Assembly (NCBI GenBank): GCA_013003075.1
Contig: JABDLJ010000033.1
Location: 1 to 64,000, forward strand
Origin: Paracoccaceae bacterium
GTDB lineage: Bacteria; Pseudomonadota; Alphaproteobacteria; Rhodobacterales; Rhodobacteraceae
DNA length: 64,000 nt
Direction: 5' to 3'
The notes under the pieces were generated by a model. The model worked only from the letters and a program-made list of their open reading frames with translations, did no database searches and was not told where the DNA came from. Position 1 is the first letter of the stretch. Every line of letters starts with the position of its first letter. Below are positions 1-64,000 of this stretch, one piece after another. The translations under genes and the position numbers were made by a program.

Positions 1-764
1 AGGAAACCCAGCCCGCCGCCGAACAGCCCGGCGGTGAAGATCAGGATCTCGCCCGTCCCCGGCACGTAGTGAACGTCGAGGTACTCGGTGAAGTCGACCC
101 GCCCCACAGCGTAGGCGATCACGCCCAGGGTGCCGGCGGCGATCATCACCGGCATGATCGCAAGCCCGTCAAGCCCGTCCGTCAGGTTCACCGAATTGGC
201 CGCCCCCACGATCACGATCATCGCGAAGGGCACGAAGATCAGGCCGAGATTCAACAGCACGTTCTTGAAGACCGGCAGCGCCAGCCGGAAAGACAGATCG
301 TCAGGATGCAGCATCGCCGCCCAGTAGCCCGCGATCGCGGCCACGATCAGCCCGATCCCGAAGCGCACCCGGCCCGAGACACCGGTGACATTGTTCTTGG
401 TCACCTTGGCGTAGTCGTCGGCAAAGCCGATCGCGCCGAAAGAGGCCGTCACGAAGAGGATCAGCCAGACAAACCCGTTGTCGAGCCGCGCCCAGAGCAG
501 CGTGGAAAAGAGCAGCGCCGACAGGATCAAGAGCCCGCCCATGGTCGGTGTACCGGCCTTGGTGACAAGATGGCTTTCGGGGCCGTCATCGCGGATCGGC
601 TGGCCATGTTTCTGGCGCCGGCGCAGCAAGTTGATCAGCGGCTTGCCGAATATGAAGCCGAAGACCAGCGCGGTGAAGAACGCCCCGCCCGCCCGAAACG
701 TGATGTAGCGAAACAGGTTGAAAACGTCGCCCCCATCGGAAAACTCTGTCAGCCAGAACAGCAT
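1..764 (-). CDS. mraY: MraY, phospho-N-acetylmuramoyl-pentapeptide transferase (C-terminus beyond window)
   Basis: MraY is the inner-membrane enzyme that joins UDP-MurNAc-pentapeptide to undecaprenyl phosphate to make lipid I. About 254 N-terminal codons are visible; the rest (family length about 360) lies left of the window. The protein starts MLFWLTEFSD, has hydrophobic membrane segments, a TPTMGG motif near residue 75 and the catalytic GFADDYAKVTKNN stretch (DDxxK type). The start ATG at 764-762 overlaps the murF stop by one base (TGATG), so the two are translationally coupled. It is the last visible gene of the dcw operon. Identity is secure. Confidence 0.95.
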   Translation of the reverse strand, partial: MLFWLTEFSDGGDVFNLFRYITFRAGGAFFTALVFGFIFGKPLINLLRRRQKHGQPIRDDGPESHLVTKAGTPTMGGLLILSALLFSTLLWARLDNGFVWLILFVTASFGAIGFADDYAKVTKNNVTGVSGRVRFGIGLIVAAIAGYWAAMLHPDDLSFRLALPVFKNVLLNLGLIFVPFAMIVIVGAANSVNLTDGLDGLAIMPVMIAAGTLGVIAYAVGRVDFTEYLDVHYVPGTGEILIFTAGLFGGGLGF

Positions 765-2221
765 CAGTCGGCCCCTTCTTCCTGTCTTGAGCGGCGATGG
801 CCCAATTTTCGGATTGCGTCAACCACACTCGACACGCGGCTGCCCTTCGATCCCTTGACCAGCACCACATCGCCGGCATCGACAAGCGTGTGCACCCGGC
901 CCGTCAAATCCTCTGCCGCGCCGACATGGACGCCGCGCTTGGAGCCGGGCAGAGCGTTCCAAAGCGCCTCCATTCGGGGGCCGACGCAATGGATCTGCTC
1001 GATCCCCTCGATCCAGGGCAAGCGGGCGATCTGGGCGTGCAGATCAAGCTCGCGTTCGCCCAACTCCAGCATGTCGCCCAGCACCGCGATCCGGCGCCCG
1101 CGCGAAACCCGGCCGATGCCGTCCACCGGGCGGCAGGCGGCCAACACCTCGAGCGCCACCGCCATCGAGGCGGGATTTGCGTTGAAGGCGTCATCAATAA
1201 GGTCGATCGTCATGTCGTCCTCGACGATGTCGAGAACGATGGTCTCACGGGTGCCACGTCCGGCGGGCGGCGCCCAGCGGCCAAAATCGCTGGCCGCGAC
1301 GTCGGCATCAAGCCCCAGCGCATCCACTACCGCCAAGACCGCCAATGCGTTCATGGCGAAATGCCGCCCCGGCGCACCGATCTTGAAGAGAAGCGGCTGC
1401 CCGCCCGGCCCGGCGGCGCGCACCACGCTGGTCCATTCGGTCATCTTCAGGTCTTTCAGGCGATAGTCGCACCCCTCGGCCGTGCCAAAGCGGCGCACCG
1501 GCCCGCCGCAGGCTTGGGCGGCCTTTTCGACGATTCCCAAAGCCGGCTGCTCGATATCGCCGTTGAATATTGCCGTTCCACCCGCTTCAAGTCCCTGGAA
1601 AATATCCGCTTTTTCGGCCGCTATCCCGCCGATGCTTTCAAAGGCCGCAAGATGGGCCGGCGCGACGGTGGTGATCAAGGCGACATGCGGGCGTGCCAGT
1701 TTTGCCAGCGGAGCGATCTCTTTCGGCGCATTCATACCCACCTCGATCACCGCATACTCGGTGTCGGCTGGCATCCGCGCGAGTGTCAACGGCACGCCCC
1801 AGTGGTTGTTATAGCTGGCCTCGGCGACAAGGGTGCGCCCCTGCCCGGACAGGACATCGCGCAGCATCTCCTTGGTCGAGGTCTTGCCCGCCGAGCCGGT
1901 AATCGCGACCACACGGCCACTGCACCGGGCGCGGCCGGCGCGGCCCAGAGCCTCCAGTCCCGCCAGCACATCCTGCACCTCAAGAAGCGGCACGTCCTTG
2001 GCCACGCCTTCCGGCCGGCGCGAGACAAGCGCCGCCGCCGCGCCTTTTTCCAGCGCGCCGGCCACGAAGTCGTGCCCGTCGCGTATGTCCTTCAGCGCAA
2101 CGAAAAGATCGCCGGGGCAAATCGTGCGGGTGTCGATCGAGACCCCCCGCGCAGTCCAGTTGCCGCTGGTGCGCCCGCCGGTGGCGGCCGCAGCCTCTGC
2201 GGCTGTCCAGAGCGCCGTCAT
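764..2221 (-). CDS. murF: MurF, UDP-MurNAc-tripeptide:D-Ala-D-Ala ligase
   Basis: This 485-residue cytoplasmic Mur ligase adds D-Ala-D-Ala to the peptidoglycan precursor using ATP. The ATP-binding loop TGSAGKTSTKEML is near residue 108, followed by the family motifs NNHWGVPLTL and EVGMNAPKEI and a C-terminal ligase domain. Its length fits MurF. The ATG overlaps the end of murE (ATGA), and the stop overlaps the start of mraY, which places it inside a tightly coupled dcw operon. Confidence 0.97.
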   Translation of the reverse strand: MTALWTAAEAAAATGGRTSGNWTARGVSIDTRTICPGDLFVALKDIRDGHDFVAGALEKGAAAALVSRRPEGVAKDVPLLEVQDVLAGLEALGRAGRARCSGRVVAITGSAGKTSTKEMLRDVLSGQGRTLVAEASYNNHWGVPLTLARMPADTEYAVIEVGMNAPKEIAPLAKLARPHVALITTVAPAHLAAFESIGGIAAEKADIFQGLEAGGTAIFNGDIEQPALGIVEKAAQACGGPVRRFGTAEGCDYRLKDLKMTEWTSVVRAAGPGGQPLLFKIGAPGRHFAMNALAVLAVVDALGLDADVAASDFGRWAPPAGRGTRETIVLDIVEDDMTIDLIDDAFNANPASMAVALEVLAACRPVDGIGRVSRGRRIAVLGDMLELGERELDLHAQIARLPWIEGIEQIHCVGPRMEALWNALPGSKRGVHVGAAEDLTGRVHTLVDAGDVVLVKGSKGSRVSSVVDAIRKLGHRRSRQEEGAD

Positions 2222-3708
2222 GAACCGCCGCCGTCCAGCGCGGAGACCGCGACGCTGGCCTGCTCGGCATCGTCGAAGGGAAAGACATCATCGCCGACGA
2301 TCTGCCCGGTCTCGTGCCCCTTGCCAGCGATCAAAAGCGCGTCGCCCGGGCCCAGAAGGTCGATGCCGCGCAAAATGGCCTCGGCGCGATCGCCGACATT
2401 GTTTGCGTCCGGGCAGCCGGCCATGACCATGGCGCGGATCATATCGGGATCCTCAGATCGCGGATTGTCGTCCGTTACGATCGCGATGTCGGCATAGCGC
2501 GCCGCCGCCTCGCCCATCAGCGCGCGTTTCGATGTATCGCGGTCCCCGCCGGCGCCGAAGACCACCACCAGATTGCCCAGCGCATGCGGGCGCAGCGCCG
2601 TCAGCGCCGTCTTCAGCGCGTCCGGCGTGTGCGCGTAGTCGACAAAGACCGTCGCCCCGTTCTGCCGGGTCGCGGCAAGCTGCATGCGCCCGCGCACGGT
2701 GCCCAGCAAGCCAAGCGCCTGGAACACCTCGTCGGGCTCGGCACCCGACGCGATGCACAGACCGGCCGCCACCAGCGCGTTTTCGGCCTGAAAGCCCCCG
2801 ATCAGGTGCAGACGGGCCTGGCGGGCCTCACCGTTCCACTCAAAGCGCACCTCTTGCCCGGTGGCGTCGAAGCGCTGCGCACGGATCCGCAAGGCGGCAT
2901 CGGGCGCACGGCCGACGGTGAGAAGATCGCAACCGCGATCAAGCGCGATCTCGGCGATTTCGGGGCCGGCGGGATCATCGATGTTGACGACAGCCGTGCC
3001 GTCCTCGGGCAGCACCCGGTCGAAGAGCCCGGCCTTGGCCGCGAAATAGGCCTCGAAGCTGTCGTGATAGTCCAGATGATCCTGGGAAAAATTGGTAAAG
3101 CCTGCCGCGCTTAGCCGGACGCCGTCGAGGCGGCGCTGCTCCAGCCCGTGCGAGGAGGCCTCCATCGCCGCGTGGCTGATCCCTTCATTGGCGATCTGCG
3201 ACAGGATGCGGTGCAGGGTGATCGGCTCGGGCGTGGTGTGCGCCAGCGGCGCCGAGTACGAGCCCTCGACGCCCGTCGTGCCGATATTCACCGCCTCGAT
3301 CCCCATCGCCAGCCAAATCTGGCGCGCGAAGGTCGCAACCGAGGTCTTGCCGTTGGTGCCGGTGACCGCCACCACGGTATCGGGCTGGGTTCCGAACCAC
3401 AGCGCGGCAGCATAGGCCAGCGCCTGGCGGGGATCTTCGAGGATGACCAGCGGTACTTCGCCGCTGTCGGGATCGGCGGCGGCGATGCGCGCGCCGTCGC
3501 GGTCGGTCAGGATCGCCGCAGCGCCCATCCGGGCGGCGAACCGGATGAACTCGGCGCCATGCACGCGCGATCCGGGCAGCGCTGCGAAAAGATAGCCCTG
3601 CTTGACGTCCCGGCTGTCCACCGCAAGACCGGTGATGTGTACATCCGGATGGCCCTGCGCCGTCAGACCGAGCGCTGTCAGGGATGACTCTTTTGCTCGG
3701 GTGCCCAT
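2218..3708 (-). CDS. murE: MurE, UDP-MurNAc-dipeptide:meso-diaminopimelate ligase
   Basis: This 496-residue Mur ligase adds the third amino acid to the stem peptide. The ATP loop VTGTNGKTSVA is near residue 115. The motif DNPRSEDP in the C-terminal domain is the signature of enzymes selecting meso-diaminopimelate, as expected for a Gram-negative cell wall. It lies 14 bases downstream of the ftsI stop and overlaps murF by four bases. Start and identity are well supported. Confidence 0.97.
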   Translation of the reverse strand: MGTRAKESSLTALGLTAQGHPDVHITGLAVDSRDVKQGYLFAALPGSRVHGAEFIRFAARMGAAAILTDRDGARIAAADPDSGEVPLVILEDPRQALAYAAALWFGTQPDTVVAVTGTNGKTSVATFARQIWLAMGIEAVNIGTTGVEGSYSAPLAHTTPEPITLHRILSQIANEGISHAAMEASSHGLEQRRLDGVRLSAAGFTNFSQDHLDYHDSFEAYFAAKAGLFDRVLPEDGTAVVNIDDPAGPEIAEIALDRGCDLLTVGRAPDAALRIRAQRFDATGQEVRFEWNGEARQARLHLIGGFQAENALVAAGLCIASGAEPDEVFQALGLLGTVRGRMQLAATRQNGATVFVDYAHTPDALKTALTALRPHALGNLVVVFGAGGDRDTSKRALMGEAAARYADIAIVTDDNPRSEDPDMIRAMVMAGCPDANNVGDRAEAILRGIDLLGPGDALLIAGKGHETGQIVGDDVFPFDDAEQASVAVSALDGGGS

Positions 3709-3722
3709 GCCTGCGATCGCCT

Positions 3723-5507
3723 CTAGTTTGAGGTGAGTGTTACCGCAACGCGGGGGCCGGGTTCAATGGCTGGCGCAAGGCCAAGAAGCGGAGCCGTGCG
3801 GCGGATCACCTCGGCAGCGACCGGAACCGCGGTCCAGCCCGCCGTCCGGCGCGGTTTCTCGCCCGAAGTTTCGACCGGCTCATCCAGCGTGACGACCAGG
3901 ACATATCGTGGATCGTCGGCGGGAAAGACGCTGGCGAATGTCGCGATCACCTTGTCCTCGTAGTAGCCGCCGCCCCGCTCTTTGGGCTTGTCGGCGGTGC
4001 CGGTCTTGCCGGCCACCTTGTAGCCATCGACCTCGCCGAAGGAGGCGGTGCCCCGCTCGACGACCTGACGCAGCAAATCGCGGGCGATCAAGGACGTCCG
4101 TTCAGAGACAACACGCGGGCCCGGCTCGGGCGCGCTTTGCCGCAAGAGCGTCGGGGTGACTTTCGTGCCGCCGTTCAAAAGCGAAGCATAGGCGCTTGCC
4201 AGATGCAGCGGGCTGGCCGAGAGCCCGTGCCCGTAAGAGATTGTCATGGTCGAGATCTCGGACCAGTTCCTTGGCAATAGCGGCTTCGCGCCGGGCGCCT
4301 CGACCAGTTCGACCGGTGTCGGCTCCATGAAACCAAGCGTGCGAAGGAAGTCCTGCTGACGCTCGGCGCCGATATTCATCGCGATCCGCGCAGTACCGAT
4401 ATTCGATGACTTTACAATGACATCCTCGACCGACATCGCATCGCCGTAATACCGAAAATCGCGGATCCGGTGCTTGCCCCAGGTCAGCGGCCCCTTTGTG
4501 TCGATGATCGTGCCGGTGTTGACGAGGCCGGCGTCGATGGCTTGGGCCGCCGCGAAGATCTTGAAGGTCGAGCCAAGCTCGTAGACCCCCTGCACCGCGC
4601 GGTTGAACAGCGGGCTGTCGGACGCGTTACCCGTCGTCAGTGGCACCGGCCGGTTGTTGGGATCGAAGTCGGGCAGCGAGACAAGGCTGACAATTTCGCC
4701 TGTCCGCGCATCCATCAGCACGGCCGCCGCGCCCTTGGCGTTCATCAGCTTCATGCCGCCATAGAGTACCCGTTCGGTCGCGGCCTGAACGCTGAGATCC
4801 AAGGACAGCTGCAATGGCGCGCGGCCGTTACCGGGATCGCGCAAGTAGTCGTCGAAGCGCTTTTCAATGCCCGCGATGCCGATGACCTCGGCCGAGTGCA
4901 CCCCCTCGCGGCCAAAGCTCGCCCCGCCCAGCACATGCGCTGCCAGGCTGCCGTTGGGGTAAAGGCGCATCTCGCGCGGGCCGAACATCAGACCGGGCTC
5001 GCCGATGTCGTGCACCGCCTGCTTCTGCTCGGGAGAGATCTTGCGCTTGACCCAGATGAACTTGCGGCTGCCGGTGAACTGCTTGACCAGCTTGGCTTCC
5101 GTCAGGTCGGGGAATATCTGGGCCAGAGCCGCTGCCGCCCCGCGCGGATCGATCATGATCTGCGGCTGCGCATAAAGCGAATTCGTGGCCAGGTTGGTTG
5201 CCAGGATACGTCCATTTCTGTCAACGATATCAGAGCGTTGCGCAATAATCGCCGCGCCGGTGGCCGAGGCGCGCGGCTCGACCGGGTCCGATGCCGCCAT
5301 CAGCGCCATGCGCCCGCCGACAAGAAAGAACGCGCAGAAAAAGAAGATGCCAAGCACCAGAAGCCGCCCCTCGGCGCGCTCGCGATCCTGGTCGCGCATC
5401 TCTTCATGGCGCAGGCGCAGGTTTTCGCGCTCGATCGTGTCTGGGTTTTCTCCCCGTGCGCGCGCATCCAGGATCCGCGCAAGCGGGCGCAGCGGTATCC
5501 GTGTCAT
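3723..5507 (-). CDS. ftsI: FtsI/PBP3, division-specific peptidoglycan transpeptidase
   Basis: This is the septal transpeptidase of the divisome, a bitopic inner-membrane protein with a periplasmic catalytic domain (594 residues). After a cytoplasmic N-terminus of about 50 residues there is one membrane anchor (LLVLGIFFFCAFFLVGG). Next come the PBP dimerisation domain and then the transpeptidase motifs STFK (in ELGSTFKIF), SSN (KSSNIG) and KTGT (AGKTGTADK). All active-site motifs are present. The start ATG overlaps the ftsL stop by four bases. Confidence 0.97.
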   Translation of the reverse strand: MTRIPLRPLARILDARARGENPDTIERENLRLRHEEMRDQDRERAEGRLLVLGIFFFCAFFLVGGRMALMAASDPVEPRASATGAAIIAQRSDIVDRNGRILATNLATNSLYAQPQIMIDPRGAAAALAQIFPDLTEAKLVKQFTGSRKFIWVKRKISPEQKQAVHDIGEPGLMFGPREMRLYPNGSLAAHVLGGASFGREGVHSAEVIGIAGIEKRFDDYLRDPGNGRAPLQLSLDLSVQAATERVLYGGMKLMNAKGAAAVLMDARTGEIVSLVSLPDFDPNNRPVPLTTGNASDSPLFNRAVQGVYELGSTFKIFAAAQAIDAGLVNTGTIIDTKGPLTWGKHRIRDFRYYGDAMSVEDVIVKSSNIGTARIAMNIGAERQQDFLRTLGFMEPTPVELVEAPGAKPLLPRNWSEISTMTISYGHGLSASPLHLASAYASLLNGGTKVTPTLLRQSAPEPGPRVVSERTSLIARDLLRQVVERGTASFGEVDGYKVAGKTGTADKPKERGGGYYEDKVIATFASVFPADDPRYVLVVTLDEPVETSGEKPRRTAGWTAVPVAAEVIRRTAPLLGLAPAIEPGPRVAVTLTSN

Positions 5508-5851
5508 TCGGCGTCTTCCTGCGTGCCGCGCACATCGAAGATACGCAAGCCGGGATCAAGTTCGGGCTCGGGATAGGCGACGTAGTCGACGCTTCCGAAT
5601 TGCTCTGGCGAGAGCGGCATCAGCCCGAGGCGGTCGAAGTTCAGCTCGGCAAGATCGCGAAGTCGCTCGGGGCGGTTGAGATAGGCCCATTCGGCGCGCA
5701 GAACGCCAACCTGCTCACGCAGGTGCGCGATATCCGTCTGTAGGCCGTCGACCTTCTTCAGCGCTGTCTGGGTTTGGTAGTTCTGCGAATACGCCCAGAA
5801 CGCAAGCCCCATAACGGCAAGGGCCGATATGACGTAAAACACTGATTTCAT
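5504..5851 (-). CDS. ftsL: FtsL, divisome bitopic protein
   Basis: FtsL is a small division protein that links FtsQ and FtsB to FtsWI. The 115-residue product has a short N-terminus, one membrane segment ([18 protein letters not shown]) and a periplasmic coiled coil rich in heptad-like leucines. I chose the ATG at 5851 because GGGGAG lies about 10 bases upstream and it overlaps the rsmH stop as ATGA. A TTG at 5869 would add six residues and is less likely. Sequence conservation is weak in this family, so the call rests mainly on topology, size and position between rsmH and ftsI. Confidence 0.88.
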
Positions 5852-6870
5852 TTTGTTGTTTCTCCCCAATTTTTGATTTTTGGCAGACCGAGCGTGGACC
5901 GGTCTGCAAGTTCTGCGGGTGCGCTCGTGCGGATCCCGTAGCGCAGAAGCGCCGAGCGAGAGCGCGGGTTTCGCGCCAGTTCGTCCGCATCGGCGGAGAC
6001 CGCCTTGTTGCGCGCCTCAAAGCGCGGCGCGACTTGCGGTGCGTCCGGCGCGTAGCGGCTACCGCCGCCGCCCGCACTGGCGCGATCCTTGAAGAACCGT
6101 TTCACGATGCGGTCTTCCAGCGAGTGAAAGCTGACGACGGCCAGAAAGCCGCCGGGCTTCAGCGCGCGTTCGGCGGCCTCCAGCCCCTCGACCAGTTCGC
6201 CGAACTCGTTGTTCACCGCGATCCGGATCGCCTGGAAGCTGCGGGTGGCCGGATGGCTCTGCCCCGGTTTGCGCCGCGGAAGGCAGCGCTCGATGATCTC
6301 GGCAAGCTGCGCCGTGGTGACGATCGGCGCGACATCGCGCGCCCCCACGATCGCGCGGGCGATCCGCCGCGAGGCACGCTCTTCGCCATACTGAAAGAGA
6401 ATGTCGGCCAGAACCGTCTCTTCCTCGCCGTTGACGAGATCGGCGGCGCTTGGGCCCGCCTGGCTCATCCGCATATCGAGCGGACCGTCCGACATGAACG
6501 AAAAGCCGCGCTCGGGCCGATCGAGCTGCATCGATGAAACGCCCAGATCAAGCACGATGCCGTCCAGCGGCTGATCTGCATAGCTGTCTAGCTGGCTGAA
6601 ATTGCCCTGCACGAGAGTCAGGCAGTCTTTGTACTCCGGTGCCCAGTCCGCCACCATCTCGAACACGGCCGGGTCGCGATCCACGCCGATGACATGCGCA
6701 GCGCCCGCATCAAGCAGCCCGCGCGTATAGCCGCCGGCGCCGAACGTGCCATCAAGCCAGTGCCCGGTCACGCGCGGCTCGCCCCGCGGCGGGGCGGCGT
6801 CGATGATCGGGTCGAGCAATACCGGAATATGGGGCGCATCAGAACGAGACCTGCCTGCCGTCGCAGCCAT
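5848..6870 (-). CDS. rsmH: RsmH (MraW), 16S rRNA (cytosine-1402-N4)-methyltransferase
   Basis: RsmH methylates C1402 of 16S rRNA with S-adenosylmethionine. The 340-residue protein has the SAM-binding motif [14 protein letters not shown] near residue 43, the [11 protein letters not shown] motif, the PDGPLDMRM-type segment (here SDGPLDMRM) and [13 protein letters not shown] in the C-terminal half, all typical of the family. It starts three bases after the mraZ stop and overlaps ftsL at its end, the standard dcw order. Confidence 0.97.
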
Positions 6871-6873
6871 CCC

Positions 6874-7377
6874 TCACTCTCCCTTGGTCTGGTCCAGCAG
6901 GACAAGCGGGTCGAAATCCTCGTCGAACTGGTCAAGCCAGGCTTCGGTTTTCGACTGCTCGACCTCTTCATAGGTCTCGGGCTTCCAGACCTGGAATGTA
7001 TCGCCGGTGGCGATGAAGTAGGCCTCGCCCTCAAGACCGATTTTCGAGCGCAGCTTGGCGGGAAGTACGATCCGGCCGGTGTCGTCTATGGTGGTTTGAA
7101 TGGACTGGCCGTTGAACAGCCGCTCCAGCATGCGCCGCTCGATGGTGCCGCGCGGCATGCCTGCGATCTTCTCGTCCACTTCCTGCGCCGCTTCGATGGT
7201 GTAGCATTCCAGATAGGCGCGGCGATGATCGCCGTAGACGATAACCAGCTCAGGCGGCTTGCCTTCGGTCCAGGTCGGGTCACCGGCTTCCAGCACACGG
7301 CGAAAATGGGCCGGGATCGACACCCTGCCCTTACCGTCCACCTTCTGGTGAAACTCACCTCTGAACCTGCGACCCAC
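6874..7377 (-). CDS. mraZ: MraZ, dcw operon transcriptional regulator
   Basis: MraZ is an AbrB/SpoVT-like DNA-binding protein at the head of the dcw operon; in Escherichia coli it binds TGGGN repeats and represses its own operon. This 167-residue form is slightly longer than the E. coli protein. It carries the two swapped-hairpin repeats, visible as DGKGRVSIPAHFR and DDTGRIVLPAKLR, and has an acidic C-terminal tail. Phased TGGGA-like repeats lie about 260 bases upstream, although on the opposite strand to the E. coli arrangement. Confidence 0.95.
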   Translation of the reverse strand: MGRRFRGEFHQKVDGKGRVSIPAHFRRVLEAGDPTWTEGKPPELVIVYGDHRRAYLECYTIEAAQEVDEKIAGMPRGTIERRMLERLFNGQSIQTTIDDTGRIVLPAKLRSKIGLEGEAYFIATGDTFQVWKPETYEEVEQSKTEAWLDQFDEDFDPLVLLDQTKGE

Positions 7378-7413
7378 TGTCCCGCGGCGCCTTTCCTATA
7401 TGTCCTGATCGAC

Positions 7414-7481
7414 CCCCGAGACGGAAACGGCGGGTTGAACTGCTGCCACTGTTCAACCCGCCGCCCTCGTCCCGTCTCCGG
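7414..7481 (-). promoter_or_regulatory. Nested hairpin in the mraZ 5' leader
   Basis: A perfect 12 bp inverted repeat, GGCGGGTTGAAC at 7429-7440 and GTTCAACCCGCC at 7451-7462, encloses a 10-base loop. A second pair, GAGACGG at 7419-7425 and CCGTCTC near 7472-7478, flanks it and can extend the stem. There is no T-run, so it is not an ordinary intrinsic terminator. It lies 40-100 bases upstream of the mraZ start and would be in the mRNA leader if transcription begins further upstream. Function is not known; an RNA structure or a protein-binding site is possible. Confidence 0.6.
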
Positions 7482-7636
7482 GGTGTCCAGCTGCGCGCGC
7501 CACCTGGGGGGATGTCTGCTCGCCCGCGCGCCGGATCTCTGTCGTTTGATGAGCGGGGTGCCTGTATGAAACCTGCTCTTGGATCATGGGGTCTTTTTGC
7601 CCCTTAGTTCCCGTTCATCGCAGTTAAGGGGATGCC

Positions 7637-7685
7637 ATGGGAAAACATGGTAATCAATAGAAAACTTAGGAAATCATGGGAAGTC
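7637..7685 (+). promoter_or_regulatory. Phased TGGGA-like repeats, possible MraZ boxes
   Basis: Five related pentamers occur at a 9-10 base spacing: TGGGA at 7638, TGGTA at 7648, TAGAA at 7658, TAGGA at 7667 and TGGGA at 7677. Each is followed by an A-rich spacer. Known MraZ sites are direct repeats of TGGGN with 5-base spacers, which is the same 10 bp period. Here the repeats read on the plus strand while mraZ is on the minus strand, and two of the five are degenerate. The assignment is therefore an inference. Confidence 0.45.
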
Positions 7686-8154
7686 ACAAGGCATCGGCGG
7701 ACTTCTGCACGTTCCAGCCAAGTGATTTATGAGCCTGTATCACTACAATATGTGTATCAGTCTACCTAAATGTCTATATCTTGTAGGTCTTTGCACGATC
7801 AAAAAAGTACCATTTATTCCCAACAAATCGAGTGTTTTGCCCAGAGACCTAGAGTATGAGGCCCCGGTGATGCGCTTCGGTGTCAGGTAATGCTGCGAAC
7901 TCGCGGTATGATTCGCCCAGATGGATCAGCCGTCCCATGAAATACCATCAGGCCCAGAGGCGCAGGCCGCCGACGTGATCGCGACGGATCCGTGATGAGC
8001 CCCGGCCCTGCGGCCAGCGCCCGGCGACTGATCGAATTCTTGTCAGATCTTTTCTCTAACTGCTCAAATTCCAACCGATGCACCGGTCTTTTTGCCGAAG
8101 CGTCGTGCAGATCGGATCATGCAATTGCTGCATAGCGGCATTGCGGCGATATTC
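7682..8154. other. Long non-coding spacer between mraZ and the DUF1127 gene
   Basis: About 470 bases with no supported gene. The part from 7740 to 7840 is clearly AT-richer than its surroundings and is the likely place for the dcw promoter on the minus strand, but I could not pick a convincing -35/-10 pair. A short inverted repeat (CCCCTTA at 7600-7606, TAAGGGG at 7625-7631) lies just to its left. Confidence 0.5.
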
Positions 8155-8181
8155 CTTGTGCAGGTGCAGCAAAAGCATACC
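8155..8181 (+). promoter_or_regulatory. Candidate heat-shock sigma factor (RpoH-type) promoter
   Basis: A CTTGTG box at 8155-8160 and CATACC at 8176-8181 are separated by 15 bases, about 67 bases upstream of the DUF1127 gene. In Rhodobacter sphaeroides the homologous ccaF1-CcsR locus is transcribed from an RpoHI/RpoHII promoter with a CTTG -35 box, so a promoter of this type is expected here. The match is partial and the choice of boxes is tentative. Confidence 0.3.
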
Positions 8182-8247
8182 TTCACACTCAACGGAAGGC
8201 GGCAACGTGACAGCATCCGCCGAAGCACAAATAAGTGAGCTAAGACG

Positions 8248-8463
8248 ATGAGCACGATATCCATTTTCTCCCTGCGCGGAAGCGCGATGGGATCGAGATT
8301 GCGAAATGCAACCCATGCGGTGCGTCAGCACATCGCCTTGCAGCGCCGCTATCGCCAGACGCTGGACGAGCTGAGCAACCTGAGGCCCCACGAGTTGTCG
8401 GATCTGGGCATTGCCCATGGCGACATCCACCGGGTCGCCTGGCAGAGCGCCAACGGCCTTTAG
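8248..8463 (+). CDS. ccaF1: DUF1127 small protein, CcaF1-like
   Basis: A 71-residue basic protein. Its C-terminal half (YRQTLDELSNL, then LSDLGIAHGDI) is the DUF1127 motif, an arginine-rich helical segment found in small RNA-binding proteins of alphaproteobacteria. In R. sphaeroides the corresponding CcaF1 is an RNA-binding protein co-transcribed with the CcsR small RNAs and acts in RNA maturation and turnover during stress. The gene is followed immediately by a CCTCCTCCC double-hairpin RNA, which is the main support for the CcaF1 name rather than another DUF1127 paralogue. The Shine-Dalgarno sequence is weak. Confidence 0.85.
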   Translation: MSTISIFSLRGSAMGSRLRNATHAVRQHIALQRRYRQTLDELSNLRPHELSDLGIAHGDIHRVAWQSANGL

Positions 8464-8478
8464 GCCTTATTTCGAGAT

Positions 8479-8555
8479 CAGAGACCCGTCCTCCTCCCTG
8501 GGTTCTCTGTACTGAGCGGTGGTACCTCCTCCTCCCTGGTGCCACCGCTTTTTTT
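8479..8555 (+). ncRNA. CcsR-type (cuckoo) small RNA with two CCUCCUCCC loops
   Basis: Two consecutive stem-loops directly follow the DUF1127 stop. Stem one pairs CAGAGACCC (8479-8487) with GGGTTCTCTG (8500-8509), with one bulge, and its loop contains CCTCCTCCC at 8490-8498. Stem two pairs 8515-8526 with 8538-8549, and its loop contains CCTCCTCCC at 8528-8536. This is the architecture of the conserved CCUCCUCCC-motif stress-induced RNAs of alphaproteobacteria, processed from a DUF1127 mRNA. The loops match an anti-Shine-Dalgarno sequence. Only one copy is present here, whereas R. sphaeroides has four in tandem. Confidence 0.85.
8515..8555 (+). terminator. Intrinsic terminator of the ccaF1-CcsR transcript
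   Basis: A 12 bp stem (AGCGGTGGTACC at 8515-8526, GGTGCCACCGCT at 8538-8549, with one G-U pair) is followed by seven T residues at 8549-8555. It forms the second hairpin of the small RNA and also ends the transcript. Confidence 0.9.
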
Positions 8556-8567
8556 GTTCAGGACATG

Positions 8568-8602
8568 AAAAAGCCGCCCGCGTCATGAACGCAGGCGGCT
8601 TT
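8568..8602 (-). terminator. Intrinsic terminator for the Hint-domain gene
   Basis: The stem pairs AAAGCCGCC at 8570-8578 with GGCGGCTTT at 8594-8602, plus inner GCGT/ACGC pairing. On the minus strand it is followed by a run of T residues (complement of 8568-8572). It ends the minus-strand gene at 8637 and separates it from the convergent CcsR transcript. Confidence 0.85.
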
Positions 8603-8636
8603 CAAATCGTGGGGCGGCTATATCGGCGCGCGGATC

Positions 8637-9122
8637 CTAGTTGTCGATCCGCGCCCAGATGCCTTCCGTCTTGACGATAACGGGCTTTCCGCAATGGATC
8701 CGCGTATAGGTGAACATCGCCTCTGGCTTGCGCAGCACACCAGGGCGCGCCAGAAGTGCGCCCGCCTCGTGAAACCGGGCGCCGGTGCCATTCGGCCCGA
8801 CTGCGATTTGCTGCCGCGGCGAGACGACCACGTCGTGCTTGGGAAGGCCCGAGCCAAGCGCGCCGGCGCGAATGAGAACCGGCGTGGCGTCATGGCACTT
8901 GCCAAAGATATCGGCCTCCAGCACGTAACGCTCGACCTTGGTGATCTGGGCAAAGCCGCCCGTTGCCGTGCGGACCTGGTCGCGCTCGCGCAGGACTTGC
9001 GCCGGAACGTCGCCGAAAGATGTCGCGATCCGCGACATTGGCCCGAACCCGTCCAAGGTCCATTGCGGCGCGGCCTCGGCCATCGCCGTCGTGGTACGTT
9101 GCTTGTCTACCTGAATGTTCAT
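8637..9122 (-). CDS. Hint-domain protein lacking the catalytic cysteine
   Basis: A 161-residue protein that matches the Hint (hedgehog/intein) domain common in Rhodobacterales. The fold is recognised by SRIATSFGDVPAQVL and the segment VLIRAGALGSGLPKHDVVVSPRQQI, which corresponds to the family pattern of a GALG...LP...VSPQH block. Autoprocessing members begin the domain with a Cys or Ser nucleophile in a C-F-x-x-G-T context. Here that place reads GPMSRIAT, and the terminal H of VSPQH is a Q. It is therefore probably not self-splicing. I start at the ATG at 9122 (MNIQVDKQ); upstream codons look non-coding. Its role is unknown. Confidence 0.75.
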   Translation of the reverse strand: MNIQVDKQRTTTAMAEAAPQWTLDGFGPMSRIATSFGDVPAQVLRERDQVRTATGGFAQITKVERYVLEADIFGKCHDATPVLIRAGALGSGLPKHDVVVSPRQQIAVGPNGTGARFHEAGALLARPGVLRKPEAMFTYTRIHCGKPVIVKTEGIWARIDN

Positions 9123-9665
9123 ACCGCACCCCCATGCGCCGAAAGCCCGTCGGCGCCGCGTTGCGCCGGCCGGCAAGAAACAGATGGAATTGGCCGAGAG
9201 GCGGCTCGCGCAGAAGACCTGCGCGGCCGGGACTTGGCCATAGTGTCGCGCAGACCCGCCGCACCAACAGTTTGCGTTGCCAAAACCATCTCATCACACC
9301 AACACTTGCGACTTGGACCGCGTGGTCTTCTTGGGGCAAAAAAGTCCCCGTTGCGTCCAAGTCAAACTCGTTAAAATGATCCAACGTCCGGATCACGTAG
9401 TCACCAAATATCCCGATCACGTCGCCAATATGGTCAATCCAAGAAGTCTGGGCCCTATTGGTTAATGCGACCGGTAAGCAGTATGGCAAGAATTGGCCGC
9501 CGGCGCAAAACTCCCGCCACAATTGCGGTCTCCTGCCCACGAATGATCGCCCTATCGGCGGCAATCCGGTTCAATATGCAGGATATGGAAACGAAGGGCG
9601 GCTGCGAGTTTGGACAGGAACAGCCACGAGGCTGCGATTTGAACTCTTTTTGATCGCCTCACCGC
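9123..9665. other. Spacer with no supported gene
   Basis: About 540 bases between the Hint gene and the response regulator. Several short frames are open but none has a convincing start, ribosome site or recognisable product. A minus-strand stretch at roughly 9290-9460 has protein-like composition (it contains IGDVIGIFGDYVI) but no supported start, and may be a gene remnant. Confidence 0.4.
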
Positions 9666-10040
9666 TTAGGCGACCATGACGCCGTGTTCGGAAATCGCCA
9701 GAAGCTCTTCGATTTTCACCGGCTTTCGCAAGACGGTGGCGACAGATGGCGCAATCTCAAAAAGCTCTCCCTTGGCGAAAAGGCTCGATCCCGTGACCAT
9801 GATGATCTTGCATTTGGGTTTGGCGTATCCCGCGAGGGTTGCGATATTCAGACCGCTATCGTCACCAAGATAGAGATCGACGATAGCGACGTCGAAATCA
9901 GTGGCCAACAGCTTTTGCCGGGCCGTTCTGGCGCAATCGGCACATTCCACATCATGCCCCGCCTGGGTAAAGACTTCGCTGAACAATTTAAGAAGCCTGG
10001 TGTCATCTTCCGCAACCAATACCTTCAACTTTAACTCCAT
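9666..10040 (-). CDS. Single-domain response regulator
   Basis: A 124-residue CheY-like receiver domain with no output domain. The acidic pocket is E11-D12-D13 (VLVAEDD), the phospho-acceptor is D55 (VAIVDLYLGDD), the switch Thr is in IMVTGSS and the conserved Lys is in LRKPVK. It probably relays a signal by protein interaction. The start is the ATG at 10040; a GTG one codon upstream is possible. No histidine kinase gene is adjacent, so its partner cannot be named. Confidence 0.9.
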   Translation of the reverse strand: MELKLKVLVAEDDTRLLKLFSEVFTQAGHDVECADCARTARQKLLATDFDVAIVDLYLGDDSGLNIATLAGYAKPKCKIIMVTGSSLFAKGELFEIAPSVATVLRKPVKIEELLAISEHGVMVA

Positions 10041-10126
10041 CACTCAACTTTAAGCAGATCATAGGCGAAGATTGATAAATAAAACAATAACCAGCATTAC
10101 GATATGGTTAGCAGGTGGTTTCTTGC

Positions 10127-12493
10127 CTAGAACGGCACGTCGTCGGCGCGTTCGGCGGCCACGACGAATTGCGCGACGACCTTCTTGGACCCGGCCTTTT
10201 CGAACTCGATATCCAGCTTATCGCCCTCGATTCCCATCACGTAGCCATAGCCGAACTTGTTATGAAAGACCCGGTCGCCCTGGGTGAAGCTCGACACCGC
10301 ATCAAGATCGATCGTCATGTTGCGCGCCTCGCGCGGTTGGCTCATGCCGCGGGTCTGGCTGCGCGCCTGAAGACGCTTCCAGCCAGGCGAATTATAGCCA
10401 TCGGCGCGCATCGCGGCGTCTTCCAAGCCCGAGCCGGCGGCCATCCCAGCCGCGCCGTACCCGCCGCCGTACAGCCCCGGAGGCGTCAACACCTCGACAT
10501 GCTCGTCCGGCAATTCATCGATGAAGCGAGAGGGCAGCGAAGATTGCCATTGCCCATAGACGCGCCGGTTGGCCGCGAAGGAGACGGTGCAGATCTCTTC
10601 GGCGCGGGTGATCCCGACATAGGCCAGCCGGCGCTCTTCCTCGAGCCCCTTGAGCCCGCTTTCATCCATCGAGCGCTGCGAGGGGAAAAGTCCGTCCTCC
10701 CAGCCGGGCAGGAACACGGCGGAAAACTCCAGCCCCTTGGCCGCGTGCAGGGTCATGATCGACACCTTCTCGGCTGCGTCTTCCTGCTCGTTGTCCATGA
10801 TCAGCGAGACGTGCTCCAAAAACCCTTGCAGGTTCTCGAAACTCTCCAGCGCTTTCACCAGTTCCTTCAGGTTCTCCAGCCGACCGGGCGCCTCGGGCGT
10901 CTTGTCGTTCTGCCACATCTCGGTGTAGCCGCTTTCATCGAGGATCATCTCGGCGGTCTCGACATGCGTGTCGGCCTCGGCGCGGATCTGGGCGTGCCAG
11001 CGGTCGATCCCGTGTACCAGTTTGGCAAGCTCGCTTGCGCCCCTGCCGGTCAGACCCTTGGCGGCCAGCAATATCCGGGCGCCCTCGACGAGGTTCACTT
11101 CGTTGGCGCGCGCCGCCATCTGGATCTTCTGCTGCGCCTTGTCGCCCAGCCCGCGCTTAGGCGTGTTCACGATCCGCTCGAAGGCCAGATCGTCATCCGG
11201 GCTGACGGCGACGCGGAAGTAGGCCATCGCATCGCGGATCTCGAGCCGCTCGTAAAACCGCGGCCCGCCGATCACGCGGTAAGGCAGACCGATGGTCAGG
11301 AAGCGATCCTCGAAGGCGCGCATCTGGTGGCTGGCGCGGACCAGGATTGCCGCCTCGTTGAGCGACATCGGCCGTTGGCCGCGCGTGCCGCCCTGCATCG
11401 CTTCAAGCTCTTCGCCGATCCAGCGGGCTTCTTCCTCACCGTCCCAGTGGCCGATCAGGCGAACCTTTTCGCCTTCTGTCAGGTCGGTGAAGAGGGTCTT
11501 GCCAAGCCGTCCGGCATTGGCCGCGATCACGCCAGAGGCCGCGCCCAGGATATGCGGGGTCGAGCGATAGTTCTGCTCCAGCCGGACCACCTTGGCGCCG
11601 GGAAAATCTTTCTCGAACCGCAGGATGTTACCCACCTCGGCGCCGCGCCAGCCGTAGATCGACTGGTCGTCATCGCCCACGCAGCAGATATTCTTGTGCC
11701 CGCCGGCCAGAAGCCGCAGCCAGAGATACTGCGCGACGTTCGTGTCCTGGTACTCGTCCACCAGAATATAGCGGAACCAGCGCTGGTATTGCTCAAGCAC
11801 ATCCTGATGGGTCTGGAAGATCGTCACGACATGCAGCAGCAGGTCCCCGAAATCGACCGCATTCAGGGTGCGAAGGCGGTCCTGGTACTGGGAGTAAAGC
11901 TCAACGCCCTGGTGGTTGAAGGCCCCCGATTCCGCGACAGGCACCTTGTCGGGCGTCCAGGCGCGGTTTTTCCAGTTGTCGATGATCCCCGAAAGCTGCC
12001 GCGCAGGCCAGCGCTTGTCATCAATATCCGCCGCGGCAAGCAATTGTTTCAACAGCCGGATCTGGTCATCGGTGTCCAAAATTGTGAAGCTGGTTTTCAA
12101 TCCGACCAGCTCGGCATGGCGCCGCAAAAGCTTCACGCAGATCGCATGGAAGGTACCCAGCCAGGGCATGCCCTCGATCGCCTGGCCCAGAAGACCGCCC
12201 ACGCGGTTCTTCATCTCGCGCGCCGCCTTGTTGGTGAATGTGACGGCCAGAATCTCGTTCGGGCGCGCCGTTCCGGTGGTCAGCAGATGCGCGATGCGGG
12301 TCGTCAACGCCTTTGTTTTACCGGTTCCGGCACCCGCGAGCATCAGTACCGGGCCGTCCAGCGCCTCGACCGCCTCGCGCTGCGCCGGGTTCAGGCCCTC
12401 AAGGTAGGGCGCACCGCGCGCCTGCATGGCGCGGGCCGACAAACTGGGCTGCGCGGCGGCCTCGAAGGCATCGCTGTCATCGAAAGAACTCAT
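10127..12493 (-). CDS. uvrD: UvrD/PcrA-type ATP-dependent DNA helicase
   Basis: A 788-residue superfamily 1A helicase acting in nucleotide excision and mismatch repair. Motifs are in order: Walker A AGAGTGKT near residue 55, DEYQDTN (motif II), GDDDQSIYGWRGA (III), QNYRS (IV), TLHAAKGLEF (V) and YVGITRA (VI). The C-terminus has the GDRVFHNKFGYG Tudor-like region that in UvrD/PcrA contacts RNA polymerase. Its length is typical. It stands alone, with no apparent operon partner. Confidence 0.96.
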   Translation of the reverse strand: MSSFDDSDAFEAAAQPSLSARAMQARGAPYLEGLNPAQREAVEALDGPVLMLAGAGTGKTKALTTRIAHLLTTGTARPNEILAVTFTNKAAREMKNRVGGLLGQAIEGMPWLGTFHAICVKLLRRHAELVGLKTSFTILDTDDQIRLLKQLLAAADIDDKRWPARQLSGIIDNWKNRAWTPDKVPVAESGAFNHQGVELYSQYQDRLRTLNAVDFGDLLLHVVTIFQTHQDVLEQYQRWFRYILVDEYQDTNVAQYLWLRLLAGGHKNICCVGDDDQSIYGWRGAEVGNILRFEKDFPGAKVVRLEQNYRSTPHILGAASGVIAANAGRLGKTLFTDLTEGEKVRLIGHWDGEEEARWIGEELEAMQGGTRGQRPMSLNEAAILVRASHQMRAFEDRFLTIGLPYRVIGGPRFYERLEIRDAMAYFRVAVSPDDDLAFERIVNTPKRGLGDKAQQKIQMAARANEVNLVEGARILLAAKGLTGRGASELAKLVHGIDRWHAQIRAEADTHVETAEMILDESGYTEMWQNDKTPEAPGRLENLKELVKALESFENLQGFLEHVSLIMDNEQEDAAEKVSIMTLHAAKGLEFSAVFLPGWEDGLFPSQRSMDESGLKGLEEERRLAYVGITRAEEICTVSFAANRRVYGQWQSSLPSRFIDELPDEHVEVLTPPGLYGGGYGAAGMAAGSGLEDAAMRADGYNSPGWKRLQARSQTRGMSQPREARNMTIDLDAVSSFTQGDRVFHNKFGYGYVMGIEGDKLDIEFEKAGSKKVVAQFVVAAERADDVPF

Positions 12494-12650
12494 GCGCGAA
12501 GCGTAGCCGTTTCGCCGCCCGAGTTAAAGAGGTGTTCGCACTATGTTCCGCGCGCTGCCAACGCGGGACGCGATGTCACAAAAACGCCCAAGAGCTGGCC
12601 TAAATATTCGGTCGATTCATTGAAACCACTTCGAAAGCTGCTGCGAACCC

Positions 12651-13196
12651 GTGTACTTCCTATATGCTCTCTTTATCGTTTTTCCGCTGATCCTGCTCTT
12701 CACCTATTGGGCGGCGCGCGAACAGGCGCGCTCGGCCGAGATCCCCCACCACGACAAGGGCGATAGCGGCACGCTGAAACAGTCGCGCCGCGTGCTGCGC
12801 ACCTATCTGGCGCTGATGTGCGTGCTTGCGGTTCTGTCGATCATCGGTGTCTTTACCAGCCCAACGACCAGCTGGATCGGCTTCAACATCTCAACGCTCT
12901 TGCTGCTGGCCCACGTGCTTGGGCGGCTGCGCTCGGATTACGATTTGCACTGGGACAATGACGGGATCACAGGGCCCGCGAAGGTTCGGCTGATCGCGCG
13001 GCCACAGACGGCGTTCGTGCGCTGGGACGACATCGATACCCTTCAGAGGGATGTCGATTCGATGGTGCTGGAAACCGGCACCGGCGAGCGGGTCGTCTGG
13101 AGCACTGGCTATCCCGGTCACAAGACCTTTCTGAGACGCGTCCGGGAATTCCGCCCCGATCTGTTTGATGGCGCGGGGGGCGCAGAAGCGCACTAG
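12651..13196 (+). CDS. Two-helix membrane protein of unknown function
   Basis: A 181-residue product with two hydrophobic segments (YALFIVFPLILLFTYW at the N-terminus, and about residues 52-90 in one or two spans). These are followed by a soluble C-terminal region of about 90 residues containing FVRWDDIDTLQRDVDS. The C-terminal part resembles a small PH-like or photosystem-assembly-like fold only in general character, and I do not recognise the family. The start is a GTG at 12651 without a clear ribosome site, so the N-terminus is uncertain. Confidence 0.65.
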   Translation: MYFLYALFIVFPLILLFTYWAAREQARSAEIPHHDKGDSGTLKQSRRVLRTYLALMCVLAVLSIIGVFTSPTTSWIGFNISTLLLLAHVLGRLRSDYDLHWDNDGITGPAKVRLIARPQTAFVRWDDIDTLQRDVDSMVLETGTGERVVWSTGYPGHKTFLRRVREFRPDLFDGAGGAEAH

Positions 13197-13292
13197 CGCC
13201 CGATCCGCCCCGCGCCGAAAGGCATTGCCCAGCGCGCAACTTGGTGAAATTTCCCAATGGCTGAGCGTGCTTGCGTCTGCTAAATCCTGCGC

Positions 13293-14438
13293 ATGGATCT
13301 CGATATGGACTTCCCCGCGCTAGAGGACCTGGCCAAACGCGCCAGGCGCCGCGTGCCGCATTTCGTCTGGGAATATCTCGACAGCGCAACCGGCGATCAA
13401 TCCGCGCATCTTCGCAATGGCGCGGCGCTTGATAGGGTCTTGCTGCAGCCGGGCGTTCTGGGCGGCGAGCAAACCGTCGATCTCAGCACGACGTTCCTGG
13501 GCCGCAGCTACGCCGCGCCGATAGGCGTGGCGCCGGTGGGCATGTCCGGGCTGATGTGGCCGGGCGCCGAGATAATCCTGGCGAAGCTTTGCGCACAAGA
13601 GCGGCTGCCCTACAACCTGTCAACGGTGACCGCGGCCACGCCCGAGGATCTTGCGCCTCATATCGGAGAGCATGGCTGGTTCCAGCTCTACCCCCCTGGT
13701 GATCCCGATATCCGCCGCGATCTTCTGAAGCGGGCGCGCGACGCGGGCTTTCACACCATGGTCCTGACAGCCGATGTCGCCGTCGCCAGCCGGCGCGAGC
13801 GGCAGCGGCGCGCCCAGTTGCGCCAGCCGATGAAGATCACGCCTTCCATCATGCTGCAGGCCGCGCTGCGCCCGCACTGGAGCCTCTCGATCTTGCGAAA
13901 CGGCATGCCCAAGCTGGCGACGCTTGCCCGCTACGGCGATATCGACACGCCGCGCATCGGTACCGCGCATGTCGGCTATCTGCTGCGCACCGCGCCGGAT
14001 TGGGACTACCTAAAAGCGCTGCGCGACGAATGGGAGAGCCCGCTGATCATCAAGGGCGTTCTGGACCCAGAGCCCGCGCCCCAAATCATCGACGCCGGCG
14101 TGGACGCGATCTGGGTGTCCAACCACGGCGGGCGCCAGTTTGCCGCCGCGCCATCGGGGATCGCGGCGCTGCACGCGATGCGCGCGGCGGTCGGACCCGA
14201 CTTCCCGCTGATATACGACGGCGCCATACGCTCGGGTACGGACGTATTGCGCGCGCTCGCGGTGGGCGCCGATTTCGTGATGCTGGGCCGCGCCTGGCAC
14301 CACGGGGTCGCGGCATTCGGCGCAGCCGGGGCGGCACAGGTGCTCCACATACTATGCGAGGGGATGAAGGCGGACATGGGCCAGATGGCGATCGACCGCC
14401 CCGCCCAGGCCAGGGGTCGCTTGATCGAGGCTACGTGA
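13293..14438 (+). CDS. FMN-dependent alpha-hydroxy-acid oxidase/dehydrogenase (LldD-like)
   Basis: A 381-residue TIM-barrel flavoprotein of the L-lactate dehydrogenase/glycolate oxidase family, which oxidises 2-hydroxy acids to 2-oxo acids. Visible motifs are FVWEYLDSATGDQ at the N-terminus, APIGVAPVGMSGL, the catalytic SNHGGRQ (His base and Arg) and the FMN phosphate site DGAIRSGTDVLRALAVGA. The substrate cannot be assigned from the sequence; the residues after SNHGGRQ (FAAAPS) differ from the LD found in typical lactate dehydrogenases. An in-frame ATG four codons later is an alternative start. Confidence 0.88.
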   Translation: MDLDMDFPALEDLAKRARRRVPHFVWEYLDSATGDQSAHLRNGAALDRVLLQPGVLGGEQTVDLSTTFLGRSYAAPIGVAPVGMSGLMWPGAEIILAKLCAQERLPYNLSTVTAATPEDLAPHIGEHGWFQLYPPGDPDIRRDLLKRARDAGFHTMVLTADVAVASRRERQRRAQLRQPMKITPSIMLQAALRPHWSLSILRNGMPKLATLARYGDIDTPRIGTAHVGYLLRTAPDWDYLKALRDEWESPLIIKGVLDPEPAPQIIDAGVDAIWVSNHGGRQFAAAPSGIAALHAMRAAVGPDFPLIYDGAIRSGTDVLRALAVGADFVMLGRAWHHGVAAFGAAGAAQVLHILCEGMKADMGQMAIDRPAQARGRLIEAT

Positions 14439-14528
14439 CCGATCGGGCCCATAAAGAGTTTACCAAACGCAAGTTAGCGCCTAAACAAATGCTGCACCTG
14501 CACAATACTCCGAAAGGCGCCGCTGCTC

Positions 14529-17500
14529 ATGGCTGACTTCAAGAAGATCCTGATTGCCAACCGCGGCGAGATCGCGATCCGCGTCATGCGGGCGGCGAAC
14601 GAGCTTGGAAAGCGCACCGTCGCGGTCTACGCCGAGGAAGACAAACTGGGCCTGCACCGCTTCAAGGCTGACGAAGCCTACAAGATCGGCGAAGGCATGG
14701 GGCCGGTAGCGGCGTATCTGTCGATCGACGAGATCATCCGTGTCGCCCGCATGTGCGGCGCCGACGCCATCCACCCCGGCTATGGCCTTCTGTCGGAAAA
14801 CCCCGATTTCGTGGAGGCATGTGAGGCCAATGGCATCGCCTTCATCGGCCCCAAGGCCGCCACGATGCATTCGCTTGGCGACAAGGCCAGCGCCCGGCAG
14901 GTGGCGATCAGGGCCGGTGTGCCGGTGATCCCGGCGACCGAAGTGCTTGGCGACGACATGAAGCAGATTGCCAAACAGGCGGAAGAGGTTGGCTACCCGC
15001 TGATGCTGAAAGCGTCGTGGGGCGGCGGCGGGCGCGGGATGCGGCCGATCATGGGGCCGGACGAGCTGGAAGAGAAAGTGCTGGAAGGCCGGCGTGAAGC
15101 CGAGGCGGCATTCGGCAACGGCGAGGGTTATCTTGAGAAGATGATCCTCAAGGCCCGGCATGTCGAGGTGCAGATCCTCGGCGACAAGCAGGGCAATATC
15201 TACCACCTGTGGGAGCGCGACTGCTCGGTCCAGCGCCGCAACCAGAAGGTCGTGGAGCGCGCCCCTGCCCCGTACCTGTCGGGCACCCAGCGCGAGCGGA
15301 TCTGCAATCTCGGCAAGCAGATCGCCGAGCAGGTCGGCTATGAGTGCGCCGGCACGATCGAGTTCCTGATGGATATGGAGACCGGCGAGTTCTACTTCAT
15401 CGAGGTGAACCCGCGCGTTCAGGTGGAACATACCGTGACCGAAGAGGTCACCGGGATCGATATCGTCCGCGCGCAGATCCTGATCGCCGAGGGCAAATCG
15501 CTGGTCGAGGCGACCGGCACCGCAAGCCAGTACGATGTGCAACTGAAGGGTCACGCGATCCAGTGCCGGATCACCACCGAGGATCCGCAGAACAATTTCA
15601 TCCCCGACTATGGCCGCATCACCGCCTATCGCGGCGCAACCGGCATGGGCATCCGCCTTGATGGCGGCACCGCCTATTCCGGCGCGGTGATCACCCGGTA
15701 CTACGACTCGCTTCTGGAGAAAGTCACGGCGTGGGCGCCGACCCCCGAGGCCGCGATCGCCCGAATGGACCGCGCCCTGCGCGAGTTCCGGATCCGCGGG
15801 GTGTCCACCAACATCGCCTTTGTCGAGAACCTTCTGAAGCACCCGACGTTCCTGAACAATCAATACCATACAAAGTTCATCGACGAGACGCCCGAGCTCT
15901 TCCAATTCCGCAAGCGGCGCGACCGGGCGACCAAGATCCTGACCTACCTGGCCGACATCACCGTCAACGGACATCCCGAGACCGAAGGACGCCCTCTGCC
16001 CCATGCAGAGGCACGCGCGCCAAGGCCGCCGGCCCCAAGATCGGACGGAACCGTCGCCGGCACCCGCAACATACTCGACGAATTCGGGCCCGAAGCGGTC
16101 GCCGACTGGATGAAAAGCCAGCCCCAGCTTCTGGTGACCGACACCACGATGCGCGACGGCCACCAGTCGCTTCTGGCCACGCGGATGCGCTCGATCGACA
16201 TGATCCGCGTCGCGCCCGCCTATGCGGCGAACCTGCCAGAGCTTTTCAGCGTCGAATGCTGGGGCGGCGCCACCTTCGACGTGGCCTACCGCTTCTTGCA
16301 GGAATGTCCCTGGCAGCGCCTGCGCGATCTGCGCGCGGCGATGCCCAATATCATGACGCAGATGCTGCTGCGCGCCTCCAATGGCGTTGGTTACACCAAC
16401 TACCCCGACAACGTGGTGCAGTCCTTCGTCACCCGGGCCGCAAAGACCGGTGTCGATGTCTTCCGCGTCTTCGACAGCCTCAACTGGGTGGACAACATGC
16501 GCGTTGCGATGGACGCGGTGATCGCTGCCGAAAAGGTCTGCGAAGGCACGATATGCTACACCGGCGACATCCTCGATCCCGATCGGGCCAAGTACGATCT
16601 GAAATATTATGTCAGCATGGCCAAAGAGCTTGAGGCCGCCGGCGCCCATGTGCTGGGCCTCAAGGACATGGCCGGCCTTCTGAAGCCGGATGCCGCGCGC
16701 GTTCTGATCGGGGCGCTCAAGGACGAGATCGACCTGCCGATCCATTTCCACACCCACGACACCGCCGGCATCGCCTGCGCGACGATCCTCGCGGCGTCCG
16801 AATCCGGTGTTGATGCGGTCGATTGCGCGATGGACGCGCTTTCGGGCAACACCAGCCAGGCCACGCTGGGCACCGTGGTCGAGATGATGGAGCATTCAGA
16901 TCGCGCAACCGGGCTTGATATCGGCGCGATCCGCGAAATCTCGAATTACTGGGAAGCCGTGCGCGGCCATTACGCTGCCTTCGAAAGCGGTCTGCAAGCG
17001 CCCGCGTCCGAGGTCTACCTGCACGAGATGCCCGGCGGGCAGTTCACCAACCTCAAGGCGCAGGCGCGTTCGATGGGTCTTGAAGAACGTTGGCACGAGG
17101 TCGCGCAGACCTATGCCGACGTGAACCGGATGTTCGGCGACATCGTGAAGGTCACACCCTCATCCAAGGTGGTCGGCGATATGGCGCTGATGATGGTCAG
17201 CCAGGGCCTGACCCGCGCCGATGTCGAGGATCCGGGCAAGGATGTCTCGTTCCCCGAAAGCGTGGTCGACATGATGCGCGGCAATCTCGGCCTGCCGCCA
17301 GGCGGCTGGCCAAAGGCGATCCAGGCCAAGATCCTGCGCGATGAAAAGCCGCTCAAGGACCGCCCCGGCAAGGCGCTGCAACCAGTCGATCTGGAAGCCG
17401 AACGCGTTGCGGTGTCCAAAGAGCTGGGCGGGCTGAAGGTCGATGACGAGGATCTCAACGGCTATCTGATGTATCCCAAGGTCTTTCTCGACTACATGGG

Positions 17501-17972
17501 CCGGCACCGCATCTACGGGCCCGTGCGCACCCTGCCGACGCGGAACTTCTTCTACGGCATGGAGCCCGGCGAAGAGATCTCGGTCGAGATCGACCCCGGC
17601 AAAACGCTCGAGATCCGCTGCCAGGCGGTCTCCGAGACCAATGCCGAGGGCGAGGCCAAGGTGTTCTTCGAGCTGAACGGCCAGCCGCGCATCATCCGCG
17701 TGGCCGACCGCAAGATCGCCTCGACCAAGGTCCAGCGCCTCAAGGCCGATCCGGGCAACCCGGCGCATCTGGGCGCGCCGATGCCCGGCGTCGTGGCGAC
17801 GGTCGCGGCGCAGCCGGGCGCAGAGGTCAAGACCGGGGATCTTTTGCTGACCATCGAGGCGATGAAGATGGAAACCGGCATGAGCGCCGAGCGGGACGGT
17901 ACCATCAAGGCTGTCCACGTCCAGCCCGGCGCGCAGATCGACGCCAAAGACCTCTTGATCGAGTTCGAATGA
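14529..17972 (+). CDS. pyc: Pyruvate carboxylase, single-chain
   Basis: This 1147-residue biotin enzyme converts pyruvate and bicarbonate to oxaloacetate, an anaplerotic step. The domains are in order. Biotin carboxylase with ATP-grasp motif KASWGGGGRGM spans about residues 1-450. The carboxyltransferase begins with TDTTMRDGHQSLLATRMR near residue 537 and has the metal-binding FHTHDTAG. The C-terminal biotinyl domain has EAMKMETGM, with the biotinylated Lys near 1113. Its length is typical of the alpha4 form. It is transcribed alone. Confidence 0.98.
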   Translation: MADFKKILIANRGEIAIRVMRAANELGKRTVAVYAEEDKLGLHRFKADEAYKIGEGMGPVAAYLSIDEIIRVARMCGADAIHPGYGLLSENPDFVEACEANGIAFIGPKAATMHSLGDKASARQVAIRAGVPVIPATEVLGDDMKQIAKQAEEVGYPLMLKASWGGGGRGMRPIMGPDELEEKVLEGRREAEAAFGNGEGYLEKMILKARHVEVQILGDKQGNIYHLWERDCSVQRRNQKVVERAPAPYLSGTQRERICNLGKQIAEQVGYECAGTIEFLMDMETGEFYFIEVNPRVQVEHTVTEEVTGIDIVRAQILIAEGKSLVEATGTASQYDVQLKGHAIQCRITTEDPQNNFIPDYGRITAYRGATGMGIRLDGGTAYSGAVITRYYDSLLEKVTAWAPTPEAAIARMDRALREFRIRGVSTNIAFVENLLKHPTFLNNQYHTKFIDETPELFQFRKRRDRATKILTYLADITVNGHPETEGRPLPHAEARAPRPPAPRSDGTVAGTRNILDEFGPEAVADWMKSQPQLLVTDTTMRDGHQSLLATRMRSIDMIRVAPAYAANLPELFSVECWGGATFDVAYRFLQECPWQRLRDLRAAMPNIMTQMLLRASNGVGYTNYPDNVVQSFVTRAAKTGVDVFRVFDSLNWVDNMRVAMDAVIAAEKVCEGTICYTGDILDPDRAKYDLKYYVSMAKELEAAGAHVLGLKDMAGLLKPDAARVLIGALKDEIDLPIHFHTHDTAGIACATILAASESGVDAVDCAMDALSGNTSQATLGTVVEMMEHSDRATGLDIGAIREISNYWEAVRGHYAAFESGLQAPASEVYLHEMPGGQFTNLKAQARSMGLEERWHEVAQTYADVNRMFGDIVKVTPSSKVVGDMALMMVSQGLTRADVEDPGKDVSFPESVVDMMRGNLGLPPGGWPKAIQAKILRDEKPLKDRPGKALQPVDLEAERVAVSKELGGLKVDDEDLNGYLMYPKVFLDYMGRHRIYGPVRTLPTRNFFYGMEPGEEISVEIDPGKTLEIRCQAVSETNAEGEAKVFFELNGQPRIIRVADRKIASTKVQRLKADPGNPAHLGAPMPGVVATVAAQPGAEVKTGDLLLTIEAMKMETGMSAERDGTIKAVHVQPGAQIDAKDLLIEFE

Positions 17973-18102
17973 CGCCGGTGCCGGCAATACTACGCCGGCC
18001 GGGGCGCCGCGGGTGGCGCAATCTCGCTGCACGGGCGAAATTGTTGCGCACGACATCATTTTTTAGCCACATTAACATAAGAAAACAGGGCAATTCTCCC
18101 AG

Positions 18103-18127
18103 CTCCGCGGGCTTTGTACGCGCGGAG
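18103..18127 (+). promoter_or_regulatory. Short inverted repeat in the leader of the RTX protease gene
   Basis: CTCCGCG at 18103-18109 and CGCGGAG at 18121-18127 form a 7 bp inverted repeat around an 11-base loop, 33 bases upstream of the preferred TTG start. It could hide the upstream GTG or act as an mRNA structure. No function is shown. Confidence 0.35.
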
Positions 18128-18159
18128 TGATCTTTGAACCAGCAAGCCGGAGCAGGTTA

Positions 18160-19401
18160 TTGTCGTACGATTTTGCATTTGTGAAGTGGGGCCAGGACGA
18201 TCTGGGGCGCAGCGGAGGCACGGTCACGTGGTCGGTGTCGCTTGTTGGCCTGGATTTTAACTCCAGCCAGTTTTCGCTCGCCGATTTCGAGGCTGCGCTC
18301 GCCGATGCTTTCCAGGCCTGGGAAGACGTCGCCGAGATCGACTTCGAACAGCACACCGGTAGCGGCGCCGCCGATGTCGCGGTCAGCATGTCCTTCCTGT
18401 CGGGCTCTACCGTGGGTCTTGCCACCTATTACTTCGTTCCGGGCTCCAATGATGGCGACAATATCGATACGATCGTCGAGGCCACGATCGAGCTGGACGA
18501 CAGCGAATTCTGGTCCCCCTTCGGACAGAACGGAAATCTCGATTTCTACGCCGTGTCGCTGCACGAGATCGGTCACGTGATCGGCCTGGACCACGTGAAC
18601 GACAGCTCTGAAATCATGAACCCCGTGGTCAGCGCCACCGGACTTGGCGATGGCGATATTGCCGGCGCGCAGTACATCTACGGCGCATCGGGCTTTTTCG
18701 TTTATGGAACGGCGTCCTCCGAGACCATCAACCGCAGTACCGAGACGGTTGATGTCACGATCTTTGGCTATGGCGGCAACGACACCCTTATCGGCGGCTC
18801 GGGCGATGACAGCCTGCATGGCGGCAGCGGCAATGACAGCCTGACCGGCGGCAGCGGCAACGACGTGCTGATCGACACCCTGGGCAGCAACGCGCTGAAC
18901 GGCGGCAACGACAACGACATCCTTGTCGGCGGCATCGGAACCACCGACGGCTCGGGCGGCAGCGGCGGAGACATCCTGATCGGCGGTGTCGGCAACGACG
19001 ATCTGTCCGGAGGCAGCGGCAACGACACGATCGTCGGCGATCCCGACGGGGCGTTCTTTTTCGGAAATGACATCCTGGTCGCCGGGTCCGGCACCGACTT
19101 CCTGGAGGGCGGTCTTGGCGCAGATGTCTTCGTCTTTTCCACCAACCAGGGCACCAATACCATCGGCGCGCTGAACGTGAACATGTCGAACCCCGGCGCC
19201 ACAAGCGCCATCGGCGCCGACTTCGAAAGCGGCATCGATATTCTGGATCTGAGCGGGTTCGGGTTTTCCTCGACAACCGAGGTCTTTGCGGCCATTACCG
19301 ACACTTCCGGCGATGCGGTGTTTTCCTTCGGCGGCACCACGATCCGGCTGATCGACGTGCTGGAGGCCGAGCTTGACAGCGGCGACTTCCTGATCGCCTG
19401 A
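18160..19401 (+). CDS. Secreted matrixin-type metalloprotease with RTX repeats
   Basis: A 413-residue protein combining an N-terminal zinc protease domain and C-terminal calcium-binding RTX repeats. The zinc site is HEIGHVIGLDH and the Met-turn is SEIMNP, both diagnostic of metzincins (serralysin/matrixin). It is followed by nonapeptides such as GGSGDDSLH, GGSGNDSLT and GGVGNDDLS. RTX proteins of this kind are exported by type I secretion with an uncleaved C-terminal signal; the end (SGDFLIA) fits that. I prefer the TTG at 18160 because GGAG lies seven bases upstream; a GTG at 18127 would add 11 residues. No transporter genes are adjacent. Confidence 0.88.
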   Translation: MSYDFAFVKWGQDDLGRSGGTVTWSVSLVGLDFNSSQFSLADFEAALADAFQAWEDVAEIDFEQHTGSGAADVAVSMSFLSGSTVGLATYYFVPGSNDGDNIDTIVEATIELDDSEFWSPFGQNGNLDFYAVSLHEIGHVIGLDHVNDSSEIMNPVVSATGLGDGDIAGAQYIYGASGFFVYGTASSETINRSTETVDVTIFGYGGNDTLIGGSGDDSLHGGSGNDSLTGGSGNDVLIDTLGSNALNGGNDNDILVGGIGTTDGSGGSGGDILIGGVGNDDLSGGSGNDTIVGDPDGAFFFGNDILVAGSGTDFLEGGLGADVFVFSTNQGTNTIGALNVNMSNPGATSAIGADFESGIDILDLSGFGFSSTTEVFAAITDTSGDAVFSFGGTTIRLIDVLEAELDSGDFLIA

Positions 19402-19425
19402 TCCCCGATTTCAAGGACACGAAAC

Positions 19426-20253
19426 ATGAGACGAACTTGCGTGATTTCCGCCTCGGCTGCCGCCCTTTTGTCACTAAGCGCCTGCGGCGGCGGTGATGAG
19501 GGATCGGGTGGGTTATCGGGGGGCGAAAACACCGACCCCACGAATGCGACCTACACGCAATTCACCGATGCGGCCTCCACCGAAAACAGCCAGCTGATCT
19601 ACATCGCGATCGACAGCGGCGGCGACAGAACCTCGGGTACGGCCGGAACGCTCGATCATGACACCTTCGTCATCAGCGCTGGCGCCCTTGCGGGGCTTCT
19701 CAGCGGCGATTTCACCGAGATCGCGCTGAATGGCGGCGGCACCGCGACCCTGACCAACCCCTCCAGCACTGAATACACCCGCGTCTTCACGACCTCCGGC
19801 GCGGGCGATCCGCTGTTCGGCGTTCTGGGCCAGCGCACCGAGGCTGTTGACCTTCCAAACGGAACCTCGTCGCTGGGCGGCCGGGTAAGTCTCAGCGTCA
19901 GCTCCGGCGGCGTGCCCTACACCCTGACCGGCAACGCGACCGTCACCGTCGACTGGGACGCGGACCTCGTCGATACGCGCTTTTTCTCGCTTTCGGGCAA
20001 GCGCACCGACACCGACGCTTCGGTTTCGGGCGTCGGAACGATCCGTATCGACAACGCGGCGCTTTCGGGCGGGACCTTCACGGGCGGAACCGCCAGCACC
20101 ACCGGATCTTTCGAGCCGTTGGTATCTGCCAGCACGAACGGCACCCAAGGCGCGTTGTTCGGACCCAATGCCGACGAGGCGGGCGGCACGGTGGTGGTTG
20201 ACGACACCGGCGCGGGCGACTTCCTCGCGATCGGCGTCTACACGGCCGAATAG
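19426..20253 (+). CDS. Lipoprotein with TbpB-like beta-barrel features
   Basis: A 275-residue protein with a lipoprotein signal: a basic start, a hydrophobic stretch and the lipobox LSLSAC, with Cys20 as the lipidated residue. A Gly/Ser-rich linker follows. The mature part is rich in beta strands and ends with GALFGPNADEAGGTVVV. The latter resembles the GxFGPxAxExGG motif of transferrin-binding-protein-like barrels and Slam-dependent surface lipoproteins. This family link is by motif only. It follows the RTX protease after 24 bases and may share its transcript. Confidence 0.7.
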   Translation: MRRTCVISASAAALLSLSACGGGDEGSGGLSGGENTDPTNATYTQFTDAASTENSQLIYIAIDSGGDRTSGTAGTLDHDTFVISAGALAGLLSGDFTEIALNGGGTATLTNPSSTEYTRVFTTSGAGDPLFGVLGQRTEAVDLPNGTSSLGGRVSLSVSSGGVPYTLTGNATVTVDWDADLVDTRFFSLSGKRTDTDASVSGVGTIRIDNAALSGGTFTGGTASTTGSFEPLVSASTNGTQGALFGPNADEAGGTVVVDDTGAGDFLAIGVYTAE

Positions 20254-20337
20254 CCGTTAGGGGCAAAATCTGCCGCAGTACAATTTAGCACTTGCGGCGC
20301 GAGCCGGGGTTTTGTATTCCCCGCTCACCCAATGGAT

Positions 20338-20412
20338 GCGGGCGTAGCTCAGGGGTAGAGCATTACCTTGCCAAGGTAAGGGTCGTGAGTTCGAATCTCA
20401 TCGCCCGCTCCA
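20338..20412 (+). tRNA. tRNA-Gly (GCC anticodon)
   Basis: A complete cloverleaf: acceptor GCGGGCG (20338-20344) pairs with CGCCCGC (20402-20408); the D arm has GCTCAGGGGTAGAGC; the anticodon stem TACCTTGCCAAGGTA carries anticodon GCC; the T arm has GTTCGAATC; the discriminator is T. The 3' CCA is encoded in the DNA. Confidence 0.97.
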
Positions 20413-21349
20413 AAATACCAAAGCCTTACAGATAGAAATTTTATACGTGGCGTCGCCTCGGGCAAGGTGCTGTTAGGCCACTTCGTGTGAGCGGTCACAC
20501 GTCAGCTTCATCATGTTTGTTGGTTGGCAAGCTGCTCAGGCGGTGCCGCCGCACCGGCCCAGAGCATCGCGCCGCCAGAGGGCCCGACCGCCGAGCGACG
20601 CCCGCAGCGCTCTTTAGACGACTGGATGAAGGAACGCAAAGGACACTGGCGGGTCCCATGCAGAGAGGCGGCACCAAGAAAGAATTCCAGGAATATCCGT
20701 GGGATTTAGATCAGGCCAAGCAGGTGATCCAACGCGTTGGGACAGGACAAGTCGGCACTGCCCTTCACGGAATGCAGGAAGGCTTCCGCCCATCTGGCGG
20801 TGTGTGCCCGTTTCCTCTCACCGGCAAAGGCGCTTGGTAGAAGTGCCGGCGTCGCCCCTGCATCGCGCTTGCGTGCAAGGCGCCAGCCTTCGTTCACCGG
20901 CCTTGGTTCACCGGCCTTGGTTCACCGGCCTCGTTCACCGGCCATCGTGCGAACCAACAGACTGTTTCAGATTGAAGAATGAACCGCACGGACCTGCCGC
21001 CGCCTGTCGTCTTCTTGCCGCAGCCGTCCAAATTTCTTCAGTTGGCCGGCTCTCATACCGCGTTTGCATCGATCCTTGGCCAAGGCCGCCCGAGGGCTCT
21101 TTGCTTGCGCCGGCGGCGGCGGGGTCGCGGGGCAATGCGCAGTGTGTCCGCGCGCCTCACGCCTTGCCCTACGAGAACATCAACCGTCCTTGGCCTCTGA
21201 ACCCGCCCTTCTGGCTCAAGCCCGTTGGCCGCAGGTCTCTGCCCACCGTCTTCCGAAAGGCGTCGCAATTCGGAGCGGCGGCCTTCGGCCGGGGATCTGG
21301 CAAAGCAGGCCGGGCGTGCGTCTGTGTCCGCCCTCAACACCGGACGCCT
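20413..21349. other. Non-coding spacer downstream of tRNA-Gly
   Basis: About 940 bases between tRNA-Gly and matB with no supported gene. Several short frames are open on both strands, as expected at this GC content, but none has a recognised product. The stretch contains one tandem repeat (20892-20943). I found no integrase gene and did not detect a duplicated tRNA 3' end, so there is no positive sign of an integrated element. Confidence 0.5.
20892..20943. repeat. Short tandem repeat, four copies of GTTCACCGGCC
   Basis: The 11-mer GTTCACCGGCC starts at 20892, 20906, 20920 and 20933, with spacers TTG, TTG and TC. It lies in the gene-free spacer behind tRNA-Gly. The copies are perfect, which points to recent slippage. 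Confidence 0.85.
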
Positions 21350-22867
21350 CTAGGCGGGTGCAAACAGATCACGGTATCGGTCGCGAAGACTGTTTTTCTG
21401 CACTTTGCCCATCGTGTTTCGGGGCAGCTCGTCCACCACCATAAGCTTTCGGGGATGCTTGAAACGTGCAAGCGAGCCGCCGACGGCTTCGGCGATGCGC
21501 TCCAGATCCGGCGTTTCGTCTGGCGCGGCCACCAGAACGCCGACGACAGTTTCACCGAAATCGCCGTGCGGCACGCCGATCACGGCGCTTTCCAGAACGC
21601 CCGGCTGGTCGTCAAGAAGAAGTTCGATCTCTTTGGGATAGATGTTGTACCCGCCGGAGATGATCAGATCCTTGTCGCGACCGACGATCTGGACATAGCC
21701 ATCGGCGTCGATCCGCCCGAGATCTCCGGTGATGAAAAAGCCATTCTTTCGAAGCTCGGCGGCCGTCTTCTCGGGCATCTGCCAATAGCCCTTGAACACG
21801 TTCGGCCCGCGCACCTCGATCACGCCGACATCGCCTTGCGGCACGTCCTTGCCTGTCTCGGGGTCGGTGATCTTCAACTCCACGCCCGGCAGCGCAAGGC
21901 CGACTGTCCCGGCTTTTCTTTCGCCATCGTAGGGATTGGAGGTGTTCATGTTCGTTTCGGTCATCCCATAGCGTTCGAGAATGCGATGTCCGGTGCGTTC
22001 TTCGAAGCGGGTATGGGTTTCGGCAAGCAATGGCGCCGAGCCGGAAATGAAAAGCCGCATTTCCTTGACCAGCGTGCCGGTAAACCGGGGATCGTCCAGA
22101 AGCCGGGTGTAAAAGGTCGGCACACCCATCATCGCCGTCGCCCTTGGCATCATCTGGATCATCGTATCGAGGTCGAATTTCGGCAGGAAGATCATCGACC
22201 CACCCGCGACAAGCGTGACGTTCGAGGCAACGAACAGACCATGCGTGTGAAAGATCGGCAAAGCGTGCAGAAGCACATCATCCGCCGTGAAGCGCCAATG
22301 CTCCGCCAGCGTTTCCGCGTTCGACAGAAGATTGGATTGCGTCAGCATCGCACCCTTGGACCGGCCGGTTGTGCCCGAAGTATAGAGAAAGGCCGCCAGG
22401 TCCGAAGCATCCCGGTCGACGGTCTTGAATGCGCTCGCAGCGTTCTTCGCCCGCTCGTTCAATGTGCCGCTGCCATCCGCGTTCAGCGTGAGAAGGCCGG
22501 CCCCAAGCCGCTCTGCAACGGGCCTCAGCCCTTCTTCGCCAGAGCCATCGCAGACAACCATCCGCGCTCCGCTGTTCTCGATGAAATACGTAAGCTCGCT
22601 CACGGTGTAGGCGGTATTGAGCGGCAGAAAGACCAGCCCGGTCTGAACCGAGGCGGCGTAAAGCGCAAGCGCCTGCGGCGATTTTTCAACCTGAACTGCA
22701 ACGCGGTCGCCGGGTGACAACCCCGCATCGCTCAAGCAATGCGCAATTGACGCGGCCAGCGCAAGAAAGTCGGCATGCGTGACCGTTGTGCCGTCGCCCA
22801 GATGCAAAAACGGTGTGTCCTTGCCAGCGTGACGCCCGAACAGCCGATCGTAGAGAGGGTTCGCCAT
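21350..22867 (-). CDS. matB: MatB, malonyl-CoA synthetase
   Basis: A 505-residue acyl-adenylating enzyme that activates malonate to malonyl-CoA with ATP and CoA. Motifs are the P-loop YTSGTTGRSKG, the family motif YGMTETNMNTSNP, GDLGRIDADGY and the catalytic Lys in PRNTMGKVQKNSLR. YGMTET followed by NMNTSNP, and the GERKAGTVG segment, are typical of malonyl-CoA synthetases rather than long-chain enzymes. It is the last gene of a matPQMAB-order operon, nine bases after matA, which strongly supports malonate as the substrate. Confidence 0.93.
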   Translation of the reverse strand: MANPLYDRLFGRHAGKDTPFLHLGDGTTVTHADFLALAASIAHCLSDAGLSPGDRVAVQVEKSPQALALYAASVQTGLVFLPLNTAYTVSELTYFIENSGARMVVCDGSGEEGLRPVAERLGAGLLTLNADGSGTLNERAKNAASAFKTVDRDASDLAAFLYTSGTTGRSKGAMLTQSNLLSNAETLAEHWRFTADDVLLHALPIFHTHGLFVASNVTLVAGGSMIFLPKFDLDTMIQMMPRATAMMGVPTFYTRLLDDPRFTGTLVKEMRLFISGSAPLLAETHTRFEERTGHRILERYGMTETNMNTSNPYDGERKAGTVGLALPGVELKITDPETGKDVPQGDVGVIEVRGPNVFKGYWQMPEKTAAELRKNGFFITGDLGRIDADGYVQIVGRDKDLIISGGYNIYPKEIELLLDDQPGVLESAVIGVPHGDFGETVVGVLVAAPDETPDLERIAEAVGGSLARFKHPRKLMVVDELPRNTMGKVQKNSLRDRYRDLFAPA

Positions 22868-22877
22868 AGCGTTTCTC

Positions 22878-24128
22878 CTATGCCAGGGTCTTCTCAGCTG
22901 CTGCTGCCAGCGAGCGCATCTGAGGCGAGACCGCGATCTTGCGTTTCGCTGCGAAACCTTCGTGATTTTGCGAAACGGAATTGAGGTCGTAGAGATAGTT
23001 CACCATCACGCCATGTGACTGGGCAAGACCCTTGTCCGACAGATCTGCCCCCGCCTGAACATCGTGAACCCGTGCACCGTTTCCGAGATGAAAGCGCGCG
23101 ACCGGGTCGAGCGGCAGGCCATCGGTGCGTTTTGCCGTGAGCAGATACCGCGCGGCCAATTCGCGCAGCTTTTCGCTCTCGTCCGGCGTCACCAAGATCC
23201 CCTCTGCCGCCAGCCAGTCGACCAGACCCGGGATCGGCGAGAGCGTGGCGAAGGTCTTGAGGCCCGGAAATTCCATCGACAGGTCGGCCGCGACCTGCTT
23301 GATCAGCGAATTGCCGAAGGAAATGCCGGCAAGGCCCGCCTGGCAGTTCGAAATGGAATAAAAGACCGCGGTATCGGCGCCCTCCTCTTCCAGCACGTCG
23401 CGGGTCTCGGTAAGCAGCGATTGCACGGACCGCGAGATGCCATGCGTCAGCGCAACCTCGACAAAGATCAGCGGCTCGTCGGGCATCGCGGGATGAAAGA
23501 ACGCGAAACACCGCCTGTCGTGCGGTTCAACGCGGCGCCGCAGATCATCCCAGCTGTCGATCCGGTGCACCGCCTCGTAGGCGATGATCTTCTCCAGGAT
23601 GCGGGCGGGGCTTTCCCAACTGATCGGGCGCAGCACCAGAAAGCCGCGATTGAACCAGCTTGCAAAAAGATGCCGGAAATCGAGATCAAGCGCCCTCAGC
23701 GCGTCATCGCCCTTGCCCAGCGCAAGCAGGTCCGCGCGCATTCGCACCAAGGCCGCCGTGGCGCCGGGCACCTGGTTGAGCCGCCGGATCAACTCTTGCC
23801 GCGGCGGCTCGGACGCCTGCATATAGGCGCGGTACGTGCTCTTGGTCTGCGCCGCCTCATAGGCGTCAAGCGCCGCGCGTACCTTCGCCGCGACGATGTT
23901 CATATCATGCGCAAGGTGGCGGAAGAAGGCGATCTTCTGCGCATCGTCCATGCCCGAATAACGCTCAAGCAGACGCCGCGCGAGGCCAAGGCCCGAGGCT
24001 TCGCCAGAGGCGCCGATAAGGTCTGCCGTCAGCGCCTCGATCGGCCGCCGGTCGTCGCCGTGATCGAGACGCCCCAGGCGCTGTCTCCGCTCGAAAACCG
24101 TCGAGAGAAGTTCGGCCAGAAGGGTCAT
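22878..24128 (-). CDS. matA: MatA, malonyl-CoA decarboxylase
   Basis: This 416-residue MLYCD-family enzyme decarboxylates malonyl-CoA to acetyl-CoA. Family motifs include FFHPAMPDEPLIFVEVALT, the block around FYSISNCQAGLAG with SFGNSLIKQV, and FATLSPIPGL. The ATG at 24128 overlaps the matM stop (ATGA), and the residues from MTLLAELLS onward look coding; the open frame further upstream lies over matM and is not used. With MatB it forms the pathway malonate to malonyl-CoA to acetyl-CoA. Confidence 0.94.
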   Translation of the reverse strand: MTLLAELLSTVFERRQRLGRLDHGDDRRPIEALTADLIGASGEASGLGLARRLLERYSGMDDAQKIAFFRHLAHDMNIVAAKVRAALDAYEAAQTKSTYRAYMQASEPPRQELIRRLNQVPGATAALVRMRADLLALGKGDDALRALDLDFRHLFASWFNRGFLVLRPISWESPARILEKIIAYEAVHRIDSWDDLRRRVEPHDRRCFAFFHPAMPDEPLIFVEVALTHGISRSVQSLLTETRDVLEEEGADTAVFYSISNCQAGLAGISFGNSLIKQVAADLSMEFPGLKTFATLSPIPGLVDWLAAEGILVTPDESEKLRELAARYLLTAKRTDGLPLDPVARFHLGNGARVHDVQAGADLSDKGLAQSHGVMVNYLYDLNSVSQNHEGFAAKRKIAVSPQMRSLAAAAEKTLA

Positions 24129-25441
24129 ACGGCCGTTCCCATGACAGCGTTCGGCAGCCAGGTGGCAAGACCGGGGAACAGGCACAGCAGAATGATCGCA
24201 ACGACCATGCAGCCGACATACGGAAGCGAGCCCGTCAGGATCGTCTTCAGCTTGATGTCGGGGGCGATACCGTTGATGACGTAAAGGTTCAGCCCAACCG
24301 GCGGCGAGATCAGGCCGATCTCCATGTTGATCGTCAGCACCACTGCAAACCAGATCGGGTCGAACCCGGCCGTCGTGATGATCGGCAAGAGAATAGGCGC
24401 TGCCATCAGGATCACGGCCACCGGAGGCAGGAAGAAGCCCGCGATCAGAAGGAACACGTTGACCGCACCCATCAGCACCCAGCGATTGACGTCCAGCGTG
24501 CCGATCCATTCGGCGATCGACTGCGTGATGAAAAGCGACGACAGCATATAGCTGAACACACCAGCCGCAGCGATGATGAACAGGATCATCACCGATTCCT
24601 TGGTGCTGTCACGAAGGACGACCCACAGATCCGCCGGGTTCCACAGCTTGTAGATCAGCATCGCGATCACGAGGCACAAAAGCGCGCCGACCGCTGCTGT
24701 CTCGGACGGCGTGGCGATGCCGCCGTACATCGCATAGAGCACCCCTAGGATGATCGCGAGAAACGGCAGGACGCGCGGCAGGATTTCCAGTTTCTCGCGC
24801 CACGAATAGCTGCCAGCGGACAAGACGGCGATGTTCCCGGATCGCCAGGTCGAATAGATCGACCAGATCATGAAGAGCACCACCAGCATGAGCCCGGGGA
24901 TCACACCGGCAAGAAACAACCGCCCGATCGACGTCTCCGTAGCAATACCGTAGACGATCATGGTGACCGAGGGTGGAATGAGGATGCCAAGCGTACCGCC
25001 TGCCGCAATGGAGCCCGCAGCGACCGCATCGGGGTAGCCGCGTTTGCGCATCTCAGGGATACCCATTTTGCCGATCGCCGCGCAGGTCGCCGGGCTTGAC
25101 CCGGACATCGCGGAAAACAGCGCGCATGCGCCAAGGTTCGAGATTACCAGCCCGCCCGGCACCCGCGTGAGCCAGCGCTCCAAGGCCTCGTATAGGTCCG
25201 CACCGGCGCGCGTCGACGCGATCGACGCGCCCATTATGATAAACATCGGGATCGAAAGCAGGGCGAAATTGTTGAGTTTGCCGAACAGTATCTCGGGCAT
25301 CAATTCGAGCGAGCGCATCCCGTCAAACACGATCAGAAAGCCCGCCGACACAACGAGCAGCCCAAGAGCCACCGAGATCCCAGAGAACAGCACAAAGATC
25401 GTGGCGATCGCGACGAGCGCGCCAAGAAGCAACGGGTCCAT
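24125..25441 (-). CDS. matM: TRAP transporter large permease (DctM family), malonate
   Basis: A 438-residue inner-membrane protein with about twelve hydrophobic segments, including GSSPATCAAIGKMGIPEM and GTLGILIPPSVTMIVYG, the hallmark sequences of DctM proteins. It is the channel subunit of a TRAP secondary transporter driven by an ion gradient. I use the ATG at 25441, which overlaps the matQ stop by one base (TGATG). Malonate as substrate is inferred from matA, matB and the gene order. Confidence 0.93.
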   Translation of the reverse strand: MDPLLLGALVAIATIFVLFSGISVALGLLVVSAGFLIVFDGMRSLELMPEILFGKLNNFALLSIPMFIIMGASIASTRAGADLYEALERWLTRVPGGLVISNLGACALFSAMSGSSPATCAAIGKMGIPEMRKRGYPDAVAAGSIAAGGTLGILIPPSVTMIVYGIATETSIGRLFLAGVIPGLMLVVLFMIWSIYSTWRSGNIAVLSAGSYSWREKLEILPRVLPFLAIILGVLYAMYGGIATPSETAAVGALLCLVIAMLIYKLWNPADLWVVLRDSTKESVMILFIIAAAGVFSYMLSSLFITQSIAEWIGTLDVNRWVLMGAVNVFLLIAGFFLPPVAVILMAAPILLPIITTAGFDPIWFAVVLTINMEIGLISPPVGLNLYVINGIAPDIKLKTILTGSLPYVGCMVVAIILLCLFPGLATWLPNAVMGTAV

Positions 25442-26022
25442 CACAGATCTCCTGGTGCGCGAGATTCGAACCCATCAAGCGGATCGAGTCCGAAAGGCTG
25501 ATCCACCCGCAAGAGCACGGCGACAAGATCGGCTATGAGCTGCAGCAACAAGAGCCCAAAGCCTACCGGAAGCGACAGATAGGGGATCCACAAGCGGACG
25601 CCCCAGACGGTGTCGGATCGCCAGCCGCGATCCCACGCGAAGTGCCAGAATTCGTACCCGTAAAAGAGCATCACCGCGACGATCAGGATCGAAATCGACA
25701 GCGTGACGATACACATCACGAACCGGACGCGATGCGACAGCGAGATCGGCACAAGATCGACATTCACGTGGCCGCGCAGCCGCTGAACATAGGAAAGACC
25801 AAGCAAGGTCGCGGCGATCACAAGGTAGATGACCGCCTCGGTTTGCCAAACGGTCGAGCCATTCAGAACGAAGCGCACGAAGATCATCTGACAGGTGATG
25901 ACGACCGCAGCGACGATCATTCCCGCAGATATCCAACCGGCCAGTGTAGAAATCGCGGCAACAGCCCGCAGGAATGGATTGCCGCCGGTTTGCGCGACAT
26001 TGCTCGAAACGTGACCCGACAT
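25441..26022 (-). CDS. matQ: TRAP transporter small permease (DctQ family), malonate
   Basis: A 193-residue protein with four membrane helices, corresponding to the DctQ subunit that pairs with the large permease. The segment WQTEAVIYLVIAATLLG and the loop GHVNVDLVP are typical of the family. It sits between matP and matM, with a one-base overlap to matM. Confidence 0.9.
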   Translation of the reverse strand: MSGHVSSNVAQTGGNPFLRAVAAISTLAGWISAGMIVAAVVITCQMIFVRFVLNGSTVWQTEAVIYLVIAATLLGLSYVQRLRGHVNVDLVPISLSHRVRFVMCIVTLSISILIVAVMLFYGYEFWHFAWDRGWRSDTVWGVRLWIPYLSLPVGFGLLLLQLIADLVAVLLRVDQPFGLDPLDGFESRAPGDL

Positions 26023-26078
26023 CGACTTCTCCCGACTTTAAATGCGCGGGGCGCCGCAGAGGGCGCCCCGGACAGGTA

Positions 26079-27065
26079 TCATTCGACCGAGAGAGCGAGG
26101 TCGAGCAGTTCCTGGCCGCCCGGTGTCTCTTCTACAAAAGCCTTGTAGGACGTTTCCTTCGCAAGCTCGCGCCAGGCATTGAACTCTGCCTCGGTCATGT
26201 CGGCGATCTGGACGCCTGCTTCTTCGAAGATCCGGCGGCTTTCGGCGTCTTCCTTCTTGGCCTCTTCGAGGTAGAAGGCTTGGGCCTTTTCAGAGCCGGA
26301 CAGAAGCGCCTGCTGCTGCTCTTCTGTCAGGCCATCGAAGGTCGTCTTGTTCATCAAAAGCGGCTGATACATGAACCACAACGCGTATTCGCCCGCAGGC
26401 GTGTAGCAGGCGACCTGCTCGTAGATGCGGTAGCTCACGAAGGACGACGACGAGGTGTTTGCGGCATCCAGAACGCCCGTCTGCATGGCGTTGTAGATTT
26501 CCGACGAGGCCATCGAGGCAATCGATGCGCCGGCGCCCGCAAGCATCTGCTCGAACGCCTTGCCCGCGGCGCGGGTCTGCTTGCCGCCCATATCGCCTGG
26601 CGCAGTAATGCAGTCGTCTTTGCCCGCGAAGCCACCTGCAAGGTAGCCGTGGACCAGAACTATCACGTCATCTTCCGCCATCTTCTCTTCGATTGCGTCC
26701 ATGAACGGGCTGTCGTTCAGGCGCGCGGCATGGTCGTGGTTCTTCACCAGACCGGGCATCAGCGTCAGGTTATACGCCGGCTGCTGGCCCCCTGCGTAGC
26801 TGAGCGGAAGGACGGTCATGTCAAGCTGCCCACGGCTGAGCGGGGTGTACTGCTCGCGGGCCTTGAACAGCGATTGTGTGGGGAAAATCTTGATCTCGAG
26901 GTCTACGTCGGCCGCGGCCACCTCGTCTGCCACGATCTTTGCGACCTGGTGGCGAACGTCGCCGTCGGACCACTGGTGGGACAGCCGAAGATCGGCCGCC
27001 TGCAACGCCATGGAAGACGCCGTCAGCGCAATCGCTGCCGTCATGCCGGTGAGTTTGATGTTCAT
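26079..27065 (-). CDS. matP: TRAP substrate-binding protein (DctP family), malonate
   Basis: A 328-residue periplasmic binding protein. It has a signal peptide (MNIKLTGMTAAIALTASSM, cleavage after ALQA) followed by the DctP fold, seen in ADLRLSHQWSDGDVRHQ, GGKQTRAAGKAFEQML and SEIYNAMQTGVLDAANTS, where the NAMQTGxxDA segment is typical of TRAP receptors. The ATG at 27065 has GGGAGG upstream. It is the first gene of the mat operon, divergent from matR. Confidence 0.93.
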   Translation of the reverse strand: MNIKLTGMTAAIALTASSMALQAADLRLSHQWSDGDVRHQVAKIVADEVAAADVDLEIKIFPTQSLFKAREQYTPLSRGQLDMTVLPLSYAGGQQPAYNLTLMPGLVKNHDHAARLNDSPFMDAIEEKMAEDDVIVLVHGYLAGGFAGKDDCITAPGDMGGKQTRAAGKAFEQMLAGAGASIASMASSEIYNAMQTGVLDAANTSSSSFVSYRIYEQVACYTPAGEYALWFMYQPLLMNKTTFDGLTEEQQQALLSGSEKAQAFYLEEAKKEDAESRRIFEEAGVQIADMTEAEFNAWRELAKETSYKAFVEETPGGQELLDLALSVE

Positions 27066-27119
27066 GTTGGTACCTCCCTGGAAATGGCCGATTGTCGACC
27101 TCTTGCATATAAAATGACG

Positions 27120-27153
27120 CAATATTCGACATAGTCAATATTTTTGTATACAA
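27120..27153. promoter_or_regulatory. Palindromic operator in the matP-matR divergent promoter
   Basis: A perfect 10 bp palindrome TTGTATACAA lies at 27144-27153 in an AT-rich stretch between the divergent starts. Two direct copies of CAATATT (27120-27126, 27136-27142) precede it. Palindromes of the TTGTATACAA type are common sites of FCD-domain GntR regulators, so MatR is the likely reader. It probably overlaps the matP promoter. Confidence 0.65.
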
Positions 27154-27214
27154 TACGGCTTGTCTTGTCCTCAATTCAAACCTGATGATACACACGCAAA
27201 AAGGGGGTCTGAAA

Positions 27215-27880
27215 GTGAACGTTGTCATCAAAAAGCGCTCAGACGAAATCGCCAGCGAATTGGAAAACATGATTCTCGAAGCGAAGTTCAACGACGGCGA
27301 GCGCCTTGACGAAGTGCAGCTGGCCGATCGGTTTTCGGTATCACGCACCCCGATCCGCGAGGCATTGCAGCGGTTGGCGCAGTCTGGATTGGTCGAGCAG
27401 ATCCCAAGGCGTGGTGTTTTCGTCCGCCAGCCGGGCGCAATCGAGCTTCTGGAAATGTTCGAGGTTATGGGCGAGCTTGAGGCAGCATGTGCACGCCTCG
27501 CTGCGGTGCGCATCACCGACGAGGCGTTGGAGGAACTGGCGCACACCAACGCGCGGTGCGAAGCGGTCGTAGCTGCGCAGGACGCCGAGCGGTACTACGC
27601 AGAGAACGAGCGCTTTCACCGGATCATATACAAGCAGTCCGGCAACGGCTTTCTAGAGGGCGAAACGATGCGTCTGCAGCGACGGCTCAAACCGTTCCGC
27701 CGGCTGCAATTGCGGCTTCGCGGGCGTCTGCGGCAGTCGATGTCAGAACATGAGAGTATCGTCACCGCTCTGACAAACGGCGATGCCGACGCCGCGGCCG
27801 AACTGATGCGCAATCACGTGGCCGTGCAGGGCGAGAAGTTCCACCACCTTGTCGCAAGTCTGAAGGTCGCGGCAGAGTAG
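27215..27880 (+). CDS. matR: MatR, GntR-family (FCD) regulator of malonate genes
   Basis: A 221-residue repressor-type protein. The N-terminal winged helix-turn-helix contains DEVQLADRFSVSRTPIREAL and SGLVEQIPRRGVFV; the C-terminal FCD domain contains the metal and ligand-binding His in ERFHRIIYKQSGN and EHESIVTAL. I start at GTG 27215 because AAGGGGG lies seven bases upstream; an ATG at 27185 would add ten residues but has no ribosome site. It is divergent from matPQMAB and separated by a palindromic operator, so it most likely responds to malonate or malonyl-CoA. Confidence 0.9.
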   Translation: MNVVIKKRSDEIASELENMILEAKFNDGERLDEVQLADRFSVSRTPIREALQRLAQSGLVEQIPRRGVFVRQPGAIELLEMFEVMGELEAACARLAAVRITDEALEELAHTNARCEAVVAAQDAERYYAENERFHRIIYKQSGNGFLEGETMRLQRRLKPFRRLQLRLRGRLRQSMSEHESIVTALTNGDADAAAELMRNHVAVQGEKFHHLVASLKVAAE

Positions 27881-28678
27881 CGAAGCGGCCCGTTCCACAA
27901 GGCCGCAACGGTGCGGGACGATCCCAAAACGAGGCAGTTTGCCCCGCAGCCCGGCAGCTTCAGCGTATCCATCCAGACAGATAGTGTCGCCAGGCAGCGA
28001 CGATGCCCCGGTCGCCCAGTTGTGGCTGTGCTGCGCGCGGCCTGTCCCGTCCAGATCGGACGCCGCATGGATCATCTGATCGCGCCGCGGATACGGGGCG
28101 CACTTGAGTTGCCCTGCAGGTTCAGGGTCGAACCACTTCTTGAGCGCAACTGGATCATCACAGCGCCGCTTCAGGCAATTGGCGCCGCGCCGGCCCGTCG
28201 GGCCATCCACTCTTCGGCGCGGACGCTTGGGCACCTGCGCCCCGGTCCGCGATGCGCTGATGTGTCGTCGCCAGCGGGCGTGAGCGCCCATTGATTGCCG
28301 TCAAGTTTCCACCACCGAGCCCGTGTTAGAACGAAGTCCGGTAACCCAGGGGCTTCACGGATGGCCAATCCCGAACCGTTTCCCAGACCAAAAGACCCAA
28401 GATCCCGGTCCTTGCAGGAAAAGCTCAAGGTGACGTGCGCCGAGCTTGCAGCGCGGTCAAAGCGGCTTGCCCGCGACAGCAAGGCCGAACCGGTCCGGGA
28501 GAACGAGCAAGACCGGGACATCGAGCTGCAAAAAATCACCGGCCTGCGGATCTTTCGCCAGCGGCGTGGCGCCGATCGCAAAGATGCAGATCGAGATCGT
28601 GAGCCGGGACCCCGACGACAATCCCGCGCGACGGGCCGAATTCAAGGCAGCGGGACCTCGCCAAGCGCGCGACCGTCT
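27881..28678. other. Spacer with no firmly supported gene
   Basis: About 800 bases downstream of matR. One plus-strand frame (28446-28682) ends in a TGA that overlaps the GTG of the next gene as GTGA, which would allow translational coupling, but its product is not recognised. A longer in-frame extension of the next gene, from an ATG at 28361, is also open. The composition suggests eroded coding sequence, and I cannot choose between these readings. Confidence 0.4.
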
Positions 28679-29248
28679 GTGAAGGGCTGCCTGCCACTGT
28701 CGGCTGTAGCCATATTCTGCGCCGCGGCCGTTTTTTCCCAGCCAGCCGAAGGTCCCTCGGCGGTCATTTTCGGCGGTCAGATGACCGACAATCACTGGGA
28801 GGAAACGCTTCGGCCCTGGGAGCTCGACTTCCTTCCCTCGCATTTTGTGGGGGTCGGGATCGGCTACGAATGGGCGACGCGCCTTCCGCGCACGGGAATT
28901 GGACTGGAAGCGCAACTGGTCGCGCATTTCGGCCGGCAGGATCACCTTGAATTCAACCTACCGCTGATAGTCCGTTACTATCCCGAACGTCCGTTTTTGC
29001 CAGGGCTAGACAGCCTGGCCTTTGGAATGGGTCTTTCCACGACGACAAAGGATCCGCAGACGGAAATCGACCGGGACGGCGAGACAAGCCGGACGCTGGT
29101 GTACTGGATGGGCGAGTTCGCGTTCCGTTTGCCGAGCGACGACATGACGCTGGTCTTCCGCCTTCATCACCGGTCGGATGCTTATGGCGCCTTTTCCACC
29201 GATAGCGGATCGAACGCGCTGGCCTTGGGGATCAGGTTGACGTACTGA
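28679..29248 (+). CDS. Probable outer-membrane beta-barrel protein, PagL-like features
   Basis: A 189-residue exported protein: from the GTG at 28679 it has a signal peptide (KGCLPLSAVAIFCAAAVFS) and then alternating beta strands. These include HFVGVGIGYEWATRL, GIGLEAQLVAHFG and FNLPLIVRYYP, ending in ALALGIRLTY with a terminal aromatic residue as in outer-membrane barrels. The segment FRLHHRSDAYGAF resembles the His-Ser active-site block of PagL-type lipid A deacylases, but this is a weak match. The start is uncertain. Confidence 0.6.
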   Translation: MKGCLPLSAVAIFCAAAVFSQPAEGPSAVIFGGQMTDNHWEETLRPWELDFLPSHFVGVGIGYEWATRLPRTGIGLEAQLVAHFGRQDHLEFNLPLIVRYYPERPFLPGLDSLAFGMGLSTTTKDPQTEIDRDGETSRTLVYWMGEFAFRLPSDDMTLVFRLHHRSDAYGAFSTDSGSNALALGIRLTY

Positions 29249-29640
29249 CGCCGAAACCTTCCATGACGTGGCTGCCAAGCGTGCATGGTTTCTACGCCAG
29301 CGCCGTAGCCGCCGTGTCGCTGCAGCCGTCGAACACGGCGCGTCTTGGCCCGTTGCCGCCGTTCGTAGCCAATGCTGCGTGCGGGCGAAAGCTCCGCTTT
29401 TGCACTTCGAAGCGGTCTTGCGTCGGTTTCGGTGGGTTATCGGATGCTCAACGGTTTCTTTACGGGCGAAGCCGACATCCCTGATATGGCTCCCACGCCA
29501 GCAGAAGATCGCCAGCGCAGACCCGATTTCGGCGCTTGGCCTGCGCCTTGTGATAAAACGAAGCGGGACATAGAATTGGGCAAAGTGTTTTGTCGAGTGT
29601 CCGCCATTCGGCACTAAGCGGTTTCAAGGAGTAATGGACT
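29249..29640. other. Spacer with no gene seen
   Basis: About 390 bases between two poorly characterised genes. I see no supported reading frame, repeat or terminator. The last 20 bases contain the AAGGAG ribosome site of the next gene. Confidence 0.5.
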
Positions 29641-30123
29641 TTGTCTCAAGACCAGGACGATCAACGCGGCCCCAAACGTCCAAGGGCGCGCTTTTCACTA
29701 GTGGCCCTGGCGATCGCCTTTGTCTCCGGGGCGGTTTTGGCCACGGTCTTCATTTTCGGAGTGGCGCAAGATGCGTTGTTCGAACGCCTGTCCCCGGGCT
29801 TGGAGACGTCGAAGCGAAGCACGGACGGCCCGGACGAGAAGCCGTTTTATTCAGTGGGCAAGAGGACACGAGGCCCGCTGACGCTCGACGAATTACAGAT
29901 CAACATTCCCGCAGAGCTCGACGCCATGCTGACGACCCGAAAACGGACCTGCTTTATTCAAAAGATTGGTGAGCTTGCCGAAAAAGCAGGTGATCCAGAA
30001 GCGCTCGATCCGGCAGATGTCTCGTTTCTGCCGACGGACGGAACCTGGGATAAACTGACGTTCTTTGGCAGACGCAACCTGTTGGCCCAAGCCATTGTCA
30101 GCCGGGCAATCACGCTGTGTTAA
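29641..30123 (+). CDS. Membrane-anchored protein of unknown function
   Basis: A 160-residue protein with a charged N-terminus, one membrane helix (SLVALAIAFVSGAVLATVFIFGV) and a periplasmic domain containing two cysteines (RKRTCFIQK and the terminal ITLC). The start is TTG, with AAGGAG eight bases upstream; an ATG seven bases earlier is in a different frame and gives a less plausible product. I do not recognise the family. Confidence 0.65.
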   Translation: MSQDQDDQRGPKRPRARFSLVALAIAFVSGAVLATVFIFGVAQDALFERLSPGLETSKRSTDGPDEKPFYSVGKRTRGPLTLDELQINIPAELDAMLTTRKRTCFIQKIGELAEKAGDPEALDPADVSFLPTDGTWDKLTFFGRRNLLAQAIVSRAITLC

Positions 30124-30940
30124 GCTGAAGATCTGGCGACATTCCCTATACTTGCACCAAGCAGGCGGTCGAGCCTACCAAAAGCGGTGACGGGTCTTGG
30201 GGCCCTGGCCTTCCCGCGCTGTCGATGAATTGAACGGCTGTCACGGGCTGAGACAAAGATCTATCCAGTCTCCGAATGGCCCCGGCGCGCGGAAGGCAAA
30301 TGACACCGGCGCGCCCAAGAGTGCCCTGCCTGCGGGCTGAAAGACTGCGCGGTCGGTCATTGGCGCATCGCCGCAGGTTGCACATGCGCGGCGCCAGGGA
30401 TCTTGCCGAACAATCTTGCGCTTTCGAAGGTTCGGCAGGCCCTCTGTGACGGCCAGCGAGAGGCGACCACGACAGCCGCGACGCGGCATCTTTAAATCTC
30501 GTGCACGCCGCAGGCCCAGGGTTTCAATGCATGCTCTACAGATGTGCGGGGCGATCCCTTGGCGTTCTATTGGATGACAGAGCCAGAAAACCGGCAAGTG
30601 TCGGGGCATCCGGCCGCCTTGGAAGTGAAATCGCCGTCTCGCCGCGGCCTCTCGAGCGCGCCGGGATTTCTGCTTCCCGGTGGGCGACGTGGACGAGGCC
30701 GCGTTGGCAACGTGTCGGCCCGTTGGCCGCCCAATCTGAACCTGCGCTGGTCCGGGTCGGTGCGGCCGCGCATGGCCCGAGAGCCCAGGATTGGGCCAGG
30801 CCATGCGGCGATCGGAACTGGCCGGGCGGCGGGATCGCACAGCCTTGATCAGGATCATGTTCGAACCTCTGCAAACCGATAAACTTGGCTGGGCGAGGGC
30901 CTGCCGGGTCGGCGCCATCATGCACATTGCAGGAGGGGTC
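30124..30940. other. Spacer with no supported gene
   Basis: About 820 bases between two plus-strand genes. A long minus-strand frame (30241-31056) runs through it but overlaps the universal stress gene and has no recognisable product. The promoter of the stress gene should be near the right end, but no clear boxes stand out. An AGGAGGGG ribosome site lies at about 30930-30937. Confidence 0.45.
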
Positions 30941-31387
30941 ATGTACGAAAGAATTCTCATCGCGACCGACGGATCCGAACTAGCCGGGCGCGCCGTCGAC
31001 CATGGCATCGGGCTTGCCAAAGCTGTCGGAGCTTCAGTGCTTTTCGTGACGGTCACCGAGTTGTGGTCTGCACTCGAGATAGCGGGCGAATATGAAGATG
31101 GCGAACTCGACGCGGTCAGAGCCTACGAAAAGGTGGCCGCGAAATCGGCTGAGAAAACACTCTCCGATTGCGCAAGACGGGCCGCTTCCGAAGGTGTCGC
31201 AGCCAAGACCCGACACGTGGCGGACCGCCGGCCCGCCGAGGGCATCATGACGACGGCCGACAGAGAGGACTGCGATCTTATCGTGATGGCGACCCACGGG
31301 CGTCGCGGCGTCCAGAAGATGCTGATCGGCAGCCAGACGGCGGAAGTTCTCGCGCTAAGCAAGCGGCCGGTATTGGTTCTTCGATAG
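30941..31387 (+). CDS. Universal stress protein, UspA family
   Basis: A 148-residue Usp-fold protein. It begins MYERILIATDGSELAGRAVDHG and carries the ATP-binding pattern GxxG-x9-GS as GRRGVQKMLIGSQTAEV, followed by the final strand RPVLVLR. It therefore belongs to the nucleotide-binding UspA group. AGGAGGGG precedes the ATG. The open frame further upstream is not used. Confidence 0.92.
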   Translation: MYERILIATDGSELAGRAVDHGIGLAKAVGASVLFVTVTELWSALEIAGEYEDGELDAVRAYEKVAAKSAEKTLSDCARRAASEGVAAKTRHVADRRPAEGIMTTADREDCDLIVMATHGRRGVQKMLIGSQTAEVLALSKRPVLVLR

Positions 31388-31403
31388 CCGCCGCGCCTGC
31401 GTT

Positions 31404-32429
31404 TCAAGCGGTGCTGAAGTCGCGGCCAACCAGTCGGCCGATATTTCCATGATAGATCGCCGCCCGGTCGGCCTGGGGGATATCCAGCATATCGAGAATG
31501 CGGATCGTGTCGCGAATGAACATGCGGCCGCCTTCGGGATCGAAAGGCGCGTCCGAGGCAAAGAGCGTACGGTCGCTGCCGAAGAAATCGAGCGCGCAGA
31601 CCTGTGCTGCCTTTGCCCCGAAAAGCGCGGTGTCGGCGTAGAACATCCTGAAATAGTTAATCGGGCGTTTCTTTAAATCTTTCAGAAGCTTACCATAGTC
31701 GGCATCAGAGGTCCGCACGCCCAGGACGTCCCATCCCGGCCCCACGCGACCCTCGAAAAACGGGATCATACCGCCGCCGTGGTGGGTGATGACCTTGAGA
31801 TCCGGAAGCCGGTCGAAGGTCTTGGAGAAGACAAGACGCGCCATCGCGGCAGAGGTCTCGTAGGGCCAGCCGAAGGTCCACCAGATCTCGTATTGCGACA
31901 GGGGCTCGCTGGCGTAGTCGGTCATTCCGGCGCCGCGCGCGGGATGAAGCCAGACCGGAAGGCCGGTGGCGGCCATGTAGTCCCAGAACGGGACGAACTT
32001 CGGTGCGTCAAGCGCGACGCCGCCGACATTGGTGTAGACCTGCACTCCGATGGCCCCGCAATCCTCGATCGCATAGCGGCAGGCGTCGAGGATCGCGGAG
32101 ATATCTTCACCCATCGGCGGAGAGGCGATGAAACCCGGGAAACGGTCGGGGTGTTTCTCGACCAGTTCGGCCTGGCTTTCCGTTCCGATCCTCGACAAAT
32201 CGGTGGCGTGGCGGCCCTTGGTGATTAGTTCGAGCGGCGGCGAGCCCAGCGACAGGATCTGGCAATATCCCTCGTGCGCATCCATGATCCGAAACCGTTC
32301 GTCGAGGTCGATCATCATCGGCTGGGCTTCCGATCGCCGGGTGATATCGGTCATTGGACCGGTCAGTTTCGACAGAGCTTCGTAGTAGGGCCGCGGCCAG
32401 ATGTGGTTGAAGACGTCGACTTTTCTCAT
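31404..32429 (-). CDS. ACMSD-like amidohydrolase
   Basis: A 341-residue TIM-barrel protein of the amidohydrolase-2 family, which contains decarboxylases and hydratases of aromatic-derived acids. The likely metal ligands are in VFNHIWP at residues 6-12, WLHPARG, VITHHGGGMIPFF and FASDAPFDPEGG. The usual HxH at the N-terminus reads F-N-H here, so one metal His is replaced by Phe; some uncharacterised members share this pattern. It is the last gene of the tctA-to-amidohydrolase operon, 75 bases after quiC. The substrate is not known. Confidence 0.82.
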   Translation of the reverse strand: MRKVDVFNHIWPRPYYEALSKLTGPMTDITRRSEAQPMMIDLDERFRIMDAHEGYCQILSLGSPPLELITKGRHATDLSRIGTESQAELVEKHPDRFPGFIASPPMGEDISAILDACRYAIEDCGAIGVQVYTNVGGVALDAPKFVPFWDYMAATGLPVWLHPARGAGMTDYASEPLSQYEIWWTFGWPYETSAAMARLVFSKTFDRLPDLKVITHHGGGMIPFFEGRVGPGWDVLGVRTSDADYGKLLKDLKKRPINYFRMFYADTALFGAKAAQVCALDFFGSDRTLFASDAPFDPEGGRMFIRDTIRILDMLDIPQADRAAIYHGNIGRLVGRDFSTA

Positions 32430-32504
32430 GATCCGTTGTCCTATTCCTGAGGATCGGCCGGTCTGCCTTGTCCTGCCGCACCAAGGGCGCCGCGCCTCGG
32501 CACG

Positions 32505-34394
32505 CTATCGCCTGGGCACGCCCTTCTGGGACACGATCCGTTTCTGGGCCGCTATCCGGAACGGCGCGTTCGGTGCCCCGTAGCCCTGATAGCCATCCTC
32601 GCGCGCGACGACCTCGAAGAAGAATCCGCCGGTGAAGGGGCGGCTATAGAGCTGGAAGTAACGGCCGGATGCGTCCTCGTCATAGAGAATGTCGAAGCGG
32701 CGCATGCGCTCGATCTGGTCCCGGGGAAGACCGAAGCGCGCTCGGAGATCGTCGTAGTAGTTTTTCGGCATCGGAAGGACGGCAAAGCCGCCCCGCTGTA
32801 GCGCCTCGGCGGTTCGAAAGATGTCGTCCGTGGCAAAGGCTATGTGCTGGACCGTCGATCCGAAACTTTCCGACAGGAACTGGCCGGCGAGCGTCCGGTG
32901 CGATTCGGCGCCGTTGAGCGTCAGCCGCAACGCGCCATCGGGGGCCTGGACGGCCTGGCTGTGCACCAGACCGTCGGGGTCGATCACATCCACCATCGGC
33001 GCCTTTTTCATCTCGAAGATCGAAGTGTAGAACAGCGACCACGACAGCATTTCATCATAGCTCATGGTCTCGGCAATGTGGTCGATCCGGGTCAGCCCGG
33101 CACCGGCGGCGGCCATGTCGCCGACCGGACGGAATTCCACGTCCCAGACGTCGGACAGCCCGCTGGTGCTATCGATGAAATGGATGACCCCACCTCCGAC
33201 ACCGCGGATCGCGGGAATATCGAGCTCGCCGGGACCGACCGGCTGGCTGAAGGGATCGGCGCCGAGCGCCACGGACCGGCGCACGGTATCGGCCACGTCG
33301 CCGACGCGCAGACCCCGGTCGCAGACGCCCATCCCGTGTACGTGCCAGAACGTCCGTGCAAAGCCCTCGTTCTCGGCGTTCAGGACAATGCGGATATCGC
33401 CTTGGGTCCAGAGCTCCACCGCCTTGGAAATATGCGCCCCGGCCCGAATGAAGCCGAGGCTGCGCAGCGTCGCGGTCAGCAGATCCAATTCCTCGCCATC
33501 GGCCGCGAATTCGATGAACTCCACGCCTTCGATCGCGATGCGGCCGGGAATGCCCGGAAGCTCGGCGGCGATGCCCGGCTCTTGTCGGCGGACATCGTCG
33601 AGAAGGGCCGTCAGCGCCCGGTGCCCGTCCCGCGCAAGCCCCTTGGGGCTTCCGCCGCGGAACTGATCGTTGAAGATTTCCAGGCTGGCGGGCCCGCCAT
33701 ATCCGGTCGCGGCCACGGCGCGCATGAACGCGGTCACATCCAGATCGCCCTCGCCGGGCATGTTCCGGAAATGGCGCGACCAGTAAAGCAAGTCCATCTC
33801 GATCAGCGGGGCGTCGGCAAGCTGGACGAAGAAGATCCGGTCGCCGGGGATGCGGCGGATCGTGTCGGGGTCGATCTTGCGGGCCAGCGTGTGAAAACTG
33901 TCGAGGATCAGTCCCACGGCAGTGTGATCCGCCCGGCGCACGATCTCCCACGCGTCCCGGTGATCGTTGACGTGCCGCCCCCAGGCGAGCGCCTCGAACC
34001 CGACCTTGAGCCCGCGCTCGGCGGCGATCTGTCCCAGTTGCCGAAAGTCCTCGGCAGCCCGGTCGATCCCGCCCTGCGCCTCTGGGTGAACCGAAGAGCA
34101 GACAAGAACCATCGGCGCCCCAAGCTCGACCATAAGGTCGAACTTGTGCCGAGCACGGTCGAAGGCGCGGGCGCGAAGCGGCTCCGGCAGGCCCTCGAAA
34201 TCGCGGAATGGCTGGAACAGCAGAATCTCGAGCCCGTGATCGCGCACGAGGTCTCCGATCTCACGCGGGCTGCCTGCGTCGGCAATGAAATCCTGTTCGA
34301 AGATCTCTATGCCATCGAAACCGGCCGCGGCAATCGCCTCGAGTTTTTCGCGGAGATTGCCGGAAACCGAGACGGTGGCGATGCCAGTTTTCAT
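32505..34394 (-). CDS. quiC: QuiC-type 3-dehydroshikimate dehydratase, two-domain
   Basis: A 629-residue fusion. The N-terminal half (about 1-280) is a sugar-phosphate isomerase/epimerase-like TIM barrel with metal-site segments GFEALAWGRHVNDHRD, GLILDSFHTLA and SLEIFNDQFR. The C-terminal half is a 4-hydroxyphenylpyruvate-dioxygenase-like vicinal-oxygen-chelate domain, ending in YSRPFTGGFFFEVVARE. This architecture matches bacterial 3-dehydroshikimate dehydratases, which make protocatechuate. The neighbouring shikimate dehydrogenase supports a shikimate-to-protocatechuate route. Confidence 0.87.
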   Translation of the reverse strand: MKTGIATVSVSGNLREKLEAIAAAGFDGIEIFEQDFIADAGSPREIGDLVRDHGLEILLFQPFRDFEGLPEPLRARAFDRARHKFDLMVELGAPMVLVCSSVHPEAQGGIDRAAEDFRQLGQIAAERGLKVGFEALAWGRHVNDHRDAWEIVRRADHTAVGLILDSFHTLARKIDPDTIRRIPGDRIFFVQLADAPLIEMDLLYWSRHFRNMPGEGDLDVTAFMRAVAATGYGGPASLEIFNDQFRGGSPKGLARDGHRALTALLDDVRRQEPGIAAELPGIPGRIAIEGVEFIEFAADGEELDLLTATLRSLGFIRAGAHISKAVELWTQGDIRIVLNAENEGFARTFWHVHGMGVCDRGLRVGDVADTVRRSVALGADPFSQPVGPGELDIPAIRGVGGGVIHFIDSTSGLSDVWDVEFRPVGDMAAAGAGLTRIDHIAETMSYDEMLSWSLFYTSIFEMKKAPMVDVIDPDGLVHSQAVQAPDGALRLTLNGAESHRTLAGQFLSESFGSTVQHIAFATDDIFRTAEALQRGGFAVLPMPKNYYDDLRARFGLPRDQIERMRRFDILYDEDASGRYFQLYSRPFTGGFFFEVVAREDGYQGYGAPNAPFRIAAQKRIVSQKGVPRR

Positions 34395-34398
34395 GTGT

Positions 34399-35856
34399 CT
34401 ATCCTGCGAGTATGTTGACGGCCTTGACTTCGGTATAGCTCAGAAGTTCATCGATCCCCTCTTCCCGCCCGGTGCCGGAGTTCTTGAAGCCGCCGTGGGG
34501 GACGTTGCGGAAATGCGTGCCGGTGCCGTTCACCCAGACATAGCCCGCCTCGACCGCGCGGGTCAGCCGCAGCGCAAGATCGAGATCGCGGGTCCAGATC
34601 GAGGCGGTCAGGCCGTAGTCCACCGCGTTTGCCATATCGATCACCTCGTCGATGTCGCGCCACTTGAGCACCGACAGCACCGGTCCGAAGACCTCTTCGC
34701 GGGCGATGCGCATGTCCATCGTGACATCGGTGAAGACGGTGGGTTCGACCCAGAAGCCCTTGTCATATGCGGCACCTTCGGGCCGTTTGCCGCCGGCCGC
34801 AAGCGTGGCACCATCGGCCTTGGCGATGTCGATGTATTCCATCGTCTTGTCGTACTGCATCCTGGAGTTCATCGGCCCCATCGACGACGCCGGGTCAAGC
34901 GGATCTCCGGCCCGCATCTTGCCGATCTGCCCTAGCACGCGGGGCAGTACGGTGTCATAGACATCCTCGTGCAGCATCAGCCGAGAGGTCGACCCGCAGG
35001 ACTGGCCCTGCCAGGCAAAGTTCATCCCCCGGACGGCGGCGTCAGAGGCCGCGTCGAGATCTGCATCGGGGCAGATGATCATCGGGTTCTTGCCGCCGAG
35101 TTCGAGGCTGACATGCTTGACCGCGACCTCTGCGGCGGCGCGTTGGATCGCCATGCCCGTTGCGGCGTGACCGATAAACGCGATGCGCTTGATCTTCGGG
35201 TGCCGCACGATGGCATCGCCCGTCGCGGGGCCGCCGGTCACGATATTCACGACACCCGGGGGAAGCACCTCGTTGACGATCTCGCCCAGCACGCAGGCCG
35301 ACAGGGGCGACGTCTCGCAGGGTTTGATGATGATCGCGTTGCCAGGAATGATCGCCGAGGCAAGCCGCGAGGCGGCGAACCCGAACGGGTGGTTGAAGGG
35401 GATGATACGCCCGACAATGCCGTAAGGCGTTCGCAGCGTGAAATGAAGGCACTTGGCGGTGGACGGGATCGTCTCGCCTTTCAGCTCGAGGCCCAGTCCG
35501 GCCGCCAGGCGGATACGTTCCACGGCCTTTTCGACGTCGGCGACCATCTTGCCAATGGTGTTGCCGGTGTCGATCGCCTCCAGCCGGGCGAGCTCCTCGG
35601 TCCGCGCCGCGATCGCGTCGCCGAGCTTGCCGAGGTAATCGGCCCGTACCTGCATGTCGAGCGCCGCCCACGCCTTCTGAGCGCTGCTTGCGGCGGTCAC
35701 GGCGCGTTCGACATCGGCCGCGGTGCCAGCGGGCACCCGGCCGATCAACGCCTCGGTCGCGGGGTTGATGGTTTCGATCCAGTGCCCACTCTCGCTGTCG
35801 GTGAATTCACCGCCGATCAGCATGCGTCCCTCGATCAGCCCGTCGTCATTCGCCAT
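34399..35856 (-). CDS. NAD(P)-dependent aldehyde dehydrogenase
   Basis: A 485-residue member of the aldehyde dehydrogenase superfamily. The general-base Glu is in LELGGKNPMI and the nucleophile Cys is in WQGQSCGSTSR; the FNHPFGFAASRLA segment and the KPCETSPLSA cofactor loop are also present. The last motif and overall similarity place it near betaine-aldehyde or aromatic-aldehyde dehydrogenases, but the substrate is not determined. Its stop is four bases before quiC, so it is in the same operon. Confidence 0.92.
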   Translation of the reverse strand: MANDDGLIEGRMLIGGEFTDSESGHWIETINPATEALIGRVPAGTAADVERAVTAASSAQKAWAALDMQVRADYLGKLGDAIAARTEELARLEAIDTGNTIGKMVADVEKAVERIRLAAGLGLELKGETIPSTAKCLHFTLRTPYGIVGRIIPFNHPFGFAASRLASAIIPGNAIIIKPCETSPLSACVLGEIVNEVLPPGVVNIVTGGPATGDAIVRHPKIKRIAFIGHAATGMAIQRAAAEVAVKHVSLELGGKNPMIICPDADLDAASDAAVRGMNFAWQGQSCGSTSRLMLHEDVYDTVLPRVLGQIGKMRAGDPLDPASSMGPMNSRMQYDKTMEYIDIAKADGATLAAGGKRPEGAAYDKGFWVEPTVFTDVTMDMRIAREEVFGPVLSVLKWRDIDEVIDMANAVDYGLTASIWTRDLDLALRLTRAVEAGYVWVNGTGTHFRNVPHGGFKNSGTGREEGIDELLSYTEVKAVNILAG

Positions 35857-35869
35857 CCTGTTCCCCTTC

Positions 35870-36721
35870 TTATCCGTCGCCGAGAATGCTGGCTTCCATC
35901 ATGCCGCGAAGCTCTGGCGTGACTTCAGGCTCAAGCCCGAACCACAGCTTCCAGGCCGGCGGGCCTTGGTGCAAGAGCATCCCCAGCCCCCCGACGACCG
36001 CGTTGCCTCGGGCCTTCGCCCGGGTCAGAAAATCGGTCTCCAGCGGCGTATAGACAATATCCGCCGCCACGGCCTCGGGCGCGAGCGCACCAAGGTCAAG
36101 ATCGAGCTGCGGCTGCCCGGACATCCCCAGGCTCGTGGTATTCACGACCGTGGTTGCACCATCGAGCGCCCTGTGCCGCGCATCCCATGGCAGAACAGCG
36201 ATGGCCCCGCCAATGTCGCGGGCCAGTGCCTCGGCGTGCGCGGATGTCCGGTTGACCAGCCGCACCTCTGGCGCGCCTTCGCTCAAAAGCGCATGGCAGA
36301 TCGCCCGCGCACCCCCGCCTGCGCCAATCACCGTGGCCGGCCCTGCAGTGCCGCGCCAGACCGGAACGCTTTGCTTGAGGTTGCCCAGAAACCCGCGCCA
36401 GTCGTTGTTGGTGCCGAACAGCGTGCCGTCCTGGCGGACCACGACGCAGCTGATCGCGCCGATCTTCACGGCCACGGGATCGATCTCGTCCACGATCTCC
36501 ATCGCCTGCAGCTTGTGGGGTATGGTCAGGTTGCAGCCCGCGAAATTGAGCGCCGGCAGCGCGCGCAAGGCAGCCGGCAGACGATCAGGCGCGAGGGGCA
36601 GATAGACGTAGCGCCCCGGCAGGCCGGTCTGGTCGAACCAGTAATTGTGCATCATGGGCGAGCGGGAATGCATCACGGGCCAGCCCATGACCCCGATCAG
36701 GTGATAGCGCTGGTCGGTCAT
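35870..36721 (-). CDS. Shikimate/quinate 5-dehydrogenase (AroE family), catabolic context
   Basis: A 283-residue NAD(P)-dependent dehydrogenase. Substrate-binding residues are in GWPVMHSRSPMMHN, NLTIPHKLQAMEIVDE and GTNNDWRGF; the nucleotide loop is VIGAGGGARAICHAL. The catalytic Lys is in the IPHK motif. Being beside quiC rather than biosynthetic genes, it may oxidise shikimate or quinate to the 3-dehydro compound for breakdown. It starts at the ATG that overlaps the aldolase stop (ATGA). Confidence 0.87.
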   Translation of the reverse strand: MTDQRYHLIGVMGWPVMHSRSPMMHNYWFDQTGLPGRYVYLPLAPDRLPAALRALPALNFAGCNLTIPHKLQAMEIVDEIDPVAVKIGAISCVVVRQDGTLFGTNNDWRGFLGNLKQSVPVWRGTAGPATVIGAGGGARAICHALLSEGAPEVRLVNRTSAHAEALARDIGGAIAVLPWDARHRALDGATTVVNTTSLGMSGQPQLDLDLGALAPEAVAADIVYTPLETDFLTRAKARGNAVVGGLGMLLHQGPPAWKLWFGLEPEVTPELRGMMEASILGDG

Positions 36722-37383
36722 GTATCCTCCAGCTTGGCCCGGTAGTGGTCCCAGGTGCGGCGGAACAGGCCCTGGGTCCAGAGCTTCTTGAGGGCGGCTT
36801 CGATCTCGGCCTCCGAGAAGGCATAAGGCGTACCAAGCTGCATGGCCATGTATTGCCGGCGCGCGTTTTCCTCCAGGTAGACGATCAGAACGAAAGCCTC
36901 GACGATATCGGCGCCCACCGTCACGGCACCGTGGGATTTCATCAGCGCCGCGGGCCGATCTGCCAGGATCCCGTTCAGGCGCGCCGACATCTGGGGGCTG
37001 TTTATCGAGTCCGGTGTCCCGAGCACCGGCACCGGGTGCACCAGCGTGCCCTGCGCGAAGACCGGCGCATAGGCGTGTCCTGTCATGGTAAGGTAGGTGG
37101 ACCATTGCGGATGCGCATGCACGATCGCGCCGACCTCGGGCCGGTCGCGGTAGATACCGGCGTGGAGATGGAATTCCAACGGCGGCTTGCCAGCGCCCTC
37201 GACCAGGTTGCCTTCGAGATCGACCGTGCATATGTCGTTTGCGGTCAGCCGACTGCGCTGGCTCGACCCGATGTTGATGAACATTCCGTCTTCACTGCGG
37301 ATCGAGGCATGGCCGTTGAAATCTATGATCCCGAGGTGTTCAAGCATCCTCAGGCACAGCGCCAGATCGTCCTTGTCGCTCAT
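36718..37383 (-). CDS. Class II aldolase/adducin-family protein
   Basis: A 221-residue protein with the FucA/AraD fold: LGIIDFNGHASIR, the metal-binding HAHPQW pair and a third His in MKSHGAV are visible. Members are zinc-dependent aldolases, epimerases or decarboxylases; some act on hydroxylated aromatic acids, such as the 3,4-dihydroxyphthalate decarboxylase type. It overlaps the dehydrogenase gene by four bases and lies two bases after a frameshifted paralogue. The substrate is not determined. Confidence 0.87.
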   Translation of the reverse strand: MSDKDDLALCLRMLEHLGIIDFNGHASIRSEDGMFINIGSSQRSRLTANDICTVDLEGNLVEGAGKPPLEFHLHAGIYRDRPEVGAIVHAHPQWSTYLTMTGHAYAPVFAQGTLVHPVPVLGTPDSINSPQMSARLNGILADRPAALMKSHGAVTVGADIVEAFVLIVYLEENARRQYMAMQLGTPYAFSEAEIEAALKKLWTQGLFRRTWDHYRAKLEDT

Positions 37384-37384
37384 C

Positions 37385-38124
37385 CTACCACCCCGTCTGA
37401 TGCCGGATTTCTTCGCGCCAGAGGTCCCAAGCCCGCAGGCCCGCGGTCTGGTTCGGCACGTCGGCAAGCGCCCCTTCCTCGTCCGACAGGACCGCAAGTT
37501 CCTCACCGTCCTCGGCCAGTGCCTGCGCCCAGTGTTGCACCCGGGCGGAAACCTCGGTGTAGACGGCACGGAACACCGCTGTTTCCAGCGTAGGGCCACA
37601 TGCGACAGATCCATGCGCGCGCATCAGAGCTACGGGTCGGTCGGCAAGGCATTCGGCAAGGTCGACGCCCTTGTCGTTGTCCGAGACCAGCATGTCCGTT
37701 GCCCCATGCTTTTCGGAGATGTCGAAGACCGGAACGCCGCCGGCAAGGAAGGCCGCGTTGTGGAAACAGGCCTGCATCGGCGCCTTGGCCAGGCCAAAGG
37801 GGATGACCGAGGGGGAATGGCTGTGGACAACCGCGCAATGTCGGGGCGCGCCCGGAAGATCTGACCGTGGATGAACCGTTCTAGAAAACCCTTCGGCGCG
37901 TCCGGTGCGCAGGCCTCGCTGTCGAGATCGTATTCCACGATATCCGCCGGCGTGACCCGCGCCGGTGCCAGCGCCCGGGACATCAGGTAGCGGCCGGGGT
38001 CACCGGGGTGGCGCATCGAGACGTGACCGAAGCCGTCCACCACACCCCGTGCGGCAAGAATACGGGCGGCGGCGGCCAAATCGGCGATGCGGGCGGGATC
38101 GACGGGGCCTCCGGACTGCGGCAT
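37385..38124 (-). pseudogene. Second class II aldolase gene with a single frameshift
   Basis: The N-terminal part (MPQSGGPVDPARIADL to ARPDIA, with VVDGFGHVSMRHP) and the C-terminal part (from VVHSHSPSVIPFGLAKAP through MRAHGSV to the end) are both clearly class II aldolase but in different frames. The break is near 37833, where the sequence reads ATTGCGCGGTTG. Restoring one G to give ATTGGCGCGGTTG rebuilds the expected DIGAVVHSHS. This is a one-base deletion, either a real inactivating change or a sequencing error. The start overlaps the upstream stop as TGATG. Confidence 0.8.
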
Positions 38125-39113
38125 CAGATGATCACCTTGGTCTCGATGGTGGCCGGGAAGATGTCCTCGGGCGTGAATTGCCGGTGCGCAATCCCCTGCT
38201 GATAGGTGTAAAGCCCCATCATCTCCCAGGTCTTGCGATTGGCTTCGACGCCGAAGGGGAACAGCTCTTCGCCGAAGACCTGCTGCATCTTCCTGGCGTA
38301 GATCGGCAGCCATGCCACCGGATAGCGCGATACCGCGGGATCGAGGATGCGTTCGACGCTGCGCCTGCGCGAGGTGTCGAAGGCCGAATAGAGATTTCGC
38401 GCGGCCCAGGGGTGGGCCTCGTGGACGGATTTCTTCATCGCCACGATATGCATGATCGGCCAGACACCGGTTTCGGCATATTGCCGTTCCTCGCGGTCAA
38501 GAAAGTCGGGGAACAGGCGGACGACATCCGGGTGGCCGTCGAGAAAACAGGTGGGCGGGCGGGCGATGATCGCGCAATCAAGGTCGCCGGCGGCGAGCAT
38601 GTCGGAAAGAGAGCGGTCCTTGATGCGTGTGATTTCGATCCCCGGCGGCAAGTTCAGTTCCACCTTTTCCTCGCGCCCCGGGGCGTTGGCCCCGGCCTGC
38701 ACCCAGCGGATTTTGGCCATGTCCATACCGACGTCGTTCTGCATCCAGCCCCGCATCCAGACCGCGGCCGAATGCGCCCATTCGGGGCTGCCGACCGTTT
38801 TTCCGTAAAGGTCCTCGATACGCTCGATCCCGGACTTGCGGTTGACGTAGAATGACGAAAAACGGAACAGGCGCGAGCAGATCACCGGCAGTCCGATCAG
38901 GTCGCTGTCGGGCCGGGTGACCTGGGTCGAGAACTTCGCAAAGGACATCTCGGACAGATCGAATTCCCGGTTCGCGGTCATCCGGGCAAAGCATTCGTGG
39001 TGGCCGAGCAAAAGCCAGTTGAGGTCGATGCCTTCTGGCTGCACTGCCCCGGTGCGGATGTCCCGAAAATGGTCGTAGTCGGTCGTGGCGATGGTGAGCG
39101 GCAGTTTCGTCAT
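38124..39113 (-). CDS. 4,5-dihydroxyphthalate decarboxylase-like protein (paralogue 1)
   Basis: A 329-residue protein with a periplasmic-binding-protein-type fold and no signal peptide, so it is cytoplasmic. It begins TKLPLTIATTDYDHFRDI and contains EFDLSEMSFAKF, LPVICSRLFRFSSFYVN and PIMHIVAMKK, all typical of the 4,5-dihydroxyphthalate decarboxylase (Pht5) group. The Pht5 enzyme yields protocatechuate from 4,5-dihydroxyphthalate. Many family members have no known reaction, so the exact role is open. Two related proteins are encoded at 56043 and 58926. Confidence 0.78.
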   Translation of the reverse strand: MTKLPLTIATTDYDHFRDIRTGAVQPEGIDLNWLLLGHHECFARMTANREFDLSEMSFAKFSTQVTRPDSDLIGLPVICSRLFRFSSFYVNRKSGIERIEDLYGKTVGSPEWAHSAAVWMRGWMQNDVGMDMAKIRWVQAGANAPGREEKVELNLPPGIEITRIKDRSLSDMLAAGDLDCAIIARPPTCFLDGHPDVVRLFPDFLDREERQYAETGVWPIMHIVAMKKSVHEAHPWAARNLYSAFDTSRRRSVERILDPAVSRYPVAWLPIYARKMQQVFGEELFPFGVEANRKTWEMMGLYTYQQGIAHRQFTPEDIFPATIETKVII

Positions 39114-39158
39114 GTCATATCCAGATCGGTGTTGCACGAGGCGCGCGGTGCAGGCGGG

Positions 39159-39611
39159 TCACAGGATGGCCTCCAAGATCAGCCCCTGAAAGAGGGGCAG
39201 CTCCAGCAGCCAGATGAACACGCCGAAGACGACCGCGAAAGTGCCTGCTCCGGCCAGCAGGGCGTTCTGCCAGCTTTCGCCGCTGGCGAACCGCACGAAG
39301 GCCAGAACGACCAGCGGCCCGCCCACAACGAAGCCGAAACCGATCAGCGCGACCGAGAAGGCTCCCAGCCAGAGAAAGATCTCCACCTCGGTACGCCCCT
39401 CTCCGTCGCGTTCGCCATCCGGCGCCTCGACCCGATCCGGCGGACGGCGCAGATCCAGTACCAGTTGCCACAGGCACAAGATCACGCCCGGTACACCGAT
39501 CAGCAGCGGCATGAATGCGGCTTTCTGGGGCAGTCCCAGGGCCAACAGGCAGGCTCCCGCAAACAGAACCAGCATGGCAAGCGTCGTCGCTATGCGCGCG
39601 TTAAATATCAA
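39159..39611 (-). CDS. tctB: TctB-family small permease of a TTT transporter
   Basis: A 150-residue protein with four hydrophobic segments, the small membrane subunit of a tripartite tricarboxylate transporter. I prefer the TTG start at 39611, with AAGGGG seven bases upstream and an 11-base overlap with tctA; a GTG at 39629 is possible but lacks a ribosome site. Its conservation is low, and the call is secured by the adjacent tctA. Confidence 0.85.
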   Translation of the reverse strand: MIFNARIATTLAMLVLFAGACLLALGLPQKAAFMPLLIGVPGVILCLWQLVLDLRRPPDRVEAPDGERDGEGRTEVEIFLWLGAFSVALIGFGFVVGGPLVVLAFVRFASGESWQNALLAGAGTFAVVFGVFIWLLELPLFQGLILEAIL

Positions 39612-41115
39612 AGTGGATCCCCTTGTCACCGGAAGCTTTGCGCTGGCGCCAGATATAGGCGCCGATCGTCAACAGGATCATCGCGATGAAGACCAGGCTG
39701 AGCGGCCTCAGAAAGAACGTCGGGCCCCAGATGGCAAGCGCCTTGTGGATCGAATCCTCGGCGATATGGCCCAGCACCAGGCCGATCACGAAGGGCGGGC
39801 GCGGCCAGCCGAACTTCTTGAGAAAATAGCCCAAGACGCCCAACCCGATCAGGATCAGCATGTTCTCCCACGCCGATTCCGACAGGTAAGCACCAAGAAA
39901 CGCCAGCACCAGAACGAAGGGGATCAGCAGCGCACCGCGCACAAAGACCAGCAGCGAAAACGCCGGCGCCATCGCAAGGAAGACGAAGACCGAAAGGAAG
40001 TTCGCGAGCGCTAGCGCCCAGATCAGCGACCAGACCAGATCCATGCCCGTCAGCGCGATATGCGGCCCCGGCTGAATACCAAGCATCACGAACGCGCCGA
40101 TCAGGATCGCCATCCCCGACGACCCCGGGACACCGAAGAACAGCGTCGGAAGAAGCGATCCGCCTTCCTTGGAATTGTTCGCCGTCTCGGGCGCGATCAC
40201 CCCGCGGACGTCGCCCTTGCCGAAATTCTCGGGGTTCTTGGAGGATTGCACGGCGTGGCCGTAGCAGATCCACGACGCGGCATCGCCGCCCAATCCCGGT
40301 ATCGCACCGATGGCCGCGCCGATCACCGAGGTCCGCAGTGTCAGCCACGGATGCCGGAAGACGTCTGCGATGCCTTGCAGGACCTGGCTGATATCGTAGG
40401 CCTTGGCATTGCCCTCCACCCGGGAGATCGACCCGCCCTTGACCCCAAGCGCCATCATCTCGGGGATCGCAAAGATACCGAGAACCGCCGCCACCACGCT
40501 GACCCCGTCCCACAGCCAAAGCTGCCCGAACGTGAACCGTTCCGACCCGGTGTGCGGATCGAGCCCGACAAGCGACACAAGCAAACCGAGGAACCCGACC
40601 GCCACCCCTTTGATCAGACTGCGCCCCGAAAGCATGGCGATAAAGGTGATCCCGAAGAGCGCGAGCAGAAAGAATTCGGCGGGGGAAAAAGCCAGGATCA
40701 CCGGCTTCAGCACCGGCAGCATCGCGGCGAGAAACACCGCGCCGATGACACCCCCGACGCCGGACGCGCCAAGCGAGGCACCCAGCGCGCGGCCCGCCTC
40801 TCCGCGCTGCGCCATCGGAAAGCCGTCGACGATGGTGGCGGCGTCCGGCCCGGTTCCGGGTACACCGAACAGGATCGAAGGCACCGATCCGCCGGTGTGC
40901 ACCACGGCGTGCATGGCCAGCAGGAAGATCGACCCGGCAAGCGGGTCCATCCCGAACACGAAGGGGATCATCAGGACGATGCCAAGCTTGCCACCAAGTC
41001 CCGGTACCGCGCCAAAGAACATACCAAGCGGTATCGCGAGCATGATCAACCCCATCAGGTAGGGCGACGTAACGATCGCGAAGAGTGGCGCGAACATCGC
41101 ATCCAAGCCGGACAT
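39601..41115 (-). CDS. tctA: TctA-family large permease of a TTT transporter
   Basis: A 504-residue protein with about twelve membrane helices. Signature blocks are GAVPGLGGKLGIVLMIPF near residue 35, GSVPSILFGVPGTGPDAATI and GAIPGLGGDAASWICYGHAVQ. The ATG at 41115 has GGGAGG upstream. TTT transporters bring in carboxylates such as citrate, terephthalate or phthalate with a periplasmic TctC receptor; a TctC gene lies at 43553. It is the first gene of a nine-gene minus-strand operon. Confidence 0.95.
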   Translation of the reverse strand: MSGLDAMFAPLFAIVTSPYLMGLIMLAIPLGMFFGAVPGLGGKLGIVLMIPFVFGMDPLAGSIFLLAMHAVVHTGGSVPSILFGVPGTGPDAATIVDGFPMAQRGEAGRALGASLGASGVGGVIGAVFLAAMLPVLKPVILAFSPAEFFLLALFGITFIAMLSGRSLIKGVAVGFLGLLVSLVGLDPHTGSERFTFGQLWLWDGVSVVAAVLGIFAIPEMMALGVKGGSISRVEGNAKAYDISQVLQGIADVFRHPWLTLRTSVIGAAIGAIPGLGGDAASWICYGHAVQSSKNPENFGKGDVRGVIAPETANNSKEGGSLLPTLFFGVPGSSGMAILIGAFVMLGIQPGPHIALTGMDLVWSLIWALALANFLSVFVFLAMAPAFSLLVFVRGALLIPFVLVLAFLGAYLSESAWENMLILIGLGVLGYFLKKFGWPRPPFVIGLVLGHIAEDSIHKALAIWGPTFFLRPLSLVFIAMILLTIGAYIWRQRKASGDKGIHFDI

Positions 41116-41246
41116 ATTTTCCTCCCGGCAGCGCGGTACATCGGCTCTTGTCGGCCGGTCCACTGTCTGCACCAATGCGGCCGACCCTGGCCGCCTCGCA
41201 AGACTAAGCGGACGCATTGAAGCCGACAAAGCCAATTTGGACCGCC

Positions 41247-41263
41247 GTCCCGCATAACGGAAC
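41247..41263. promoter_or_regulatory. 17 bp inverted repeat, candidate IclR operator (site A)
   Basis: The sequence GTCCCGCATAACGGAAC lies in the divergent promoter region between tctA and the dehydrogenase at 41345. It shares the TCCCG...CGGAA half-sites and 17 bp length with sites at 42217, 52344, 54147 and 60198. The IclR protein encoded at 54174 is the proposed reader. Confidence 0.6.
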
Positions 41264-41344
41264 ATCACGCGGGCGGCGGTTGCAACAGCCTAGGCGCCAT
41301 AGATTTCATCTGGCTGACAGTCGTTGAGTCAAAGGGAGAACAGG

Positions 41345-42211
41345 ATGAATGTTGGATTTGTGGGCGTCGGAGCGATGGGCGAGGCAATGGCCGGGCATTG
41401 CTCGGAGGCTGGATACTCCGTGCTGGCATACGATACCGATCCCGAGAACCTGACGTCGGCGACCGCCGGCGCGGTTTCGGCGGCAGACGACCTTTCTCAG
41501 ATCGCGCGCACGTGCGACGTCGTGATCGCTGTCGTCAACACCGACGACCAGACGCGCAGTGTCGTCGGCGGTCTTCTGAAAGCGGGTCCGAAGCCCGGAC
41601 AGGTCATCGTCGTCGCCGCCACCAACCACCCCGGCACGATGATCGAACTGGCAAAAGCGTGCACGGCAGCGGGCTGCAGCCTTGTCGACGCGCCTATTTG
41701 CTATGGACTGCAGGGCGCGAAACAGGGAAACCTCATCTCGCTGTGCGGCGGCGATGCCAAGGATATCGACCGCGTGCGCCCGGTGCTGATGGCCTATAGC
41801 CGCAGCGTAGAGCACCTGGGCCCGATCGGGTGCGGACAATTGGGCAAGGCCTGCAACAACATGATGCACTGGGCCGCCTGCGTCGCCAATTACGAGACAC
41901 TCGCGCTGGCCAAAGCCTGCGGGATCGACGCGCAGGCGATGCGCGAGACACTTCTGAAATGCCCCGCCTACAACCGCACACTCGACCGCTGGGACAACTC
42001 GAAATTCACTTGGCATGAAAAGGACATGGACGTGGTTCTTGACCTCAGCCAGCAGGCCGGCCTTGCGATGCCGCTGTTCGGTTTGGTGGACCAGCTGGTG
42101 AAACGGCTAGGCCCGGACGGGGTCAAGGCGCTGCTCTACGCAGAAGAGGCGGAATATCTCGGCCAGAAGGTGCGCGGCCGGGCCATCTCGGAGGTAACGA
42201 GCCGAAGCTGA
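41345..42211 (+). CDS. Beta-hydroxyacid dehydrogenase (3-hydroxyisobutyrate dehydrogenase family)
   Basis: A 288-residue NAD(P)-dependent enzyme. The Rossmann loop is GFVGVGAMGEAMAGH and the catalytic Lys is in LGKACNNMMH; the substrate segment DAPICYGLQGAKQGNL replaces the usual DAPVSGG-type motif, so the substrate probably differs from 3-hydroxyisobutyrate or tartronate. The ATG at 41345 has a GGGAGA site. It is divergent from tctA and under the same candidate operator. Confidence 0.88.
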   Translation: MNVGFVGVGAMGEAMAGHCSEAGYSVLAYDTDPENLTSATAGAVSAADDLSQIARTCDVVIAVVNTDDQTRSVVGGLLKAGPKPGQVIVVAATNHPGTMIELAKACTAAGCSLVDAPICYGLQGAKQGNLISLCGGDAKDIDRVRPVLMAYSRSVEHLGPIGCGQLGKACNNMMHWAACVANYETLALAKACGIDAQAMRETLLKCPAYNRTLDRWDNSKFTWHEKDMDVVLDLSQQAGLAMPLFGLVDQLVKRLGPDGVKALLYAEEAEYLGQKVRGRAISEVTSRS

Positions 42212-42216
42212 CCATC

Positions 42217-42233
42217 GTTCCGCGATATGGAAC
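42217..42233. promoter_or_regulatory. 17 bp inverted repeat, candidate IclR operator (site B)
   Basis: The sequence GTTCCGCGATATGGAAC is an inverted repeat of GTTCC/GGAAC with a 7-base centre. It sits 63 bases upstream of the first cupin gene, in the short gap after the dehydrogenase. It is the best match to the shared motif. Confidence 0.65.
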
Positions 42234-42295
42234 ACCGTGCCATTGACGGGAATGAAGCCATCAAGCTAACCTCAAAATCAACAGGGAGGATAGCC

Positions 42296-42871
42296 ATGTC
42301 TGATGCGTCGAACGAGGCGGGCGTGGGCCATAACAGTGAGAAGCGCGAAAAGGTCGTGTGGGAGCGCTGGACCAAAAAGCGGACCTTCGTGCGTGCGCTT
42401 GAGGGCACCTACGGCCAGTTGAAAGAAGAGCTGTATTCGCAGCCGCGCGTCTACAAGACGTCCGAGATGAACTGGAAGGGCGGGCCGCAGAACTTCGGCA
42501 AGAAGGTCATCAATCCGCAGGCCAACCGCATCGCGCAGTCGATCGAGGCGCATGTGGACGCTTTTGCGCCGCACGGCTACGGGCAGATCCACGGCCACAT
42601 GAACTCTGCGGTGTTTTTCGTGCTGAAGGGCAAGGGCCACGATATCCACGATGGCCGAAAGCTGCCGTGGGAAGCGGGCGACGCGCTGATCGTGGAAAAC
42701 GCCTGTGTCCACCAGCATCTGAACGACGCCGACGAGGAAAGCTTCGTGCTGGTATTGAAGGCCAAGCCCTTGTTCCTCTTCATGCACATGCTGTTCCAGA
42801 AGATGGTTGAATTCCCGCCTGAAGAGCCGGTGCCGGGGCACGAAGACTATGCGCCGCCGGCGAGCCTTTGA
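42296..42871 (+). CDS. Cupin-domain protein
   Basis: A 191-residue protein with a single cupin core: GQIHGHMNSAVFFVLKGKG (motif 1 with HxH but no canonical Glu), DALIVENACVHQHLN (motif 2 with its His), and a helical C-terminal tail rich in Met and Phe. A GGGAGG site precedes the ATG. It overlaps functionally with the next cupin gene 13 bases downstream and the TctC gene. It could be a metal-dependent dioxygenase or isomerase; the reaction is not known. Confidence 0.8.
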   Translation: MSDASNEAGVGHNSEKREKVVWERWTKKRTFVRALEGTYGQLKEELYSQPRVYKTSEMNWKGGPQNFGKKVINPQANRIAQSIEAHVDAFAPHGYGQIHGHMNSAVFFVLKGKGHDIHDGRKLPWEAGDALIVENACVHQHLNDADEESFVLVLKAKPLFLFMHMLFQKMVEFPPEEPVPGHEDYAPPASL

Positions 42872-42884
42872 AGGAGACCGAGAC

Positions 42885-43478
42885 ATGGGAGTAGACCCGA
42901 GCACTTTCGCAGACCTCATCGAACGGCAGCGCGCCAAGACCAGCGGCCCCGAGGTGAGCTTCTATAAAGAAGCCCTTGAACATTCGCAAAAATTCCGCGC
43001 CGAATACGATGGGCGTCTCAATGTCGTGAAGTGGGACCAGATGCCCATGGAACGGTCCGCCGACGGCCTGATCAAGCATGTCATCAACGAGCGGATGGAC
43101 ACCAAGGAATGCTGCATCGACATCTACATGCAGTTCATCGAAGCTGGCAAGGCCACGGGTACGTCGCGGCATCTGTCAGAGGAAATCGCCTTCGTGATCG
43201 AGGGCAGCGGCCATGATCTGCACTACGATGTGCATTTCGAGTGCAAGGAAAAGTTCGAGTGGTCATGGGACACAACGCCCAAGACCTACGAATGGGGGCC
43301 AGGTGATTTCATCTACGTACCGCCGTACGTGGCGCACAAGCGGGTGAACACCTCGGACATCGAAGCCCGGATCATCGTCTGCAACAGCCGCGTGATGAAA
43401 GCCATCGGCCTCGACTGGTTCGACCAGCTTGAGCCGGCCGAAGGTTTCGAGGAACATTGGATACCTCCGGCGGATTGA
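42885..43478 (+). CDS. Cupin-domain protein
   Basis: A 197-residue protein with a canonical cupin barrel: GTSRHLSEEIAFVIEGSGHDLHYDVHFE (motif 1, with His and Glu metal ligands) and WGPGDFIYVPPYVAHKRVN (motif 2). GGAG lies eight bases before the ATG. It probably acts with the preceding cupin as a pair of subunits, since the two are different in sequence but adjacent and co-transcribed. The reaction is not known. Confidence 0.82.
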   Translation: MGVDPSTFADLIERQRAKTSGPEVSFYKEALEHSQKFRAEYDGRLNVVKWDQMPMERSADGLIKHVINERMDTKECCIDIYMQFIEAGKATGTSRHLSEEIAFVIEGSGHDLHYDVHFECKEKFEWSWDTTPKTYEWGPGDFIYVPPYVAHKRVNTSDIEARIIVCNSRVMKAIGLDWFDQLEPAEGFEEHWIPPAD

Positions 43479-43552
43479 CCGGAGCAAAGCGCCCGGTGGA
43501 CGGGGCCGCTTGAAGCCCTGCCCCGGCATCGACCCAGGGAGGGCACTATTCC

Positions 43553-45013
43553 ATGAAACACCTACTCAGCGCAGCAGCGCTTGCCTGTCTGACGGCCTTG
43601 CCGGTATCGGCACAGGGCTTTTTCGAAGGCAAGACCATCACGTATATCATCGCGACGAACCCGGGCGGCGGGTACGACGCCTATGGTCGGCTGATCGGAC
43701 GGTATCTTGAGGACGAGCTTGGCGCGCGCCGCATTGTCTTCAGAAACCTGCCCGGCGCCGGGCATATCATCGGGGCCAACACGCTTTTTGCCTCCGATGC
43801 CGACGGTCTGACGATCGGAACGTTCAATACAGGTCTGATCTACGCCCAAATCCTTCAGCGCGAGGGCATTCAGTTCGATCTTTCCGAGTTTGAATGGATC
43901 GGCAAGGCGTCCGCCGACCCCCGTGTGCTGGTTCTGGCGGAAACGTCCGGCCTGACTTCCTTTCAGGATCTGCGGGATGCGTCCGATCCTGTCCGGTTTG
44001 CCTCGACGGGCATCGGCTCTGCGTCCTTCACCGAGACCCGGATGCTTGCGGACGCGCTTGAGCTCAACATCGAGCTGATCCCCGGGTATCAGGGCAACGC
44101 TGCGGAAATGGCGATGCTGCGAAGCGAGATCGCGGGCCAGGTCGGATCGCTGTCCTCCCTCGCCCCGTTCATCGACACCGGAAGCGCGGTCGTGGCCTTT
44201 GGCATCGGCGGCGCCGTCGAGCCATCGGCGCTTGAATTCGCCACCACGGACAAGGCGAAATCCATCGTCAGCCTGATCGAGGCGCTTTCGAGCCTGGGCC
44301 GGCTGACCGCTGCGCCCCCGGACGTGCCGGAAGAGGTGGTCGAGGAACTGCGTGACGCCTACCTGGCCGTGATGACCAATCCCGATTTCCTCGCCGAAGC
44401 CGAAAAGCTGGGCCTGCCGATCGAGGCGGCGCGTGGTGACGAGGTACAGGATTTGGTCAACGCGGCCCTTCAGCAAAGCCCCGAGACGGTCGAGATCATC
44501 GCCTCCGCTCTGGAGGTCGAGATCCCGACGCTGGTCGTAACCAGCGACATCCTCGCGCTGGAAGATCGCAACAAGGTTGTCACTTTCATGTCAGGCGACG
44601 CGGAAGTTGCAGGAGAGATCTCTGGTTCACGCACGACGGTGTCGGTCAATGGCGCCGACGCCGGTCGTGGCGATCTTGCCGTGGGCATGAATTGCGAGAT
44701 CGAGTACGATCCGGCCAGCGAAGTGAACGAATTCAAACGGATCGACTGTAGCGGCGAAGTCATGGCCGCAGCCGAGGCGGCGGTGATGATGGTCAAGACG
44801 GCGATCGTCGGCATCGCCGATGGCGGCAAGGAGGTTACGTTCGTGGCCGAAGGTGTCGAGAAGATGGGCGAGGTGTCGGGCAGCCGGACCAGTCTGACCG
44901 TGAACGGAGAGGCCGCCGAGAGGGGCGCGCTGCTCGTCGGGATGGAGTGCGAATTCTCCTTCGAGGACGGCGCTGAGATCGAGTTCAAGATGGTGGCCTG
45001 CCAGGCTCAGTAG
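43553..45013 (+). CDS. tctC: TctC-family periplasmic receptor with a duplicated C-terminal domain
   Basis: A 486-residue exported protein. After a signal peptide (KHLLSAAALACLTALPVSA), residues 22-330 form the TTT receptor fold: ITYIIATNPGGGYDAYGRL, NLPGAGHIIGANTLF, and FASTGIGSASF. Residues of about 340-486 are extra: two tandem copies of a module of about 70 residues, one with EISGSRTTVSVNGADAGRG and the other with EVSGSRTSLTVNGEAAERG, each ending near a Cys. Ordinary TctC proteins are about 320 residues long. The extension is unrecognised and may be a small beta domain. The partner permeases are tctAB. Confidence 0.88.
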   Translation: MKHLLSAAALACLTALPVSAQGFFEGKTITYIIATNPGGGYDAYGRLIGRYLEDELGARRIVFRNLPGAGHIIGANTLFASDADGLTIGTFNTGLIYAQILQREGIQFDLSEFEWIGKASADPRVLVLAETSGLTSFQDLRDASDPVRFASTGIGSASFTETRMLADALELNIELIPGYQGNAAEMAMLRSEIAGQVGSLSSLAPFIDTGSAVVAFGIGGAVEPSALEFATTDKAKSIVSLIEALSSLGRLTAAPPDVPEEVVEELRDAYLAVMTNPDFLAEAEKLGLPIEAARGDEVQDLVNAALQQSPETVEIIASALEVEIPTLVVTSDILALEDRNKVVTFMSGDAEVAGEISGSRTTVSVNGADAGRGDLAVGMNCEIEYDPASEVNEFKRIDCSGEVMAAAEAAVMMVKTAIVGIADGGKEVTFVAEGVEKMGEVSGSRTSLTVNGEAAERGALLVGMECEFSFEDGAEIEFKMVACQAQ

Positions 45014-45033
45014 ACCACGCGAGGCCCGACCGG

Positions 45034-45060
45034 AAAGAGGCGCCGCTGGCGCCTCTTTTC
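45034..45060. terminator. Bidirectional intrinsic terminator between convergent genes
   Basis: A perfect 11 bp stem, AAAGAGGCGCC at 45034-45044 and GGCGCCTCTTT at 45048-45058, has a 3-base loop. T-rich sequence follows on the plus strand and A-rich sequence precedes it. It can end both the tctC transcript and the minus-strand ThDP operon. Confidence 0.9.
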
Positions 45061-45071
45061 ATTTTGGATCA

Positions 45072-46826
45072 TCAGCGGTGCCGACAGATCACATCGACAA
45101 GGGCGGGCTTGCCGGATTTCACGATCTTCAACGCCCGTGCGACCGCAGGTGCGATGTCTTCGGGCGACGCGACCGGTCCTTCGGACCAGACGCCCATGCT
45201 TTTGGCCATCGCCGCGAAGTCCGGCTCGGGTCCGAAAATGTCCATCCCGATATGTGCCTTGTCTTCATCTGTTCCGCGCAGCCGGGCCATGCGGATCTGG
45301 TGATGCCAATCGTTGTAATAGGCGCGGTTGTTGAACATCACCATCAGCAACGGGATGTCGTGTTTGGCCGCCGTCCAAAGCGCGCCTGCATCGTACATCA
45401 GATCGCCGTCAGGCTGGAAGGTCACGACAACCCGGTCGGTGTCCTTATGGGCCAGCGCGACCCCAAGGCCGATCCCGATCTGGGTCGAAGTGCCAAGCCC
45501 CTTGCCCGGATGCCGATGCGGCGCATCGAAGTCCCACAGCTTTCGCGTCCATTGCCGCAATGTTCCGGCGGCAAGCACCCAATCCTCGTCGCGGATGACC
45601 GACCAGACCTCTTCGGCCAGCCGCGCCGGGGTGACCGGGCTGTGATCCCGGTCGACCTTCGCCTCTTGCGCCCAACGCGCGAAAATCGCGTCATGGCGCG
45701 CTGCGATCGCAGCCTTCCGGGCGTCGATCTTGGCCGGCAGCTCTGGATCGGCGGCGATCAGGCGGGATGCAATCTCGGTCATCTGCAACATGGCGAGCCG
45801 TGGATCACCCAGCGCAGACAGGGTCTTGGGCAGATAGCGACCATAGTCGAGCGACCACGAGCCGATGCCGGTCTCATGAAAGCCCACGTCCATCCATTCG
45901 CAGGTATCGGCCAGATAGGACGACATTTCGCGCGTCGTGGAATCGAGCTTCGCCGTGGCCTTCTCCCAGTCCACGACATCCAGAGCGAGGATCACATCGG
46001 CCGTTTTGAGGCTTTCAGTGTCCATTGACAGGGCTTGCGGATGGCGGTTGGGAAAGCACAGCGACGAGTTCACGTCCCAAACCGCAACCCCAAGCGTCTC
46101 GGCCAGGGTGACCAGCTTCTCGAAATTGCCCGGATGGCGGCCGGTGAACTCGGCCATGATCCACGGATGCGAAGCGTAGAGCAGCTTTCGGACAATCGCT
46201 TCGAGCGTGGCGGGATCGGCCGCCATCGGCGCTGGGGCCTTTTCCACTTCCGGCCCCGGGATCGTCACATCGGCGGTCAGCGGCGTCTCCTGCAGCATCG
46301 CATCATAGCAAAGATAGACCGGACCGGCCGGTTCGGTGACCATGGCCGAATAGGCGCGCATGAAGCTGTCGGGCACCCCCTCGATCGCGTGCGGCTGGTA
46401 ATCGAACTTGGTGAAATTGCGAACCGCGTCGCCTTGCGATTGCGCGGTGTGGTGCCAGTCGGATCGCGGCCGGCGCTTGCTTTCGTCCATCGGCCCGGTC
46501 GCGCCCAGGATGAACACCGGCGCGCGGTCCGCGAAGGCATAGTAGATCGCCATCTGGCCGTGCAGGAGCCCCACCAGATCATGCAGGATACATGGCATCG
46601 GCCGGCCCGTCGCCTTGGCGTAGCCATGCGCGATCTGGACGGCGGTCTCCTCGTGCTGACAGACCAGCATCTTGGGGCTGTCGCCGCCGTAGTTGATCAG
46701 ACTGTCGTGAAGGCCCCTGAAACTCGCTCCGGGATTGATGCTGATATACTCGAAGTCATAGGCTTGCAGAAGGTCGACGATGACGTCGGATTGCCATTTG
46801 CGGTACTCGGGGGGCAGGTCGTTCAA
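45072..46826 (-). CDS. Thiamine diphosphate-dependent enzyme (ILVB/benzoylformate decarboxylase group)
   Basis: A 584-residue enzyme of the acetolactate synthase/2-oxoacid decarboxylase superfamily. The catalytic Glu is in CQHEETAVQIAHGYAKATGRP and the ThDP-Mg site is PDGDLMYDAGALWTAA...MFNNRAYYND. The start is TTG at 46826, with AAGGAG seven bases upstream (MNDLPPEYRKW). It likely decarboxylates or carboligates a 2-oxo acid in the island's pathway. It is the last gene of the second minus-strand operon. Confidence 0.88.
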   Translation of the reverse strand: MNDLPPEYRKWQSDVIVDLLQAYDFEYISINPGASFRGLHDSLINYGGDSPKMLVCQHEETAVQIAHGYAKATGRPMPCILHDLVGLLHGQMAIYYAFADRAPVFILGATGPMDESKRRPRSDWHHTAQSQGDAVRNFTKFDYQPHAIEGVPDSFMRAYSAMVTEPAGPVYLCYDAMLQETPLTADVTIPGPEVEKAPAPMAADPATLEAIVRKLLYASHPWIMAEFTGRHPGNFEKLVTLAETLGVAVWDVNSSLCFPNRHPQALSMDTESLKTADVILALDVVDWEKATAKLDSTTREMSSYLADTCEWMDVGFHETGIGSWSLDYGRYLPKTLSALGDPRLAMLQMTEIASRLIAADPELPAKIDARKAAIAARHDAIFARWAQEAKVDRDHSPVTPARLAEEVWSVIRDEDWVLAAGTLRQWTRKLWDFDAPHRHPGKGLGTSTQIGIGLGVALAHKDTDRVVVTFQPDGDLMYDAGALWTAAKHDIPLLMVMFNNRAYYNDWHHQIRMARLRGTDEDKAHIGMDIFGPEPDFAAMAKSMGVWSEGPVASPEDIAPAVARALKIVKSGKPALVDVICRHR

Positions 46827-46857
46827 GCGATGTCTCCTTGGTATTTGGCGGAACCTG

Positions 46858-47376
46858 TCACTGCAAAGGCACCGCAACGCCGTAGCTCGTTATCATCCCC
46901 GCAAGCATCGCAAGCAGGCCGGCGAGGAAGGGCACGGCGGCGGCCGAGACGATCCGTAGCCGCAGGAAGGATGGACCAAGCAGCGGGATTTCATAGATCA
47001 GGATCCGATGCGCGGCGAAGATGCTCCACGAGGTCACGAAAGTCACAAGCGCCGGTGTCGATGCGCCGGACTTGGCGAAGACGGCGGCGATTGCGAAGGC
47101 GATCACCGGTCCTGCGGGAACCAGCAAACCGGTCACTGCGGCGATCGGAATGGCGAGGATCCCCGCATCCTCTCCCAGGAGCCTGGCGATCGCTTCCTTC
47201 GGGATAAGCTGCGCAATGAACCCGGCCGCGACAAGCGCGCAAAGCATCCGTGGAACCAACATGGCGAATTGCTCTATGAAGCGCTGGGTGACGGGGCCGA
47301 AATCTTCGCCCCGGCGCAGCGCCAGACCCAGAAGGCCAAGCAGAAGCGCCAGCAAGACGACAAACCCCGCGTTCAT
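46858..47376 (-). CDS. Half-size permease, YraQ/DUF318-like (second of a pair)
   Basis: A 172-residue hydrophobic protein with about five membrane segments. It contains GLLVPAGPVIAFAIAAVF and SWSIFAAHRILIYEIPLLGP, which align with the corresponding parts of the neighbour encoded at 47373. Each is about half the length of a YraQ/ArsP-type permease, so the two may form a heterodimer. The ATG overlaps the neighbour's stop by four bases. The substrate is unknown. Confidence 0.65.
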   Translation of the reverse strand: MNAGFVVLLALLLGLLGLALRRGEDFGPVTQRFIEQFAMLVPRMLCALVAAGFIAQLIPKEAIARLLGEDAGILAIPIAAVTGLLVPAGPVIAFAIAAVFAKSGASTPALVTFVTSWSIFAAHRILIYEIPLLGPSFLRLRIVSAAAVPFLAGLLAMLAGMITSYGVAVPLQ

Positions 47377-47966
47377 GCCTCACGCTCCGGCGCTTTGGCG
47401 TCCTTGATCTGCAAAGCAAAGGGCAACCGGCGCGCGATCAGGCCTGCAAGGACCGGCAGCAGCAAGCTGACGAGGAACCTCAGGATTGCGAATTCGGACC
47501 CCATGAACGGCACATCCCAGATCAGGATACGCTGCATCCCCAGCGTCGCCCAGGCGGTGATGTAGGCGATCAATGCGCCGCGGTCGGCGCCCGCGGCACC
47601 CATCACGGCAAGCAGTGAATAGGCCGATGACGGGCCGCCGGGCGTGATCGTCCCGGCCACCGTCGCGATGACAAGACCGCGAACGCCCGATTTCCGGCCC
47701 ACCAGAGCCGAGACACGATCGCGCGGCAGCATTACCCAGATCAGCGAGGCGATCGACAACGCAACCAGAACGCGCGGCGCCAGCCCGACAAGCAGCTCGA
47801 CATCCTCGCGCAACGCCAGGGCGACCACGTCCCCGCCCCTGACGGCCCAGCAAATCAGGCCAAATGCGGCGGCGGCTGCGAAAAAACCCCAAAAGCTCCA
47901 TCCGAAGGCCGCGGTGGCGACGCTGCGGCGCCAGCCACGATCCTGGAGGAAAATGAAAGATCGCAC
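47373..47966 (-). CDS. Half-size permease, YraQ/DUF318-like (first of a pair)
   Basis: A 197-residue protein with about five membrane segments, paralogous to the next gene: GTITPGGPSSAYSLLAVMG and AWATLGMQRILIWDVPFMG match its counterparts. The TPGGP motif is seen in DUF318 permeases. The start is GTG at 47966 with a weak ribosome site. It follows the His-tailed protein and metal transporter genes, so metal or organometal movement is possible but unproven. Confidence 0.65.
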   Translation of the reverse strand: MRSFIFLQDRGWRRSVATAAFGWSFWGFFAAAAAFGLICWAVRGGDVVALALREDVELLVGLAPRVLVALSIASLIWVMLPRDRVSALVGRKSGVRGLVIATVAGTITPGGPSSAYSLLAVMGAAGADRGALIAYITAWATLGMQRILIWDVPFMGSEFAILRFLVSLLLPVLAGLIARRLPFALQIKDAKAPEREA

Positions 47967-47984
47967 CTCTGGTCGCCCGATACG

Positions 47985-48386
47985 TCAGTGATGATGGTGA
48001 TGATGATGATGTGCTTGCTCTTCGGCCATCTCTCGCGGCTCGGAGTGGCCGGCGGTCGCGGCCTCGATAACCGCCCGATACAGATCGGCTTCGGGTGGAA
48101 GTTGCCCGGCGAGAAACCCCGCCAGTCGCGCAAGCGCGATGGCTTGCGAGGCCAGCGCGTCGATCATTTCGTCTTCTCCGGCGCGCGCGACATCATTGAG
48201 CGCCTGCGCGAGACCGGTGCGAAATATGCGCTCCATATAGGCCGCGCGCCCATCCGCCTCGGCAAGTCCGGTCGGCGCCTCGCGCGCGGCATCGGGCGCC
48301 GGAAGGCCCATGCGCTTGGTCAATGCGCGCGCCCTTTCCAGCATCTCCTGCCCGATCAGCACATGTTCGTCGATTTCACCGCACAT
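47985..48386 (-). CDS. Small helical protein ending in eight histidines
   Basis: A 133-residue protein, largely alpha-helical, with no signal peptide or membrane segment. The C-terminus is EEQA followed by eight consecutive His and the stop. The His codons are CAT and CAC mixed (CATCATCATCATCACCATCATCAC), so this is a natural tail and not a cloning artefact. Such tails bind Ni, Co or Zn. It lies 15 bases after the UreH/NiCoT-like transporter gene, suggesting delivery or storage of the same metal. The family is not recognised. Confidence 0.8.
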   Translation of the reverse strand: MCGEIDEHVLIGQEMLERARALTKRMGLPAPDAAREAPTGLAEADGRAAYMERIFRTGLAQALNDVARAGEDEMIDALASQAIALARLAGFLAGQLPPEADLYRAVIEAATAGHSEPREMAEEQAHHHHHHHH

Positions 48387-48401
48387 CGTACAAATCCATC
48401 C

Positions 48402-49202
48402 CTATTGTATCGAAACTCCGAGGCCGCCAAGGCTTTCAAGCGTGACGCCGCCGCCCACGAGGACGGCCAGACCGCCGATAGCGACCGCCAGCGACGTCCG
48501 CATCCATGTCGCCCCGCGATTGATAAACGCGAGCGGATAGCTTGCCGCGGCCGTCAGGCAGATCATGCCAAGAATTGACCCAAGCCCGAACAGGGCAAAG
48601 GCGACCATGGCCTGCGACGCGCTTTCCGCGCTGGCCACGATCAGAACCAGAAGCCCCGCAGACCCCGCCGCGCCATGCAAAAGCCCGACCCCGAGCGTCG
48701 GCAACAGCGCGCGCGCGGAATGCATGTGGTCATGCACCGACATCCGGTGATCCTTGTCATCGGTCTTGTGCGAATGCGCATGCAGATGTGTCACGCCATC
48801 ATGTTCGTGAACGTGAATGTGGATGCGCTCGCGCCAGAGCGTCCAGAAGACCCTCAGCCCAAGGAACATGATCATGATCCCGACAGCCAGTTCGAGAGCT
48901 GCGCCCACGCGCTCGGTGATCGTCAGGCCCAGCAGCAGCACGACCGAACAGATCACGAAGAGCGCGGCCGAGTGCCCAAGGCCCCACGCGGCGCCGCGTG
49001 CCACGATGCTGCGGCGGCTGCCGCCCTGCCCTGTCATCGCGGCCACCGCCGCGACGTGGTCCGCGTCGAGCGCGTGCGCAAGGCCGACCGCAAAGCCCAG
49101 CGCGAGGATGGGCAGCGTATACGCCGGGTCAAGCATGCCCGCACCCAGCGCGAGGGCAGGAGACGCCGCTGCGACGGCTCCAAGGGCGACAAGCCACCTC
49201 AT
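48402..49202 (-). CDS. UreH/NiCoT-like nickel-cobalt transporter
   Basis: A 266-residue membrane protein with six to seven helices. The signature HALDADH lies at residues 43-49, followed by GLGHSAALF and the UreH-type block LLHGAAGSAGLLVL. A cytoplasmic or periplasmic loop between helices is very His-rich (HIHVHEHDG, HLHAHSHK, HDHMH). These features are those of nickel/cobalt transporters of the UreH/RcnA group. The ATG overlaps the upstream stop (ATGA). No urease or hydrogenase genes are present, so the metal is probably for an enzyme of this island. Confidence 0.85.
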   Translation of the reverse strand: MRWLVALGAVAAASPALALGAGMLDPAYTLPILALGFAVGLAHALDADHVAAVAAMTGQGGSRRSIVARGAAWGLGHSAALFVICSVVLLLGLTITERVGAALELAVGIMIMFLGLRVFWTLWRERIHIHVHEHDGVTHLHAHSHKTDDKDHRMSVHDHMHSARALLPTLGVGLLHGAAGSAGLLVLIVASAESASQAMVAFALFGLGSILGMICLTAAASYPLAFINRGATWMRTSLAVAIGGLAVLVGGGVTLESLGGLGVSIQ

Positions 49203-49783
49203 GCCCGCAGCGCCATCAGCATCGCGGGGATGTAATCATCGTCATGCGCGACCACGAGGACCCTCGCAAAGCGCCGCATGGAATTGACGACGCGGTCCAG
49301 CGCAACGTCGTTCTGGCCGCGGCCCAGCGCCAGCGCCGCGCACATGATGTTGCGCTCGAAGCACTCGCGCGCAATGACCTCCGCCGCGCCTTCGCTGGAG
49401 CCTTCGGCCGCCAGCAGCACGGCGACATCCGCACCTGCAAGTTCGGCCTGAAGGTCAGCGGCCGTGCCGTCTGGGTGGCTCAGCCGCAAATCTCCGGCAT
49501 GCGTGCTGCCGGGGGCGATGTTGCCGGACGTGGACAGCGTCAAGAAATGCGCGTCATTCCAGGGATCCTCGGTGATGGAATACATCGCCTCCGCCGCCGC
49601 GGGATCAAGCGCGAAGATGCGCGAACTGCGCTGCCGGGAATTGGGGAACTGGATGCGGTACCGCGCCTCCTCTGCCGTTGCCGCGCGCGCGCAGGCTTGC
49701 AGCCCCGTTGGATGATCAATCGGCCCGCGGCCCGCGCGGGTCGCGTTGTCGGCCTCGAACAAGTCGTCGGAATCATGGGGCAT
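49199..49783 (-). CDS. Conserved-looking protein of unknown function
   Basis: A 194-residue soluble protein. The C-terminal half looks like a small Rossmann-type domain (GADVAVLLAAEGSSEGAAEVIAREC, NIMCAALALG, FARVLVVAHDDDYIPAML); the N-terminal half is polar. I do not recognise the family. It is tightly placed: two bases after the Rieske gene and overlapping the metal transporter gene by four bases, so it is likely to work with one of them. Confidence 0.7.
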   Translation of the reverse strand: MPHDSDDLFEADNATRAGRGPIDHPTGLQACARAATAEEARYRIQFPNSRQRSSRIFALDPAAAEAMYSITEDPWNDAHFLTLSTSGNIAPGSTHAGDLRLSHPDGTAADLQAELAGADVAVLLAAEGSSEGAAEVIARECFERNIMCAALALGRGQNDVALDRVVNSMRRFARVLVVAHDDDYIPAMLMALRA

Positions 49784-49785
49784 CG

Positions 49786-51072
49786 TCAGACCGAGGTTTG
49801 CTTGACGCCCGGCCGCGCCGTCAGGTCTTCCTTCATCGCATCCTTGAACGGCTGGTCCGGCGGCAGCACGCGCGCCGCGGAACGGATCTTCTGATGCTCC
49901 GGATCACGTCCCGGCGGCATCACGCCCTTGTCGCGAAGCGCAATCACGGCCTTGCGCAGACGATGTCGCGCCATGATGATGCCATTGTCGGTGGACACCA
50001 GGTTTTCCTTGGTCCGGTCGACGATCGGCCCCATGCTTTCCTGCAGGCTCGCGTCCTGCATCGCGATACCCCAGATGCCCGAATAGCTCTCTCCGCTTTT
50101 CTGGGCCTCGCGGTCCATCATGTAGTCGTTGTCCTTGTTCTGCAGCGGGCGGAACGAACCGGGGACATACTTGTTGTGCACACCGTATCCATCCATCATC
50201 GCCTGGCGCTCTTTGTCGGTCAGAGCGCGCGTCGGGTGATAATCGAAAGACCACGCCCAGCAATTGTGGTCATCGATGGGTATCCAGAAATGCCCGTGCA
50301 TCGGGTGGTCGCCGCGCGGCGGCACCATCGTGAAGGACGGCATGATCCAGGGTGTGATACGCCAGTAGTAGTGGTCTTCCTCGGCCATCCGGCGTGCGCC
50401 GATATGAAGCCCGCCATCGGATTCCACGACTTCGAAGACCGGCTTCTTGTCGTTCTCGTTGTACTGGTTACCCTTGGCGCCCTTGAACAGCGGATCGGAC
50501 TTCAAGCCGCCCGAATGCAGGAACGACACGTGGCTGGAATCGATCCCGCCCTCCATCGCCTGAAGCCAGTTGCATTCCTGCCAGCGCTTCGAGGTATAGG
50601 TCTGCTCCGGCGGCACGGTGGCGAATTCCCAGATCGGCTCGGGCGGCCGGTTTTCCTTGTCGCCCATATGGGTCCAAAGCACGTCACCGACCTTGATCAG
50701 CGGATAACCCTTCAGCTTGATCTTCTCGCAAAAGCCCGATTCCTCGGGTTCGGACGGCACTTCGATACACTGCCCGGTATAGTCGTATTTCCAGCCGTGG
50801 TAGGGACATCGAAGCCCCTCTTCTTCGTTCCGGCCGAACCACAGGGACACGCCGCGATGGGCGCAGAACTCGTCGATCAGACCGTAGCGCCCCTTGGAGT
50901 CGCGGAATGCGATCATCCGCTCTCCCAGAAGTTTTACCCGTACGGGCGGGCAATCGTCCTCGGGCAGCTCTTTGGACAGCAGCGCCGGGATCCAGTAGTG
51001 CCGGAACATCTCGCCCATCGGCTTGCCGGAATCGGTTTCGGTCAGAAGCTCGTTGATTTCTTTACGAAGCAT
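49786..51072 (-). CDS. Rieske non-haem iron oxygenase, phthalate dioxygenase-like
   Basis: A 428-residue oxygenase subunit. The Rieske [2Fe-2S] ligands are in CAHRG and CPYHGW (C-x-H-x16-C-x2-H) in the first 100 residues. The mononuclear iron region is GGIDSSHVSFLHSG, which is of the phthalate 4,5-dioxygenase/vanillate demethylase type (homotrimer without beta subunit). It hydroxylates an aromatic acid with electrons from a reductase; a matching reductase is encoded at 55020. The substrate is not certain, but phthalate-like acids fit the neighbours. Confidence 0.9.
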   Translation of the reverse strand: MLRKEINELLTETDSGKPMGEMFRHYWIPALLSKELPEDDCPPVRVKLLGERMIAFRDSKGRYGLIDEFCAHRGVSLWFGRNEEEGLRCPYHGWKYDYTGQCIEVPSEPEESGFCEKIKLKGYPLIKVGDVLWTHMGDKENRPPEPIWEFATVPPEQTYTSKRWQECNWLQAMEGGIDSSHVSFLHSGGLKSDPLFKGAKGNQYNENDKKPVFEVVESDGGLHIGARRMAEEDHYYWRITPWIMPSFTMVPPRGDHPMHGHFWIPIDDHNCWAWSFDYHPTRALTDKERQAMMDGYGVHNKYVPGSFRPLQNKDNDYMMDREAQKSGESYSGIWGIAMQDASLQESMGPIVDRTKENLVSTDNGIIMARHRLRKAVIALRDKGVMPPGRDPEHQKIRSAARVLPPDQPFKDAMKEDLTARPGVKQTSV

Positions 51073-51121
51073 GATCTCTGTCTCCGTCTGAACAGGGGTG
51101 CGTCTGCACCCGGTGGTGCCG

Positions 51122-52249
51122 TTACGCCGTCTCGCCTGGCTTTGGCGGCAGGTCCGGCGCTTCAGCCTCGTAGGCCGGCGTCATTTGCGAACTCAGCCCG
51201 TTTTCGGCCAATGCGTCTGCGAACATGGTACGGACTGCATCGGTTTCGTCAGCGTAGTCAATCTGATCGCCACCGATCCGTGTCGAAATCCACGCTTTCG
51301 GCACGCCCTGCTCGTTGCGGATCGCCACGCCTTCATATTTGAAGGCCAGATAGCGCGCCGGCGTGGTGCCGGTGTTGAAGTGCTGGTGCCACCACAGGTT
51401 CGGCGGCACGACCATCGCGCCGGGCTTCCAGTCATAGCGCTTCGGCTCTGCGTTTTCGGGCCACATCAGCGAATAGCCCTCGCCAGACAGTATGATCACA
51501 TGCGCCCCCGGCCCGTGACGGTGACACTTCTTGTACGTCCCCACCGGGAACTGGCTGATATGGCTGTTGAGAGAGGACTTGGCAAGCTGGAAGCGGATAT
51601 GTCCGCCGCCCGCACCGCGTTCGCCCGCCTCGATCAGCGGCAGATTGACGGCGTCATGGACGAAGTTGGTCTCCATAAGCAGGCCGTTCTGTTGTCCCGA
51701 TTCCGCGAAATAGTCCGGCTCGCCGCTGAAGCGGCCCTTGAAATCGTAGGTCGTCCCGAACACGAACTCGGGATCTTCGAAGACGTTCAGAAGCGGCGGC
51801 ATATTGGTCACGGCCACGTAGCGCGCCGGCTTGTCGCCCTGCCCGTTGAAATGCTGGTGATGGGCATTCAGCGGGATGCCGAAGATCGATCCCGGCCCCC
51901 ACTCGAAGCTGACCCGATGACCGCTGTCGTCCCAGACCACCGTCGAGCCGCGCCCGGACAGGATCAGGACCGTCTCTTCGAACAATTGCCGATGCGGCGC
52001 AAGCTCACCGCCTGCGGGGATCTCCATCACGTAGCAATCGTTCGTGGTCCGCGAGGCATCGTGGTTCAGAAAGACGGCACTGCCGCCCCGCCGCGCCCAG
52101 GGCTTCAACTCGATCTCATGCAGCGACGGCACGTAGTTGCCGTTCATGATCTCCAGCCCCTCGGACGCGATGAAGCGCGTGTAGGGCGTCTCTTTTTCGG
52201 TCTTGAACTTGGCAGCAAGCTGTTCCGATACGACAGCGCGGGTATTCAT
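51122..52249 (-). CDS. Bicupin protein
   Basis: A 375-residue protein with two cupin barrels. The first has LAPHRQLFEETVLILSGRG and GIPLNAHHQHFNG, the second KKCHRHGPGAHVIILSGEG and VPPNLWWHQHFN. Both appear able to bind metal. Such bicupins include gentisate-type ring-cleavage dioxygenases and quercetinases. A GGGAGG site precedes the ATG. It heads the second minus-strand operon, 49 bases before the Rieske gene. A ring-opening role is possible, unproven. Confidence 0.82.
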   Translation of the reverse strand: MNTRAVVSEQLAAKFKTEKETPYTRFIASEGLEIMNGNYVPSLHEIELKPWARRGGSAVFLNHDASRTTNDCYVMEIPAGGELAPHRQLFEETVLILSGRGSTVVWDDSGHRVSFEWGPGSIFGIPLNAHHQHFNGQGDKPARYVAVTNMPPLLNVFEDPEFVFGTTYDFKGRFSGEPDYFAESGQQNGLLMETNFVHDAVNLPLIEAGERGAGGGHIRFQLAKSSLNSHISQFPVGTYKKCHRHGPGAHVIILSGEGYSLMWPENAEPKRYDWKPGAMVVPPNLWWHQHFNTGTTPARYLAFKYEGVAIRNEQGVPKAWISTRIGGDQIDYADETDAVRTMFADALAENGLSSQMTPAYEAEAPDLPPKPGETA

Positions 52250-52324
52250 GGCTTACCTCCCGACGGCCACGCATCAGATCGCGCCCGACTTTTTTCATTG
52301 TGGCGAGATTACGATCCGTCTAAG

Positions 52325-52360
52325 GTTCCGTCAATGGACCGGCGGTCCGCATAGAGGAAC
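52325..52360. promoter_or_regulatory. Two inverted repeats, candidate IclR operators (site C)
   Basis: GGTCCGCATAGAGGAAC at 52344-52360 has the 17 bp form of the shared motif. A second, 16 bp version, GTTCCGTCAATGGACC, lies at 52325-52340. Both sit in the divergent promoter between the bicupin operon and the EutA-like gene. Confidence 0.6.
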
Positions 52361-52366
52361 GCTACT

Positions 52367-54112
52367 GTGCCCAACGCGAAAAAGCCCCCCAAGCATACGA
52401 TAGATGACCACATGTTCGGAGACTTCTTCGCGCATGAACATGGGCCGGACGCGGATCACGACCACGACGACATCGACCCCGGACCGCTGGAAGAAAACCC
52501 GATTTGGCTAAGGGACAATGTCGCGCTGACGTCGGTTGGGATCGACATCGGCTCTTCGGGGACGCAGGTCATATTCTCGACCATCCATCTGCAGCGCAAA
52601 TCCGACAGCCACGCGTCCCGGTTCGTCATCGTCGACAGACAGACAGCCTACGAGTCGCCGATCCGGTTCACGCCCTTCGCCAGCGACACCGAGATCGACG
52701 CCCAGGCGCTTGGCCGGATCATCGACGAAGCCTATGCCGGCGCGAACATTCGCGCCAGGGACATCGACACCGGCGTGGTCATTCTGACAGGCGAGGCGCT
52801 GCGGCGCGAGAATGCCGAGGCGATCGCCGGAATCGTCGCCGATCGGGGCGGCGACTTTCTGACGGCGACCGCCGGCAACCACATGGAGGCGATGCTGGCC
52901 GCTTTCGGATCCGGCGCAGCAAAGCTCAGCCACGTGCGGCAAGGGCGCATCCTCAATATCGACATCGGCGGCGGCACCACCAAGCTTGCGCTTGCGGACC
53001 GGGGCGAGGTGATCTGGACCGCCGCTCTGCACGCCGGCGGGCGGCTCATCGCCACCGAAGCGGGCAAGGTGTCCCGGATGGAACCGACAGGCATGCACTT
53101 CGCCAACCGCGCAGGTGTCGAGCTTGCGATCGGGGCGGCAGTGAAGGCGGAGGAATTGCAGGATATCGCCGCGGTCATCGCCGATATTCTGGTGCGCGCG
53201 GTGACAGAGCGGCCGCCCAAGCCCGATGTCGCCGAGCTGTTCCTGACGGAGATCCCGCAAGATTTCGCCGGCATCGAGAGCGTGGTCTTTTCCGGCGGCG
53301 TGGGCGCCTATGTCAGCGGTCAGGAAAGCCGCGATTTCGGGGATCTGGGCTATCCTCTGGGCGCGATCCTGCGCACGCGCGCAGAAAGCGGCGATTTCGG
53401 CGCTCCGATGATCGCGGGCGGATCGGCCATTCGCGCGACGGCGCTTGGCGCCTCGGAATATTCCGTGCAGCTTTCGGGGCAGACCAGCACCGTAACCGCC
53501 CCCGGGCGCAGCCTTCCGCGACGCAACATGCAGGTGCTCAAACCGCAGATCGACCTCTCGGCAGAGCCGGACGCCCCGCTCATCGCGACGGCGATACGCG
53601 ACCATTACGAGGCCTTCGACCTCGATCCCGACACCCAGGAAACGGTTCTGGCGCTCGAATTTCATGGCGCGCCGGGGTATCGGCGCATCCGAACCATCGC
53701 CGACGGGATCGTACACGCCCTGTCCGGGCGCATCGCCGCCGGCGCAGGGCTTTACGTGATGATCGACGGGGACATCGCGCAGACGCTCGGCGGCATCCTG
53801 CGCGATGAACTCGGCCTTGCCAACGATCTGCTGATCCTCGACGGCATCAGCCTGCGCGATTTCGACTACATCGATCTCGGCAAGATCCGGCTTCCGTCGT
53901 TCACGGTCCCGGTGACGGTCAAGTCGCTCCTGTTCTCGGACGACCCCCGCGGGCCGCGCCGTCAGGAGAAGATCCAGTTCACGCCGCCGGGCCAGGCCCT
54001 CCACCAGCACCATGGCCATCACCATCACCATCATCACGGCGACCATCATCACACGCACTCCCATGGCCACAGTCAGCGCCGCCCGGCCGACGACAGCAAC
54101 GCGGAAGGTTGA
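52367..54112 (+). CDS. EutA-like ASKHA ATPase with His-rich N- and C-termini
   Basis: A 581-residue protein similar to EutA, the factor that reactivates adenosylcobalamin-dependent ethanolamine ammonia-lyase. The actin/Hsp70-type nucleotide sites are VGIDIGSSGTQ near residue 57, NIDIGGGTTKLAL and FSGGVGAYV. The N-terminus has an His/Asp cluster (HEHGPDADHDHDD) and the C-terminal 30 residues contain about 18 His. No ethanolamine ammonia-lyase genes are here, so its client is unknown. The start is GTG, six bases after operator C, with no ribosome site; an ATG at 52412 is an alternative. Confidence 0.82.
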   Translation: MPNAKKPPKHTIDDHMFGDFFAHEHGPDADHDHDDIDPGPLEENPIWLRDNVALTSVGIDIGSSGTQVIFSTIHLQRKSDSHASRFVIVDRQTAYESPIRFTPFASDTEIDAQALGRIIDEAYAGANIRARDIDTGVVILTGEALRRENAEAIAGIVADRGGDFLTATAGNHMEAMLAAFGSGAAKLSHVRQGRILNIDIGGGTTKLALADRGEVIWTAALHAGGRLIATEAGKVSRMEPTGMHFANRAGVELAIGAAVKAEELQDIAAVIADILVRAVTERPPKPDVAELFLTEIPQDFAGIESVVFSGGVGAYVSGQESRDFGDLGYPLGAILRTRAESGDFGAPMIAGGSAIRATALGASEYSVQLSGQTSTVTAPGRSLPRRNMQVLKPQIDLSAEPDAPLIATAIRDHYEAFDLDPDTQETVLALEFHGAPGYRRIRTIADGIVHALSGRIAAGAGLYVMIDGDIAQTLGGILRDELGLANDLLILDGISLRDFDYIDLGKIRLPSFTVPVTVKSLLFSDDPRGPRRQEKIQFTPPGQALHQHHGHHHHHHHGDHHHTHSHGHSQRRPADDSNAEG

Positions 54113-54126
54113 CAGACGCAATGGGC

Positions 54127-54163
54127 CATCCCTTAAATGGAACACGGTTCTTCACAGCGGAAC
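54127..54163. promoter_or_regulatory. Candidate IclR operators upstream of the iclR gene (site D)
   Basis: GTTCTTCACAGCGGAAC at 54147-54163 has the 17 bp length and GTTC/GGAAC ends of the shared motif and lies ten bases before the regulator's ATG, suggesting autoregulation. A weaker site, CATCCCTTAAATGGAAC, lies at 54127-54143. Confidence 0.55.
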
Positions 54164-54173
54164 GAGAAAACTC

Positions 54174-55007
54174 ATGAGCGACGACCAGCCCCGCTCGCCC
54201 AGGAAGGAAATCAACCGCAATCCCAGGCGCAACAGCTCCCGCTTGTCGTCGGTCACCACGGCGATTCACCTGCTCAAGACCTTTACGGAGGAGGATCAGG
54301 AACTTGGCATCAGTGAGATCGCCAAGCGCCTTGACGTCGCCAAGAGCACCGTTCACAGGCTGGCGGGCGCGCTTCTCGAAGAGGGCCTCTTGCAGCAGAA
54401 CCCCGAAACCGGCCGCTATGGCCTGGGCGTGGGGCTGTTTTCGCTTGGATCGCTTGTACGTGCCCGGCTCGACGTCACGATTGAATCGAAACACGTACTC
54501 AGCGCCTTGCGCGAACAAATCAAGGAAAACGTCCGTCTTGCGGTCCTGGAGCGCGACAGCGTTGTCTTTCTGCACGACTTCGAGGGCCCGCAGACCCTGC
54601 GCCTGCGGTCCGCCACCGGCCAGTTGCGACCGGCCTTCTGCACTGCCGAGGGCCTTTGCCTTATCTCGGGCCTCCGCCAGCCGCAGATTGATCAGTTTCT
54701 GGCCTATCCCCGGTTCGAGCGCGCGCCCAACACCACCACGGATGAAGACGCCTTCCTGGCGCGCGTCCGGCAGGTCAAACGACGCGGCTACGCCTTCGAG
54801 GACGAAGAGTGCGACGAAGGCACGCGGTGCGTCGCGGCGCCGATCTTCAACGCCGAGGGCCGTATCGTGGCCTCTGTCGGCGTCGCTGGCCCGCGGGCGC
54901 GGATCAAGAAGAACCAGATCCCCAAGATCGCTCCGATCGTCGTCGAAGCCGCGAGCGAAATCTCGCAACGGATGGGGTTCATCCAACGGCAGCCAATTTA
55001 TGTGTGA
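54174..55007 (+). CDS. IclR-family transcriptional regulator
   Basis: A 277-residue regulator. The N-terminal winged helix-turn-helix contains TTAIHLLKTF, LGISEIAKRLDVAKSTVHRL and LLQQNPETGRYGLG; the effector domain contains RPAFCTAEG and GTRCVAAPIF. IclR proteins often control aromatic-acid catabolism. The start at 54174 follows a weak ribosome site (the upstream open frame is antisense-like or overlaps the EutA gene). It heads the operon running to 58705, with the reductase gene 12 bases later. Confidence 0.92.
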   Translation: MSDDQPRSPRKEINRNPRRNSSRLSSVTTAIHLLKTFTEEDQELGISEIAKRLDVAKSTVHRLAGALLEEGLLQQNPETGRYGLGVGLFSLGSLVRARLDVTIESKHVLSALREQIKENVRLAVLERDSVVFLHDFEGPQTLRLRSATGQLRPAFCTAEGLCLISGLRQPQIDQFLAYPRFERAPNTTTDEDAFLARVRQVKRRGYAFEDEECDEGTRCVAAPIFNAEGRIVASVGVAGPRARIKKNQIPKIAPIVVEAASEISQRMGFIQRQPIYV

Positions 55008-55019
55008 CGGATCGGGCTG

Positions 55020-56015
55020 ATGGCGCAGATTAAAAACGAACGCGGCGGTGCGACCTTCCGGTGCGAAAGCGGCGATACGATCCTGCGGGCGGCCCTTCGC
55101 GCCGGGATCGGTATGCCCTATTCGTGCAACACCGGGTCTTGTGGAAATTGCCGCTTCGAACTTCTGGAGGGCAGCGTCCGGCACCTGCGAAAGGACCCGC
55201 CCGCCTGGTCAGAGCGCGATCTGAAGCGCAACCGCTGGCTTGGATGCCAAGCTTCGCCCGATGGCGATTGCCGGGTCAAGTTCCGAACGATGGACGAATA
55301 CGAACCACCCGTTCGCCCTGCCCCGCGGCAGGCGGAGTTAACGGGCGTTACCCAACTGACACGCGACATCAGTGAGTTTTCCTTCCGCGTCGACGACGAT
55401 CTGGATTTCCGGCCCGGACAATACGCGCTGTTGCATGTGCCCGGCGTCGAAGGTCCACGCGCCTATTCCATGTCCAATCTTCCCGGCGACGGCGAATGGC
55501 GCTTCATGATCAAGGCCGCGCCCGATGGTGCCGCCACGGGCTGGCTGTTCGACGCTGCACCCGGCGCCACGCTGACCATCGACGGTCCATACGGCACCGC
55601 CTTCCTGAAGCCCGACAGCCCGCGCGATATCGTGCTGCTTGCCGGCGGCTCGGGTCTTTCGCCGATGGTGTCCATCGCACGCGGCGCAGCAGCCGCCGGA
55701 CTGCTCGAGGATCGCGCGCTTCACGTGTTCTACGGCGGGCGCGACATCCCCGATCTGTGCGACGCCTCGGTGCTCGGTCCGGCGGCGGCCGGCAAGGCCC
55801 GGTTCATCGCCGCGCTGTCCGACACCGGCCCCGACAGCGACTGGGACGGGCCCACGGGGTACCTGCACGATGTGGTCGCAGACGACATGGCGGATCGTTT
55901 GAAGGACTGCGAGATCTACTTTGCCGGACCTGCGGTCATGTCGTCGGAGGTGCAGAAGATGGCGCACGAAGCAGGCGTGCCATCGAACCAGCTTCACTTC
56001 GACGAGTTTTACTGA
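55020..56015 (+). CDS. [2Fe-2S] ferredoxin-flavin reductase, oxygenase electron-transfer component
   Basis: A 331-residue reductase of the BenC/TmoF type. The N-terminal plant-type ferredoxin has YSCNTGSCGNC and a fourth Cys in LGCQASP. The FAD site is RAYSMSN, and the NAD site is LLAGGSGLSPMVSI. It takes electrons from NAD(P)H and passes them to an oxygenase, most likely the Rieske enzyme encoded at 49786. Phthalate dioxygenase reductases have the ferredoxin at the C-terminus, so this pairing differs from the classic phthalate system. Confidence 0.93.
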   Translation: MAQIKNERGGATFRCESGDTILRAALRAGIGMPYSCNTGSCGNCRFELLEGSVRHLRKDPPAWSERDLKRNRWLGCQASPDGDCRVKFRTMDEYEPPVRPAPRQAELTGVTQLTRDISEFSFRVDDDLDFRPGQYALLHVPGVEGPRAYSMSNLPGDGEWRFMIKAAPDGAATGWLFDAAPGATLTIDGPYGTAFLKPDSPRDIVLLAGGSGLSPMVSIARGAAAAGLLEDRALHVFYGGRDIPDLCDASVLGPAAAGKARFIAALSDTGPDSDWDGPTGYLHDVVADDMADRLKDCEIYFAGPAVMSSEVQKMAHEAGVPSNQLHFDEFY

Positions 56016-56042
56016 CGCCGGATCACGCACGCGGGGGACACC

Positions 56043-57029
56043 ATGACGGCACTGGATCTGACACTCGGCTGCTGGGACTATGACCGCGTCCAGCCCCTGA
56101 TCGACGGTCGCGTGCGGCCGCAAGGGATCGATCTGCGGTTTCTCAACATGATCGTCGAAGAGACCTTCTTCCGGATGGCGCGCAATCGAGAGTTCGACGT
56201 CTCCGAGATGTCGATGTCCTCCTTTGTCGTTTCCCTTTTTAAACCGGATCGGCCGTTTGTCGCCATCCCGGTGTTTCCATCGCGCTTTTTCCGGCACTCC
56301 TGCATCTACGTGAACGCGGACGCCGGGATCGAAAGCCCGCGCGACCTTGTCGGCAAGCGGTTCGGCTGCCCCGAATACCAGATGACCGCTCCGGTCTGGA
56401 TCCGGGGTATTCTGTCGGACCAGTACGGGGTGCCGGTGGATGGCCCGACCTACGTCACCGGCGGCGAAGAGACACCCAACCGCAGCGAGAAGATCGCGCT
56501 CGACCTGCCGGAGAATTTTCGGATCGAACGCATCGGCCCCGAGGACACGCTGGCGCAGATGCTGGCCGACGGACGGATTGATGCCTTCCACACGGCACGC
56601 AAGCCCTCCACCTACGATGGGGTCCGCGTGAAGCGCCTGTTTCCGGACTTCGTCGAGGTCGAACGCGCCTACTGGCGCGACACGGGTATCTTTCCGATCA
56701 TGCATGTCATCGCGATACGGCGCGAGGTCTACGAGGCGAACCGCTGGATCGCGATGAACCTCTTTCAGGCGTTCCGCGAGGCGCAGCGGCTCTGCTACGA
56801 GGGCTTGCGCGAGACGGCGGCGCTGAAGGGCATGCTGCCTTGGTTCAACGCCCATGTGGAAGAAACGCTCGATCTTATGGGCGAGGATTTCTGGCCCTAC
56901 GGGGTCGGGCCGAACCGAACCGTGCTTGATGTCTTCCTGCGCTATCACCACGAACAGGGGCTGTCCCCGCGCAAACTGGAGGTTGACGAGATGTTCGCGC
57001 CAGAGACCTATGAGGAGTTCGTCATATGA
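56043..57029 (+). CDS. 4,5-dihydroxyphthalate decarboxylase-like protein (paralogue 2)
   Basis: A 328-residue cytoplasmic protein related to the one encoded at 38124. Matching segments are LTLGCWDYDRVQPLI, REFDVSEMSMSSFV, IPVFPSRFFRHSCIYVN and FPIMHVIAIRR. A GGGGGA site precedes the ATG. Being in one transcript with an oxygenase reductase, it may decarboxylate a dihydroxylated aromatic acid. It overlaps the next gene by four bases (ATGA). Confidence 0.78.
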   Translation: MTALDLTLGCWDYDRVQPLIDGRVRPQGIDLRFLNMIVEETFFRMARNREFDVSEMSMSSFVVSLFKPDRPFVAIPVFPSRFFRHSCIYVNADAGIESPRDLVGKRFGCPEYQMTAPVWIRGILSDQYGVPVDGPTYVTGGEETPNRSEKIALDLPENFRIERIGPEDTLAQMLADGRIDAFHTARKPSTYDGVRVKRLFPDFVEVERAYWRDTGIFPIMHVIAIRREVYEANRWIAMNLFQAFREAQRLCYEGLRETAALKGMLPWFNAHVEETLDLMGEDFWPYGVGPNRTVLDVFLRYHHEQGLSPRKLEVDEMFAPETYEEFVI

Positions 57030-57841
57030 CGCGCGTGACGATCCCCGCGCTTCACGACAAGAAGCGCAACGCAGAGAAGATCTTCGGCGTCGTGGCGTGG
57101 GACACCCATATGGCGGCGATCGCGGACCGCGTCGGGGTCGACATCGTTTCGGTCGGCGACACCGTGGGCAAGAACCTCTGGGGTCATGACACCATGTTCG
57201 AGATCACCATGGACGAGATGATCGTCGTCACCAAGGCGGTGCGCCGGGGCGTCAGGACGGCGCTTGTTTCCGCAGATTTCCCCTATGGGCCTTTGCAGGA
57301 AGGCGTCGACGCGGCCGTTCACGCGGGCATCCGGCTGATCAAGGAAGCAGGGATCGATCTTCTCAAGCTGGATGGGGCGGCGGACTACCCAGAGACCGTC
57401 ACGGCGCTGACCCGCGCAGGCATCCCGGTCTGGGCGCAGTTCGGCCTGACACCGCAGACAGCGCTGGCGACAGGTATTCCCTACGAGAACCAGGCCGGGG
57501 CGACCGAGGCGGCGCCGGGGATGGAAGAGCGGCTGATCGCGCAGGCGCGCGCGCTTGCCGACGCGGGCGCCGTCCTTCTCGATTTTACCAATTCCGGGCC
57601 GATCATCGGCCCCAAGGTCGTCGCGGCCGTGGACATCCCCGTGATCGGCGGGTTTGGCGGCGGCCCGTGGCTTGACGGGCGGGTGCGGCTTGCACAGGCC
57701 GCCGTCGGCTACAATGTCTCGGCGCTGGACAAAGAGCCCGGCGGTTACGCCAACGTCGCTACGGTTATCCGCGACGCATTGGCCGAATGCGCCGACGACG
57801 TGCGGTCGGGGCGCCAGATCAAGGGACAGCCCGGGAGGTAG
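57026..57841 (+). CDS. PanB-like (ketopantoate hydroxymethyltransferase/PEP mutase superfamily) protein
   Basis: A 271-residue TIM-barrel protein resembling PanB. The block VGDTVGKNLWGHDTMFEITMDEM matches the PanB motif D-x-x-x-G...T-x-x-x-EM, and VGDT and DFP supply metal-binding Asp residues. PanB normally makes ketopantoate from 3-methyl-2-oxobutanoate and methylene-tetrahydrofolate. Here it sits between a decarboxylase-like gene and a hydrolase gene, so a role as C-C lyase or aldolase in the pathway is possible. Confidence 0.72.
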   Translation: MTRVTIPALHDKKRNAEKIFGVVAWDTHMAAIADRVGVDIVSVGDTVGKNLWGHDTMFEITMDEMIVVTKAVRRGVRTALVSADFPYGPLQEGVDAAVHAGIRLIKEAGIDLLKLDGAADYPETVTALTRAGIPVWAQFGLTPQTALATGIPYENQAGATEAAPGMEERLIAQARALADAGAVLLDFTNSGPIIGPKVVAAVDIPVIGGFGGGPWLDGRVRLAQAAVGYNVSALDKEPGGYANVATVIRDALAECADDVRSGRQIKGQPGR

Positions 57842-57844
57842 GCC

Positions 57845-58705
57845 ATGCCGGTCGCGGAAATCGACGGAATTGACACCCATTACGAGGTCCGTGGCGACGG
57901 CCCGCCGCTTTTGATGTACGCGCCGGGCGGATTTGATGCGCAGATCTCGAAGTGGTCCGACCTCGGCGTCTACAAGCGCATCCGGTTGCTCGATCACCTG
58001 CCCGCGCATTTCAGGTGCATTCTTTTCGACCGCCGCGAAAACGGCGCATCTGGCGGGCGCGTCGAACATATCACGTGGGATCACTACGTGGCCCAGGGGG
58101 CGGGGTTGCTCGATCACCTCGGCATCGACAGGGCGCACCTGATGGGCGGCTGCATGGGCTGCGCGCCGGTCACGGCCTTCGGCGTTCGGCACCCGGACCG
58201 GGTGCTGTCAATGGTGCTCTATTGGCCGGTCGGCGGCGCGCCTTACAGGATCGGTTCCCACCAGCGATTTGCACGGCATCTGGCGTTCGCCGAGGAAAAC
58301 GGTCTTCAGGCGGTTGTCGATCTGGTGCGCTCGCACGACAAGAATTTCAGCGCTGATCCGCGCGGTGGCCCCTGGGGGCAGCCGATCAGGAATTCCGGCG
58401 CATTCGCCGAGCATTACGCAGCGCTCGATCTCGCGCGCTACTTGCTTGCAACGCGCGGCATGATGAGTGGCCTTTTCGACCGAGACACAGCGCCGGGCGC
58501 AGAGCCCGAAGACCTTATGACGGTCGATATTCCGACCCTGATCGTGCCCGGCGCGGACAAGTTTCATGCCACCTCCGCTGCACGTTATCTGCAGGAATGC
58601 CTGGGCGGCGCAGAGTATTGGGACGCGGCGCCGGACGATCAAACCGAGCAGACAGCTCCGAAACGGGTTCTGCAATTTCTGGGCGCGGCCCAGCCAGTCG
58701 CGTAG
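57845..58705 (+). CDS. Alpha/beta hydrolase with a cysteine nucleophile
   Basis: A 286-residue alpha/beta-hydrolase-fold protein. The oxyanion loop is YAPGGFD, and the nucleophile elbow is LMGGCMGCAPV, that is G-x-C-x-G with Cys in place of the usual Ser. The acid and His are expected near VPGADKFHATS. Cys nucleophiles occur in dienelactone hydrolases, which act in aromatic breakdown. The ATG follows GGGAGG. It is the last gene of the iclR operon. Confidence 0.82.
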   Translation: MPVAEIDGIDTHYEVRGDGPPLLMYAPGGFDAQISKWSDLGVYKRIRLLDHLPAHFRCILFDRRENGASGGRVEHITWDHYVAQGAGLLDHLGIDRAHLMGGCMGCAPVTAFGVRHPDRVLSMVLYWPVGGAPYRIGSHQRFARHLAFAEENGLQAVVDLVRSHDKNFSADPRGGPWGQPIRNSGAFAEHYAALDLARYLLATRGMMSGLFDRDTAPGAEPEDLMTVDIPTLIVPGADKFHATSAARYLQECLGGAEYWDAAPDDQTEQTAPKRVLQFLGAAQPVA

Positions 58706-58925
58706 GCGGCCGCGTCCGCCAGATCCGCGCCGCAACCCGGTTCGGCGATCGGGGCGTTGACGGCGGGTTATCGGCGCCGGCAAGATCACCGGGCTGTTCA
58801 GGGGCCATTGGCAGATCCGCGGTCACGCACGGACCGCTTTGCGCCGTTCCGGAAATGCACAGCAGAAAGGGGCACCGCCGCCGATGCCGAGCCTGCGGCA
58901 CCATCACGGCGGGCCGGGTCGGGCG

Positions 58926-59867
58926 CTAGCCGACGCGGTCCAGCGTGGTGGGTGCAAACAGGCCTTCCATCGGGATCGGCGCGTCGATGATGCCCTGGGA
59001 CACGGCATGTCGCATAAGGTTTTCCAGAACCGCCAGGTTCGGCGCGATGCCATAGGGCAGCGGGTCGTCCATGACTTCAAGGGCTGCATGATGAACCCGG
59101 TCCACCGCCGTCAGATCGGAAATTCGGCCGGCACGGAGATCTTCGACATAGGCCCTCTTGGACGCGGCAAATGCGTCGAAAAGCTGCCCCGCCAGATCCG
59201 GTGCTGCGTCCAGAATATCATCGCGAATGACGACAAGATGATTGATCGGATAAAAGCCGCGGGACGTCAAAGCAGAGACCCCGGCCTGGAATGCATCCGC
59301 AATAAGCGGCCGCGTGCCGTCGTCGGCAGTCAGTCCCACAGCCGCCGGGATGTCGCCGCGCACAAGCCGCTCTTCAAGGCTCTCCTGCCCTCCGAGATCC
59401 TCGACATTGGCGGGGGGGCGCCAGTCCGGCACATGCTCGTCATCGGACCGCACCCAAGTGACCTTGCCAAGATCGACGCCGCACTCCTCGGCGAGGATCG
59501 CCCGCGCCCAGACGCCGGTGGTGACGGTGTAGCCGCGCTTGACGCCGACACGCCGCCCTTCAAGCTCTTTGGGCGTCGATATGTCCGACTTCTGGCTCGC
59601 AACGATCGCCTGATGGTGAAATCCACGCACCAGAAAAACCGGGATCGCCGTCAGCGCAGCACCGTAGGCCTTGGCCGTCACGTACGTTGTCAGAGCCATC
59701 TCGCTGATGTCGTACGCGCCTTCGCGGACCATGCGCCGGAACGCCTTTGGCAGCGGGTTCACGTCTTCGAAGTCCAGCTGGAAATCCGGCAACCGGATGT
59801 CACCCGCCTTCAGGGCCCGGTTGTTGCCCTGCGTCCGCGATACCGCGCTCAGGATGCGCTTGCCCAT
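58926..59867 (-). CDS. 4,5-dihydroxyphthalate decarboxylase-like protein (paralogue 3)
   Basis: A 313-residue protein with the same fold as the products at 38124 and 56043 but more divergent: DISEMALTTYVTAKAY, LTAIPVFLVRGFHHQAIVA and YPINHLVVIRDD are the recognisable segments. It starts at ATG 59867, with GAGGAGG upstream. It is on the minus strand with the small gene at 59881. It may act on a different substrate from its paralogues. Confidence 0.75.
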   Translation of the reverse strand: MGKRILSAVSRTQGNNRALKAGDIRLPDFQLDFEDVNPLPKAFRRMVREGAYDISEMALTTYVTAKAYGAALTAIPVFLVRGFHHQAIVASQKSDISTPKELEGRRVGVKRGYTVTTGVWARAILAEECGVDLGKVTWVRSDDEHVPDWRPPANVEDLGGQESLEERLVRGDIPAAVGLTADDGTRPLIADAFQAGVSALTSRGFYPINHLVVIRDDILDAAPDLAGQLFDAFAASKRAYVEDLRAGRISDLTAVDRVHHAALEVMDDPLPYGIAPNLAVLENLMRHAVSQGIIDAPIPMEGLFAPTTLDRVG

Positions 59868-59880
59868 GATGGCTTCCTCC

Positions 59881-60207
59881 TCAACAACAATCCCCCTCGC
59901 CTTCGTCGGCGAGTGCCCCCCGAAGCCACGCCGCAGGCAGGTCCGATCGGCCAACTGACGCGAGCGGCTTGAAGATGCGAAACCTGTGGCGCTCCTCCGG
60001 CCCGGTCCAGAACAGGATGGTGGTCATGCGCTCCGGAAGCCCCGGATCCCGGCCCGGCTCTTCGGTCACCAGCACGATGTCCCGCTCGTGGACGCCGAAA
60101 TGCCGCCGGACAAGCGCTTCGACACGCTCCAGATCGCCCATGTCGGGCGTGAGGTATGTCCGGCCTGCAAACACTGCGGCTCCTGCGATTCCATGCCGTT
60201 CTGCCAT
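59881..60207 (-). CDS. Small protein of unknown function with a terminal Cys pair
   Basis: A 108-residue soluble protein (MAERHGIAGAAVF) ending EGDCC. A TTG at 60258 would add 17 residues. It contains a DIVLVTEEPGRDP strand-like segment. I do not recognise it. It lies 13 bases upstream of the decarboxylase-like gene and shares its transcript. Its ATG is inside the 17 bp inverted repeat at 60198-60214. Confidence 0.6.
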   Translation of the reverse strand: MAERHGIAGAAVFAGRTYLTPDMGDLERVEALVRRHFGVHERDIVLVTEEPGRDPGLPERMTTILFWTGPEERHRFRIFKPLASVGRSDLPAAWLRGALADEGEGDCC

Positions 60208-60214
60208 ACGGAAC
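60198..60214. promoter_or_regulatory. 17 bp inverted repeat, candidate IclR operator (site E)
   Basis: GTTCTGCCATACGGAAC fits the shared motif. It lies 68 bases upstream of the alcohol dehydrogenase start and overlaps the start codon of the divergent small gene. It may control both directions. Confidence 0.6.
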
Positions 60215-60281
60215 TTCGTTCTTGCCTGCAGTCTGGCGCTTTGGTAGCCAAGGGTCAACGTCGAAACAGGGAAGATGTCGC

Positions 60282-61385
60282 ATGGCCGATAAAGTCGTCG
60301 CAGCCGTCAGGACAGGCCCCGAACGGACCGAGTTCCGTGAATTCGACATGCCCGACATTCCAGACGATGGCGCACTTCTGAAAGTCGAGGTCGCGGGCAT
60401 CTGCGGGACCGACGTCAAATTCTACGCCAAGCCGCCGATCGACGATCCGGTCATCATGGGCCATGAAAATATCGGGATCATCGCCAAGGCGGGAAAGACA
60501 TTCCAGAAACGCCGCGGGCTCAAGGAAGGCGACCGCGTCTTTGCCGAACATTACGTCGGCTGCATGAATTGCGAACACTGCCACCGGGGCGACTACCGCC
60601 TTTGCATGGCCACCGACTGGCGCAAGAACCCCGAGGGCATTCGCTTCGGCTATACGCCGATGACCCGCGCGCCGCACCTGTGGGGCGGGTTCGCGCAGTA
60701 CATGTTCCTGCCGTGGAACTCGGTGCTTCACAAGGTGCCCGATACGCTCTCTGCGGAACTTGCAGGCGTGGTGACGCCCATGGCCAATGGAATCCAGTGG
60801 GCGCTTTTTGATTGCAAGGTCGGCTACCAGACCAAGCTTTTGGTTCAGGGCCCGGGCCAGCAGGGGCTAAGCCAGGTGGTGACGGGCAAGCAAGCCGGGG
60901 CAGAACTGATCATCGTGACCGGAACGTCGAAGGACACGCTGCGCCTGGAGGTCGCCAGGAAACTGGGTGCCGATTACACGATCAATGTCGACGAAGAAGA
61001 CCCGGTGGAGCGCATCAGGGAGATCACCGGCGGCGAGGGCGTGGACGTCGCGCTGGATTGCACCGCCGGAGCAGGAACCGCCCCGCTGCTTCTGGGACTG
61101 GAAGCGCTGAAGCGCAAAGGCGGCACCCTGCTCGTGCAGCAAGAAGTCACAGAGTTCCCGAATTTCCCGCTTGCCAAGCTCTGCAACAAATACGTCACCG
61201 TGAAATGCGCGCGTGGCCATAATTTCCAATCCTGCGAACAGGCGCTTGAGCAGCTGAATTCGAACCGGTTTCCGCTGGACCTGATCACGACCCATCGCTT
61301 CGGGTTGGAGCAAACCCACGACGCAATCAAGGCCGTGGGCGGATCACGAGACGTGATCCACGTCTCTTTGATGCCGTGGATGTAG
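60282..61385 (+). CDS. Zinc-dependent alcohol dehydrogenase
   Basis: A 367-residue medium-chain dehydrogenase. Catalytic zinc ligands are in GICGTD and MGHENIG; structural zinc Cys residues are in CMNCEHCHRGDYRLC. The nucleotide region (VQGPGQQGLSQV) is a variant of GxGxxG. The substrate is not determined; related enzymes oxidise sugar alcohols, threonine or aromatic alcohols. It overlaps the next gene by ten bases. Confidence 0.92.
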   Translation: MADKVVAAVRTGPERTEFREFDMPDIPDDGALLKVEVAGICGTDVKFYAKPPIDDPVIMGHENIGIIAKAGKTFQKRRGLKEGDRVFAEHYVGCMNCEHCHRGDYRLCMATDWRKNPEGIRFGYTPMTRAPHLWGGFAQYMFLPWNSVLHKVPDTLSAELAGVVTPMANGIQWALFDCKVGYQTKLLVQGPGQQGLSQVVTGKQAGAELIIVTGTSKDTLRLEVARKLGADYTINVDEEDPVERIREITGGEGVDVALDCTAGAGTAPLLLGLEALKRKGGTLLVQQEVTEFPNFPLAKLCNKYVTVKCARGHNFQSCEQALEQLNSNRFPLDLITTHRFGLEQTHDAIKAVGGSRDVIHVSLMPWM

Positions 61386-62380
61386 CCGGCGACAGTCGCG
61401 TTCCGGTTACGGTGGTGACCGGATATCTCGGCGCGGGCAAAACCACGCTGCTCAATCATCTGCTGACGCAAGACCACGGCAAGCGTTTCGCTGTCATCGT
61501 GAACGAGTTTGGAGATATCGGGATCGACGGCGATTTGATTCAGACCGGCGACGAGGAACTCATCGAACTCAGCTCCGGCTGTCTGTGCTGTGTGGTGCGC
61601 GGCGATCTGATCCGAACCCTGCGCCGGCTGTTGAGGGCCGAGAAAGGTGGTCTGGACGGTATCCTGATCGAGACAACGGGTGTGGCCAACCCAAGCCCCG
61701 TCATTCAAACGTTCCGCGCCGATCAGGTTCTGGCCGGGACTGCCCGCCTCGACGCCGTGGTCACGGTGGTCGACGGGGCGCATATTGGCGCTCGGCTGGC
61801 CGACAGCGAGGACGCGGTCGATCAGGTCGCGCTGGCAAGCGTCATCGTACTGAACAAGGCCGCGGACACCCAAGACCTCGCGGCGACAGAGGAAATGTTG
61901 CGCGCGATAAATCCGGCCGCGCCGATCCACCGCACCGACCGGGGCCGGATCGATCCGGCAAAACTGCTCGAAACCGACAGCTTCTCGCTGGACCAGGTGG
62001 CCGCCGATCTTGCGCAGGAAGAGGCCGGGCACGACCATCACGATCACCACGACCACCAGGACCACGTCGCCGCAAACGGCATCGCCAGCGTTTCGGTGGC
62101 GCTTGACGATCCTCTCGCACCGGACTTGCTCGAGCCGTGGATGGAACGGCTCTTGCTCTTGCGCGGCGCCGATATCCTGCGTCTGAAGGGGGTTCTCAAC
62201 ATCGCCGGAGAGCCGCGCCGCGTCATCGTCCAGTCCGTCCACATGATGTACGAAGGCGACTACGGTGCGCCCTGGGGCGACGCGCCGCGGCGCTCGCGGC
62301 TGGTGGTTATCGGGCGCGATCTGGACCCAGCCGAAATTCGCGACGGGCTGGCCGCCTGTCGCGCAAACCTTGCAGCCTGA
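61376..62380 (+). CDS. CobW/G3E-family GTPase, metallochaperone type
   Basis: A 334-residue G3E GTPase. Walker A is GYLGAGKTT at residues 16-24, the metal-binding CxCC is GCLCC near 68-72, and the base-specificity motif is LNKA. A His-rich stretch ([12 protein letters not shown] near residue 220) separates the G domain from the C-terminal CobW domain. Such proteins deliver Zn or Co to enzymes. It starts at GTG inside the dehydrogenase gene, so the two are coupled; the dehydrogenase or ligJ product could be its zinc client. Confidence 0.9.
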
Positions 62381-62391
62381 GGAGACCGGAC

Positions 62392-63090
62392 ATGTCCATC
62401 GTCGTTGCTGATATCAAACGCGCTGATCCCGAAATCGCCGCATCGCTTGCCGCGTATGGCGTCGCGACGGTTCACGAGGCGCAAGGCCGGGTCGGATTGT
62501 TGCACCACCGGCTGCGCCCGATCTACCGCGGGGCCACAATTAGCGGGACTGCGGTCACCTGCACCCTGCCCCCGGGCGACAACTGGATGATCCACGTCGC
62601 CGCCGAGCAGTGCCAGCCCGGCGACATTCTTGTGGCCGCCCCGATCTCGGAGGCGCATTCGGGCTATTTCGGCGACCTTCTTGGCACCTCGCTCATGGCG
62701 CGCGGTGTGAAGGGGCTTGTTCTGGATGCCGGCTGCCGAGATATCGGTGATCTGGAGAAGATGGGCTTTCCGGTCTGGTCGCGGTCGATATGCGCGCATG
62801 GCACGGTCAAAGAGACCTTGGGCGAGGTGAATGTGCCGGTCTCGTGCGGTGACGCACTCATTTGTCCCGGTGACGTGATCGTGGCCGACGACGACGGTGT
62901 CGTCGTGGTCCCCCGGCAAAAGGCCGCGGAGGTCAAAAAGGCCGCCGAAGCACGCATCGCGAAGGAAGAGAAATCCCGCGCGCGCTACCAGGCCGGCGAG
63001 TTGGGGCTTGACGTCAACAAAATGCGCGGTCGCCTACAGGAAAAAGGGCTGACCTACGTCACCCAGGCGGCATGGGAGAAGGGCCAATGA
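62392..63090 (+). CDS. ligK: LigK-type 4-carboxy-4-hydroxy-2-oxoadipate aldolase (RraA family)
   Basis: A 232-residue class II aldolase of the RraA fold. Segments [59 protein letters not shown] and [15 protein letters not shown] are characteristic; the GxxGxR-D catalytic set reads LDAGCRD. The enzyme splits the product of LigJ into pyruvate and oxaloacetate in protocatechuate 4,5-cleavage and gallate breakdown. Its stop overlaps the ligJ start (ATGA), which supports the assignment strongly. Confidence 0.92.
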
Positions 63091-64000
63091 TCATCGACTG
63101 CCACGGGCATTACACCACCGAGCCAAAACCTTTCATGGAGTACCGCAAGGCGCAGATCGCCGCCTACGACGCCGGCGCCCCCCTGCCCGACTTCCCAGAG
63201 ATTTCCGACGACGATATCCGCACCTCGGTGGCTGAAAACCAGCTGAAGGCCCTCAAGGACAGGGGCGCCGATATGACGATCTTCAGTCCGCGCGCGTCCG
63301 GCATGGGGCACCATGTCGGCGACGAGGCGGTGTCACAGACCTGGACCCGGCACTGCAACGACATGATCCACCGGGTCACGCAGCTGTTTCCCGACAATTT
63401 CGTCGGTGTCTGCCAGTTGCCGCAGAATCCCCAAGCGCCCATTTCAAACGCCATTGCAGAGCTGGAGCGGTGCGTCGAGATGGGCTTTGTCGGGTGCAAC
63501 CTCAATCCGGACCCCTCTGGCGGCATGTGGACCGGCGTGCCTCTGACCGACAAGGCATGGTATCCGTTCTTCGCGAAGATGGTGGAACTCGAAGTGCCCG
63601 CGATGATCCACGTCTCCGGGTCGTGCAATCCCAACTTCCACATGACCGGGGCGCATTACATCAATGCCGATACGACGGCCTTCATGCAGTTCCTGCAAGG
63701 CGATCTGTTTTCCGACTTCCCGGACCTGAAGCTGATCATCCCGCATGGCGGGGGCGCCGTGCCCTACCATTGGGGCCGCTACCGAGGACTTGCCGACATG
63801 ATGGGCAAACCGCCGTTGCGCGAGCACATCATGCGCAATGTGTATTTCGACACTTGCGTCTACCATCAGGCGGGCATCGATTGCCTGTTCGAGGTCATCG
63901 ACATCGACAACATCCTGTTCGCCTCCGAGATGTTCGGCGCCGTGAAGGGCGTCGATCCGGAAACCGGCCATAATTTCGACGACACCAAGCGCTATGTCGA
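63087..64000 (+). CDS. ligJ: LigJ, 4-oxalomesaconate hydratase (C-terminus beyond window)
   Basis: A zinc-dependent amidohydrolase-fold hydratase acting after ring cleavage of protocatechuate or gallate. About 304 residues are visible and the frame is open to the window end. Metal and active-site segments are [37 protein letters not shown] and [18 protein letters not shown], very close to the known LigJ family. It overlaps ligK by four bases. Ring-cleavage genes may follow to the right. Confidence 0.94.

Follow-up and report, generated by a model that had tools for sequence, protein, structure and literature searches.

A EutA-like ATPase encoded without ethanolamine ammonia-lyase and beside a conserved bicupin gene in proteobacterial gene clusters

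The window analysed here is a 64,000-nucleotide stretch (positions 1 to 64,000) of contig JABDLJ010000033.1 from a Paracoccaceae bacterium (assembly GCA_013003075.1). It contains the whole gene of a EutA-like ATPase, EutA1 (52367-54112, + strand), which begins with GTG and encodes 581 amino acids. Divergent from it are bicupin1 (51122-52249, - strand; Cupin_2), the proposed client, and a LigXa-like Rieske oxygenase (49786-51072, -; LigXa_C 1.1e-32, Rieske 6e-19). An IclR-type regulator (54174-55007, +; IclR_C and HTH_IclR) lies on the other side, so that the Rieske/bicupin and IclR neighbours named in an earlier note on this DNA are indeed present. Also on the IclR side are an alcohol dehydrogenase and a ferredoxin-NAD reductase (55020-56015, +; Fer2, FAD_binding_6 and NAD_binding_1), the probable electron donor of the Rieske oxygenase. 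Genes for PHT5b, a PanB-like protein and an alpha/beta hydrolase are found at 56043-58705 (+; Pantoate_transf and Abhydrolase_1) in a conserved order. The name PHT5b reflects a presumed relationship to 4,5-dihydroxyphthalate decarboxylase, as the protein gave no Pfam match. Three paralogues in the window (38124-39137, 56043-57029 and 58926-59954) presumably resemble this decarboxylase, with no family match above cut-off; such genes accompany EutA clusters in roughly half of the loci.

Several genes of the window encode proteins with a potential connection to metals. A NicO-family (Ni/Co) permease with a His-rich loop (48402-49202, -; PF03824, 31.4 bits against a cut-off of 27.7) is neighboured by His133, a 133-residue protein whose sequence carries a C-terminal run of eight histidines (47985-48386, -). 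In 26 of 77 loci, a homologue of His133 is encoded no more than 6 kb from EutA. A CobW-family metal GTPase, again with a His-rich loop, is encoded at 61376-62380 (+; PF02492, 4.1e-52). Two half-size ArsP-like permeases, permB (46858-47376, -) and permA (47373-47966, -), match PF03773 just below cut-off; adjacent to each other and beside the His8-tailed protein, they may form a heterodimer, and transport of a metal or metalloid is possible. The same strand holds a thiamine-diphosphate enzyme (45072-46877, -; TPP_enzyme_N and _C). Further upstream are genes named by eye as QuiC-like (3-dehydroshikimate dehydratase-like) and shikimate-dehydrogenase-like (window 32505-34394 and 35870-36721), which suggests further aromatic or hydroaromatic metabolism. 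For the ABC genes c5/c20/c23, met as neighbours of EutA in the loci compared, we considered a ferric-iron importer and rejected this assignment, the nearest NCBIfam models being of the 2-aminoethylphosphonate/PotA type and below cut-off.

Between the divergent bicupin and EutA genes, we read an operator-like inverted repeat directly from the sequence, GTTCC-N4-ATGGACCG-N-CGGTCCGCAT-N3-GGAAC (52325-52360). The GTG of EutA1 does lie six bases beyond its outer arm, as had been described, but the conclusion that this leaves no room for a ribosome site was wrong and the idea of a missing site is rejected: a correctly spaced Shine-Dalgarno-like AGAGGAA (52353-52359, +) sits inside the right arm itself, 7 nt before the start codon. 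All 11 aligned loci keep the palindrome and a start codon, which may be ATG, GTG or TTG; they also keep the AGAGGAA element, with the variant AGGGGAA in a single row. We would guess that an operator-like element that holds the ribosome site may tightly control translation or transcription of EutA1.

The EutA domain (PF06277) spans residues 54-523 of EutA1 at full length (E=1.8e-111, 373.8 bits against a cut-off of 27). The protein is ~30-35% identical to eut-operon EutAs (such as E. coli b2451) along its whole length, and shares with them the DIGSS and DIGGGTTK-type phosphate motifs and the predicted fold class, but it does not reach the NCBIfam equivalog cut-offs for EutA (best NF007992, 316 bits versus 598). 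Sequence searching found no solved EutA structure. In the AlphaFold model most of the core is confident, and the fold is actin-like; among the Foldseek matches listed, the nearest PDB chains are exopolyphosphatase, FtsA and PilM (Z 16-17), with PPX/GppA, FtsA, PilM and MreB together covering Z 14-17, which identifies the general ASKHA fold only. Both marks of an ASKHA protein, the fold and two phosphate-binding motifs (GIDIGSS and IDIGGGTTK), are present. The flanks of the domain are different in character. An N-terminal His/Asp extension (residues 1-49, HEHGPDADHDHDDID; 52367-52513, +) and a C-terminal His-rich tail (residues 525-581; 53939-54109, +) are predicted to be disordered, the latter from residue 530, with pLDDT below 50 for residues 1-49 and 530-581. 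Six histidines fall within the first 50 residues and 16 beyond residue 520; the His clusters reported at both ends are therefore real, and they are conserved across the clade, as described below.

Kinases and activating ATPases are among the proteins with an ASKHA fold, EutA1 has a weak BcrAD_BadFG match, and its fold resembles the activators of benzoyl-CoA-reductase-type enzymes and of 2-hydroxyacyl-CoA dehydratases. EutA1 could accordingly act within the pathway itself as an ATPase with a catalytic or energising part, for example by activating the substrate with ATP or by powering a bicupin-containing complex, and not as a chaperone; linkage to a pathway enzyme would be equally expected in that case. 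We consider this role unlikely, although it deserves serious consideration. EutA, a reactivase, is the best full-length family match by a wide margin, and the disordered His tails would be left unexplained. EutA1 also contains no cysteine, and no cysteine column is kept in an alignment of 27 rows, which argues against an Fe-S-bearing activator. On this absence of conserved cysteines we rejected the specific identification of EutA1 with the Fe-S activators BadF/HgdC.

EutA1 had been described as standing alone. This is not the case: the same 96.9-kb contig encodes a second EutA, EutA2 (70877-72361, -), just past the window and ~17 kb from EutA1. EutA2 is 38% identical to EutA1, lacks His-rich ends and directly adjoins a bicupin of its own (72373-73542). 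With a bicupin beside each copy, and constant as a partner, we discarded the notion of an orphan EutA. Two EutA copies ~17-20 kb apart were seen in several Rhodobacteraceae. The stretch of contig that follows the window (64001-84000, locus L004) carries a second cluster of EutA, bicupin and TPP enzyme, in which small cupin genes in tandem and two sets of TctA/B/C-type transporters are also present. Such tandem cupins occur in both clusters (window 42227-43478 and L004:1485-2715) and resemble a split bicupin.

What is missing is the usual client. A EutA in the strict sense is encoded with its client EutBC, and EutA1 is not: neither EutB nor EutC was found in the window's own assembly, which is 64.7% complete, and EutB was absent from all 15 EutA-carrying genomes tested (this one and 14 others). 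The central claim of the earlier note, a EutA-like protein without ethanolamine ammonia-lyase, is thereby upheld. The 14 other carriers include near-complete relatives with the same cluster (99%, 99%, 95% and 95% complete), and since these also lack EutB, the gap left by the incomplete assembly is closed. The opposite arrangement served as a positive control: in a phylum-wide sample, EutB was directly beside EutA in five other carriers, and EutB likewise adjoins the eut-operon EutAs of haloarchaea, Cetobacterium and Listeria. A sample of 385 alphaproteobacterial genomes contained EutA in 11 and EutB in 27, with no overlap; as fewer than one joint genome is expected by chance, this is not evidence of avoidance, but it does show EutA occurring without EutB.

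These counts bear on whether EutA1 is simply an ordinary EutA whose eutBC genes fall in the 35% of the genome missing from the assembly. The incompleteness of the assembly leaves space for this reading, but the near-complete relatives, the 11 EutA carriers out of 11 without EutB among the alphaproteobacteria and the separate position of EutA1 in the tree (below) make it extremely improbable. Nor did we encounter the arrangement that would have left EutA1 in its classical role, with eutBC elsewhere in the genome and this gene as their sole, co-regulated EutA.

In a EutA tree, obtained by a quick search, unrooted and with one very long row included, a branch with SH-aLRT 96 separates the 11 EutB-linked rows from all 88 others, EutA1 among them. 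EutA1 is therefore set apart from the EutAs of eut operons. A D-H-[DE]-H-D motif near the N-terminus is found in all 55 dereplicated members of the EutA1 clade, and in none of 33 other bicupin-type and none of six EutB-linked EutAs. Every one of these 55 proteins also has histidines in the C-terminal tail, from 4 to 30 of them (median 17). The wider branch spans hundreds of genomes, and one scan returned 458 stretches encoding relatives of the EutA1 query.

We then quantified the linkage of EutA with the bicupin, using the 77 EutB-free EutA genes whose flanks reach 6 kb or more on either side. Genes in 129 loci were called with a simple codon-usage script, and a bicupin profile was run against all six reading frames. 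A bicupin lies within 6 kb of 69 of the 77 genes (68 in a second count at a stricter threshold) and within 500 bp of 56; near eut-operon EutAs there was none (0/7). After dereplication the figures are 46/51 within 6 kb and 41/51 within 500 bp, and the next unrelated families are PHT5-like proteins (27/51 at 6 kb) and the IclR regulator (18/51 within 500 bp). Counts for a family labelled 'cupAB' overlap those for the bicupin, the two being homologous. EutA is found beside a cupin in Alpha-, Beta- and Gammaproteobacteria, and the gene pair is present, for example, in Roseivivax jejudonensis, Roseibium marinum, Brevirhabdus pacifica and Pusillimonas noertemannii.

The pairing extends to presence and copy number across genomes, as seen in counts that did not set out from the surroundings of EutA. 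Among 198 Rhodobacteraceae genomes, one per genus, EutA (above cut-off) occurs in seven and the bicupin (E<=1e-40, with a profile built from EutA-neighbouring bicupins) in exactly these seven, each gene being present in 13 copies overall; one of the seven holds a single copy of both. The chance of such a match is ~5e-13 under independent draws, which the genes of one cluster are not. Plasmids gave the same picture: a tblastn search of PLSDB placed the bicupin, at a coverage of at least 80%, in four of 72,556 plasmids, with two places on each; all four are rhizobial plasmids, the very ones that carry bicupin-type EutA, which again has two places per plasmid. Distances among EutAs and among their adjacent bicupins correlate with r=0.68 (permutation maximum 0.16), a value from which species relatedness has not been removed. 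These data show that EutA and the bicupin are co-inherited. Since a cluster can move as a block by horizontal transfer, co-inheritance by itself is no proof of physical interaction.

The same observations weigh on a further alternative, in which the client of EutA1 is still a B12-dependent enzyme, different from ethanolamine ammonia-lyase and with its gene at another place in the genome. The known job of EutA is the exchange of AdoCbl for Co(II)Cbl on the enzyme, and cobalamin is the only chemistry known for it (PMC9426561). B12-binding proteins are present in these genomes, and cobalt is one of the metals to which the NicO and CobW families have been linked. The B12-binding proteins found in the window's own genome are nevertheless all off the EutA contig, EutA copy number tracks that of the bicupin exactly in the seven Rhodobacteraceae genomes, and a B12 client would leave the cupin adjacency in three proteobacterial classes unexplained. 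We judge this alternative very improbable.

The bicupin partner was modelled with a pLDDT of 87. Its nearest folds are salicylate and gentisate 1,2-dioxygenase (2phd and 3bu7, Z 20-21), with oxalate decarboxylase and MncA slightly below (Z ~19); because these scores are nearly equal, the fold does not fix the reaction. A 3-His site in the C-terminal cupin (H243/H245/H288), as expected of a mononuclear metal site, is kept in 101 of 107 bicupins. Four of the other six have YPH, with two of the three His ligands lost, and two are incomplete at the site; two of the bicupins whose site reads Y-x-P instead of H-x-H, L161:11183-12409 and L180:10940-12172, still adjoin EutA. Bicupin1 thus resembles gentisate/salicylate 1,2-dioxygenases in fold (Z ~21), 3-His metal site and aromatic-catabolic gene context. 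It differs from gentisate 1,2-dioxygenase in that the 3-His site is C-terminal, the N-terminal cupin ligands being mostly replaced, and in its score against the equivalog model TIGR02272, 20.8 bits against a cut-off of 442.

Not every locus conforms. About 10% of the EutB-free EutA loci have no bicupin within 6 kb; in one of them a bicupin is located 8.5 kb from EutA, and in three there is none within ~10 kb. The other four (L163, L166, L175 and L177) represent a second kind of cluster, which combines EutA with a UbiD decarboxylase and no bicupin, with NicO and/or a small single-domain cupin alongside. Because of the loci with UbiD or without a nearby bicupin, the client may not always be a bicupin.

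In three contigs of betaproteobacterial metagenome-assembled genomes, EutA1 and a two-domain ABC importer permease form a single in-frame fusion, joined by the His-rich tail (L035:4486-8025, L037:9989-13465 and L075:9980-13576; 1158-1198 residues, with PF06277 and PF00528 in the two that were scanned). Two of these contigs are labelled Bordetella parapertussis, a name that is probably wrong. In many Rhizobiales loci, EutA1 immediately precedes the gene for that permease. Together with this gene order, the fusions raise the idea that EutA1 works with the importer of the cluster, using ATP to regulate or energise the uptake of a substrate or a metal. A fusion of adjacent genes is weak evidence when taken alone, and no such ABC permease adjoins EutA in Rhodobacteraceae, the window included. 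Transporters moreover vary among EutA loci (TctABC, NicO, ABC, MFS), whereas the bicupin is constant. An importer role is, on balance, improbable.

Taken together, it is very probable that EutA1 is not a reactivase of ethanolamine ammonia-lyase and that it functions in connection with the bicupin. The suggestion of a different, possibly metal-containing client is thus strongly supported as far as a client other than EutBC is concerned, given the absence of EutB from 15 carriers, and the adjacent bicupin is the likely candidate. The near-constant bicupin neighbour, the frequent His tails and the missing B12 enzyme suggest a repair machine re-tooled for a metal enzyme. We give about an even chance to the specific proposal that EutA1 is a dedicated ATP-dependent activator, either metallochaperone or reactivase, of a bicupin metalloenzyme with the gentisate/salicylate-dioxygenase fold in an aromatic-acid catabolic cluster. 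The broader version, in which the whole EutA branch consists of actin-fold metallochaperones or reactivases for non-heme cupin metalloenzymes, with a His-rich metal store in one subclade, is plausible but more tentative.

From these data we infer the identity of the client (the bicupin), the binding of metal by the tails and an ATP-driven exchange of metal, which could be combined as follows. The EutA branch would have diverged and changed clients, away from the B12 enzyme. The disordered His tails of EutA1 would collect a divalent metal, and the ATPase would bind a metal-free or oxidised bicupin. An ATP-driven opening, as in known B12 reactivases, might then allow the damaged site to be emptied and refilled, with Fe, Ni, Co, Mn and Zn as candidate metals. 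In Rhodobacteraceae clusters, metal handling would fall to the NicO, CobW and His-rich proteins encoded nearby. EutA2-type copies without His tails might draw on another metal source or only remodel the client; as they lack these tails, metal storage cannot be the job of the whole branch. The steps of opening and metal exchange are proposed by analogy with cobalamin exchange by EutA (PMC9426561) and with NTP-driven cofactor delivery in general (PMC10356863).

EutA1 differs from EutA in the absence of EutBC, the adjacent bicupin, the added His-rich ends and its place across a supported branch. In idea only, it resembles HypB, UreG and CobW/ZigA-type Ni/Co insertion NTPases, with a His-rich store on an NTPase beside a metalloenzyme; those proteins are P-loop GTPases, and EutA1 has the actin/Hsp70 (ASKHA) fold. 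To our knowledge, the gentisate dioxygenases described so far need no such ATPase, which speaks against the proposal. A functional parallel may be offered by the MMAA/MeaB-type G-protein chaperones, which carry out NTP-driven loading and repair of methylmalonyl-CoA mutase (PMC10356863): the NTP-driven care of a metal-cofactor enzyme that they perform is what we propose for EutA1, although they have a G-protein fold and a B12 client. In the literature that we could search, with most subscription papers outside its reach, we found no account of EutA with a cupin or in aromatic degradation; the 'EutA' of PMC4996985 is an unrelated ectoine enzyme and was set aside.

EutA proteins are automatically annotated everywhere as B12-enzyme repair factors, a label that is probably wrong for the bicupin-linked branch. 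What is new here is the client, apparently a metal-based one, of a reactivase family that was already known. We know of no cupin metalloenzyme of aromatic degradation that needs a repair machine. If the linkage has the meaning proposed, reactivation by actin-fold ATPases would extend from cobalamin enzymes to the cupin metalloenzymes of aromatic degradation, and, if true, this would be the first case of a B12-repair machine maintaining a bare-metal enzyme. The finding also marks the neighbouring proteins as members of an uncharacterised metal-handling aromatic pathway, in which EutA and the bicupin form a compact gene pair.
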